Shown here piece by piece: positions 1-38,861 of a stretch of DNA of 38,861 nucleotides. The notes beneath the pieces are model-generated. The model saw only the letters and a list, made by a program, of their open reading frames with translations. It did no database searches and had not been told where the DNA came from. The position numbers and the translations under genes were made by a program. Positions within the stretch are counted from its first letter, which is position 1, and the number at the start of each line of letters is the position of its first letter. The stretch is from a virus: positions 1-38,861 of the IMG/VR virus record IMGVR_UViG_3300029813_000534. One strand, 5' to 3'.

Positions 1-347
1 ACTAATCCAGATAAATAGAAAAAATCATGGAAATTGAGATAGCCGATAAGTGTTGTTTAAGTCAAGGTAGGAAAAGCGGAAAAGTCAAGTCGTTGGAAAT
101 AACAAAGATATAGGTATAAATTGGTGGGGTCGTAGTTCAGTAAATTCTTATCTGACAATCTTATTTACCCCTATAAAGAAGCGACAGGAATGGACATAAA
201 AGGACATTTCATGTCGAGTTTGAGTCGAGATTTGATTCTTTCATTTTTCAATTTGTACAACATTTCTACAGTTGAGACGTTAGAATAGTTTAAATTTTTT
301 GGCAATTATTCCTAAAGCGTGGTAATATAATCTTGGAAGGAGGGAAA
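1..347. other. Non-coding leader upstream of the ParB operon
   Basis: No convincing gene is seen here. The stretch is AT-rich, carries phased GACATAAA-type repeats at 181-210 and an 11/12-bp tandem repeat (GTCGAGTTTGA, then GTCGAGATTTGA) at 213-235. It ends in the strong Shine-Dalgarno GGAAGGAGGG at 335-344, just before the ATG at 348. A TATAAT at 326-331 lies too close to that ribosome site to serve as its promoter in the usual way. Confidence 0.5.
181..210. repeat. 10-bp phased GACATAAA-type repeat, site A
   Basis: Three consecutive 10-bp units are seen: GCGACAGGAA, TGGACATAAA and AGGACATTTC. The last two match the units of the second array at 2381-2420, and both arrays end in GACATTTCAT. 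The period equals one helical turn, as expected for an array bound by a protein on one DNA face. It lies upstream of the ParB operon, so a partition site, replication iterons or an operator are possible; none is proven. Confidence 0.5.
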
Positions 348-578
348 ATGAAAGCTAATATCAAGGATTTAGAGCAATATGGCTTAAACCTTGATGATGT
401 TTATTTTATATTAGAGTCATTGGAGTATACAAAAAAAGCATTCCAAGAATACCCGATTGGTCCAAGTGGATATCCAAATTATGAATTTAAATTAAAAAGA
501 TTAAAAGACGTGGAAAGCAGAATAGAAAAGATGAGGAAAATAAGAGATGAATTAAAAAAAATAAAAAAGGAGAAATAA
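348..578 (+). CDS. Small charged coiled-coil protein, first gene of ParB operon
   Basis: I do not recognise a family. The product is 76 residues, with an aromatic N-terminal half followed by a Lys/Glu-rich helix (about residues 45-76) likely to form a coiled coil. The ATG at 348 is chosen over an in-frame TTG at 333 because the Shine-Dalgarno GGAAGGAGGG lies between them and would otherwise be translated. The stop abuts the parB ATG at 579, so the two genes are almost certainly co-transcribed and translationally coupled. Position and size suggest an accessory partner of the ParB-like protein, which is inference only. Confidence 0.75.
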   Translation: MKANIKDLEQYGLNLDDVYFILESLEYTKKAFQEYPIGPSGYPNYEFKLKRLKDVESRIEKMRKIRDELKKIKKEK

Positions 579-1631
579 ATGGAAATAAAAGAAATTCAAC
601 TCGACAAAATAAAACCAAATCCTTTACAGCCAAGAGAATATTTTGATAGAGAAAAAATAAAGGAACTTGCTGATTCGATTAAAGAAGTTGGTTTGGTAAA
701 TCCAATAATTGTAAGACCAAAAGATGGGAGCTATGAAATTGTTGCTGGGGAAAGAAGATGGAAAGCCTGTCAAGTGGCAGGAATAAAAATTATGCCAGCG
801 ATAGTTAAAGATGTTGATGATGGAAGGTTAATGATAGAGTCTCTTATTGAGAATGTTCATAGAGAAGATTTATCTGATGTAGAAAAAGCAAAAGCCTTGA
901 AAATTATAATGGAAAAAGAGGAAATAAAGAGCATGTTAAAATTATCGAAATTAGTAGGTTTAAGTCATACTTCAATAGCAGATATTATTGATTCTGCTGG
1001 AATGAGAGAAGAATTGAAAGGCCCCTTAAAAAAAGTTTCTCAGTTTGTTATAGCAGAGACAAGGGGCTTGCCAAAAAAAGAACGAATAAAAATTATCGAA
1101 AAAGCATCAAAAGAAGAACTTGGTGGTAGAAAAGTAAGGAAAATAGTTTCGGTAATCAAAAAAGCTCCAGAACCGATTAAAAAAGCTTTATTAGAAGAAG
1201 AAAAAATAACCCCTGATATTGCAGAAGAAATTATGGAAGCACGATTAGATGAAGAACAACAAAAAGAGATTATTGAAGATATTAAAGAAGACAAGGCTAC
1301 CCCGAAACAAGCAATTTCCAAGGCTATTGTCGAAAAAGTCCTTAAAGAAAAAGGAAAAAAAATAGAAGATTATAGAATTGATATTGAAGATGCAATAAAA
1401 GACATAGAAGAAAATTCCAGATTTTTAGCAGTTGACCTGAGAAAACCGGGATTTATTGAATCCTTAGCATCAGTAAGGATTAATGAAACTAAACAAATGT
1501 GTTTTTCTTTGGCGCTACTTCATCAATCCATTCATTGGTTCTTCAAAGAATTAAGTGATAAAGGAGAGGAATATTTGAAGATGATAAAAGGAGCACAAGA
1601 TAAAAGCGATTTAGGAGAAAAAAATAAATGA
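579..1631 (+). CDS. ParB/RepB/Spo0J-family partition-like protein
   Basis: The 350-residue protein begins with a ParB N-terminal nuclease/CTPase-like domain (about residues 4-95) with the family signatures GERRW at 57-61 and ENVHREDL at 91-98. A helix-turn-helix region follows at about 115-140 (LSKLVGLSHTSIADII), then a long helical Lys/Glu-rich C-terminal part to 350. Family members bind centromere-like parS DNA for plasmid or chromosome segregation; phage versions can also regulate transcription. No ParA ATPase is encoded nearby, so a complete par system is not shown. It sits between two arrays of phased 10-bp repeats that are candidate binding sites. The stop overlaps the next start (ATGA). 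Confidence 0.9.
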   Translation: MEIKEIQLDKIKPNPLQPREYFDREKIKELADSIKEVGLVNPIIVRPKDGSYEIVAGERRWKACQVAGIKIMPAIVKDVDDGRLMIESLIENVHREDLSDVEKAKALKIIMEKEEIKSMLKLSKLVGLSHTSIADIIDSAGMREELKGPLKKVSQFVIAETRGLPKKERIKIIEKASKEELGGRKVRKIVSVIKKAPEPIKKALLEEEKITPDIAEEIMEARLDEEQQKEIIEDIKEDKATPKQAISKAIVEKVLKEKGKKIEDYRIDIEDAIKDIEENSRFLAVDLRKPGFIESLASVRINETKQMCFSLALLHQSIHWFFKELSDKGEEYLKMIKGAQDKSDLGEKNK

Positions 1632-2179
1632 ATTATAAAGATATCGCATACAAAGCCCTAAAAAAGTATTGGATTAAAGATGTAAACGGGGGAGAAAAAT
1701 GGCTTAAAAATTTTGAAGGCCTAATTTTAACTGAGCAAATAAAAAAAGATTTCAGTTTAACAGCCATACAATGTGCTACTGTTATGCAAAAAATTAAAGC
1801 AATTACAGATCCCATAGAAAATTTAATGTTTTATGGTATAACTATTCGTATAGAAGGAAAAAAGAAAAGGGCTTATTTTTTTGCAGACTCTTTATTGACT
1901 AATGCATTAGGCATTATAGATATAACCACACGAATGAAATATCCCGCTCAAAGGGGAAAGAGAGCATATTTGCCTGAAAAAATGACCAAAGAATTAATGA
2001 AGCATCTTCCAGAGGCAAAAAAAGAGGATTATATAAAATTCCTGCCTCAAGCTATTCAGATATTAGATAATTTTTCAAAAGATTTAAAAATTGCAATTTC
2101 TCATCAATTACCAGCAGGGGTGGATTTTGATAATATAGAGTTGAGTGAAGTAAGAAAGATAGAGAAGTGTTTGAAATAA
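1628..2179 (+). CDS. Unknown protein translationally coupled to ParB
   Basis: The 183-residue product matches no family I can name. It starts with an ATG that overlaps the parB stop by 4 bases, with GGAG about 10 bases upstream, so its translation is probably coupled to ParB. It appears soluble and mixed helix/strand, with a basic patch near residues 75-110 (KKKRAYFF, then PAQRGKRAYLP) that could touch nucleic acid. Having no ParA neighbour, it might be the missing partner of ParB or a replication/regulatory protein; this is inference from position alone. Confidence 0.75.
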   Translation: MNYKDIAYKALKKYWIKDVNGGEKWLKNFEGLILTEQIKKDFSLTAIQCATVMQKIKAITDPIENLMFYGITIRIEGKKKRAYFFADSLLTNALGIIDITTRMKYPAQRGKRAYLPEKMTKELMKHLPEAKKEDYIKFLPQAIQILDNFSKDLKIAISHQLPAGVDFDNIELSEVRKIEKCLK

Positions 2180-2268
2180 AAGGACACAAAAAGGGACACA
2201 GCACGAGGGGATTTTCCTAATTTATTCTTATTTTGAGGCGAGTGGGCCAGTGTCCTTGTGTCTGGCCC
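2178..2268. repeat. Hairpin region resembling a REP/MITE remnant
   Basis: Directly after the upstream stop there is GGACACAAAAAGGGACACAG; about 50 bases later, imperfectly inverted matches (TGTCCTTGTGTCT) lie within a hairpin with a perfect 7-bp stem, GGGCCAG at 2244-2250 and CTGGCCC at 2262-2268, around an 11-base loop. No T-tract follows on either strand, so this is not a classical terminator. Similar GGACAC-type inverted repeats flank REP-associated transposase elements in many bacteria, but no transposase is present here. Confidence 0.35.
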
Positions 2269-2282
2269 CTATTATTAAAAAA

Positions 2283-2399
2283 GACGCTGAGCGGATTGTC
2301 GCCTCATTAGGAGAGACGGTTGGATTAAAGGAAGTTCTCATAAAGGGATTAATCTTTCTTAGAAATCACTCATTCATAGCACGACATAAAGCGACATAA
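2283..2399 (+). pseudogene. Possible decayed coding remnant before repeat array B
   Basis: A + frame reads open from at least 2217 to the TAA at 2397. From 2283 it gives a protein-like stretch (DAERIVASLGETVGLKEVL and onward) without a plausible start or ribosome site. It may be the 3' end of a gene lost by deletion, or chance. The frame ends inside the 10-bp repeat array, so the array may have arisen in, or been joined to, old coding DNA. Confidence 0.2.
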
Positions 2400-2420
2400 A
2401 GCGACATAAAACGACATTTC
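2381..2420. repeat. 10-bp phased GACATAAA repeat array, site B
   Basis: Four consecutive 10-bp units are seen: ACGACATAAA, GCGACATAAA twice, and ACGACATTTC. The second and third are identical. The terminal unit and the following AT match the end of site A at 181-210. A period of 10 does not fit codons, which argues for a DNA site. It lies downstream of the ParB operon, so the two arrays bracket it. Confidence 0.65.
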
Positions 2421-2483
2421 ATTAGAAAATTAGACAATCGTTGATTAATTGTTTATATCGTAATTAAAGAGGAGGTTAAAACA

Positions 2484-2522
2484 ATGAAAAAATCACTGAT
2501 TCAAATCACCATGATTAGTTAG
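2484..2522 (+). CDS. Twelve-codon leader ORF with strong ribosome site
   Basis: An ATG at 2484 follows a strong AGAGGAGG Shine-Dalgarno site (2468-2475) and encodes only MKKSLIQITMIS before TAG. It lies 48 bases upstream of the lipoprotein gene. It could be a short leader peptide controlling that gene, or the N-terminal stub of a secreted protein truncated by a nonsense change; the MKKSLI opening resembles a signal-peptide start. The strong ribosome site is seen; the role is inference. Confidence 0.35.
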   Translation: MKKSLIQITMIS

Positions 2523-2570
2523 CTTTATTGTTAAACTTTGTAATACATTAATCATATAAAGGAGAAAAAA

Positions 2571-3278
2571 ATGAGATTAAAATCGGTTATACTTGTCTTC
2601 AGTTTAATAGGTTTTATTTCATGCTGCTGTTTTCAGAATGGGCCGAATGGGCCGCCGACACCAGATCTGGTAGAGGCTGTTTTAGTCATTTCTATTGGAG
2701 GATCATCATCTACCGACATACATAATGTAGTTGATGAATGTACAGAAAATTTTGGGTACCACTTAAAATTAGATAAAAACTGGTTAAAAGACAAGGGGGA
2801 CTTACTTGCGGGTGACGGAGACGCAAAACGCATCAGGAATAAAATAAATACCCTCGTCTCAAAAAATGGCGGTGATAAATCTAAACTGTCTTTACTTGTC
2901 GTGGGAAAGAGCGCCGGTGGCGTACTGGCATGGAATACATTCAAACGGCACTATGGTGATATTGATGATTTTAATCGTGCTGCCCTGGTTATGGTTGATC
3001 CGCATGGGGCTGTTGATAACGATGGAAAAGTTGGAGCTTATCAGAACGATCAAGATTTATGGTGGCCCAGCAACTGGTCGTCTGATACAAATGTTTTAAG
3101 GGTTTATAATATCTGGCAGGAAGTAGGAATTCCAACTGGAGCAAGTTTTCCGGACAGCAGAGTATACAAAAACATCAAAATATCAGAAAGTGGCATAAGT
3201 CATGGCAATATACCTAGTCACGCAAAAACAAAAGAATTGATTACAGAGGCTATTATTTTTGCCTACACCGAGTGGTAG
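2571..3278 (+). CDS. Predicted secreted lipoprotein, alpha/beta-hydrolase-like
   Basis: The 235-residue protein starts with a hydrophobic signal sequence (about 4-17) followed by three cysteines at 18-20, consistent with lipoprotein processing, although the lipobox is not ideal. After a Pro/Gly-rich linker comes a hydrolase-like core with the nucleophile elbow GKSAG at 112-116 (Ser114), an acid candidate Asp143 in VDPHG, and a late His211 in SHGNIP. This order and spacing suit an alpha/beta-hydrolase triad. The substrate is unknown; a lipase- or esterase-like role at the cell surface is inferred. It has its own ribosome site (AAAGGAG) and stands alone, so it may be a lysogenic-conversion gene or host DNA. 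Confidence 0.6.
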   Translation: MRLKSVILVFSLIGFISCCCFQNGPNGPPTPDLVEAVLVISIGGSSSTDIHNVVDECTENFGYHLKLDKNWLKDKGDLLAGDGDAKRIRNKINTLVSKNGGDKSKLSLLVVGKSAGGVLAWNTFKRHYGDIDDFNRAALVMVDPHGAVDNDGKVGAYQNDQDLWWPSNWSSDTNVLRVYNIWQEVGIPTGASFPDSRVYKNIKISESGISHGNIPSHAKTKELITEAIIFAYTEW

Positions 3279-3550
3279 ATTGAAACATAGGAAATTTGTT
3301 TTCTCTTGCGCATAAAAACTTCACAATATTCACTACCCGATATTGCTGGAATAAGATTATCTATCAAGAATGGATACAAACCGTTGTGGAAAGATTAAAT
3401 TTAGTCTATATCTGCAACTACACTGAGGGGTGAGAAAAAATCACCCAAGGATTCACCCTGAAAGGCGATTGCGTCATGAGCCCGTCGCAACTATTTTATA
3501 GATAGCTACGTATATATTAATGCAGAAAAACATTGCACTATTTGATAACT
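3279..3550. other. Gene-free interval
   Basis: I see no supported gene. There is one perfect 6-bp hairpin, GGGTGA at 3428-3433 and TCACCC at 3441-3446 around an A-rich loop, with no T-tract. The rest is AT-rich and stop-laden on both strands. Confidence 0.4.
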
Positions 3551-3599
3551 ATGGTTTACAATTATATATAAATAGAACCGCCAGGAGGAGTAAGAGAAG

Positions 3600-3847
3600 A
3601 TGAAGCCGGATGCATATATTATTGTCACTCCTTATCTGGGATTGAATTAATTTCACTATTAAAATCAAACGGTTGGATCGAACATGGACATCGTACTCAC
3701 GGATTAGCCTTGATAAAACGGATGGGCAAAAGAACAAGAGTTGCTATTATTCCTAATACCTCAGCGTCCCTTCCCGCTAGAACTTTAATGGCGATGTTGG
3801 GTCCGAAACAAACTGGGCTTGGAAAAAAGGGATTATTAAATTTATGA
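3600..3847 (+). pseudogene. Broken HicA-family toxin gene
   Basis: A + frame ending in TGA at 3845-3847 encodes a clear HicA/YcfA-type mRNA-interferase body: SGIELISLLKSNGW, then NTSASLP, then LGPKQTGLGKKGLLNL. No usable start lies in that frame downstream of a TAA at 3569-3571. An ATG at 3600 has a good Shine-Dalgarno (AGGAGGAG) but is in a different frame and stops after 16 codons, so a 1-nt indel near 3640 would explain the break. Alternatively the frame began at ATG 3551, whose first codons resemble a HicB antitoxin N-terminus, giving a HicB-HicA deletion fusion. Either way it looks inactive, and no intact HicB antitoxin gene is present. Confidence 0.65.
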
Positions 3848-3867
3848 TGAAGGAGTATTAATCTTTT

Positions 3868-4632
3868 ATGGCAAAAAAAGTGTATAAAAAAAATTTCATT
3901 ACAACAGCGTTGCTCAGGATTGATTTTAACAATAATATAAATTTAACTTCTGATATCCTGAAAAAGTTTAAAGAAAAATTACCTTTCAAAGATTTAGAAT
4001 TTAAAGAAGGAACAGTAAAAAGGCTTGAGCTTAAAGTCGATAAAGAAGACCAGTCTTTTAGCGTTATGAATATAGGGAAATCAGGCACTTATAAATTTGA
4101 CAAAGGCTCGGCTATATTCACGTTAGACCATGAGAAATTCCTATTGTTAGTTAATAAATACGAAAGATTTTCTTCTTTTTATGAAAAGTTTAAGACCGGT
4201 TTTTCTGTAATGCAAGACCTTATTAAAGTAAATGAATTTAAACGAATTGGACTAAGATATATAAATACCATTAGTCTTGATGAGGTAAAAGAGCTTTCCG
4301 ACTGGAAAAAGTTTATAAAACCAGACATTGTACCTAATTACGCTAAAATAAAAATAGGGAATTCAAAATTTAGTCTTAGGCGGAATATGAATGAATTTGT
4401 GTTCGGAGATGGGGAATTTTTCGTGAACATTCATTCCGGTATTTGGAATAAAAATTATCCAAGTAAGCTAACTGACACAGATTGTATCTTGAGTATTGAT
4501 TGTTATATTGATAATGTTACACTTGAGAGTGAAGATATTTTAAACAAACCGAGGGAAATGGATAAAATCGTCTTTAAATATTTTGAATTTTTAATTACCT
4601 CAAAATTAAAAGTAATATTGGAGGAAAAATGA
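3868..4632 (+). CDS. TIGR04255-type uncharacterised protein
   Basis: The 254-residue soluble protein fits the sporadically distributed TIGR04255 family, whose signature I recall as a central RxGLRYIN motif; here it is KRIGLRYINTI at about residues 127-137. The N-terminal third is strand/helix-rich and the C-terminal part ends in conserved-looking acidic strands. The biochemical function is unknown. It opens a compact three-gene operon whose members overlap, and it follows a toxin relic, a setting typical of accessory or defence cargo (inference). A ribosome site GAAGGAG lies at 3848-3854. Confidence 0.65.
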   Translation: MAKKVYKKNFITTALLRIDFNNNINLTSDILKKFKEKLPFKDLEFKEGTVKRLELKVDKEDQSFSVMNIGKSGTYKFDKGSAIFTLDHEKFLLLVNKYERFSSFYEKFKTGFSVMQDLIKVNEFKRIGLRYINTISLDEVKELSDWKKFIKPDIVPNYAKIKIGNSKFSLRRNMNEFVFGDGEFFVNIHSGIWNKNYPSKLTDTDCILSIDCYIDNVTLESEDILNKPREMDKIVFKYFEFLITSKLKVILEEK

Positions 4633-4826
4633 GTAAAAAATATTCAGACCCAGAACACTCAATCGACTATACAGAAGATAATAATTTTTCAAAAGATGAG
4701 TATACACACGAAGATCAACCAATAATTGAAGATAGATACACAAAACCAAAAAAAAGAAGACACACATTTAGCGAGGTTGCTGAAAAATATAGAAAAGCAA
4801 AACATGTGGCAAAAAGCGGAAAATAA
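4629..4826 (+). CDS. Small hydrophilic middle protein of overlapping trio
   Basis: The 65-residue product is unrecognised. It begins with an acidic, probably disordered half and ends in a basic stretch (KPKKRRHTFSEVAEKYRKAK) that could bind nucleic acid or fold against a partner. The start overlaps the previous stop by 4 bases (ATGA), and the 3' end overlaps the next gene by 23 bases. Such an acidic/basic small protein between two larger ones could be an adaptor or antitoxin-like element, which is inference from layout only. Confidence 0.6.
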   Translation: MSKKYSDPEHSIDYTEDNNFSKDEYTHEDQPIIEDRYTKPKKRRHTFSEVAEKYRKAKHVAKSGK

Positions 4827-5343
4827 AAAACCCGCCTCAGGATTATTAATTAAGGACCTCGAGGTCTTAATCTCTCCCACTGAAAAAAAACCATATGGTT
4901 CATACGCTTATAGCATTATTATTTCTCAAGCCTGTGATATAGATAGCTATTGTAAAGGCATGGAAAAGTGGGAAAATGAAAAGGAAGCCCCAAGTAGACA
5001 ACTGATTACACAAATAATGTTTTGTCCTGCTTTTGACGAGGAAAAGTTTACAAAAGGGATTCATCTCGAACCTCAATATCAATATGTAATGCCATTTTTA
5101 AAAGCAAACGAGAAAAAAAAATATCAAAAACTTGAACACATGAGATACCATTATATTTATAGCAATATTGATAAAATTCCTAACTTTTTTATTGATTTTA
5201 GACAGTACTTTACTCTTCCTGCTAAATTGATAATGGATGATCTAAAAAAAGATGATGGTATTTTATATAAATTAGAACATTTACATTATACAGAATTAGC
5301 TGATAGATTTGCCTTTTATCTACAGAGAGTTGCGCTACCCTAA
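4804..5343 (+). CDS. Unknown protein with I-S-Q-A-C-D-I motif
   Basis: The product is 179 residues if it starts at the ATG at 4804; a longer form from 4726 would lie almost wholly over the upstream gene and is less likely. Near residues 38-44 it carries ISQACDI, a pattern I recall in uncharacterised bacterial proteins of similar size without a named function. The remainder is rich in Tyr, Phe and Lys, with no membrane segment. The 23-base overlap with the preceding gene makes coupled expression likely. The three genes at 3868-5343 probably act together. Confidence 0.6.
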   Translation: MWQKAENKKPASGLLIKDLEVLISPTEKKPYGSYAYSIIISQACDIDSYCKGMEKWENEKEAPSRQLITQIMFCPAFDEEKFTKGIHLEPQYQYVMPFLKANEKKKYQKLEHMRYHYIYSNIDKIPNFFIDFRQYFTLPAKLIMDDLKKDDGILYKLEHLHYTELADRFAFYLQRVALP

Positions 5344-5380
5344 ACACCTCGAAGTCCTCCTGAAAGATAAAACCACTTAA

Positions 5381-5394
5381 TCCAGCTCGCTGGA
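5381..5394. promoter_or_regulatory. Short perfect palindrome upstream of JAMM-like gene
   Basis: TCCAGC at 5381-5386 and GCTGGA at 5389-5394 form an inverted repeat around TC. It lies 70 bases before the next + gene and about 37 bases after the previous stop. It could be an operator half-site pair or a small hairpin; no T-tract follows, so a terminator is unlikely. Confidence 0.3.
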
Positions 5395-5463
5395 CATTTC
5401 CGCACAAAAAGCCTATATTATCTGTCCGGGGAAAAATCATAGAAGCTAAGAGGCGAGACATGA

Positions 5464-5880
5464 TTGAGAATAAAAGTTTTGACTCTGGGGTTAATTTGCT
5501 CGTTGATGATGAGTTTTGCTCTCTCTGCGGAGAAAAAGAGACGCATCAACTCTTGGCAAGACCTTTTTAGTGAGCCAGTCGAGCGAGTCTATATGATGAT
5601 GAAAGACGGCCTAGTTCTCAACCATACCAGCCACTACGGAGATAAGATTTACATGAGCATAGAAGCCCTGGAAACCACACTAAAGAAATTTAATAAGAAC
5701 TATCGCATTAAAGATATCGCGATAATTATCCACAACCATTTCAAGGATTTCAGATTTTCTCCTGAAGATCATAAGCAATATAGGAGGCTTAAGAAACATG
5801 GATTTAATGGCTCCTTCCTGCTTTATTCCCACCTGACAAAAAAAGTTTATGATATAGAAGAAAAGGAAAAATCAGAATAA
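5464..5880 (+). CDS. Predicted secreted JAMM/MPN-like protein
   Basis: The 138-residue protein has an N-terminal signal sequence (about 4-21, likely cleaved after ALSA) and then an MPN/JAB-like pattern: an early strand with Glu40, a strand AIIIHNH (86-92), and SPED (99-102) before a helix and final strands. JAMM metalloproteases use HxH-x7-S-x2-D; here the spacing from the second His to Ser is 6, so activity is uncertain. The start is a TTG immediately after an in-frame TGA, with GAGG about 10 bases upstream. It converges on the late operon with only 4 bases between stops. A periplasmic peptidase or lysis accessory role is possible. Confidence 0.5.
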   Translation: MRIKVLTLGLICSLMMSFALSAEKKRRINSWQDLFSEPVERVYMMMKDGLVLNHTSHYGDKIYMSIEALETTLKKFNKNYRIKDIAIIIHNHFKDFRFSPEDHKQYRRLKKHGFNGSFLLYSHLTKKVYDIEEKEKSE

Positions 5881-5884
5881 GCCT

Positions 5885-6325
5885 TCAATTATCTTTTCCG
5901 CTTTTCTCTTTCGATGGGACTTGGGGAGCGGATTCTTCTGGCGGTTCTTGTTTCTTCTCAACCGCTCCATGCGGATCTAAAATTTCCCATGCCTGCCCGG
6001 ATGTGAGGGTTGGATATATCTTGCCTATCAATTTCTTCAAAAGCGCAATCTCCTCTGACTGTAAATCAACCAAACCTGGACCCGTATAGATTCTCTTCGC
6101 AAGGTCATATCTTTTACCTTTTTCCTCTCCGCTCATTTCTTTCACTTCGCCATTTTTATCTATATCAGGTGCCAAAAGGACATTCTCGCAGATTTTCCTC
6201 AATGTGAATGGCGGATACTTTTTTATGGTTTTCTTGCCATCCTTGTCTACAATTTCTTCATCAGGCCTTTCAGGTATGACCTCTCCGCCCAGAGTCATGA
6301 ATTGGTGGTTAAAATCAATTTTCAT
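5885..6325 (-). CDS. Conserved phage accessory protein (unknown function)
   Basis: The 146-residue soluble protein has the pattern of a phage protein found downstream of tail fibres: an opening FNHQFMTLGGE, a central helix after PPFTLRKICENVLL, then EEKGKRYDLAKRIY and EIALLKKLIGKIYPTLTSGQAWEIL, ending in a Pro/Glu-rich tail. I recall such proteins in many siphophages without a proven function. It is the last gene of the late operon and meets the + strand JAMM-like gene tail to tail. No terminator hairpin is visible in the 4-base gap. Confidence 0.7.
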   Translation of the reverse strand: MKIDFNHQFMTLGGEVIPERPDEEIVDKDGKKTIKKYPPFTLRKICENVLLAPDIDKNGEVKEMSGEEKGKRYDLAKRIYTGPGLVDLQSEEIALLKKLIGKIYPTLTSGQAWEILDPHGAVEKKQEPPEESAPQVPSKEKSGKDN

Positions 6326-6348
6326 GTTTATCTCCTTAATTTAGATTA

Positions 6349-6561
6349 TCACTTATTTTGCTTTTTAATTTCAAGTAGTGCTGTTTTTTTCGCATCCCCG
6401 TCGGAAACGACATCGTCAACACACTGAAACACAAACGCCTTGAATTTAGCACCCATTCCGTCGACCCAGACCATGAATTCCTTCCAGGTGCTGAAAGAGT
6501 GGACCTTGAGTATGATCCGCTCCTCGACCAGCCTTAAAGTCTCAAATTCATTTAATTCCAT
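6349..6561 (-). CDS. Small unknown phage protein
   Basis: The 70-residue product is not recognised. It starts with an acidic helix (ELNEFETLRLVEERII), has a hydrophobic, tryptophan-containing middle (STWKEFMVWVDG) and ends basic. A good ribosome site (AAGGAGAAATAA) precedes the ATG. It lies between two other small genes in the 3' tail of the late operon. Confidence 0.6.
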   Translation of the reverse strand: MELNEFETLRLVEERIILKVHSFSTWKEFMVWVDGMGAKFKAFVFQCVDDVVSDGDAKKTALLEIKKQNK

Positions 6562-6571
6562 TTATTTCTCC

Positions 6572-6703
6572 TTATAATTTGAATTTCGGGACACGGAATT
6601 TATTAAGAACCTCACGCCGTCTCTTGCAGCCTCCGCATTCCTTTATTCTCAGTTTTTTCGTAACCCTATGCACGACATCGCCGAGACCTGTTGTCTTCGC
6701 CAT
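6572..6703 (-). CDS. 43-residue basic protein with CGGC motif
   Basis: This small gene starts at ATG (complement of 6701-6703) and stops with TAA at 6572. It encodes MAKTTGLGDVVHRVTKKLRI, then a CGGC motif at about residues 24-27 and an Arg/Lys-rich end. The opening, the C-x-x-C and the basic KRRREVLN tail match small phage-tail-region proteins I recall with the pattern CGxCKKRRELLN. The Cys pair may bind metal or act as a redox site. The gene lies 3 bases after its upstream neighbour and just before the next, with coupled spacing. Confidence 0.65.
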   Translation of the reverse strand: MAKTTGLGDVVHRVTKKLRIKECGGCKRRREVLNKFRVPKFKL

Positions 6704-6706
6704 AGT

Positions 6707-6925
6707 CTATTTCTCAAGCCATTTCAGAAACTCATCTGCAATTTCTATTGCCTTTTTCGGGGTTACTTTTATCATGCCCTGGCCCTCGATATACGTCAGG
6801 GCGATACGCATCGAGTTCAGTTTGTCGATCCTTTTTTGCTCTGCACGCCTATCTGCGGGATTCCCCAAGGTTATTTTTGCATTATGACCGCCGAGTTTCG
6901 CTAGAATTTCTTCTTCTTTTTTCAT
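6707..6925 (-). CDS. Small unknown phage protein
   Basis: The 72-residue product is unrecognised. It is highly charged and mostly helical: an acidic start (KKEEEILAKLGG), a basic middle (RRAEQKRIDKL) and an amphipathic end (KKAIEIADEFLKWLEK). A strong ribosome site GGAGG precedes the ATG by about 5 bases. It belongs to the run of small genes after the tail fibre. Confidence 0.65.
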   Translation of the reverse strand: MKKEEEILAKLGGHNAKITLGNPADRRAEQKRIDKLNSMRIALTYIEGQGMIKVTPKKAIEIADEFLKWLEK

Positions 6926-6942
6926 GATACCTCCGTTTTTAT

Positions 6943-7248
6943 TTAAAAAACCCGTTTCCAGATATCACCGATATTGAGCCAAATTTCTGTAACTGGTTTC
7001 CAAACATCGCCTATGTTTATCTTCATTTCTAAAGCATCTTTCCAAACATCCCCGATGTTAATCTTCACATTTATCCCTGGCACTGTCCAAATACAGCCAC
7101 ACGCCTCACAAGCATATTGGTATACATGATTAACACAAAGGGTAGGGAGACCGGAACAATAAGAAGGCTTCCAAGAACAACCACACATTTCACAATCACC
7201 ATCCTCATAATGATAGTTACAGTTCGTAGGGACTCCTGAACATGCCAT
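6943..7248 (-). CDS. Cys-duplicated protein with three INIGDVWK repeats
   Basis: The 101-residue protein has two parts. Residues 3-52 hold two Cys modules with identical spacing (C3, C10, C19, C22, C24 and C31, C38, C47, C50, C52), a 28-residue duplication suited to zinc binding or disulfides. Residues 62-98 hold three 14-residue repeats centred on INIGDVWK (62-70, 76-84, 91-98). I recall similar INIGD-W repeats in phage tail-region proteins. Being directly downstream of the fibre gene, it may cap, chaperone or extend the fibre; this is inference. Confidence 0.7.
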   Translation of the reverse strand: MACSGVPTNCNYHYEDGDCEMCGCSWKPSYCSGLPTLCVNHVYQYACEACGCIWTVPGINVKINIGDVWKDALEMKINIGDVWKPVTEIWLNIGDIWKRVF

Positions 7249-7268
7249 TTTAAATTTGTCCTATCATT

Positions 7269-10025
7269 TTAAGGTGTGTATTTCACGAAGAGCGTTCCCC
7301 TTGTCGTTGTGTTTGGGGTTGGCGGATTTCCTGTTCCAAAAGCGACATTCACTACTTTGTCTAAACCCGCTGTTGTGTGGTCTACCGCCTCTACCGCCCC
7401 TGTGAAAGCTCCTCCTGAATACGGCATCAATCCAAGGGAAGTATGAACCGCTTTCGTATGGCGGGCAGTGTTATAATATTGTCCATGGTCGTCACCGCCA
7501 AGTCCTGAAAGTGCTCCATGGTCATGGCTATGAGCTATGAGGGCAAAGTGGTCGTCAAAATAAGGCTTCATCACAGTGGCAAAATTAGCCGGGGTGTAAT
7601 ATCTGATATAATCATCATTTGAGCCGTAAATACGAGTGGGGGCAGTTGTGCCTGCAGTACCGCTCGTTGTGTTAATCCATCCTAACTGTAAATAGCCACT
7701 GGCATCCCTAACGGCACAAGTATTTATCGAATTTCTCGTTTGACTTGCGGAAAAACCATCCACTGAACCGGCATTTATGGCTAAGGAATCATGGATCGCT
7801 TTGGTATGGTTGGAAAGAACCTGCGCTATGGTGTTTGGGAGTGATTTATGCTCTGCTGGCACGAATCCAGTCAGGCTATCGTGGTTTACCTGGTCGGCTC
7901 CTCCTGAATGATGCCTTGAGGCATGGGCGGGCAAATCCGTCGCATAAAGAGTGGACCAAACAGGCTCGTATGTGCCCGCTTTGAGATATTGCCCCGCAGT
8001 ACCCTTGGTCAGGTACTGCCACATAGGCCCGCTCCCGCCGATGATAAGGTCGCCCCGCACCACATTGTGAGCGCCCGTGTCTGTGTGAACAGCTGAGAGA
8101 AGATTATGGGCAGAACTGGTAGGAGCAGACCAAGCGCCGTCTGCCCTCAAGAAATTCGTTGTGCTGCCAGTCAGCTTCTTCAAAAGGCCATGCCTTGTGG
8201 TCGAGGCATTGAGGTCAATGTTGTCGTCTGGCGTTCCAAGGTCATCAAGCTTGAGAAGATCGTCGCCCGCCTGACCGTGGGTTGCGGAATGGAGCTGGTC
8301 GTGATGAGCGTTGACTGGCGAGTCAGACAGTTCGCTGTGAGACTTTGACGAATGGGAGGCAAGTGTATGAGCGGAGGGCGGGAATGTCCCAGGTTTGCTT
8401 TGAACCATTGTCCATCCAACATGCATCCAGACAAGATCAGTCCCGTCTGACCCCAAAAACTGATCTACGGAACCTTTGCCCAGCTTTGACCATTTGGGAG
8501 TGGCGTTCCCTACAATGATATCGCCCCTTGCCACGCTGCCAACAACCGTGTCCGGATGGACAGCAGACAGGAAATCATGGTCTCTATCATGGTGTTGATT
8601 TGCGGTTACGCTTGCCAGCTGGCTATGGCCGAGTGGTCCCCACTCGAAGGACGTCTCCCCTGTCGCTTTAATCACATGACCTGCAACAAGCCCCGAAGCT
8701 GTGTGATAAGCACCGCCCAGCACATGGGACTGGGGATGGTGCTGGTCTGCGGTTACGTTAGTCAAACCTGCGTGCTGTCTCGTTACTAAGTCCGTAAGGT
8801 TTGAGCCTGTTTTTGAAATATAAGCCCAACCAATCGCAGTCCCTTCCCATACGCCTATTCCCACAGTTCCAAGTTGAGTGATATTTAGAGCATTATGGAC
8901 TGCTACGTTATGATTGCTCAGAACCTCTGCTATGGTGTTGGGCAGGGACTTATGCTCCGCCGCCACAAAGCCAAGTAGGAGATCATGACCGACCTGATCG
9001 GCTCCTCCTGAATGATGTGCAGAGGCGTGAATTTGGTCGTGATGGTCGTCCACCCCAATTCCTGTCAACGCACTATGGGGCTTCGTGCTGTGGGAAGCTA
9101 AAGTATGCGACTGGGGATGGTGCTGATCTGAAGACACGCTGCCCAAATCGCTGTGGTAAAGGGCAGACCAGGCAAAAGACGCTTCCCCTGTTGCCCGTAT
9201 CACATAACCTGCGATAAGACCTGAGGCTGTGTGATAAGCATCGGCCAAGGGATGGGCTGGCAGGTCTGAGGCCTGAATGGCTTGGAAAGCAAAAGTGGTG
9301 GGTGCTGTGGCTCTGAGATAATGACCCGCCGTCAATCCTGATGCTGTGTGCTTTGCCCCGACAAGAGTATGAGCAGAAGGAGTGAATGTTCCGGGTATGT
9401 TCTGAAGCATTGACCAATCAACATCCCTCCAAACAAGGTCAGTCCCATCCGACCCCAGAAATGTGTCTTCCGCTCCCTTGCCCAGCTTTGACCATTTGGG
9501 AGTGGCGTTCCCGATGATTATATCCCCTCTGACCACGCTACCGGCAAGCGAGTCCGGATGGTCGGCAGACAGGATGTTGTGGCCCCTGGCATGGTGCTGG
9601 TCAGGTAAAATCCCTGCTAGCTCGCTGTGGCTGAGCGGCCCCCACTCGAAAGACGCCTCTCCCGTCGCCTTAATCACATGACCCGCGACAAGGCCCGAGG
9701 CGGTATGCTGTACGCCGGTTAGCTCATGGGCGGAAGGGGTGAAAGTTTCAGGCTTGCTCGTTACCCTGTCCCAATGAACTTGTTTTTTGCCTGCATCCTC
9801 GCCCTCAAAAAAGGCATTTAACTCCGTCTCTGTATAGTAGCGGTCATCATGTGTATGTGCGGATGGCGGATAAGTAGCTGGCTTGTCGGGAATATTCGCC
9901 CAGAAAGCTTCGCCCCAGAAGTCGGTTATCTCAGAGCGGGGATGGGTGTGTGCGCCTGGAGCCCCGACCAGCCCCGCTCTCTTCTCGAATTCCTCTATGC
10001 TAAGCCACTTCTTTTTTATGTCCAT
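7269..10025 (-). CDS. Large histidine-rich tail fibre protein
   Basis: The 918-residue protein has the hallmarks of a trimeric tail fibre: an N-terminal region with AHTHPRSEITDF (25-36) and AHTHDDRYYTETEL (56-69), many HxH and HH motifs throughout that in other fibres coordinate metal along the trimer axis, and low-complexity Ala/Ser/Gly/His segments. A block of about 113 residues occurs twice, at 107-219 and 441-553, and a second block at 337-381 recurs at 705-749. The C-terminal 60 residues (from PYSGGAFTG) are unique and may form the receptor-binding or assembly tip. It follows the hub gene at once. Receptor binding is the likely role. Confidence 0.88.
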   Translation of the reverse strand: MDIKKKWLSIEEFEKRAGLVGAPGAHTHPRSEITDFWGEAFWANIPDKPATYPPSAHTHDDRYYTETELNAFFEGEDAGKKQVHWDRVTSKPETFTPSAHELTGVQHTASGLVAGHVIKATGEASFEWGPLSHSELAGILPDQHHARGHNILSADHPDSLAGSVVRGDIIIGNATPKWSKLGKGAEDTFLGSDGTDLVWRDVDWSMLQNIPGTFTPSAHTLVGAKHTASGLTAGHYLRATAPTTFAFQAIQASDLPAHPLADAYHTASGLIAGYVIRATGEASFAWSALYHSDLGSVSSDQHHPQSHTLASHSTKPHSALTGIGVDDHHDQIHASAHHSGGADQVGHDLLLGFVAAEHKSLPNTIAEVLSNHNVAVHNALNITQLGTVGIGVWEGTAIGWAYISKTGSNLTDLVTRQHAGLTNVTADQHHPQSHVLGGAYHTASGLVAGHVIKATGETSFEWGPLGHSQLASVTANQHHDRDHDFLSAVHPDTVVGSVARGDIIVGNATPKWSKLGKGSVDQFLGSDGTDLVWMHVGWTMVQSKPGTFPPSAHTLASHSSKSHSELSDSPVNAHHDQLHSATHGQAGDDLLKLDDLGTPDDNIDLNASTTRHGLLKKLTGSTTNFLRADGAWSAPTSSAHNLLSAVHTDTGAHNVVRGDLIIGGSGPMWQYLTKGTAGQYLKAGTYEPVWSTLYATDLPAHASRHHSGGADQVNHDSLTGFVPAEHKSLPNTIAQVLSNHTKAIHDSLAINAGSVDGFSASQTRNSINTCAVRDASGYLQLGWINTTSGTAGTTAPTRIYGSNDDYIRYYTPANFATVMKPYFDDHFALIAHSHDHGALSGLGGDDHGQYYNTARHTKAVHTSLGLMPYSGGAFTGAVEAVDHTTAGLDKVVNVAFGTGNPPTPNTTTRGTLFVKYTP
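8367..9707 (-). repeat. Direct duplication about 1002 bp apart in fibre gene
   Basis: Residues 107-219 and 441-553 of the fibre align at an offset of exactly 334 codons. At the DNA level the two copies still share an identical 32-base stretch (8479-8510 and 9481-9512). This indicates either a fairly recent internal duplication or ongoing gene conversion, and would allow fibre-length changes by recombination. Confidence 0.8.
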
Positions 10026-10026
10026 G

Positions 10027-11922
10027 TTATGTCTCGCACTTATAAGTTGTGCTGAAACCTTCTATTTTAATATCTCTAATTATGCCTGTTTGTGGTATCT
10101 CCAAAACTGGGGAGAGTCTTTCCTTCCATGAGATTTTGTCCCCGAGTTCAAGAGGAACTGCACAAAACGGAATCTCAATATCTGAATACCATTTAGGGTC
10201 TTTGTATTCCGCAAGCAATTTGTCGCACATGGCGTTTATGGAATCCTGGTCTTGGAAGAGATGGTTCCTTATGGTCAATGTCCTCTCGCCATAAGTGTCT
10301 ATCGAGGCTCCTTCCGCATCATCGGCAGCCTCTCCTTTCAATTCAGGTGGCATCGTCTCTTCCTTGTTCACGGGTTCAGCCTGTTTCATGCCTTCGATGA
10401 CTATCCTGTTTTTGACCTCGTTTCGGTCCTGATAATTGGAGAACGATGCTATATGCTTCTGATCGGTGAAAGTGAAGGCTGTCTCGGCCGGTGCCGGTTT
10501 TGGCTTGAATACGGGAGTCCCGTCCCATTTGAAATGAAACCTATACGCGACGCCATTAGCACCCCCACGCTCGCAGAGCTTCTTTATGGCGTTCAGGCAT
10601 GTTGACCCGGGTTCGAACCAAATTTTATCGATTGTTATGTTTGTGGGTGTATATTCCATGGCATCAAGAGCAGCATCCCTGTTCGCATAGAGCCCGCATT
10701 TTACGAGGATGTCTGCGACCGCATTCTCTGGCGCCGTGGCCGTAAAATAATAGATTACAACCTGTTTCCCGATGACGATCGTTTTGTTTATATCAAAATA
10801 GACAATCTCGGCAGGATGAGGATATTCGCCCGTATTTTCCTCCGGATCGTAATACCAACCCTCATCTTCCTCCCCTTGCCAAACTGGCACCCCATCGTAT
10901 GTAATATAATAAGGGCCTGTTGAAACTGGATCAAGACCCAATAGCTCATAATATCTTTTCCAATAAGGTATGAATTCCCAAATGGAGAATTGGTCTACTC
11001 GAAGGTCAGCAATTCCAACGCAGCTAATAATCCACATCTGGATCGCCCCAGTATCCTTAGCGGTAAAATAGATTACGTCATCTGTCCATTCATTGGTTGG
11101 ATAATATGCCTTATCTTTGCAAACGCCTGAGGCCTGGCGAATTTGGATGCGCATCACCGAATCGCCTACTTCACCTACCCCGCGATGTTTGAACTTAACT
11201 TTATACTCTTTGCCGGCTGTGGCAGCACCAACATTTAGATTCTTGGCACTCCCCCATCCTTCTCCTACCGCAGTCAGTCTGCCAACCCAACCCGATGGTT
11301 GGTCATCATCATCCACATCATTAAAGTGAGCAAAAGTGCAATCTGTGGCAACCCAATTGTCGACATTATCATCTTCATTATTTATGTCCATCGCATCGAT
11401 TTCTGCATAAATCTCGTCTTCTAACAACCCATCGGAAGGCCAGGAGTTGAATGCCTGCGATGCGCCCCAATAATTATCAGGACTCCTGAGTTCCGTGTCC
11501 TCAAGGAGCTTCATAAAATCCCCACCGGTGAGGTTTACCTTTTGAGCAAGCGCCTCGAAACGAGGTTCGTCAATATAGCCGATCATCCGTTGCCAGTATT
11601 TGTCGACACCCCCATAAGTTCCGCCGAGCCATATCCGGGCTTTCCTTCCCGTCTTGAGATAATCTTCATAACCTGAGTCCGGGTGTTTGGGATGGAAGAT
11701 GCTGTCTTCATTCGACAGCATGGCGCTCAATACACCGCCTACTGGATTTGGGGTCATTCCTGCACCACCCAGAGAACCGGAGATGCTCTCGACATAATTC
11801 TTGCTATCGAGGTCACAGAGGTTGACCCAGTTGTCTGCGCCTACCTCGATCTCCAGCTTCATCAGCGGTTGCTGTCCCGGGGCGAGAAGCTGGTCGATTG
11901 TTACATCACCCAAAGCCTGCAT
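10027..11922 (-). CDS. Tail hub/baseplate protein with inserted carbohydrate-binding-like domain
   Basis: The 631-residue protein lies between the distal tail protein and the fibre, the usual place of the tail hub (gp27-like or tail-associated protein). Residues 1-150 carry a hub-like strand-rich start and 320-631 the second part, ending in the beta-rich PLELGDKISWKERL and TGIIRDIKIEGF typical of hub C-termini. Residues about 177-316 (from DAMDINNEDDN to RVDQFSIWEF) look like a galactose-binding/CBM-type jelly roll inserted between the halves, starting with an Asp-rich linker. Sugar binding by this insert is inference. The start overlaps the previous stop by one base (TGATG). Confidence 0.75.
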   Translation of the reverse strand: MQALGDVTIDQLLAPGQQPLMKLEIEVGADNWVNLCDLDSKNYVESISGSLGGAGMTPNPVGGVLSAMLSNEDSIFHPKHPDSGYEDYLKTGRKARIWLGGTYGGVDKYWQRMIGYIDEPRFEALAQKVNLTGGDFMKLLEDTELRSPDNYWGASQAFNSWPSDGLLEDEIYAEIDAMDINNEDDNVDNWVATDCTFAHFNDVDDDDQPSGWVGRLTAVGEGWGSAKNLNVGAATAGKEYKVKFKHRGVGEVGDSVMRIQIRQASGVCKDKAYYPTNEWTDDVIYFTAKDTGAIQMWIISCVGIADLRVDQFSIWEFIPYWKRYYELLGLDPVSTGPYYITYDGVPVWQGEEDEGWYYDPEENTGEYPHPAEIVYFDINKTIVIGKQVVIYYFTATAPENAVADILVKCGLYANRDAALDAMEYTPTNITIDKIWFEPGSTCLNAIKKLCERGGANGVAYRFHFKWDGTPVFKPKPAPAETAFTFTDQKHIASFSNYQDRNEVKNRIVIEGMKQAEPVNKEETMPPELKGEAADDAEGASIDTYGERTLTIRNHLFQDQDSINAMCDKLLAEYKDPKWYSDIEIPFCAVPLELGDKISWKERLSPVLEIPQTGIIRDIKIEGFSTTYKCET

Positions 11923-12287
11923 CAGATAGCCTCGTCCAAAGTCATGGTCGCTTTATATAATTTCGTTGCAGATATAGGATCCACGGAATCATAAGAGAAA
12001 GCGGTTATAACGACATCATAAAGCGTTGCCGACTCATCGTTATTCTGCCATTTGAGTATCTGATTGAGAGCCACCAAGTCTGTGAGGTCAACCAGCTCGG
12101 CTGCCGTCAGCTTCGTCCAATTCAAAGTCCATCTTCTGTATTCCTGAAAAAACGCCCACCTGAAACTGCCATCGCTCATCTTTGCCTTCTCTGCCTGCTT
12201 TACTAGCTCAATAGGTATCGGTATCGTAATTGTGCCAGGAAGCACATCGCCAGCATCGCCAACTAAGCCCAAATTTTTGTTCGCCAT
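11922..12287 (-). CDS. Distal tail-like protein
   Basis: The 121-residue protein lies between the tape measure and the hub, where the distal tail protein or a small hub adaptor is normally encoded. It is mixed helix/strand with conserved-looking aromatic residues (RWAFFQEYRRWTLNWTKL at about 43-60) and a final strand LYKATMTLDEAI. Assignment rests on order and size rather than a motif I can name. Confidence 0.6.
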   Translation of the reverse strand: MANKNLGLVGDAGDVLPGTITIPIPIELVKQAEKAKMSDGSFRWAFFQEYRRWTLNWTKLTAAELVDLTDLVALNQILKWQNNDESATLYDVVITAFSYDSVDPISATKLYKATMTLDEAI

Positions 12288-15200
12288 TTACTTTATCCTC
12301 CCATACTGATAGTCAATCTCTCTTTTAAGAAGCTCACCAGCCTCCCTTATCGTATCTCTATCGAGAGTTTGGGCATATATATTGACTATTGGCTGAATTA
12401 CGGCAGGTGCGAATGCAGGCTCAGGAGAAGCGACTCGAGGCATCTCCTTGCTTATTATCTCAGCTAGCTTGGCGGGAGAGGCAATAATCTCACCTCTTGG
12501 CCCGTGACCGGCCATTACTGGCATGGGTCTGGGAATTAAGCCACCTTCTTGTAGCGAAGGGAACTTCGCCGCCGAAATCACCGCAAGCTGGACTGCACCA
12601 GCGGCGGCCGCCAATCCTGCTAATATGAAATTCGGCAAAGCTTCGATTATCGCCGATGCAATGTCTATGGCGGCTATTACGAGGGAGATTTTTTTATGAG
12701 ACTCAAATGCTTTCTTCGCGATTTCGTTCTTCTTCTTTTCGTAATCTTCATCGAGCTTTGCAAATGCATCGTACTTTTCTTTCTCCAATTCCTCAAGCGC
12801 TTCTTCTTTCTCCTCCTCGCTCATTAAACTATTTTCTATGGCTTCCTTTTCGGCTTCATACCGTTCATCAAGTCCTTCCCTTTCTGCGTTTGTCGCTTCA
12901 TCCAATGCTATTATTTGGTTAGCGAGTTTGACCTGACCCAAATTGCCTATCTGGGAGATAAGATTTGCCGTGGCATCGGCTATCTCAAGAAATTTCTCCT
13001 TGAAAGTGGCTGCAACCTCTCCCATCTCGCCCCTCAACTTCTTCAATGCTTCGACATAGGCATCTAGGCTGATTGTGCCTGCATCATATTGCTCCTTGAG
13101 CAACTTCAATTTCTCCTCAAGTTCCTCCGCTCTTTTTGCCGATTCTTTTATGGTGATTATTCCCAGTTCCTCTTGAAGCTTAATCCAGGCCTCGTTTTCT
13201 CCTTTCACATCTGACAGGGACTCTTTAACCCTGTCTAATTCTTCTCTCAGTTTATTGCTTCCCTCGGTATAATCGAATAGCGTGATTTTCCCTGTTTCAT
13301 ATTTTTCGTTAAGCAATTTCAAACTTTCTTCAAGTTCCTTTATCTTTTTCTTTTTTTCCTCTATTGTGAATATTCCAAGAGCCGCCTGAAGCTTAGCCCA
13401 TGCCTCGGTTTTTTTCTTCGCATCCTCAAGCGATTTATTAAGCTCATCTATCTCGTCTTTAGTTGCCTTGACTGCCTTTGCATAATCGGATGCTGTATAT
13501 ATGTTATCCTTCTGTTTCTTTTCGAGGGTTTTGAGCCTTTCGTTAAGCTCTTCTATTCTCTTTTTTTTTGCTTCTATGCTTGTGATTCCGAGTTCTATCT
13601 CGACTTCAGCCCATTCTTTAGCTTTCGTCTTCGCTTTCTCAAGCAGTTCAAGCTGATTCTTCATATCTTCATTCATGTCACGGATTCTTTTTCTTGCATC
13701 CTCTTCGATTTTCCTTGCTGCCGCCTGTTCATCTCTCAGTTCTTTCCTCTTTTTCCTTTCTTCCTTCAAAAGCGTAATAAGAGCGAACTGCAAGTCTTTT
13801 CCATGCTCGCCTGCCTTAATCGCCTTCATCAACTCTTGGGTATTTCCTCCGTAGGCCTTCCTCAATTTTATGTATTCTTTTTCTGTCAGGCCAGCCAACT
13901 CTATTGCCCTCTTTACATGCCTTGCCGATGCCTTACCCGCATCATCAAATTTTTCCATTTCTTTTGCTGTTTTGTATTGTTCCCATCGCAGTTTAAGAAG
14001 TATTGCGACGATGGCTCCAATAGCCACTAAAACCATTCCCGCAGGATTTGTCGCAAGAAAAACCATAGCTGTTGCCAAGCCCATAATTCCTGTTATTACT
14101 GCTGGTATAATCGTGGTGGTTAGTGCGCCGAATATCAATAAAATCGGGCCGAGAGCGGCTACCAGTCCCGCTATTTTGAGTATCAATTTCTTCTTCCCCT
14201 CAGTAAGCTCCGTAAAAGCTACTATCGCCGGTCTAATCTTTTTATCTATCAGGTCTCTTATTATAGGGCCGAGTACTGCGAATATTTGAATCGATGCCTC
14301 GTTTATGATCGATGTCAGCAATTTGAACGAACCCATGAATGTATCTAACTGTTTATCTGCCATTTCTGCGGCTCTGTTTGTGTCTGTTATTTCTTTCTCA
14401 AACTTGTCAAGTGCATCTGCACCTTGAGCAATCAGCGAAGCCATTGCCGGACCTGCCCTCACTGCGAATATTTTGAGGATATGAGTAGCAGTAGCACCTC
14501 GTTCCTCGAGCTTCCTTATGATTTCTGCCATGCTGTATATTTCCGGATTAACATCTCCAATTTTTAAACCAAGATCCGCCAATCCTTCCCTCGTCGCTCC
14601 TGTTCCCAATGTCAGTTTCGCCAGTGCCATCCTCAAAGCCGTTCCTGCCGTGGATGCTTCAAATCCTGCGTTGTAAAGCCCCATCAGAGCGGCGGTCGTC
14701 TCCTCAATCTCGTAACCTAAAGAATGAGCGATCGGTCCGACATAAGTCATCGATAATTTCAGTTTTTCGAGCGTCGCCTGAGAACCCATGATTGCTGCAG
14801 CAAATACGTTCGTCACCCTACCTGTGTCCTTGGTGGTTATTTGAAACTGGTTCATAGAGGCAATGACGGCTTCCGTCGCAAAGGCCAGATCGCTCTGGGT
14901 CGCTGCAGCTAAATGGAGGGTAGGTTTAATGGCCTCTGCCATCTTTTTCGAATCCCAACCAGCACTAGCCATATAATACATAGCATCGCCAGCCTGCTTT
15001 GCTGAAAATACAGTAGTAGCCCCCATCTCCCGGGCTTTAGCAGTCATGGAGGCAAGAGCCGTTTCTCCTTCTCCTGTGACAGCCCAAGCGTTCGTCATAG
15101 CGTATTCAAAATCCGCCCCTGCTTTGACCGCAAGAACCCCCAAAGCGACTAAAGGAAGTGTGATGTAGCGTGTCATTTTTTTGCCGGCAGCGGTCATCGT

Positions 15201-15302
15201 CTTCCCGACTCTAGCCATCCGCCCTTCGACTTGAGCCATGCCCGCATTGAATTTATCCAGACGAGCGCCAATCTCTACCCAGTGTTCAGCAAGTTTAGCC
15301 AT
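12288..15302 (-). CDS. Tail tape measure protein (TP901 type)
   Basis: The 1004-residue protein sets tail length and probably helps DNA entry. Residues 1-340 match TP901-family tape measures: a start with ARLDKFNAGMAQVEGRM, a hydrophobic patch, then FEYAMTNAWAVTGEGE and repeated Ala/Gly-rich helices. Residues about 365-435 hold strongly hydrophobic membrane-like segments. About 450-770 is coiled coil with three tandem 70-73-residue repeats, each starting with W-x6-LGI. A second hydrophobic part lies near 890-930. It immediately follows the frameshifted chaperone gene, as in most siphophages. Confidence 0.92.
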   Translation of the reverse strand: MAKLAEHWVEIGARLDKFNAGMAQVEGRMARVGKTMTAAGKKMTRYITLPLVALGVLAVKAGADFEYAMTNAWAVTGEGETALASMTAKAREMGATTVFSAKQAGDAMYYMASAGWDSKKMAEAIKPTLHLAAATQSDLAFATEAVIASMNQFQITTKDTGRVTNVFAAAIMGSQATLEKLKLSMTYVGPIAHSLGYEIEETTAALMGLYNAGFEASTAGTALRMALAKLTLGTGATREGLADLGLKIGDVNPEIYSMAEIIRKLEERGATATHILKIFAVRAGPAMASLIAQGADALDKFEKEITDTNRAAEMADKQLDTFMGSFKLLTSIINEASIQIFAVLGPIIRDLIDKKIRPAIVAFTELTEGKKKLILKIAGLVAALGPILLIFGALTTTIIPAVITGIMGLATAMVFLATNPAGMVLVAIGAIVAILLKLRWEQYKTAKEMEKFDDAGKASARHVKRAIELAGLTEKEYIKLRKAYGGNTQELMKAIKAGEHGKDLQFALITLLKEERKKRKELRDEQAAARKIEEDARKRIRDMNEDMKNQLELLEKAKTKAKEWAEVEIELGITSIEAKKKRIEELNERLKTLEKKQKDNIYTASDYAKAVKATKDEIDELNKSLEDAKKKTEAWAKLQAALGIFTIEEKKKKIKELEESLKLLNEKYETGKITLFDYTEGSNKLREELDRVKESLSDVKGENEAWIKLQEELGIITIKESAKRAEELEEKLKLLKEQYDAGTISLDAYVEALKKLRGEMGEVAATFKEKFLEIADATANLISQIGNLGQVKLANQIIALDEATNAEREGLDERYEAEKEAIENSLMSEEEKEEALEELEKEKYDAFAKLDEDYEKKKNEIAKKAFESHKKISLVIAAIDIASAIIEALPNFILAGLAAAAGAVQLAVISAAKFPSLQEGGLIPRPMPVMAGHGPRGEIIASPAKLAEIISKEMPRVASPEPAFAPAVIQPIVNIYAQTLDRDTIREAGELLKREIDYQYGRIK
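13030..13640 (-). repeat. Three tandem 70-73-residue coiled-coil repeats in tape measure
   Basis: Copies begin near residues 559, 629 and 702 with W-AEVEIELGITSI, W-AKLQAALGIFTI and W-IKLQEELGIITI, each followed by a Lys/Glu helix and a Y-x(2)-G-x-[IY] turn. They are diverged at the DNA level. Adding or losing a copy would change predicted tail length in a fixed step. Confidence 0.75.
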
Positions 15303-15303
15303 A

Positions 15304-15681
15304 TTAATTTTCCTTCATTGTTTTCATCAATTTTTTATAGTCCTCTTCGTCGAATATCTTGAGCTTAAGTCGTCTAAGCGTCTCCATCGCCTCTTTCTTC
15401 CTCTTTTCTGGATCCACTATTTCTATCTCATCTGCGAATTTGAATAAATCATCCTCTTTAATATCCGCCTTGAGGACTTTTCCCGATATATTAAGAATAC
15501 GCGTTGCCAACCAACGGAATCGCTTCCATTCTTCTTTCTTTCTCTCTGCCTCCTTCTCAATATAGACATCTACTATATCGAATGTCTCCCTCGGCGTCTG
15601 TCGCCAAAACTCCACAGGCCGAATTTCCGCAGAAAGCGCTAAGCTATAGGCTTTCTCTAAGTATTCTTTCCAGGTATAACT
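15304..15681 (-). CDS. Tail assembly chaperone C-terminal part, made by -1 frameshift
   Basis: This frame is open from the A6 slip site to the TAA at 15304 and gives 125 residues that continue the upstream chaperone: SYTWKEYLEKAYSLALSAEI, then RPVEFWRQTPRETF, a hallmark of siphophage chaperone extensions, then a Lys/Glu-rich helix bundle. A GTG at 15615 could start a 103-residue product, but that would cut the conserved segment, so the main product is probably a 237-residue fusion (112 residues of the first frame plus 125), like lambda gpG-GT. The extension would bind the tape measure while the N-terminal part recruits tube protein. Confidence 0.8.
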   Translation of the reverse strand, partial: SYTWKEYLEKAYSLALSAEIRPVEFWRQTPRETFDIVDVYIEKEAERKKEEWKRFRWLATRILNISGKVLKADIKEDDLFKFADEIEIVDPEKRKKEAMETLRRLKLKIFDEEDYKKLMKTMKEN

Positions 15682-16016
15682 TTTTTCGGATTCGACCTCG
15701 GCATGTTTTTTCCTTTCTGCTCGACAAAAACAGATTCAAGACCTTCGCAAACTTTCTCTAGATAAAAAACGAATTGCGAGGAGTCCAACAGCTTTTTAAC
15801 ATCATCAAGTTGCAGGTTTTTTTCGTCAAAAGAAAGCCCTGCCCAGATGACAACAGCTATCTTGGTGATGCCGACTTTGCCGGCCATTATACTTGGTCCC
15901 AGTTCGAAAATTGAAGTCCCTAATTCTTTTTCAAGATTCTCAAGCGCCTCCCATTCAAAGCGAAGTTGGCGAGTTTTGCCGTCTTTCAGTGTAATCGGTA
16001 TAGACTTTACAGGCAT
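15657..16016 (-). CDS. Tail assembly chaperone, short form
   Basis: The 119-residue protein lies between the tail-tube gene and the tape measure, as the lambda gpG-like chaperone does. It opens with PVKSIPITLKDGKTRQLRFEW, has a helical middle (ALENLEKELGTSIFEL) and ends with VIPGKNT after the slip site. Translation normally stops at 15657; a fraction of ribosomes should shift -1 at the A6 run at codons 111-112 and continue to 15304. No family signature beyond context and fusion logic was needed for the call. Confidence 0.8.
   Translation of the reverse strand: MPVKSIPITLKDGKTRQLRFEWEALENLEKELGTSIFELGPSIMAGKVGITKIAVVIWAGLSFDEKNLQLDDVKKLLDSSQFVFYLEKVCEGLESVFVEQKGKNMPRSNPKKVIPGKNT
15680..15686 (-). 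promoter_or_regulatory. Programmed -1 ribosomal frameshift site AAAAAAG
   Basis: On the - strand, codons 110-112 of the short chaperone read CCG AAA AAA, followed by GTT. Slipping back one base on the A6 run gives AGT TAT ACC TGG and joins two frames that together form one coherent chaperone. The frame is not the canonical A-AAA-AAG phasing, so slippage probably relies on Lys-tRNA re-pairing on the A run. The shift direction (-1) agrees with most siphophages. Confidence 0.75.
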
Positions 16017-16037
16017 ATCTCTCTACTCCTACCTCCC

Positions 16038-16439
16038 TTAGCTTTCAGGTGTGGGCGCAAGTACGCCGGTTCCCTTGAGCGAGAATGTTATCGTTGCTGC
16101 ATCCTCAGACGGTGCCGGGAAAGTCAAGCTTGTAAGACGAGCACTGCCCGTCACCTCAAATGTGCCATCTGCGAGAACAAGCGTAACTGTTATTGCGGAA
16201 CGGGTGAAATAATGAGTTGTTAAAAGTTTTTTTGCTGCATCTGCATAAATGTAGAGCCCGTCGCCGTCGATTGCCCAATCTCTGCGTCCGGCGATATTCT
16301 CGTCCCACCAATCTGAATCCCTGTTTGTAAGGTCAATTATCGCCTGATTTAATGTGAGTGTGAAAGTGCGGCTTTCTGCAAGCGCAGAACTATTGATTTT
16401 TAGAACGCATAGCTTTCCAGCTACTCCTAATGTTGGCAT
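16038..16439 (-). CDS. Major tail tube protein (TP901-1-like)
   Basis: The 133-residue protein opens with MPTLGVAGKLCVLKINSSAL and is rich in strands with a conserved-looking central DLTNRDSDWWDENIAGRRDW (residues 36-55) and a final beta sandwich, the pattern of TP901-1-type major tail proteins. It sits between the terminator and the chaperone, the expected position. No sheath gene is present, so a flexible non-contractile tail is expected. Confidence 0.85.
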   Translation of the reverse strand: MPTLGVAGKLCVLKINSSALAESRTFTLTLNQAIIDLTNRDSDWWDENIAGRRDWAIDGDGLYIYADAAKKLLTTHYFTRSAITVTLVLADGTFEVTGSARLTSLTFPAPSEDAATITFSLKGTGVLAPTPES

Positions 16440-16470
16440 TTTTTTACCTCCTAAAAAGTTTCATTTTATT

Positions 16471-16905
16471 TTACGAACTCGGAGCCATTTGAAACCTGAA
16501 TCTTGCAACTCCGTGTTTCACGGGTCCTCCAGACTCCGCCGAATCGTCTATAATATCGCTATAGTCCAGAATTGCTATATACGGGTCGTCATAGTCAGTT
16601 ATGGATAAAGCCGAGGAAGTTATGGCCTGGACTACATTGTTCATCATCTCAGAGATTTCCTTATCTCCTGGATACTTACTCCAAGCATCCACAATAACCA
16701 CATTGTCCTCCGCCTCCGTGTCTCTTGTGGTAAACGATGCGGAGGGTCCTCCGATGGGAGTTCCGAAAGCTATATAAGGCCATACGACATCGTTCTCCAC
16801 ATTCCCTTTGTTATAGACCCTGTAATCTTTCGTCAGGTCGTGTTCATCAAGCCTTTTATAGAAAGCATCCAGCAGTTGTTTGAATCCGAGCTTTCGTGTC
16901 GTCAT
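16471..16905 (-). CDS. Tail terminator / DUF3168-like tail completion protein
   Basis: The 144-residue protein has the start KLGFKQLLDAFYKRLDEH, then WPYIAFGTPI, DAWSKYPGDKEISEMMNNVV and a C-terminal strand VARFRFQMAPSS, which is the pattern of DUF3168/tail-terminator proteins that cap the tail tube at the head end. Its place just before the tube gene supports this. It follows the glycosyltransferase cassette, which separates it from the other head-tail joining genes. Confidence 0.75.
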   Translation of the reverse strand: MTTRKLGFKQLLDAFYKRLDEHDLTKDYRVYNKGNVENDVVWPYIAFGTPIGGPSASFTTRDTEAEDNVVIVDAWSKYPGDKEISEMMNNVVQAITSSALSITDYDDPYIAILDYSDIIDDSAESGGPVKHGVARFRFQMAPSS

Positions 16906-16914
16906 CTCATATCC

Positions 16915-19512
16915 TCATTGATACCTGTTTATCACGTTGTGTATTCCATGCTTTTGCAGAAAATAATGGGATGAGAAAGAACGTCTGTGAAAGTTATAAT
17001 CCGGCTCATCTATAGTTTTCATATGGATAGCCTTTGCATCCAGGCATACCGCAGCCTTCCATTTTGTCTTCACCAACCCCAGAAAAAAGTCTATATGCTC
17101 CCACCCAACCTTTATCTTATCGTCCCAGAGGACATCGTAGAAAAGCTCGCTCCTAGCGAGGAAGAAGTTCACGACCTGGTCGGCTGTCCTGTAGGAGCTT
17201 CCGTTCACGCTGTGGATGACACTGTTCGCCGGCCAGCGTAGGAGGAATCCGTCCCTAAACTCGAATCTCAGGCCCCGGCAGTATTCCTCTCCCCCATATG
17301 GGTCACCGTTTTCATATTCAAGGACTCCGGAGACGAGACCCAGGCTTTCATCATCCTCGAGAACCGAAAGCATCCTCTTCACGGACTCCGAGTCAGTCAG
17401 CTTTATATCATCGTCCATAATCAAGATGTATTTTTCCCCCATTTTTTTGGTTATTGCGTTTCTCCCTGCCGAGATGCCACTGTCGAATGGCAGGCGGATT
17501 ATCTGATGCCCGTCCTTCTCCAGCTCCTGGTACCTGCGTGCCTTCTCGTCCGTGACCGTGCCGTCGTCCGCTATATGAAGTTTGTAGCGGTAGGGGAAAT
17601 GCTCCTCTATGGCATCGAGCGTCTTGAAAAATGTCCTTTCCCTGAGGAATGTCTTGATGCCGATGGCGAAGACATCGCCTCGCAGTCTGCGTCTTGGCCT
17701 CGCAGTCTTCACTCCGAGCTCCTTCTTTATAATCGTCGAACTGATTCCCTTCGTATAAGGGAGGATCACCAGCTTGCCACCACACTCTCTCACGTATTCC
17801 TTCCCAGGACAGGAATCCCAGTCGTCGCCGTGGACGAGATAGTCGGGGCTTATGCCGAGCTTTTTGAGGTCGTCGGTCGGGTCCGTGTCGTTCTGCCTTA
17901 TTATCCTGTCGACTATCTTCAGGGATTCTATGACTCTCAGCCTCTGTTCGAAAGGAACAAAGGGTCTGGCTTTGTATCCTTCGGCGGCCTCGTCGGTGAG
18001 AACCCCCACTATGAGTTTATGCCCCAGGGTTTTGGACTTTTCCAGAATATTGAGATGGCCATAATGGAAAAAATCCCAGATTCCACCTATGAATACCGTC
18101 CTGTTCTTTTTGAAGAAATTGCGGTCTATCGCCCTGCAGTCTCTCCAGTATTTGTAGTCCCGGTCGGGAATTGTCCATTTCGGGCCGTACCTTTCGGCCA
18201 GATATCTCTCCGGGGGGTTCGGGACAAAACAGTGCTTGCCCATGAAAACCATCTCCCGCAGGTTCTCAAACAGTTCCACCGAGAAGACATGCGGCAGGAA
18301 GACCATATTTTTACCCCATCTTTCATTCTCGTCCGGACCGAAGGCACCGTGCCAGCACCATACACCCTTCCTGAAGAAGAAAAACAGATCGAGCTTTATC
18401 CCGTTCCTCTTGAAACTGAGCTCCATCCTTTTCCCTTCGTGTTCCCATTCCTTATAGAGTTCGAACCCGGCGGATTTGAATTCCTTTATGAAAACATCCC
18501 AGAACTTCAAATGCTCCTCGGGGAGTCCGATATCTATGTCAGGGTCGTAGGCTATAAAGGCTCTCTGCCTCACCGCACCCAGGCATGTCCCGGCCTCGAG
18601 CCACCATTTGCAGCCATGCCCCTCCAGGATGCGGATGGCCAAGGCTAAGTTTTCATCTTTTACATCAATGGATGCTCCCCTCCACACATGTCTTATAGGA
18701 TTCACCTTATTGAATGAGGAGTTGGAGAATTCTATCCCCCATTTTTTTCCGAACTGCTGATAGCCCACAGATCTCGCTCGGTATTTCCGATATTCCGCGT
18801 TGTGCATATCTTTCTTGTGGAACATCCAAGTATCCGGCGTATAGGCAACCCTGAACGGGTCTTTTTTCAATACCGGTTTCTCATCCTTGAATACAGGATT
18901 GCCGTCTTCGTCTGTCTCGTATTTAAGTCGCAGAAAGAAATCCGAGTGCTCAAATGCTGTCTTGAACTGTTCGTCCCATTTAACCTCATCCCATACTTCT
19001 TTTCGCATCATGAAGACATTAAGGATGAGATCACAGAGGAAATATTTAATGTCTCCGACGGCTTTCCACTCCGGGCTTGTTACTTCCTCTATATAATGCG
19101 TATTGCCATCTATCCATGTATTCGCCTCGTAGTGCTGATCTCTTATGAGGGTGAGCTTCAGGAGTCCCCCGACAATATCGATCTCCTTTTCAGCCTCCAA
19201 TATCTTCCGCCACATGTGGAGGTTCGTATGCTCCGTAAAGACAATATCGTCTTCCACAATGACTATGTATTTGTATTCCTGGGGGATAAGCTCCAGGGCC
19301 TCGTTTCTGGTGCCAGCCACTCCCAAGTCAAAAGGCAACTCCAGAATTTCGCATTTATGTTCGGAGCAGAATTTCGTTTTCTCTGAATTCGGATATCCAT
19401 TGTCCCCAATGAAGATGGCAATGTCGGGATAATACCGTCTTATGGATTCTATGCAACGGAAGAGGAGTTCGTCCCGCAGAAAAGTTGTGATCAGAACTGC
19501 CGTGTCCCTCAT
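16915..19512 (-). CDS. Four-domain GT2-LicD-cytidylyltransferase-GT2 glycan-modifying enzyme
   Basis: The 865-residue chain starts at the ATG whose TGA overlap (ATGA) with the preceding glycosyltransferase stop implies coupling; a longer upstream frame is ignored. Domains: GT-A/GT2 fold at about 5-265 with an acidic IVEDDIVF motif (EDD 87-89); a LicD/fukutin-like phosphotransferase at about 285-450 with WLEAGTCLGAVR and catalytic-type Asp323, Asp325 and Asp327; a cytidylyltransferase at about 470-598 with HYGH (483-486) and GISST (589-593); and a second GT2 domain at about 613-865 with MDDDI (Asp 700-702). Known relatives make CDP-activated choline, ethanolamine, glycerol or ribitol and transfer the phospho-group to sugars. 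I infer a self-contained enzyme that builds and phosphodiester-decorates a glycan. It is intact in all four active-site motifs. Confidence 0.85.
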   Translation of the reverse strand: MRDTAVLITTFLRDELLFRCIESIRRYYPDIAIFIGDNGYPNSEKTKFCSEHKCEILELPFDLGVAGTRNEALELIPQEYKYIVIVEDDIVFTEHTNLHMWRKILEAEKEIDIVGGLLKLTLIRDQHYEANTWIDGNTHYIEEVTSPEWKAVGDIKYFLCDLILNVFMMRKEVWDEVKWDEQFKTAFEHSDFFLRLKYETDEDGNPVFKDEKPVLKKDPFRVAYTPDTWMFHKKDMHNAEYRKYRARSVGYQQFGKKWGIEFSNSSFNKVNPIRHVWRGASIDVKDENLALAIRILEGHGCKWWLEAGTCLGAVRQRAFIAYDPDIDIGLPEEHLKFWDVFIKEFKSAGFELYKEWEHEGKRMELSFKRNGIKLDLFFFFRKGVWCWHGAFGPDENERWGKNMVFLPHVFSVELFENLREMVFMGKHCFVPNPPERYLAERYGPKWTIPDRDYKYWRDCRAIDRNFFKKNRTVFIGGIWDFFHYGHLNILEKSKTLGHKLIVGVLTDEAAEGYKARPFVPFEQRLRVIESLKIVDRIIRQNDTDPTDDLKKLGISPDYLVHGDDWDSCPGKEYVRECGGKLVILPYTKGISSTIIKKELGVKTARPRRRLRGDVFAIGIKTFLRERTFFKTLDAIEEHFPYRYKLHIADDGTVTDEKARRYQELEKDGHQIIRLPFDSGISAGRNAITKKMGEKYILIMDDDIKLTDSESVKRMLSVLEDDESLGLVSGVLEYENGDPYGGEEYCRGLRFEFRDGFLLRWPANSVIHSVNGSSYRTADQVVNFFLARSELFYDVLWDDKIKVGWEHIDFFLGLVKTKWKAAVCLDAKAIHMKTIDEPDYNFHRRSFSSHYFLQKHGIHNVINRYQ

Positions 19513-20216
19513 CCCAGTATCTCCTTCACCAGAGGCTGATCGAACAGCGTTTTTGAATCCTTTTCGAAATCCTTCTTTTTGTATTTGTCGACTTCGTCCT
19601 TCTTCCACATCCTGGCCGCGTACCAGTTGTGATAAACGGTGGGTTTGCCATCCAGGTAATAATTGTCCCCGAAAGCCCCGGAGTAGAATTTCTCTCCCTT
19701 TGGCTCGTAACCAGAGAAGATTCTCAATATTTCATATCCCAGCTCAGTTATGTCATAGTAGATTTTCCTTCCCACATCATGGAAGTCCCTTGCTATGAAA
19801 CTCAATTTATTTTCAAGGAAAAACTTCCGCTCGAAGAACATGAAGCAGGGATGGATCGGCTTGAGTTCGCCACCGCCCGCGGCGATCAGCCTTCTTTCGG
19901 GAACCGATTTGTAAAGTGCGATGAGTTCGGAGTCCCAGCCCTCCCTCTGCAGGTGGGCATCAATATCCAAAACCAGACAGAAACGGCGACCGGCGTTCTT
20001 CAGCGCCAGGTCAAGACCCATGCCATGTCCAATGTTCCTGTTCAGCATAATCGCCTTGATCTCTTCCTGCTCCTTCAGCCATTTAACGGAGCCGTCCTCT
20101 GAATTGTTGTCTACGATCACAATCTCATAATCTAAATGCGTGAATTTTTTGATGGAGTTGACCAATAGTTTCATCCAATCCAGACAGTTCCAGGTTACCG
20201 AGAGTATCGATATCAT
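19509..20216 (-). CDS. Family 2 glycosyltransferase
   Basis: The 235-residue protein is a compact GT2 enzyme: the start ISILSVTWNCLDWMKLLVNS, a nucleotide-binding strand IVIVDNNSEDGS (32-43), NIGHGMGLDLAL, and the DxD metal motif LVLDIDA (Asp84, Asp86). It would transfer a sugar from a nucleotide donor; donor and acceptor are unknown. It is followed at an ATGA overlap by the four-domain enzyme and preceded by a methyltransferase-like gene, so the three form one cassette. Confidence 0.85.
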   Translation of the reverse strand: MISILSVTWNCLDWMKLLVNSIKKFTHLDYEIVIVDNNSEDGSVKWLKEQEEIKAIMLNRNIGHGMGLDLALKNAGRRFCLVLDIDAHLQREGWDSELIALYKSVPERRLIAAGGGELKPIHPCFMFFERKFFLENKLSFIARDFHDVGRKIYYDITELGYEILRIFSGYEPKGEKFYSGAFGDNYYLDGKPTVYHNWYAARMWKKDEVDKYKKKDFEKDSKTLFDQPLVKEILG

Positions 20217-20220
20217 TTTC

Positions 20221-20760
20221 TCACTCTTTTATCAGAAGCCCGATTCCGTACTGGTATTTCCTAAATGACCACTTGTAGAAAAACATTTTTGTATATTCCT
20301 TATTATTCTTCACGAGCTCATCCCAGAATTTTCTAACCCAGACTTGCTCGGTCATAATGTCATGGAAGGCGATAATGTTTTCGGTCAGGGGACCGTACAT
20401 CTCATAGTCCATCTTCACATCTTTATAATCGTGGGCCGCATCAATGAAAAGGAGGTTAATGGAGTTTCCGTTGAGTGCGGTTTTCAGCTTTTCAAGAGTA
20501 GTTTGATCATGCGTATTGCCGATGATTTCCGGGGTACTGAACTCGGTCGAGATATCTATTCCGATATGGCGAGCTCCAAGAAATCTCTCATAGTATGGTT
20601 CCTGATTATTCGTGCACACACCGAGTTCCACGACGATCGGATTCTCGATGCCCCTATTCCTGAAATAAGTCTCGCAGAATTCAAGGAAAAGCTGCCACTC
20701 TTTCGGCCATTGGCCAGGATGGTGGCTTTTCATCAGAGCGTCGAAATCCTTGATATTCAT
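20221..20760 (-). CDS. Class I SAM methyltransferase, CmcI/Methyltransf_24-like
   Basis: The 179-residue protein has a Rossmann-type motif I VVELGVCTNNQ (43-53), an acidic ribose-binding-type Asp69 in IGIDIS, and LLFIDAAHDYKDVKMDYEMY (103-122) followed by IIAFHDI (129-135), typical of cephalosporin-hydroxylase/sugar O-methyltransferase-like enzymes in polysaccharide clusters. It probably methylates a sugar in the product of the neighbouring glycosyltransferases. It has a good ribosome site (ACGAGGGATTA), and its gene opens the cassette. Confidence 0.75.
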   Translation of the reverse strand: MNIKDFDALMKSHHPGQWPKEWQLFLEFCETYFRNRGIENPIVVELGVCTNNQEPYYERFLGARHIGIDISTEFSTPEIIGNTHDQTTLEKLKTALNGNSINLLFIDAAHDYKDVKMDYEMYGPLTENIIAFHDIMTEQVWVRKFWDELVKNNKEYTKMFFYKWSFRKYQYGIGLLIKE

Positions 20761-20821
20761 ATTAATCCCTCGTCCTTGTCAGACTTGGCTAACCAATTTA
20801 ATTCTAAATAAGACGAAGCCC

Positions 20822-21277
20822 TCATATCTTCTTAAACTCCTTTTTCAGTCCTTTCTCTATGTCGCCTTCGTGCATGAAGAAAGCCGGATAGAGATAAGGT
20901 TTGCCCGACTGGTTATACTGCCTACCGAGCTTGTCCTTGCCTACAAAGCCGTGTTCTATGCGCCTTGCGTATTTGACATTCGAGCCGACCGCAACAGCTA
21001 AACCACTTGGACCTGGGGGCTGTCCCACTCCATCGCCCCTCTTTGCACCGCTACCGACTCGCCCTTCACTCATCCCGCTTCCCGCCCAGTTCGTGGAGAC
21101 AGAGCCTCTAAGTCGCCCAGTTTTAACAGGGCAACCTTCCTTAGCCGATGTCTCGACCTTGAACCCTGTTTTCAAGAGGATTTTCTTCACCGCCTGTCGC
21201 TGTTTTTCAGTCCACTTCTTGACATCTATCACCGCCTTTTCCGTCCCTACCATCCTCACGCTAATCTGATCAGCCAT
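20822..21277 (-). CDS. HK97 gp10-like head-tail joining protein
   Basis: The start is placed at the ATG that overlaps the preceding stop by one base (TAATG), giving 151 residues; a longer frame from 21337 lies over the upstream gene. The protein has the gp10-type sequence CPVKTGRLRGSVSTNW (about 48-63), a Gly-rich loop, then VKYARRIEHGFVGKDKLG and YLYPAFFMHEGDI near the C-terminus. Such proteins act at the head-tail junction. The next gene downstream is the methyltransferase of the glycan cassette. Confidence 0.85.
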   Translation of the reverse strand: MADQISVRMVGTEKAVIDVKKWTEKQRQAVKKILLKTGFKVETSAKEGCPVKTGRLRGSVSTNWAGSGMSEGRVGSGAKRGDGVGQPPGPSGLAVAVGSNVKYARRIEHGFVGKDKLGRQYNQSGKPYLYPAFFMHEGDIEKGLKKEFKKI

Positions 21278-21627
21278 TATACATCCCTCGTTATCTCCGT
21301 AAGGGAGAGCTTCAGGTATTTTCCTTGCTCGCTCCAATCCTGGACAAGCTTTATCTCGAACATCCGGCTGTTATGGACTATAACCTGTCCTCCCTTTATC
21401 CCATTTAGGTATTCGCAGTAGCCGTAGTAGTCGGGGTTTGTCGTCTTCTTGTCATAGGCAATCATTTGCTCGTCCGTTTTCCTGTCCAGTGTCTCGAATC
21501 GGAACGGCACATTGGTATAAACAGTAGTGTATGTGATCGTGCCTCCGCCGCCCATAGAATCCGGACTACCTGCCTTAGTCCTTTCTTTTATATCGACTTT
21601 GGTATCGAGAAGCGTTGCAAAGCTCAT
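21277..21627 (-). CDS. Head-tail adaptor (stopper-type) protein
   Basis: The 116-residue protein has the size, strand-rich pattern and position of phage head-closure (stopper) proteins: a start SFATLLDTKVDIKERT, a Gly-rich loop, VPFRFETLDRK, and the end MFEIKLVQDWSEQGKYLKLSL. It lies between a 160-residue protein and the gp10-like gene. Assignment combines the family-like end motif with order. Confidence 0.75.
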   Translation of the reverse strand: MSFATLLDTKVDIKERTKAGSPDSMGGGGTITYTTVYTNVPFRFETLDRKTDEQMIAYDKKTTNPDYYGYCEYLNGIKGGQVIVHNSRMFEIKLVQDWSEQGKYLKLSLTEITRDV

Positions 21628-22110
21628 TTAGATTCCTTTGATTTCCTTGGTTTTTCTGTTCCGCTTCTTTTCTACCTTCTTCTCCACGAAGATATCTTCC
21701 TCCTTAATCTCTGTTGAAGCATCAGGTAGTGTCACCTGCTCTTCTGGAATCGTCTTGACTTTTAAGATTATGCTTGTGGGATTGACGCCCCATTTCCCAT
21801 AAGGCGATGGTCTCATCGGTGCTTCCTCACATATAAGCTTTATTCTCGAGACTATCTTCTCTCCGACATCGAGTTCAATCAAAAACTCCGCCACAACTCC
21901 CGTTTTCGCATTGATCTGCATAAGGCTTGCATCTATCAGCCTTGTGCTAAAAGCCAATTTTAGCCATTCGACTGGCTCTTTATAGATATCCAACCAGGAC
22001 AATTGAGTGTAGTCAGCCATCTGTTTCCAGTCTCTCCTCTTCCAAGCTGCAAGGAATTTAGCCAGCACCCACTCTGGACTGTCCTTTTCGTATTTTTTTG
22101 GGTCAATCAT
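21628..22110 (-). CDS. Unknown head-tail region protein, NTF2-like appearance
   Basis: The 160-residue protein opens with helices (PEWVLAKFLAAWKRRDWKQMADY) followed by strands with EFLIELDVGEKIVSRIKL and SIILKVKTI, a pattern like small NTF2-fold proteins, then ends in a long Lys/Glu-rich tail (VEKKVEKKRNRKTKEIKGI). The function is unknown. Its position between the connector-like gene and the head-tail adaptor suggests a structural or assembly role. Confidence 0.55.
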   Translation of the reverse strand: MIDPKKYEKDSPEWVLAKFLAAWKRRDWKQMADYTQLSWLDIYKEPVEWLKLAFSTRLIDASLMQINAKTGVVAEFLIELDVGEKIVSRIKLICEEAPMRPSPYGKWGVNPTSIILKVKTIPEEQVTLPDASTEIKEEDIFVEKKVEKKRNRKTKEIKGI

Positions 22111-22119
22111 TCGTTCCTC

Positions 22120-23235
22120 CTATAAGTCTCTTTTTGTAAATAGATCCAGCTCGGCCAGCAGGTCTGAAGGCAGGGCCTCTTTAAGGTCCTGAAGCGTGTA
22201 AGAGTAGACCGAGCCTATCTTCTCGCTTTTTATACTGGAGTCCTTCTTCGCCTTCTCGTATTTGTATTTCACGAGCTCTATGCAGATCTGCTCAAGTGAG
22301 TCGGGGATAATCACATAGCCGGCCTTGCAGGAGACGAAAATGTCCTTGAATCCCCCGCTGAACTCGGACGGGAGATGGATGATCCCGTTCTCGAGGTCCT
22401 CCTCGTATCCGCCCAGCGGTTTGCCTGGCACTTCGAGGTAAGAATACTGGTTCAAAGCATAGACATTCTGCTTCTCGAAGAGCTGGGTCGACGGCCATCC
22501 GTTGTAGTCGCTGTTGGAGACCGAGGCCTCCCAGTCGGTTTTTCCAGCTATGGCCACGGCCATATCGGAGAGTGTTTTGTAGATTAAGAATGTAAGCTCG
22601 GCCTCCGGGATGCCGTCCACCGAAAGGATGACTCCCGTTTTCGTTACCCTTGCGTAGGCGTTGTAAGCGGTCAGAGACGTATGCTTTATCTTTATCGCGT
22701 TGAGCGTCCCATCACAGATCTGGATGATCTCTGTGACGGGGTAGTCGTCGAGAATGAGCTTGGCACCTTCGCCACTATAGCGCCTGAGTGTGTAGGTAGT
22801 CGTCTTCAGCGTCCTTCCGCAGTGCCGGTTCAGGAAATCGGAGGTGCGGTTGATCAGTTGCTCAATGAGATAAGTCCCTTTGATCTTGAGCGTCTGCTCG
22901 TTCGCCGTCCCCAGGGAATTGAGCTGCCCAGTCTTGAGCAGTTCGGGAGAACTTGCATCTGGGTGGCAAATCCTTCCCGCCTCCCAGTTGGGTACACTGG
23001 CATTTATGTAGTCGACGAGCTTCTTTATCGTTTCGTATGCCGTCGCTGTCAGGTCGAGATTGGCGTCCTCCGCAGCGTCATGTATCAATATGAGTCGGTC
23101 GATTGCAATCTGTACTGTCGCTGTGGATGCGGAGCCGGAGTAATAAATCCAGAAAGCGCTCTCTTGGGCGATCATGCTGGGAAGAGCAAGCACCTCGTCG
23201 ACAGTCGTCAATGAAATCGCTGTATCTAAAGTCAT
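22120..23235 (-). CDS. Head-tail connector-like protein
   Basis: The 371-residue protein has a helical first part (residues 1-110), a middle with TSDFLNRHCGRTLKTTTYTLRR (about 131-152) and beta strands, and the end IPDSLEQICIELVKYKYEKA followed by a KIGSVYSYTLQDL region. Such endings occur in HK97 gp6/gp15-type adaptor proteins that dock under the portal. It is unusually long for an adaptor, the extra being the N-terminal helical part. It follows the two head proteins below and precedes the other joining genes. Confidence 0.7.
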   Translation of the reverse strand: MTLDTAISLTTVDEVLALPSMIAQESAFWIYYSGSASTATVQIAIDRLILIHDAAEDANLDLTATAYETIKKLVDYINASVPNWEAGRICHPDASSPELLKTGQLNSLGTANEQTLKIKGTYLIEQLINRTSDFLNRHCGRTLKTTTYTLRRYSGEGAKLILDDYPVTEIIQICDGTLNAIKIKHTSLTAYNAYARVTKTGVILSVDGIPEAELTFLIYKTLSDMAVAIAGKTDWEASVSNSDYNGWPSTQLFEKQNVYALNQYSYLEVPGKPLGGYEEDLENGIIHLPSEFSGGFKDIFVSCKAGYVIIPDSLEQICIELVKYKYEKAKKDSSIKSEKIGSVYSYTLQDLKEALPSDLLAELDLFTKRDL

Positions 23236-23246
23236 CTTTCACTCCT

Positions 23247-23537
23247 TCATAACAAAGTCCCACCGACCCGGAATTTATCGACCTTCCCATGCAGCTTCCA
23301 TCCGGGGGATTCCACATATGCCTGCATATCCCAGATTCCCGCATCATCCAGTTCTCCGGGTCCGGACACATAAAAAATCTTCGTTGCATCCTTTTTTTCG
23401 GCATCCCAGGAAGCCCGGCCTCCGCTCGGCTTTTTGTATTTTATTATCATCACCGTGGCTTCTGATATATCGGTACCCACATCCAGCACAATCTCAACTC
23501 CGACATCTCCGACATAGGCGTCGTATTCGTGTTCCAT
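23247..23537 (-). CDS. Small beta-rich phage structural protein
   Basis: The start is placed at ATG 23537, whose Shine-Dalgarno (GGAGG) has good spacing; a GTG at 23543 overlapping the previous stop is too close to it. The 96-residue protein is mostly strands with VEIVLDVGTDISEATVMIIK, then KPSGG and W-DAEKKDATKIFYV, an Ig-like baseplate/fibre-domain pattern (BppU-like) known in phages. In this operon it sits among head-tail genes, so a decoration role is inferred. Confidence 0.65.
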   Translation of the reverse strand: MEHEYDAYVGDVGVEIVLDVGTDISEATVMIIKYKKPSGGRASWDAEKKDATKIFYVSGPGELDDAGIWDMQAYVESPGWKLHGKVDKFRVGGTLL

Positions 23538-23539
23538 GA

Positions 23540-24787
23540 TCACTTTCCTCCTTCTGGCCTTATCTCAGAGTCGAGGACAATCGAGGGTTTTATTGGTGCC
23601 TTCAATTCATGCAGTCGCTCGGTGAGCCTGCTCTTCAGGAAGACCGTTTTCACCACCTCGATAAGTGCCTTCAGCTCGTAATCCGAGGTCGGAATGACGG
23701 AAAGACCAATGTCCCCGTTGTAAATCCTATCCAAGACCGATGAATGGCCGGGCAGAACCGACAAAGGGATATCACCGCCATAGACAAATTCCAACAGTCC
23801 TTCAAGCGAATAAAGAGAGTCCATCATCACCGCGAGGCTTATATCTCCATAATAAAATTTCTCTAACAAAGCCTTAATAACATCTGGCTTAATAGATAAA
23901 GGCAGATTGCCAGAATAAGATTTATCTAAAAAGGCTTTAGGGAAATCCGGCAGAATGCTCAATGGAATATCCCCCTGATAAACTCTCTCCAAAATAGAGA
24001 CACATGATGGGAGTGCGATAAGAGGGATGTCGCCGGCATAAACAAACTCACCAGCACCCTCGCCGACCAGCTCGTAAATCGAGTCGGGCAATAATGCAAG
24101 TCCGATATCACCTCCGTATGCCTTCTCTAACATGGACGAATAGCTCGGTAGGACAATCATGGGGATGTCTCCGCTATACAATTTCTCCAGAATTGAAGAG
24201 TAGCCTGGCAGGACTGACAACAGAACATCGCCGGCATAGCTTTTCGACAATGAAGCTTTAGGAGCATCGGGAAGGACAGTTAAAGGAATATCTCCAGCAT
24301 AGACGAACTCGGTAGCCGCATCAGGACATCTAAATTCAGCCTGAGTGATTTGGATAGGTTCTCCGCCATTTACCTTGGTGATATGAAAACGAAGTCTCAA
24401 ATTTGGATAATTTGAAATGGCATTCGCCTCAGCTTCGGACAGTGCATATTCAATCAGGCCGTAGGCAGTCCTGTCCACATTTACAGCAGGAGATTGTCCT
24501 CTAACCGTTCCATTTTCTATTAGAGCAATATACATCTGCTCTTTAGCTCCACTTCCATTGGGAGATTTTGCATAACAACGAATAACATGGTCTGTCCCGA
24601 CTCCTGGGTCAATAATGCCATTTAAACCGAATTCACACTCGTCTTCATCGATGTCACTGACGATATAATCAGCGTCTCCATTCGGAGTCTCCTCATCAAT
24701 CTTATCGAACAGAGTTGTGGGGTCTACTGGATACGGACTCCAACTACCTACAGAAATATCGGAATTAGGTCTTGCAATCTGAGCCAA
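23540..24787 (-). CDS. Virion protein with ten YxGDI repeats
   Basis: The 415-residue protein has an N-terminal jelly-roll-like domain (1-155) with SVGSWSPYP, DADYIVSD and RLRFHITKVN, followed by ten repeats of 20-26 residues starting at Tyr 163, 184, 204, 224, 250, 270, 291, 313, 336 and 356. The consensus is Y-x-G-D-I-x-L-x-V-x-P. Units 1-4 and 5-8 form an 86-87-residue super-repeat; units 9 and 10 match the first and last members. Such a regular strand-turn array could form a beta-solenoid or a chain of beads. A capsid-surface or head-tail fibre role is inferred from position. Confidence 0.75.
   Translation of the reverse strand: MAQIARPNSDISVGSWSPYPVDPTTLFDKIDEETPNGDADYIVSDIDEDECEFGLNGIIDPGVGTDHVIRCYAKSPNGSGAKEQMYIALIENGTVRGQSPAVNVDRTAYGLIEYALSEAEANAISNYPNLRLRFHITKVNGGEPIQITQAEFRCPDAATEFVYAGDIPLTVLPDAPKASLSKSYAGDVLLSVLPGYSSILEKLYSGDIPMIVLPSYSSMLEKAYGGDIGLALLPDSIYELVGEGAGEFVYAGDIPLIALPSCVSILERVYQGDIPLSILPDFPKAFLDKSYSGNLPLSIKPDVIKALLEKFYYGDISLAVMMDSLYSLEGLLEFVYGGDIPLSVLPGHSSVLDRIYNGDIGLSVIPTSDYELKALIEVVKTVFLKSRLTERLHELKAPIKPSIVLDSEIRPEGGK
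23672..24301 (-). repeat. Ten-unit YxGDI amino-acid repeat array
   Basis: Units average about 21 codons and are diverged in DNA but retain Tyr, Gly, Asp, Ile and Pro at fixed places. A higher-order period of four units (about 86 codons) is visible, so the array grew by duplicating a four-unit block rather than single units. Confidence 0.85.
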
Positions 24788-24801
24788 TTAAACTCTCCTT
24801 A

Positions 24802-25254
24802 TTATGAGATAGTTACTTTCGGTGTAACCTTCGTGACCCACCCGTCATTGACCGTGTAGGGACCATCCAAGAAATTTTCAGCGTTAATCATAAGACCGGC
24901 AGTTCCTGTCAGCTCTGTAGTCACGAAGTATCCATAAACAACTCCCCAAGCTCCGCCAACGGCTTCAAAGAGTTTCTGCACATTCTCGAATACGCCTGGC
25001 GTCGCCAACTCTGTCCAGTCGGCATCTTCGAGTTTGATTCTTGCATAACCATTTCCTACCGGCTCTGTGAGGTCTGCCACAACGGCATCTTCGGCTGGTT
25101 CGGTTATATCCAAATAAAGCCCGACATAAAATCCTGTGGGCCTGGCCTGTCCTTTCAGATAGACATTGCCAACATTTGTCTCGCCTTCGTTGCACCACTT
25201 CCCTGCCATTCCGAAGATGAACAGCATGAGTGCCAGCATTGTTAAAATATCCAT
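24802..25254 (-). CDS. Structural protein with hydrophobic N-terminus
   Basis: The 150-residue protein begins with a hydrophobic stretch (DILTMLALMLFIFGMAG, residues 2-18), then GKWCNEGETNVGNVYLKG and strands with FYVGLYLDITEPAEDAVVADL and VVYGYFVT. The soluble part matches a phage structural pattern often found without the hydrophobic start. The start at 25254 is supported by AAGGAGGCAAAACG; a Met17 start lacks a ribosome site. The N-terminal segment may be a real membrane or packing element, which is unusual. Confidence 0.65.
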   Translation of the reverse strand: MDILTMLALMLFIFGMAGKWCNEGETNVGNVYLKGQARPTGFYVGLYLDITEPAEDAVVADLTEPVGNGYARIKLEDADWTELATPGVFENVQKLFEAVGGAWGVVYGYFVTTELTGTAGLMINAENFLDGPYTVNDGWVTKVTPKVTIS

Positions 25255-25267
25255 CGTTTTGCCTCCT

Positions 25268-25381
25268 TTATTTCGATTTCTCCGGACTCTCGATCATCTT
25301 GTGCCGATGGGGTTTCCTTAGCATCTTAGCCTTCAGCCTCCCTTTTCTGTCCTTTCTTTCTGTTGTTTTTTGAGAGTCCAT
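25268..25381 (-). CDS. 37-residue basic protein between head genes
   Basis: An ATG at 25381 with GGAGGGATAGGTAGG upstream encodes 37 residues, starting MDSQKTTERKDRKGRLKAKM and continuing RKPHRHKMIESPEKSK. It is strongly basic (about a third Lys/Arg), has no Cys, and may bind packaged DNA or RNA. It ends 13 bases before the next gene, whose ribosome site lies in the gap. Confidence 0.55.
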   Translation of the reverse strand: MDSQKTTERKDRKGRLKAKMLRKPHRHKMIESPEKSK

Positions 25382-25416
25382 AGTCCTACCTATCCCTCCA
25401 GTCAAAAGAAGCAACA

Positions 25417-25445
25417 GGGAGGCACAGAGGCCCCCTGTAGCTCCC
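25417..25445 (-). terminator. Strong hairpin downstream of capsid genes, possible attenuator
   Basis: On the - strand a hairpin is formed by GGGAG and CTCCC, with an inner stem ACAGG/CTCTGT and a short loop. It is followed by TGTTGCTTCTTTTG, which is only partly U-rich. It lies 23 bases after the stop of the decoration protein and before the small basic gene, a place where phages often reduce read-through from the highly expressed capsid genes. Confidence 0.45.
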
Positions 25446-25468
25446 TTGTTTCCTATCTTCGTCCGCTA

Positions 25469-25879
25469 TCAAGCGGGCAATACGGCTTGGGCGTATCCCG
25501 GTCTTCCCCGGACAAAAGTGGCACTCATAGGTGCATCCGCGGTGCCTGCAGCTGTGATAAGAACGCCCACATAGAGGTAGCCGTTGTTGACATCCATCTC
25601 TTCGGCCCGCAGGTCGATGGTCTTCAGGGTGTCGTCCTCGGCATCCGTAAAGGCCGCGGTCTTCCCTGTGATGTCAATCGGCGTGCCTCCGCCTGCGGTC
25701 TTCGCCTGCTGGAGCTTGACGGCTACAGTGGCACTCGGAGCTATAGTAGCGGACTGGATCAGCACGAGCAGGGCGTCGTAATTCGCCATGCTCACCCAGA
25801 TTGGGGTGTTCGCGCCGTCGTTGAGAGTGGCTGCCACCATCGCTATGTCTGTCTTCAGGTTTTCGCTAAGTTTGTGCAT
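25469..25879 (-). CDS. Capsid decoration-like protein
   Basis: The 136-residue beta-rich protein follows the capsid genes. It contains NTPIWVSMANYDALLVLI, a Gly/Ala-rich middle with TVAVKLQQAKTAGGG, LKTIDLRAEEMDVNNGYLYV and the end FVRGRPGYAQAVLPA. I recall a similar family of small beta-sandwich head proteins (with MANY..., ELR-E-LDV) next to major capsid genes in siphophages. A surface-decoration role is inferred. Confidence 0.65.
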   Translation of the reverse strand: MHKLSENLKTDIAMVAATLNDGANTPIWVSMANYDALLVLIQSATIAPSATVAVKLQQAKTAGGGTPIDITGKTAAFTDAEDDTLKTIDLRAEEMDVNNGYLYVGVLITAAGTADAPMSATFVRGRPGYAQAVLPA

Positions 25880-25896
25880 AATATGCTAACCTCCTA

Positions 25897-26910
25897 TTAG
25901 CTTGTAGTATCCAGCGTCACGAATGCCGAGACGGTATCCGCTCCTTTATACGGTGTGATCGGCTGGTCCAGGGTCGGCCGTCCATCCACCCTGATCCACA
26001 GCTTCCAGAAAGTGGTATTCTTCTGCCAGTAATCCGGCACATGCCGAGACGCTGATATGATTAATTCCCTGTCCCCGATGACATAATGGGAGAAGTCAGC
26101 GAGGATGATGTCGCCCTTTGTTCCCATGGGCGAACACTTCTCACTCACGATTATGGGTCTGCCGAGGCATATCATCTCCGCAAGGTTAAGCACCGAAGCG
26201 GAGTTGGCCGCGGCCGCCTGCATCTCTACCCACTCCCCGAGCACGCTCTGGCTGATGAGCCAAACAGCGTTCTTCCAGGAGCCGGGCAGAAAGTGCATAG
26301 CCATAGACCCGATGTCGGGGATGTCCACCTTGCCCATAGCGTTCCTTAACGGTACCGCCATCGCTCCCGACGGGAGGATTCCCAGTGGCTGTCCGTTGCC
26401 GTTGCCCCAAATGTAGTACACATCCTCGTAGAAGGCGACGGCTCTCCCGAAGGCTGTCTTCATGAACTTCCCGAAATTCTTTACGTCATCCTCGAGCCGG
26501 TTGGAAACCCAGCAGGAGGCAACGCCTTCGTGGACTGAGAGCTTTATCTGCCCCAGCTTCGGGTCACCCACATCGGCGGCTTTATCTGCTGTCTCCTCGA
26601 GCCACTTGAAGGTCACTCCGCCGAAGATGCTGGAACTCCTGTCAGAGTCAACCAGCCTCGGGATGTTGAGAGTGTCTGAGCCTACGGGCAACACGATGGC
26701 CCTCGGTCGGACAATTGCCTCCTCGAGGGCCACGTGGAATATCTCTTCCGACCACTTTTCGGGGGCAAGCACGCCCCCGGCCGTGTCTATCCCTTCTGTC
26801 ATCACCTTAAGACGGCTGTCTACGTGTTCTCCGTCACAGTGCTTTCGGACGGCGACAAGGAATTCGCCAAGGCTTTCATATCCGCCCGTTTCCGTCTTGT
26901 ATTTTTCCAT
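25897..26910 (-). CDS. Second major capsid-like protein, lacking the delta domain
   Basis: The 337-residue protein is a diverged paralogue of the larger capsid gene just upstream. Shared landmarks include LTEG/MTEGID-AGG, DTLNIPR, FEW/FKWLEE, KLS-HEG, FYED and W-NGNGQPLGIL, with the ending YVIGDRELIISAS and WKLWIRVDGRP. It lacks the N-terminal helical (scaffold-like) region, starting instead at the GEFL stretch. It is intact and has its own ribosome site. It may co-assemble, build pentamers or form a distinct lattice, or replace the first gene product; which one is unknown. Confidence 0.85.
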   Translation of the reverse strand: MEKYKTETGGYESLGEFLVAVRKHCDGEHVDSRLKVMTEGIDTAGGVLAPEKWSEEIFHVALEEAIVRPRAIVLPVGSDTLNIPRLVDSDRSSSIFGGVTFKWLEETADKAADVGDPKLGQIKLSVHEGVASCWVSNRLEDDVKNFGKFMKTAFGRAVAFYEDVYYIWGNGNGQPLGILPSGAMAVPLRNAMGKVDIPDIGSMAMHFLPGSWKNAVWLISQSVLGEWVEMQAAAANSASVLNLAEMICLGRPIIVSEKCSPMGTKGDIILADFSHYVIGDRELIISASRHVPDYWQKNTTFWKLWIRVDGRPTLDQPITPYKGADTVSAFVTLDTTS

Positions 26911-26922
26911 CTCTATCCTCTA

Positions 26923-28224
26923 TCAGCTCGTTGCGCCGAGCGCGACGAACGGGGAGAGCTTCTTGGTGCCGTTCTTCGGGGTCAGGCTGTTCTCAATCCA
27001 GGGTCTTCCGGCGACTCTGATGACGAACCTCCAAGCGGTCTTATTCGTTGTGAAATAGACGTGCGTGGAAGCATCGATTGTCAGGGTCTGCCTGTCTCCG
27101 ATGATGTAGAACCCGAGATCGTAGAACCCGAGATCGTAGGCACTTCCCAGAGCGGGGACTTTTTCCGTCTCGAAATAGGGTCTACCCATGATTGTCCCAG
27201 GGATTTGGCCTGCCGCCCCTTGGTTGGGGTTGACCCAGATCACGTGTCCGGCAGTAGCTGCTGGTGTGGCATTCTCCGCCACCATCTTGATGAACTCGGG
27301 AAGGACTTCATGATTGAGAAGCCAAACTCCGCGCTTCCTTGATGGAGGGAGAACCTGTGCCCAGATATTGGCTATGTCTACCCATCTCACGGCGCCCATG
27401 GCCTGCCTCGTTACGGCGACTAGGGCGTTCGAATTCAGAAAGCCGAGTGGCTGTCCCGCACCCGATCCGCTGATGAAGGCGCAGTCTTCATAGAATTGCT
27501 TGGCCTCGCCAAAGCACGTTTTGATGAAAGGTGCCAGGGCAATCGCCGAATCCTGGAGCAGTGCGTTCGATACGACCGTATGACCCGAACCCTCGTGGGC
27601 GGTCAGTTTGGTACTTCCGAATGCGGGTTGGACTTCAGGCTTTTCCCCTTCCTCTGCGACCCACTCAAAATACACTCCGCCCCTAATGTGCGAGACATGT
27701 GAGGTCTCGTCTATCCGCGGGATGTTGAGCGTGTCCGATTTCATGGGGATGACCATCGGGCCGTTGGGGCGCACGATGGCGCCTTCAAGCGCGATCTGTT
27801 GGATCATGGGCAGGAATTCCTCGAAAACCAGGAATCCCCCCGCGCTATCGACTCCCTCAGTCAGGACCTTCTGCTCCTTCTCGAGGTTTGTCACTTCGGG
27901 CTTGGAAATTTTTCCGTTCGAGTCGACAAAAACGAGGCGTTCGTCCAGTTTACTAAAATGCCGGGCCGTATAGACGCTGGTCAGGAACTCGCCGAAAGAC
28001 TTGAACTTCCCGTTCCCATTCTTCTTGGCTTCCTCTACGGCTTTTTCTTCGGGTGTTTGTTCGGCCATCCCAGCCAAGGCTTTTGCTACCTCGTCTTTCA
28101 CTTGGTCCTTTATGAAGCCATCTTCCTGCTCCCCGATAAGCGTTTTGATCTGGCTCTTAACCTCGTCTCCGACCTTCGTCTTCACCAACTCGTCGAACTC
28201 TTCTTGGTTTATTTTCAAAGGCAT
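26923..28224 (-). CDS. Major capsid protein (HK97 fold)
   Basis: The 433-residue protein has an N-terminal Lys/Glu-rich helical segment (1-70, the delta/scaffold-like part removed by the protease), then GEFLTSV and the HK97 core: VLTEGVDSAGGF (120-131), SDTLNIPRIDE, RGGVYFEWVAEEGEKP, TVVSNALLQDS and GSGAGQPLGFLNS, ending in ITKLSPFVALGATS-type strands. It follows the protease and tiny genes, as expected. It carries a 15-bp in-frame tandem duplication at 27106-27135 that gives YDLGFYDLGFY. Together with the second gene it forms a dual-capsid arrangement. Confidence 0.92.
   Translation of the reverse strand: MPLKINQEEFDELVKTKVGDEVKSQIKTLIGEQEDGFIKDQVKDEVAKALAGMAEQTPEEKAVEEAKKNGNGKFKSFGEFLTSVYTARHFSKLDERLVFVDSNGKISKPEVTNLEKEQKVLTEGVDSAGGFLVFEEFLPMIQQIALEGAIVRPNGPMVIPMKSDTLNIPRIDETSHVSHIRGGVYFEWVAEEGEKPEVQPAFGSTKLTAHEGSGHTVVSNALLQDSAIALAPFIKTCFGEAKQFYEDCAFISGSGAGQPLGFLNSNALVAVTRQAMGAVRWVDIANIWAQVLPPSRKRGVWLLNHEVLPEFIKMVAENATPAATAGHVIWVNPNQGAAGQIPGTIMGRPYFETEKVPALGSAYDLGFYDLGFYIIGDRQTLTIDASTHVYFTTNKTAWRFVIRVAGRPWIENSLTPKNGTKKLSPFVALGATS
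27106..27135 (-). repeat. 15-bp tandem duplication inside major capsid gene
   Basis: The 15-base unit GTAGAACCCGAGATC (plus strand) occurs twice in a row, followed by a partial copy. On the - strand it duplicates five codons, giving YDLGF twice. The paralogue at 25897-26910 has only one equivalent segment (around SHYVIGDRE), so this is a local slippage event in the larger protein. Confidence 0.9.
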
Positions 28225-28239
28225 TTCTATTCTCCGTTT

Positions 28240-28350
28240 CTACTGGCTTTTGTATTTCGGGCTATACTTCAGCTTCCCAGTGCCTGACGTCTCCGCAGGT
28301 TTGGCTCGTACCGGCTGACAGCTCTGAAGCCTGTCTCTGCCGGCTAGCAT
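28240..28350 (-). CDS. 36-residue basic protein upstream of major capsid gene
   Basis: An ATG at 28350 with TAGGCG upstream reads 36 codons to the TAG at 28240, ending PAETSGTGKLKYSPKYKSQ. The stop lies 15 bases before the capsid ATG, whose ribosome site fills the gap, so spacing favours a real gene. It is basic and Ser-rich, without Cys pairs. I recall a similar GTGKLxYSPKYKSQ tail in small proteins beside capsid genes in related phages. An overlapping 33-codon frame (ATG 28363) is a less likely alternative. Confidence 0.5.
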   Translation of the reverse strand: MLAGRDRLQSCQPVRAKPAETSGTGKLKYSPKYKSQ

Positions 28351-28367
28351 CGCCTACTGACATCCCT

Positions 28368-28392
28368 GGAAAAGAGCGACCTACTCTTTCCC
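28368..28392 (-). other. 9-bp hairpin between tiny genes upstream of capsid gene
   Basis: On the - strand GGGAAAGAG and CTCTTTTCC form a 9-bp stem with one G-U pair and a 7-base loop. With the stem at 28415-28433 it sits in the 88-base gap between the 55- and 36-residue genes. There is no U-tract, so RNA processing or attenuation, not simple termination, would be its role if any. Confidence 0.4.
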
Positions 28393-28414
28393 GAAGCCAG
28401 CAAAATTAACTGAA

Positions 28415-28433
28415 TCCTATTGCGAGAATAGGA
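28415..28433 (-). other. 7-bp hairpin after the 55-residue gene
   Basis: TCCTATT and AATAGGA pair around a 5-base loop. On the - strand it is followed by TTCAGTTAATTTT, a weak T-rich run, so it could be a partial terminator that lowers upstream read-through into the capsid genes. Confidence 0.4.
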
Positions 28434-28438
28434 AACGG

Positions 28439-28606
28439 TTAATTATTTATTTTCCACTTCAATGCCAGAATTTTGTTTCTCGCCTTCCTGAATTCTCTTT
28501 TATCATGGGCATATTCCTCTCCGCCCTTGGCATTTCTCATCGAGTTCCTGTAAAGCTCCATGTGCTTTTCGGCTATTGCGAGCGCTCCGATTATATGGAC
28601 AGTCAC
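28439..28606 (-). CDS. 55-residue basic protein coupled to the protease gene
   Basis: A GTG at 28606 overlaps the protease stop (GTGA) and opens a 55-codon frame ending in TAA at 28439: MTVHIIGALAIAEKHMELYR, then a helical, Lys/Arg-rich end (RKARNKILALKWKINN). An ATG at 28561 is a shorter alternative. The 4-base overlap and clean frame support it. It may be a small head-assembly factor; the family is unknown. Confidence 0.55.
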   Translation of the reverse strand: MTVHIIGALAIAEKHMELYRNSMRNAKGGEEYAHDKREFRKARNKILALKWKINN

Positions 28607-29148
28607 TTGACCTTTCCTCTCTTCTTGTCCAAGTCCTCCTCTACAGCCTTTTTGATGACCTCTTTCAGATCCACCTTTGAGAGTGCCTCCTTCACTGCGG
28701 CTTCTATGTCGGGTTGCTCCGCGGATTTGCTCTCGGCTTCCACCACCTCTATCTCGCCTATCTCCTTCTCGGTCTCCTCCTCTTCTTCGGTTGTCCCGGC
28801 AGCATCGGCCTTCAAAAGCGCCTGAAGCGCTGTTATCGCATCCTTGACTATCTGCCTGTTCTTGCGACTAAGGACTCGGCCTTCCTTGAGCTCTTTGATT
28901 TCTTCCAAAATTTGGTCGAATTTATAAACTGCCGATAAATAGGTTTTCATATCTATTGGAAGCTCTTCCTTTCCTGGCCCCGGCCTCTCCGCTCTTCTCA
29001 TCTCACCTCCGCATTCTGGGCATTTGATCTCATTGCAGTGCTTATCGGATGTCAGCTTGTGTCCGCATTCAATACATTCGCAGTTGTATTTCTGCTTTTC
29101 TTCCTCTGCTTTTCTTTCAGTCTCAATCTCTATCTCCTTGTCTTCCAT
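28603..29148 (-). other. Probable internal start for a separate scaffold-like product
   Basis: An in-frame ATG (codon 837 of the protease gene) is preceded by GGGAGAGGTGAAGATT, a Shine-Dalgarno as strong as those of real genes here. It would yield a 181-residue product with the zinc ribbon and coiled coil but no protease or ATPase. Phages such as lambda make their scaffold from inside the protease gene in the same way. The start is seen; its use is inference. Confidence 0.55.
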
Positions 29149-31656
29149 AATCTTCACCTCTCCCTTTTCGTATTTGACTCTATCCCAAACGGCCTTTGCA
29201 TCCGTCTTATTGCCTCTTATCTCCTCTATCAGCTCCCTCTGTTCCGTGAGTTTGTCGAGGCTCATTATTAAAGCCTTCCCTATCTCAAGCCCGTCTTCCT
29301 CCGCTATCATCTTGGCGAATTCCACAAGCTCCTTAATATGGGCGCCAGAGAAGCCGTCGGTCTTTTCCGTTATCTCTTTCAGGAGGTCCTCCCCAATATC
29401 TCCTGCCCACAGCTTCAACATCTCCTCTCTTTGCTTTTCTGCGGGAAGCTCGAAATTCACTATGTGGTGGAACCTGCCCGGACGGTCCAGCAACGCATCG
29501 GGAAGCTTTTCGGGATAGTTGGATGTCAGGATGGTGATAATGCCCCTGTTCTGCTTTATGCCATCCATCTCGGTCTTGATCAGATCAGTCACGAATTCCA
29601 TCTCGCCTCTCAGCCAAGTATCTATATCCTCGAGGAAAAGAACTGACGGGGCCAAATCCCGACTCAAAGCGAAACCCAGTGCCAAAGCCCTGAGCGGTCC
29701 TATGTGCCTGAAATCCTTGCTGGACACCCAGATGAAAGTTGCATCCAGTTCGTTCATCAGCACCCGACCTGTTTTCGTCTTTCCCGTTCCCGGAGGGCCG
29801 ATGAACAATAATCCCCTTCCTGTGAAGGCTTTGCCCTTCTTTTCCAAGAAAGTGGCTGACTTGCGGATCGAGTCTTTGTATTTTTCATCCAAAATCAGGT
29901 TCTTCCAATCATCGTCCGGCTCGTGCAGGAACTCCCCGCTCAGAGAGAACTTCTCACCCCTGAGGAAATTGTTCTCGTAAACCCAACTATGGATCTTATC
30001 AAGAAGCTCTTTATTCCATTCCTTATTCTCATTCGATGTGGTAAGCGTTACGGTCAGTCCGTACCAATTTGGGCTGAAGCTCACTATGAGAGGCTTCTTT
30101 TCTGCCTCATAGAAGCACATGCCGTCGATAAGGAAATCATCGCTTTTCTCCGAATTGAGCTGGATAACCTCATAATCGGGTGGAACTTCAGAGCCATCCC
30201 AGATAAATTTCCTTGTGTCCTTCAGGTCGAATTCGCCCAGGATCTCCTTGAAGCCTGCAAGATACGTCCCCAACAGCGGCCCGGGAATGGAATAGCCGTT
30301 CTGGAAGATCTCTTTTACCTTGCATTCCAGGAACTTCTCATACAGCTCATAATGGAATCTCAGGGGTTTGGGGCTTTGTGTACTTGCCACATCGAACAGT
30401 TTGGAGAAGGATTTATTCCAACGCTCTTTATGCTGGGGCTCGCTTTCCATAATCTTCTGCACCCATGCCTCAAGCTCCTTCTTATGCTCACTCACCCATG
30501 TCTGTGCTTCCGACATGCTCCATTTATTCACATCAAACAGGTAGGTAATGACTACTTTACATTGCCCACAGTAAAGGGCCTTTATCCCCTTGGCTACGGA
30601 TATGACGATGGTGCGGATCCTGTGGCCTTTATGTTTGTCTGGCGATTCCACGGGGATGCGGTGGTAGTCCGCAGGCGTCTCGGGCTTGGTTATTATTTCT
30701 GTTATTTTTCCTTCTTTTCTCAATTGGGCGAAAGCTTCTTTTGCCTTCTCAGTTCGATAGTTAATTTCTGTTTTTTCTTCTTCTGTAAAATCATCCGACT
30801 CCACCTCAATCTCTTGTTCACCGCTTATAGTTTTGCCAACCTGTGGGTCTTTCGCTACAGGATGAGTAATAGTTTCTATAGGCTCAAGCTCCACCTCAAT
30901 CTCCTTGTCCTCGACTTCCTTCACAATCTCAATCTCCAAGTCCTTCTTCAGCCTCTCCGACTGCAGGTTGAGGATGCCCTTGGACACGGCCACATTGAGA
31001 CTCTGCGCGTTCGAGGCGACCGGCACATCGGAGTGTTCGAGCAGTATCCATTTCGAATAAATCGTCTTCGCCTTGCCACTCACATCCTTCGGGATGCCGT
31101 ATTCTTTCTCCAACACATCCTGGCATTGCCTGAAGCCCTCCTTGTCGGTGTCCATGGTGTGAAAATCCACGGGAATGAAGCCTACGGAGTTCGACCTCAG
31201 ATGGTCGTCCTTCACGCACTGGTAGACGTCCTCCGCGAATTGGTGCTTGGCGTAGACCGTCTTCGCCAGAATGCCCTGAAGAACAATCTTTATCCATTGG
31301 TCCGAGCCTACGGGAAGACCCTTGTAGTCGTGAGCGTAAAGCACGCTAGGAGATTGGCGGAAGTCATCCAGCATCGCCCCTTTGGGGATAAGGATCTCGC
31401 CGTCCCTGTCAAGGTTCGGAGTGGTTATAAGCCTGATGGCCGCCCTTTCACCCTCCTTTATTGAGATGTCCTTCGGATCTATGGGGATGCCCTTCCTCAC
31501 GAAGACGATGTCACCCAGCTTCCTGTGGAGCTTCTGGGCGTATTTGCCGAGTTCCTGAGCCTTCGTCGGGTTTGTCTCTTTTATCGGCTCTAAACCCTTC
31601 TCCTTGTTTCCGTAGATAAGATCCTTCAGAGTGTATCTATCGGTTCTGAGTTCCAT
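28603..31656 (-). CDS. Prohead protease with inserted AAA+ ATPase and zinc-ribbon scaffold tail
   Basis: The 1017-residue chain starts after AAGGAGG. Residues about 70-225 are an HK97-type (S78) prohead protease with candidate catalytic His109 (YAHDYKG), Ser157 (SNSVGF) and Glu207 (LLEHSDVPV). Residues 330-400 hold the phage segment with ALYCGQCK and WSMSEAQTWV. Residues about 430-830 are inserted: a pre-domain, then a classic AAA+ module with Walker A GPPGTGKT (620-627), Walker B VLFLEDID (672-679, Glu-Asp order as in BCS1-like AAA), sensor SN713 and RPGRF (725-729). Then come a zinc ribbon (CIEC...CPEC, 861-882) and a helical scaffold-like end. Proteolysis of delta domains is expected; the ATPase role is unknown. 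Confidence 0.88.
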   Translation of the reverse strand: MELRTDRYTLKDLIYGNKEKGLEPIKETNPTKAQELGKYAQKLHRKLGDIVFVRKGIPIDPKDISIKEGERAAIRLITTPNLDRDGEILIPKGAMLDDFRQSPSVLYAHDYKGLPVGSDQWIKIVLQGILAKTVYAKHQFAEDVYQCVKDDHLRSNSVGFIPVDFHTMDTDKEGFRQCQDVLEKEYGIPKDVSGKAKTIYSKWILLEHSDVPVASNAQSLNVAVSKGILNLQSERLKKDLEIEIVKEVEDKEIEVELEPIETITHPVAKDPQVGKTISGEQEIEVESDDFTEEEKTEINYRTEKAKEAFAQLRKEGKITEIITKPETPADYHRIPVESPDKHKGHRIRTIVISVAKGIKALYCGQCKVVITYLFDVNKWSMSEAQTWVSEHKKELEAWVQKIMESEPQHKERWNKSFSKLFDVASTQSPKPLRFHYELYEKFLECKVKEIFQNGYSIPGPLLGTYLAGFKEILGEFDLKDTRKFIWDGSEVPPDYEVIQLNSEKSDDFLIDGMCFYEAEKKPLIVSFSPNWYGLTVTLTTSNENKEWNKELLDKIHSWVYENNFLRGEKFSLSGEFLHEPDDDWKNLILDEKYKDSIRKSATFLEKKGKAFTGRGLLFIGPPGTGKTKTGRVLMNELDATFIWVSSKDFRHIGPLRALALGFALSRDLAPSVLFLEDIDTWLRGEMEFVTDLIKTEMDGIKQNRGIITILTSNYPEKLPDALLDRPGRFHHIVNFELPAEKQREEMLKLWAGDIGEDLLKEITEKTDGFSGAHIKELVEFAKMIAEEDGLEIGKALIMSLDKLTEQRELIEEIRGNKTDAKAVWDRVKYEKGEVKIMEDKEIEIETERKAEEEKQKYNCECIECGHKLTSDKHCNEIKCPECGGEMRRAERPGPGKEELPIDMKTYLSAVYKFDQILEEIKELKEGRVLSRKNRQIVKDAITALQALLKADAAGTTEEEEETEKEIGEIEVVEAESKSAEQPDIEAAVKEALSKVDLKEVIKKAVEEDLDKKRGKVK

Positions 31657-31851
31657 TTAATCCTCCTTTGACTCAAAAACTATGTCATTCTTTTGATCGG
31701 GCAATGGCTTAGAGTGGTCATTCTCGCCCGATACTATTTCCCATGGAATACCTGGCGGTTTAGGGAATGCCTTGCATAAATTACGCTTTTTATTAAGTAT
31801 GAAATTTTTGCATCTTGCACATATAGGGATATTCTGCAATTTTGACCTCAT
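31657..31851 (-). CDS. Small Cys protein between minor head and protease genes
   Basis: The 64-residue product has CARCKNF (11-17), a third Cys in NLCKAFPKPPGIPWEI and the end GENDHSKPLPDQKNDIVFE. I recall a family of small phage proteins with the pattern C-x-AFP-x-GIP-x-I-x-SGE-x-DH in this same position. The overlap with the minor head stop is ATGA. It may bind zinc and act in head assembly. Confidence 0.7.
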   Translation of the reverse strand: MRSKLQNIPICARCKNFILNKKRNLCKAFPKPPGIPWEIVSGENDHSKPLPDQKNDIVFESKED

Positions 31852-33518
31852 TTAAATCCCAACGAATCTTCCACAAGGTTAATTAAACCTCCTGGCAGTA
31901 GCGTTTTATCGTGTTCATAAAGCTTAAATAATTCCGCCCAAGTTTCTGAGTACATCTTTCCTTCCTGTTGAAGGCCTGATTCCGCATAGCCACCCAATAA
32001 TTGTTTAATGCTTTTGTCCTCCTTGACAATCACTTTTATCAGGTCAGTCTCGAATTTTAAGGAATTGCTTATAAACCAGTCCGATTTATAAAAGTCCAAT
32101 ACATGCCCATACTCGTGCATGATAAGCGTATTTATGTCTTGGTATTTGCACCAACCCTGTGGAATTAAAACATCTTTTGCCATATCGGCTACAGCAAGCA
32201 TAGAATCATATTCGTCATAGTTTAGTGGATTCACAACAAGAGCAATTCTCCTTTTTCCTTCTCTATCAATTACTACTTGGACAAAAGCATCGGATTCTCC
32301 CATCTTTCCCGCTTCATCTAGAGATCCTATTTTTCTTAACCATTTCTTGAACTCGCCTGGAGCACCTATGAAATCTGGCTTTTTATTATATTTTTTTGTT
32401 AAAGTATATAAATTTTTGTTTATTGAATTTGCTCCTTTGAGGCAAATATCCTTGCCATATGCCACTTCTCCTTTTGCTCTAACTAAATTCCTTAATCCAA
32501 ATCTTCTCGCCTCATTCATGGTCTTTGCCGGCCTCCAGGGTTTCATCACCGCCATATCCTCGAAGCTTGCAGCTATAGAACATCTGCACCTGGGATGAAG
32601 AGGCGGAGTCTCCACTGTCTCATAATCCAACTTCATAGTCTGACCCTTTCCTTCCACACTGACCGTATATTCATCTCCCATATCAAAATAAGAAGTTTCA
32701 ATATCGACTATCTTGCCATCCAAAGGCGCACACCAATGACACGCATCGGGTTCAGCTATCCATATTTTCTTCTTCACTACCCCCGACTGGCGGTAGCTTT
32801 CAAGCGCTCCTTTATTCGATGCCCTCATAGCCTCGCTTCTTGCGATGGTTTCAGAGCGAACTTTATTCCAGTGCTCATAAGTGGTGTTCACCCGCTTTGT
32901 TAGCAATGGAACACCCTCTCCCGCCTTCATGCCTTCTGTCAGTTCCGCTCTAAGCTTCTGTGTGCTGACCTTCTCAAGGTTCTTCGAGAGTTTAGGCGTA
33001 TAGTCAGTAAGCCATTTCTGGACTTCGGGGTTCTCCACATCAAAGGCTATTCCTAATCCTGGTGCCTGCTTTCGGGGCTTCCTGAGTTCTGCATCAATCT
33101 TCCTTAGCTCCTCGTCCCCTCGCTCTTTCATATTTGCTTCAAACAGTGGCTTCGCCTCTTTCGCTATCTTCGCTTCAAACTGCTTTCTGGGATAAAGTAT
33201 CTGATCGACTGCATCCTTCTCCAACCAGGCCTTTTTCATCTTTTTCAGGTTCGCTACGATTATCTTCCTTTGCTCCTCCCATATCCCGTTGATCATCGAT
33301 GCGAACATCCTCTCGTGGGAATCCAGCGACTTGAAAAGCTTCTCGAAGAACGCGCTCCTTCTCGCCTCGCTCGCATAGGCGGCGAGGATGTCCAACAACT
33401 CTTTGCTGAGGCTGTCGGCTATCCGCTCGCGTACTACGTCCTCACAGGACGAGAGAATTACCTCCATGGCCACTTCCTCTGCAAGCTTGTCGGTCAAAAG
33501 ATTAGAACTGATGATCAT
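31848..33518 (-). CDS. MuF minor head protein fused to zincin-like toxin domain
   Basis: The 556-residue protein has a helical N-terminal part, a MuF/SPP1 gp7-like core at about 220-318 (WIAEPDACHWCAPLDGKIVD, then PPLHPRCRC), and a C-terminal domain (about 350-556) with MHEYGHVLDF (HEYGH 468-472, a zinc-metallopeptidase motif) and candidate third ligands in YSETWAEL (525-529). MuF proteins with exchangeable C-terminal toxin domains are known from temperate phages. Composition supports a swap: 62% G+C in one 60-nt sample near the 5' end but 27-33% in the C-terminal region (hand counts). The enzyme would be injected or used in host takeover (inference). Confidence 0.82.
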   Translation of the reverse strand: MIISSNLLTDKLAEEVAMEVILSSCEDVVRERIADSLSKELLDILAAYASEARRSAFFEKLFKSLDSHERMFASMINGIWEEQRKIIVANLKKMKKAWLEKDAVDQILYPRKQFEAKIAKEAKPLFEANMKERGDEELRKIDAELRKPRKQAPGLGIAFDVENPEVQKWLTDYTPKLSKNLEKVSTQKLRAELTEGMKAGEGVPLLTKRVNTTYEHWNKVRSETIARSEAMRASNKGALESYRQSGVVKKKIWIAEPDACHWCAPLDGKIVDIETSYFDMGDEYTVSVEGKGQTMKLDYETVETPPLHPRCRCSIAASFEDMAVMKPWRPAKTMNEARRFGLRNLVRAKGEVAYGKDICLKGANSINKNLYTLTKKYNKKPDFIGAPGEFKKWLRKIGSLDEAGKMGESDAFVQVVIDREGKRRIALVVNPLNYDEYDSMLAVADMAKDVLIPQGWCKYQDINTLIMHEYGHVLDFYKSDWFISNSLKFETDLIKVIVKEDKSIKQLLGGYAESGLQQEGKMYSETWAELFKLYEHDKTLLPGGLINLVEDSLGFK

Positions 33519-34963
33519 TGCCCCAGTATCTCCCTCACGGCGTTTACGACTTTTTTAGAGAATTGCTCAACCTGCTTCTCTGGCGAGCCAATCTCGGTGA
33601 TGGGCATCAGCCGGTTGTCTACCATCAGTTCATCCGCCATACCGCCTCTCGGCTCCTTTCCTATATCCGTCCTTATCTCGTCCCTCGAGACGGCACCCAC
33701 TTTGGCGTATTCCGTATTCTCCTTCAGCTTCAGCTCCCTGTTCTCGGGTACCGGGTCATCGAAAGCGCAGAAGAGCTTCTCATCGTAGCGGGAGACGAGC
33801 TTCTCGTTCAGCTTCTCCTCGAGTCTCTTGCAGCGCGGCAATATCCCGTATTTGGCGAATATGTACTCGGCCGCCTCCGCAACCGCCCGGTTCGATGACT
33901 CGCTGATTATCATGCCTTCCGGGATGTCGAGGGATGCCATGATCTCTGTCCTGACGAGCCTCCTTCCCTCCATGAAACTGATCTCCTCTGGCGTCATGGC
34001 ATCTCGTATGAAGTCCATATCGGATGGGGGGATGAGCGTCTTGCCCGCTTTTCTCGCTCCGGCGTATTTCTGCCGGAACGATTCAATGGTTCTCTCTCTA
34101 TCTGCTCGGCTCATCTTTGCCTTGGGCACGAGGATCCCTCCGGGTCTCGCCTTGTTTTCAAATAACGATGCCTCGAACTCGTTCATCTGGCGTTGGATGT
34201 AGACGGCATCCGCTATGGCCTTTATAGTCGAGAATCCGGTGAACGGGTTATTCGGGTTCGGGAAGGCGAAATATATGATCTCGTCGACGGGTATGTCCGC
34301 CTGCGCTCCGCCCCTCCTGTACTCATAATGGCTGATGGCCTGCTCAAGCGTCTTCCCCGGCTTCGGGGTCATGAACTGCGAGGGCACGACCCAGATCCTG
34401 GCAGGCATGCGCAATTCGGTCTTCGGAAGGTACCAGTAGCCCTCGCCGGTCAGGTCAAGAAACATAGAAGTCGTCTCCCAGAGATCCCTGCGGTTGTTCC
34501 AGGGATTGACTTCTCTCATTAGGGTTAGGAATACGTGGTCCGTTACCTCCTCTATCTCCTCGGACTTTGCTAGCCAGGGCTCCAACCCTTCGTTCGAGTA
34601 GAGCCATTTTAGCTTTTGTTTGGATACTGGTTTAGTCTCGGTATTCTTAAATTTCTGGCCTCTCTTCTCCTTCGCCACATAGAGTTTCAGCGGAACAGAT
34701 GCCACCGCCTGAGCTTTCATCTTCACGCAGATGAAGACCCACGAGGTGAACGCCTCCACGAACTCCCTTTTGGTCTCCGGCTTGCGTCCCTGAGTCAGTG
34801 CAACTCCCCACCGGTCGGGATCGAGCCATGCACTGGGATCGCTTATCGAAGGGTCGTTCCAGCTTTTCAAAAAAACGGAATCCCAGCCCCTCTCTATTTG
34901 TGCCCGGGCTCTTCCATACTGGAAGGCCGTTTTCTCAAAAAAACTCATCTTTTTCATATTCAT
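33515..34963 (-). CDS. Portal protein (HK97-like family)
   Basis: The 482-residue protein starts at an ATGA overlap with the terminase stop. It has the portal pattern: a start FFEKTAFQYGRARAQI, SWVFICVKMKAQAVASVPLKLY (about 70-91), a loop with a DVFLTLMREVNPW-like stretch, VDEIIYFAFPNPNNPFTG (about 226-243), and the wing/clip region SRADRERTIESF. It forms the dodecameric DNA channel at the capsid vertex. It is between terminase and the MuF gene, as usual. Confidence 0.88.
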   Translation of the reverse strand: MNMKKMSFFEKTAFQYGRARAQIERGWDSVFLKSWNDPSISDPSAWLDPDRWGVALTQGRKPETKREFVEAFTSWVFICVKMKAQAVASVPLKLYVAKEKRGQKFKNTETKPVSKQKLKWLYSNEGLEPWLAKSEEIEEVTDHVFLTLMREVNPWNNRRDLWETTSMFLDLTGEGYWYLPKTELRMPARIWVVPSQFMTPKPGKTLEQAISHYEYRRGGAQADIPVDEIIYFAFPNPNNPFTGFSTIKAIADAVYIQRQMNEFEASLFENKARPGGILVPKAKMSRADRERTIESFRQKYAGARKAGKTLIPPSDMDFIRDAMTPEEISFMEGRRLVRTEIMASLDIPEGMIISESSNRAVAEAAEYIFAKYGILPRCKRLEEKLNEKLVSRYDEKLFCAFDDPVPENRELKLKENTEYAKVGAVSRDEIRTDIGKEPRGGMADELMVDNRLMPITEIGSPEKQVEQFSKKVVNAVREILGQ

Positions 34964-36660
34964 ATGACTATGACCTCGTCGGCCTCTTTGGTTTTGGACT
35001 TGACTGACTTAATATAGTCTCCTTCTCTCTGGACCCACGCCTTGAGCAACCTCGGCTCTATGCCCATCTCCCTGGCTATGTCGTCTATGTATGTGTGCTC
35101 CTTGGATAGTTCCTTATACTTCAGGGCATTCTCCCTGGTGTGGATCTTCATTAGCTCGAGCGGCATTCTCTCCTCTCCCATAGCTGGTGCCTCCTCTGGT
35201 CGCTCGTCGATGACCGTCACGTCTTCGACCTCTCCGAACGGATTGTAGAATGTGAGAAGGAAGGCATCCGCTTTGTCCGGACTTGCGAATCCTCGTTCCC
35301 TGTATTCCTTTTTGCTCTCCACAACGCGCCTCCCCCGGGTATCTCCTTTGTATTTTCTGTTGACGAGCTCCATCTTCAGCCGCTCGTCCTCCGGGCAGGC
35401 TATCTCCTCTATGATTCTTGCTGTCTGGAACCACATCTCCGATATGGCGTTCGGGTACTTGTCCGGCTCCGTTGCCCCGTCCTGGAAGTTGACAGGGACT
35501 ATGTTATAGTGTCGCGACTCCATGATATCGGTAAGGCCACCGCCGACTCCCGTATCATCTATCTTCACTGGCATATCCTTGTTGAAATCCAGGAACTCTT
35601 CAAGCTCGTTGGCCAGGTACACCAGCTTGGCTTTGGGCGGCATCTCCTTGGCCGGGATCACCCTCTCCTTCAGGATCCTCAACCCTTTTCTCTTGTAGAA
35701 GACCGTATCATCCGCCCCGCCTCTGGCCACATCCACTCCGGCCTCCTCCTGGCCGACAATACCCGCACTTACATCCTTGAAGTTCTCGAACATCTTCATG
35801 GCTTCGCTCAGCTTTATGATCGTGTCCGCTCCGATATCGACTATTTCGCCTTTGACCTTGGTCAGGAAAAGAACCGAATCCTCACCCCATTCTCTGCGAC
35901 AGTCGCTTATGTACTTCGGGGTGGCTATCTGTATCATGAAATCCTCGGGTTTCAAGTGTTTGACTTCAAAGGACTCCGGATGTTTTGGGTCCGGTATATC
36001 GATGCAGCGGAATTCCTCCCCTGTTGTGTAAGGCGATTCTTCCGCCGTGATGTGGATCCTGTTCCATGCTCCGTCTTCCCGGTTGAAGACATTGTAGAAT
36101 TGGTCTCCGACCTGGACGCCGTCCGTGGTCGAGATGACGAGCCAGCGACACAGTCCACCGGTGAGTAGGCCCCCGACGGTGTCCCAGAGCCAGTTTGGGA
36201 CTCCCTTCGCTTCGTCAAAGATGAATAGAATCGCCGGCGCGTGCCATCCCTCGGCCCTGGCCGGCTTGTCGGTCGAGAAGCCGATGGCATAGTGGTCCGC
36301 CTCCTCGGTCTTGATATTCGTTATCTGGCACTCCCCGTCGAGGAGGAAGCGCGATGTCGTGTACATCTTGTTTATCTCTGCCCAGAGGAGCTTCGCCACC
36401 TGGGTGAATGTGGGAGCCGTGGTTATAACCTTTGAGCCCTCGAAGCAGTTGAGGAACCAGACCGCGAGTTCCGCTGCCGTGAACGTCTTCGATGAACCGT
36501 GGCAGGCTCTTACCGCCGTTCTTTCGTTCTCCGCCACACTGCGGAGGATGTCCCTCTGCTTCGACCAAGTCTTATGGCCGAGCGCGTGTTCCACGAAGAA
36601 GACAGGGTCGTCCCTGTATTTCTCAAAAAGAGAGCCGAGAATCATATCGTTATGGTCCAC
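34960..36660 (-). CDS. Terminase large subunit
   Basis: The 566-residue packaging motor begins with a GTG preceded by AAGGGGAC. It has a Walker-A-like CHGSSKT (53-59, with Ser in place of Gly in part), Walker B ILFIFDE (144-150), a coupling segment, and an RNase H-like nuclease starting at VDVARGGADDTVF (Asp310, Asp317, Asp318) with IDDTGVGGG as the second acidic motif. It cuts and translocates DNA into proheads via the portal. It overlaps the small subunit by 11 bases. Confidence 0.9.
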   Translation of the reverse strand: MDHNDMILGSLFEKYRDDPVFFVEHALGHKTWSKQRDILRSVAENERTAVRACHGSSKTFTAAELAVWFLNCFEGSKVITTAPTFTQVAKLLWAEINKMYTTSRFLLDGECQITNIKTEEADHYAIGFSTDKPARAEGWHAPAILFIFDEAKGVPNWLWDTVGGLLTGGLCRWLVISTTDGVQVGDQFYNVFNREDGAWNRIHITAEESPYTTGEEFRCIDIPDPKHPESFEVKHLKPEDFMIQIATPKYISDCRREWGEDSVLFLTKVKGEIVDIGADTIIKLSEAMKMFENFKDVSAGIVGQEEAGVDVARGGADDTVFYKRKGLRILKERVIPAKEMPPKAKLVYLANELEEFLDFNKDMPVKIDDTGVGGGLTDIMESRHYNIVPVNFQDGATEPDKYPNAISEMWFQTARIIEEIACPEDERLKMELVNRKYKGDTRGRRVVESKKEYRERGFASPDKADAFLLTFYNPFGEVEDVTVIDERPEEAPAMGEERMPLELMKIHTRENALKYKELSKEHTYIDDIAREMGIEPRLLKAWVQREGDYIKSVKSKTKEADEVIVI

Positions 36661-37138
36661 TCTTTTTGTCCCCTTTCAATTTTTTCATCGATTTTTTGAA
36701 TTCCTTAATTGATAATACGGCCTTTATCTCTCCCGACATTTCCATTTGTTGCCTGTCTTTCCATAAATCAGGTCGCCTGTTCTTGAGCCAGAAGGCACAG
36801 GCTGCCGTGTCCGGGACGACGAATTTCTTTATTTTTTTGATTAGGGTCGGACTTTTCTTTTCCTCTTCACCCTCTTTGCCCTTGGGCTTGTACTCGACAT
36901 GGACTTCCTCGTATTCAAAGCCCTTAGCTCTTTTAAGCAGTGCGTTCTCAACCTCAACATCGACTGGTCGCTTTCCCCTTTTTATGGCCTCTAAAAACTC
37001 TAAATGTTCTTTCTGATAATTGTAATAACTCGCCTCGGATATCCCCAGTTTCTTGGCTATCTCCTTGTCTATCATCCCCTGCCGGGCATAATCCTCAGCA
37101 AGCAGAGGAAAGTTCTCGTCATATTTAGGTTTAGCCAT
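36650..37138 (-). CDS. Terminase small subunit
   Basis: The product is 162 residues starting at ATG 37138, whose GAGG site is at a suitable distance; GTG at 37141 overlaps the methyltransferase stop but sits too near the same site. It has a helix-turn-helix with DKEIAKKLGISEASYYNY (about 25-42), followed by a helical region with PDTAACAFWLKNRRPDLWKD (about 110-129) typical of small terminases. It recognises packaging DNA and recruits the large subunit. Confidence 0.85.
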   Translation of the reverse strand: MAKPKYDENFPLLAEDYARQGMIDKEIAKKLGISEASYYNYQKEHLEFLEAIKRGKRPVDVEVENALLKRAKGFEYEEVHVEYKPKGKEGEEEKKSPTLIKKIKKFVVPDTAACAFWLKNRRPDLWKDRQQMEMSGEIKAVLSIKEFKKSMKKLKGDKKSGP

Positions 37139-38349
37139 CACTGCCTCGTTGCCCTTATCTCCTCTTTCGGGATGTCTGTGAAGTTGGAGAAGCGGGTTAT
37201 TACGACATCGCAGTATTTAGGTTCTATCTCCATACCGTAGCAGATGCGATTGAGTTTTTCGCAGGCGATCAGGGTTGTGCCTGAGCCGAGGAATAAATCA
37301 GCTATTATTTCTTTTTCTCTTGAATAATCTTTTAAAATATTTTTTATTAAACCTACTGGTTTTTGAGTGGGATGTATCCTTTTTAGTAATTCTTCATCTC
37401 TATTTCCTTCTCTTAATAATCCCGACCAAAGATGTCTATAAATCGGGCAACTTTTTCTCTCTATATTTGTCCAAATTAGCTCGGCATCTGAAAAGAAATT
37501 TCTATCTGCACCTTTTTCACACTTTTTATCCCAAACAATCCAATGAGAATTATCTGGCAATTTACTCGCATAATTATTCGCCCCAAATAACAATACTTTC
37601 GAAGCGAGTTTCAAATATGGTAATGGATTAAAAGGTTTGTCATCTCCCTCTATTTTCTGATAAATATTTGCTTTTATTATTCCAATTCCTTCTCCGCCTA
37701 TCGTTCCTCCTCCAGTAATCCCGACTTTATTATGAGAAACAGCATTTATCCCATATGGTGGATCAGTAAAAACCATGTCTGCCTTTTCTCCCCCCATCAG
37801 CCTCTTTACATCTTCTTCCTTCGTAGCGTCGCCACAGAGCAATCTATGTTTGCCAAGCTGAAATAAATCGCCCATCTTCGTTATCGCTGGGCTATCATCT
37901 ATATCTGGAACCTCATCTTCTCGTCCATCCAAATTGGGGCCATAATCCTCAATCACATCTTTAAGGCTGATCGGCTCGCCCACATCTATCCTGTAGTCCT
38001 CAAGGTTTATTTCCTCTATGTACGGATACACAAGTTCAGCAAGCTTTTCTTCCTCATAAATTCCCACTCGATCGTTGTCACTCAAAGCATATTTGATTTT
38101 TGTGGCCTCATCCTTAGCTTCCACGAGGGATATGTCGACTTCTTTTAAATTAAGTGCCGTAAGCGCTCTCAGGCGCATATTTCCGCCTAATGTGATGTAC
38201 TTGCCGTTCTCTCTGATGCAGATCAGCGGTTTATAGACTCCGAGTTCCTGGATCTGCTTTTTTAGGCGCTCAAAATCCTTGGTCTTGATGTTCCGGGGAT
38301 TCTTCTCCCAGACCTCGACCTCGGATATCGGGACTCGTTTTATCTCCAT
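37138..38349 (-). CDS. ParB-like domain fused to DNA N6/N4 methyltransferase
   Basis: The 403-residue protein joins a ParB N-terminal-like domain (1-110, with PLICIRENGKYITLGGNMRL) to a beta-class DNA methyltransferase: TDPPYG (195-200) before DLFLGSGTT (351-359), plus HPTQKPVG. It would methylate adenine or cytosine amino groups and could protect phage DNA from host restriction. No restriction enzyme is adjacent. The part between the two catalytic motifs, expected to carry target recognition, is AT-rich (25% G+C in a 60-nt sample) against about 50% on both sides, suggesting a swapped recognition segment. Confidence 0.88.
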   Translation of the reverse strand: MEIKRVPISEVEVWEKNPRNIKTKDFERLKKQIQELGVYKPLICIRENGKYITLGGNMRLRALTALNLKEVDISLVEAKDEATKIKYALSDNDRVGIYEEEKLAELVYPYIEEINLEDYRIDVGEPISLKDVIEDYGPNLDGREDEVPDIDDSPAITKMGDLFQLGKHRLLCGDATKEEDVKRLMGGEKADMVFTDPPYGINAVSHNKVGITGGGTIGGEGIGIIKANIYQKIEGDDKPFNPLPYLKLASKVLLFGANNYASKLPDNSHWIVWDKKCEKGADRNFFSDAELIWTNIERKSCPIYRHLWSGLLREGNRDEELLKRIHPTQKPVGLIKNILKDYSREKEIIADLFLGSGTTLIACEKLNRICYGMEIEPKYCDVVITRFSNFTDIPKEEIRATRQ

Positions 38350-38350
38350 C

Positions 38351-38557
38351 TTATTTCCTATTCAGCTTCCTATTTATCTCTTTTATGTCCTCTTTGATGT
38401 TTTCAACCGCCTCCTCCAATGTCGCTATCCTCTCTCCGTGGGTAGGATTTTCTGGTTTTTTATTCTTCTTGTATCTCGACTTATAGTAAAAGACCCTCTC
38501 GATGAGGAGAGAAACCATGCCTAATACGGCAACAACTGTCAGGGGGTCTAATTCCAT
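38351..38557 (-). CDS. Small membrane protein with coiled-coil tail (holin-like)
   Basis: The 68-residue protein has one hydrophobic N-terminal segment (about 5-19, LTVVAVLGMVSLLIE), a basic stretch (KSRYKKNKK), then a C-terminal coiled coil (about 42-68). This is the plan of XhlA-like membrane proteins that help holins. It lies between two other possible lysis-related genes and the methyltransferase. Topology is seen; the lysis role is inference. Confidence 0.55.
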   Translation of the reverse strand: MELDPLTVVAVLGMVSLLIERVFYYKSRYKKNKKPENPTHGERIATLEEAVENIKEDIKEINRKLNRK

Positions 38558-38567
38558 TTACATTTCC

Positions 38568-38756
38568 CTACTTCCCGTTGAATTCCTTCCTCTTCTGGAG
38601 GAGTCTTTTGCCGGTATAGACAGCGGTCCCCGTAGTGAGCCAGATGGCATAATGGACGAATTGAGGATTCGGGTGATGATAAGCCCAGGTCATCAGCCCA
38701 GCCCAGATGAGCCAGGCGAGTGCTGTGTGTAGTTCAAACTTTATTTTCTTAGCCAT
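38568..38756 (-). CDS. Small two-helix membrane protein (holin-like)
   Basis: The 62-residue protein has two short hydrophobic segments (about 10-26, ALAWLIWAGLMTWAY, and about 33-48, FVHYAIWLTTGTAVY) and a basic C-terminus (KRLLQKRKEFNGK), consistent with a small holin-type protein. It is 10 bases from the next small membrane gene, suggesting a lysis cassette. Confidence 0.5.
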   Translation of the reverse strand: MAKKIKFELHTALAWLIWAGLMTWAYHHPNPQFVHYAIWLTTGTAVYTGKRLLQKRKEFNGK

Positions 38757-38757
38757 G

Positions 38758-38861
38758 TTATTTCCCCAAAACGAAGCCTCCGAAGAAGCCTAGAATTCCC
38801 CCTATAATCCCGCCTGTTTTCAGCCCCTTCCACCACTTAGCCTTCCCTCTTTTCTCACTCA
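38758..38861 (-). CDS. Partial small Gly-rich membrane protein at the right edge
   Basis: The readable part, SEKRGKAKWWKGLKTGG followed by IIGGILGFFGGFVLGK, ends in TAA at 38758. The last bases (CA) would complete an ATG if the next base beyond the window is T, so the gene probably starts exactly at the edge, giving a 34-residue protein with a basic N-terminus and one Gly-rich hydrophobic helix. It is adjacent to two other small membrane genes. Confidence 0.5.
   Translation of the reverse strand, partial: SEKRGKAKWWKGLKTGGIIGGILGFFGGFVLGK

Follow-up and report, generated by a model that had tools for sequence, protein, structure and literature searches.

Results

A virus record of 38,861 nucleotides (IMG/VR IMGVR_UViG_3300029813_000534, positions 1 to 38,861; hereafter the window) encodes an 865-residue protein in which two GT-A glycosyltransferase domains surround a LicD-type phosphotransferase domain and a cytidylyltransferase-like (CT) domain. 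The four-domain gene is genuine, and the active-site motifs of all its domains are intact. Each of these domains is familiar, and both phages and bacteria are known to carry LicD and CT as a pair of separate genes. What is new, as read from the sequence, is that the predicted activities of donor synthesis, phospho-transfer and two glycosyltransferases are united in one viral chain that is conserved at one locus. Because the domains are familiar, the separate pairs are known, and a description of the fused form was not found in the literature, we regard the protein as a new variant and not as wholly new.

Domains and active-site motifs

The gene and its domains are placed as follows.

16915..19512, minus strand: GT-A/LicD/cytidylyltransferase/GT-A protein, 865 aa (stop codon counted in); an intact homologue, L001, is 84% identical
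18715..19512, minus strand: GTn, N-terminal GT-A glycosyltransferase domain, aa 1-266; EDD at 19246-19254; Pfam PF00535/PF13641
18151..18666, minus strand: LicD/FKRP-type phosphotransferase domain, aa 283-454; DPDIDIG at 18526-18546; PF04991
17701..18111, minus strand: CT, cytidylyltransferase-like domain, aa 468-604; HYGH at 18055-18066, HGDDW at 17818-17832; PF01467
16918..17679, minus strand: GTc, C-terminal GT-A glycosyltransferase domain, aa 612-865; DDD at 17407-17415; PF00535, best stretch 618-738

The reading frame is unbroken from the ATG at 19512 to the stop at 16915. The ATG (19512-19510) overlaps the TGA of an upstream GT2 gene in an ATGA sequence, an overlap of start and stop that resembles the arrangement of a tightly packed operon. 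Every Pfam match (GT2 twice, LicD at 6e-14, CTP_transf_like at 2.5e-18) lies above its curated cut-off: the LicD domain scores 53 bits against PF04991 (cut-off 22.6), the CT domain 67 bits against PF01467 (cut-off 21), and the GT2 domains 73.9 bits against PF00535 in two stretches. Both glycosyltransferase domains combine the GT2/GT-A profile with a DxD-type metal motif (EDD at residues 87-89, DDD at 700-702), and GTc is a paralogue of GTn, which as a query matches it at about 4e-20. The LicD domain contains the DxDxD motif of its family (DPDIDIG, 323-329), with IKLDLFF downstream, and matches FKRP by sequence (4e-5). The CT domain carries HYGH (483-486), HGDDW (561-565) and GISST (589-593). 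The predicted folds described below, FKRP-like and Fom1-like, agree with these two assignments.

Across an alignment of 11 relatives that are 45-84% identical to the four-domain protein, the motif columns show little or no variation. Further, dN/dS is about 0.05-0.17 (0.065-0.133 per domain against the nearest copy), and all four domains are under purifying selection. The unbroken frame, the conserved motifs and the low dN/dS rule out a chance open reading frame, a frameshift artefact, an assembly join or a decaying fusion.

A sequence-only reading had placed an 865-residue protein at 16915-19512, correctly, and had given no strand. It had also proposed two GT2 domains around a LicD domain and a cytidylyltransferase, with EDD, DPDID, HYGH and DDD intact. 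Sequence, profiles and predicted structure bear out this layout, and all of those motifs are present and conserved. The Pfam search and structure prediction that it had suggested as checks confirmed all four parts, including the LicD and CT domains as named.

Predicted structure

For the whole chain (alignment of 11 viral sequences), AlphaFold returned a mean pLDDT of 81, with low values only in the linkers and a few short loops; the pTM was 0.44, and the relative placement of the four domains is not fixed by the model. The LicD-CT part modeled alone (26 sequences) reached a pLDDT of 92 and a pTM of 0.85, and this unit is thus well predicted. The GTn model matches B4GALNT1 (9h6k; Z 25.7, rmsd 2.4 over 235 residues). 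The highest-ranking structures for GTc, at Z about 20, are for the most part GalNAc-transferases. The LicD model superposes on the catalytic domain of FKRP with Z 18.1 and an rmsd of 2.7 across 163 residues. The top match of the CT model is the product-bound Fom1 cytidylyltransferase (5x3d; Z 19.6, rmsd 1.5 over 119 residues, 42% identity), which ranks ahead of the glycerol-3-phosphate, heptose and phosphocholine enzymes.

Larger parts of the chain also find counterparts. GTn-LicD aligns end to end with FKRP, from the GT-like stem of that protein through its catalytic domain (model residues 1-454 on 47-485), and GTn and GTc together align with K4CP, a chondroitin polymerase with two glycosyltransferase domains, albeit with a different inter-domain geometry. 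With an rmsd of 15-23, these joint alignments support the order of the domains but not their geometry.

A fixed place among tail genes

The genes that surround the four-domain gene are these.

16038..16439, minus strand: major tail protein gene (phrog_1407, 4e-24)
16471..16905, minus strand: tail terminator gene, the fixed downstream neighbor (phrog_176, 5e-16)
19509..20216, minus strand: upstream GT2 glycosyltransferase gene (PF00535, 7.8e-14), whose stop overlaps the start of the four-domain gene
20221..20760, minus strand: Methyltransf_24-type methyltransferase gene of the cassette (PF13578, 1.3e-5, barely above the cut-off)
20822..21337, minus strand: tail completion/neck gene, the other edge of the glycan cassette (phrog_5, 1e-13)

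In all 53 fused-family loci that extend far enough downstream, the next gene is the tail terminator, and the major tail protein follows wherever the contig reaches it; three further loci that were checked, two split forms and one distant relative, stand outside this count. The tail completion/neck gene is equally placed in L014, L021, L022, L072, L085, L090, L099, L104 and L109. Between the neck gene and the family gene lies a cassette that holds a methyltransferase gene together with one or more GT2 genes. Homologues of the upstream GT2 gene precede many family members, and methyltransferase homologues are found in the cassettes of L008, L011-L014, L021-L023, L090 and L099; the L022 cassette additionally holds a DegT aminotransferase and a GNAT acetyltransferase. 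Predicted membrane segments are absent from the three cassette proteins of the window and from 53 of the 56 cassette proteins of its relatives. The cassettes examined showed no gene for a flippase, a GtrA/GtrB-like membrane protein or a polyprenyl-phosphate enzyme.

The record also encodes terminase, portal, major head protein, head-tail adaptor, neck and tape measure genes. Its terminase is only about 32% identical to those of the nearest cultured phages and is therefore uninformative on the host. A scan for promoters and terminators yielded no more matches than shuffled sequences, and a search for tRNA and RNA families found none.

Elsewhere in the window, a 1017-aa protein (28603-31656, minus strand), whose gene lies immediately upstream of that for the major head protein, apparently joins an N-terminus that resembles, by eye, an HK97-type prohead protease to an AAA+ ATPase (PF00004, aa 616-736). 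Another gene (37138-38349, minus strand) encodes an N6/N4 DNA methylase with a ParB_N domain fused to it. Positions 1-5880, which are plus-strand and ParB-encoding, have 31-37% G+C, against 40-57% in the remaining record; it may be an early region or a plasmid-like segment, or it may reflect a chimeric join.

Relatives and reduced forms

Relatives were collected by IMG/VR scans using CT and whole-protein alignments. All four domains occur in 34 more contigs, several of them cut by contig ends, and the four-domain forms make up 13 clusters at less than 70% identity, with the present gene counted. The sequence-only reading knew of no such architecture in a phage. This holds for the 50,697 deposited phage records, none of which matches 80% of the protein, but not for uncultured viruses, dozens of whose contigs conserve it. 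The search for the domain order elsewhere, which the same reading had called for, thus succeeded among viral contigs; no bacterial homologue of the whole protein was found in two contig scans with a few peptide patterns each, so that absence from bacteria is weakly tested. Plasmid records yielded no match to 80% of the protein; the best covers 34% of it, in two genes. The best LicD match in deposited phages comes from phage DP SC_6_H4_2017 (L006), whose licD gene has an IspD-like gene just upstream. An apparent CT-GT fusion in a deposited "Listeria phage" record was rejected, as the match covers two separate genes.

Several relatives at the same locus carry less than the full set. The CT domain is decayed, without HxGH and HGDDW, in five (L079, L085, L086, L097 and L101); these retain the CT fold signal and intact LicD motifs. 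It is absent from three others with LicD intact (L096, L099 and L100), and both LicD and CT are absent from eight (L103-L110). All lineages outside the decayed-CT clade retain HxGH, and HGDDW as well, with a few variants (HGTDW, HGNDW, HATDW and HGNNR). The GT domains yield a tree in which every reduced form makes up a single clade amid the four-domain forms, and losses are the simplest reading of this pattern, although the root is uncertain. There are also larger forms: L022 has the upstream GT2 joined in frame to the four-domain protein, and an extra N-terminal GT2 domain is present in L090, L103, L104 and L110.

An intact CT is always accompanied by LicD; LicD without CT occurs among family members, and CT without LicD never does. 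The two are also found as adjoining separate genes, in the split viral forms L113 (CT/LicD/GT-GT) and L115 (LicD/CT/GT) and in polysaccharide loci of Gemmobacter and Parabacteroides (L121 and L122). The coupling of CT to LicD that the sequence-only reading had assumed is supported by both observations.

The four-domain proteins of the window and L001 are far more alike (84%) than the neighboring tail proteins of the two (31-53% identical), and the gene may therefore move between phages. L008 and L013 differ in another way: their GTn domains are 97% identical and their GTc domains 78%, which suggests recombination between modules of the gene.

Discussion

Proposed activity and acceptor

We consider it marginally probable that the protein is a late-expressed, cytosolic, soluble single-chain glycan synthase in which CT makes a donor, LicD transfers from it and the glycosyltransferases build a glycan, with a virion protein as the probable acceptor. 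By the chemistry of its family, CT would join CTP and a small phospho-alcohol (or a phosphonate) to yield a CMP-activated donor and pyrophosphate, and the adjoining LicD domain would transfer the phospho-group to a sugar hydroxyl. The sugar chain would be assembled from nucleotide sugars by GTn and GTc, to which the separate upstream GT2 may contribute. The product could be a short or repeating glycan bearing phosphodiester substituents or links. The pairing of a CT that makes the donor with a LicD that uses it is suggested by the family chemistry of LicD/CpsC and FKRP, by the constant company of CT with LicD, and by the adjacency of their genes in bacteria and in the split viral forms.

Modification of the acceptor, most simply a neck or tail protein, would precede or accompany assembly. 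A virion protein seems more probable in this role, given the locus fixed inside the tail operon, the soluble-looking enzymes and the lack of any lipid-carrier or flippase gene in the cassettes examined. The place beside the tail genes suggests co-expression, however, and not the target itself, and soluble glycosyltransferases act on cytosolic lipid-linked precursors too. The same chemistry might thus be directed late in infection at a host surface glycan (an O-antigen, capsule or teichoic-type polymer), remodeling it so as to block adsorption to debris or superinfection. Bacterial LicD and CT pairs act on surface polymers (PMC11666461, PMC3647402), the nearest of them to the present protein sit in surface polysaccharide loci, and superinfection exclusion was proposed for the licD and ispD pair of Flandersviridae by the authors who described it (PMC8008677). 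Against this, the membrane-associated machinery noted above was not seen in the cassettes, and the locus lies inside the tail operon and not among morons. We judge a host acceptor to be somewhat unlikely.

The nature of the donor

Glycerol-, ribitol-, ethanolamine- or choline-phosphate, or phosphonates, are possible substrates of CT. NCBIfam places the domain among adenylyl/cytidylyltransferases, with no equivalog cut-off reached; against the glycerol-3-phosphate cytidylyltransferase model (TagD, TIGR01518) it scores 73.6 bits, below the cut-off of 165.4. The fused CTs fall outside the TagD group in a CT tree that is built on few columns and does not resolve substrate. A gene that would make the phospho-substrate was not seen in the present record and some relatives have kept LicD and lost CT; the description of the protein as "self-contained" was therefore too strong.

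Both sequence and fold point to the hydroxyethylphosphonate cytidylyltransferase domain of Fom1 as the closest solved structure, which raises the possibility that the glycan bears a C-P group, such as host-supplied aminoethyl- or hydroxyethylphosphonate. CTs of the Fom1 type are indeed fused to PEP mutase (PF13714) in other viral contigs (L032-L042, L044, L051, L065 and similar), and in L037 a LicD gene adjoins the fusion. However, the CTs of PEP mutase proteins and Fom1 form one clade (100/100 support) that leaves out all 22 fused CTs in the tree, the CTs of the split relatives L113 and L115 group with glycerol-3-phosphate enzymes, and PEP mutase was not found in the present record or in 23 other four-domain records searched, which may be fragments. 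A phosphonate donor is thus quite unlikely. The contigs with CT-PEP mutase fusions are of interest in their own right, as they apparently represent virus-borne phosphonate biosynthesis, which has been little described. Two-domain LicD-CT fusions without glycosyltransferases also exist (L068:7437-8408 and L070:7395-8447), and their CTs lie on the PEP mutase side of the tree.

The decay of CT in one clade and its loss in another imply that donor synthesis is not needed in every virus, and suggest that where CT is dead or absent the donor can come from the host. The retained fold of the decayed CTs, together with the three contigs that lost CT while LicD stayed intact, would also suit a mainly structural CT that positions LicD and the glycosyltransferases while the host supplies the CDP-donor. 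We find this improbable: the HxGH motif persists in every other lineage, HGDDW in all but a few variants, and when the window is compared with L001, CT shows the tightest constraint of the four domains (dN/dS 0.065).

It is very improbable indeed that the glycosyltransferases act on phage DNA, with phospho-decoration of DNA sugars: a weak Pfam match to a TET-associated glycosyltransferase (E 0.01) falls under the cut-off, the gene lies in the late tail module, GTn and GTc find their best fold matches in B4GALNT1 and mostly GalNAc-transferases, and 12 records gave no TET/JBP match in a search whose silent control makes that result a weak one.

Implications

If the single-chain synthase reading is true, many uncultured phages carry, at one fixed place by their tail genes, a ready-made donor-plus-transfer enzyme for phospho-glycans, and the virus particle (or the infected cell) may gain an unusual sugar coat. 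In its strongest form, which we consider unlikely, a virus-borne chain would make its own CMP-activated donor and assemble, directly on tail proteins, a polymer that is teichoic-like or bears phosphonates, giving a phosphodiester-linked virion glycan coat. To our knowledge, such chemistry is not known for any virus particle. A testable question is thus opened: which chemical groups do phages place on their particles, and how do these affect adsorption or stability? The natural series of forms with CT, with a dead CT, without CT and without LicD separates donor synthesis from transfer.

Comparison with known systems

Adjacent licD and ispD genes have been described in the Flandersviridae gut phages (PMC8008677). 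Like the four-domain protein, this pair brings a LicD enzyme and a cytidylyltransferase together in a tailed phage; it differs in comprising two separate genes in the replication module, with an IspD-type CT and no glycosyltransferase fusion, whereas the CT described here belongs to PF01467 and is fused. In phage DP SC_6_H4_2017 (L006:5184-6807), the neighbor of licD is described as an isoprenoid IspD; it may more simply be a CDP-alditol-type cytidylyltransferase that serves LicD.

In Actinobacillus pleuropneumoniae, Cps7B and Cps7C (a LicD-type CpsC) were demonstrated in vitro to be a glycerol-3-phosphate cytidylyltransferase and a CDP-glycerol-using transferase/polymerase (PMC11666461), and cshA/cshB of Neisseria meningitidis H form a comparable CT and LicD system (PMC3647402). 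In both, as proposed here, the CT provides the CDP-donor used by the LicD protein. Unlike the viral chain, these are separate capsule-operon proteins with a CT of the glycerol-3-phosphate type and a LicD protein that has a predicted TPR domain and is not fused to a glycosyltransferase. Fom1 of Streptomyces wedmorensis and other PEP mutase-CT fusions belong to phosphonate pathways (PMC6697681). The CT domain of Fom1, the closest solved relative of the present CT, is fused to PEP mutase and lies with those of such fusions in a separate, well-supported clade.

Single-chain synthases are known from bacterial capsules. K4CP (2z86/2z87) has two GT-A domains like the GTn-GTc core, with low overall identity and a different domain geometry, and Bcs3-type capsule polymerases join a glycosyltransferase to a polyol-phosphate transferase in one chain (PMC10299916). 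As far as described, neither includes LicD or a donor-making CT. The N-terminal half of the four-domain protein has its counterpart in human FKRP (6kaj-6kan), where a GT-A-like domain is likewise followed by a LicD-type catalytic domain. FKRP uses CDP-ribitol on a glycan and has neither a CT nor a second glycosyltransferase. Its donor is made by ISPD, a separate enzyme of another fold.
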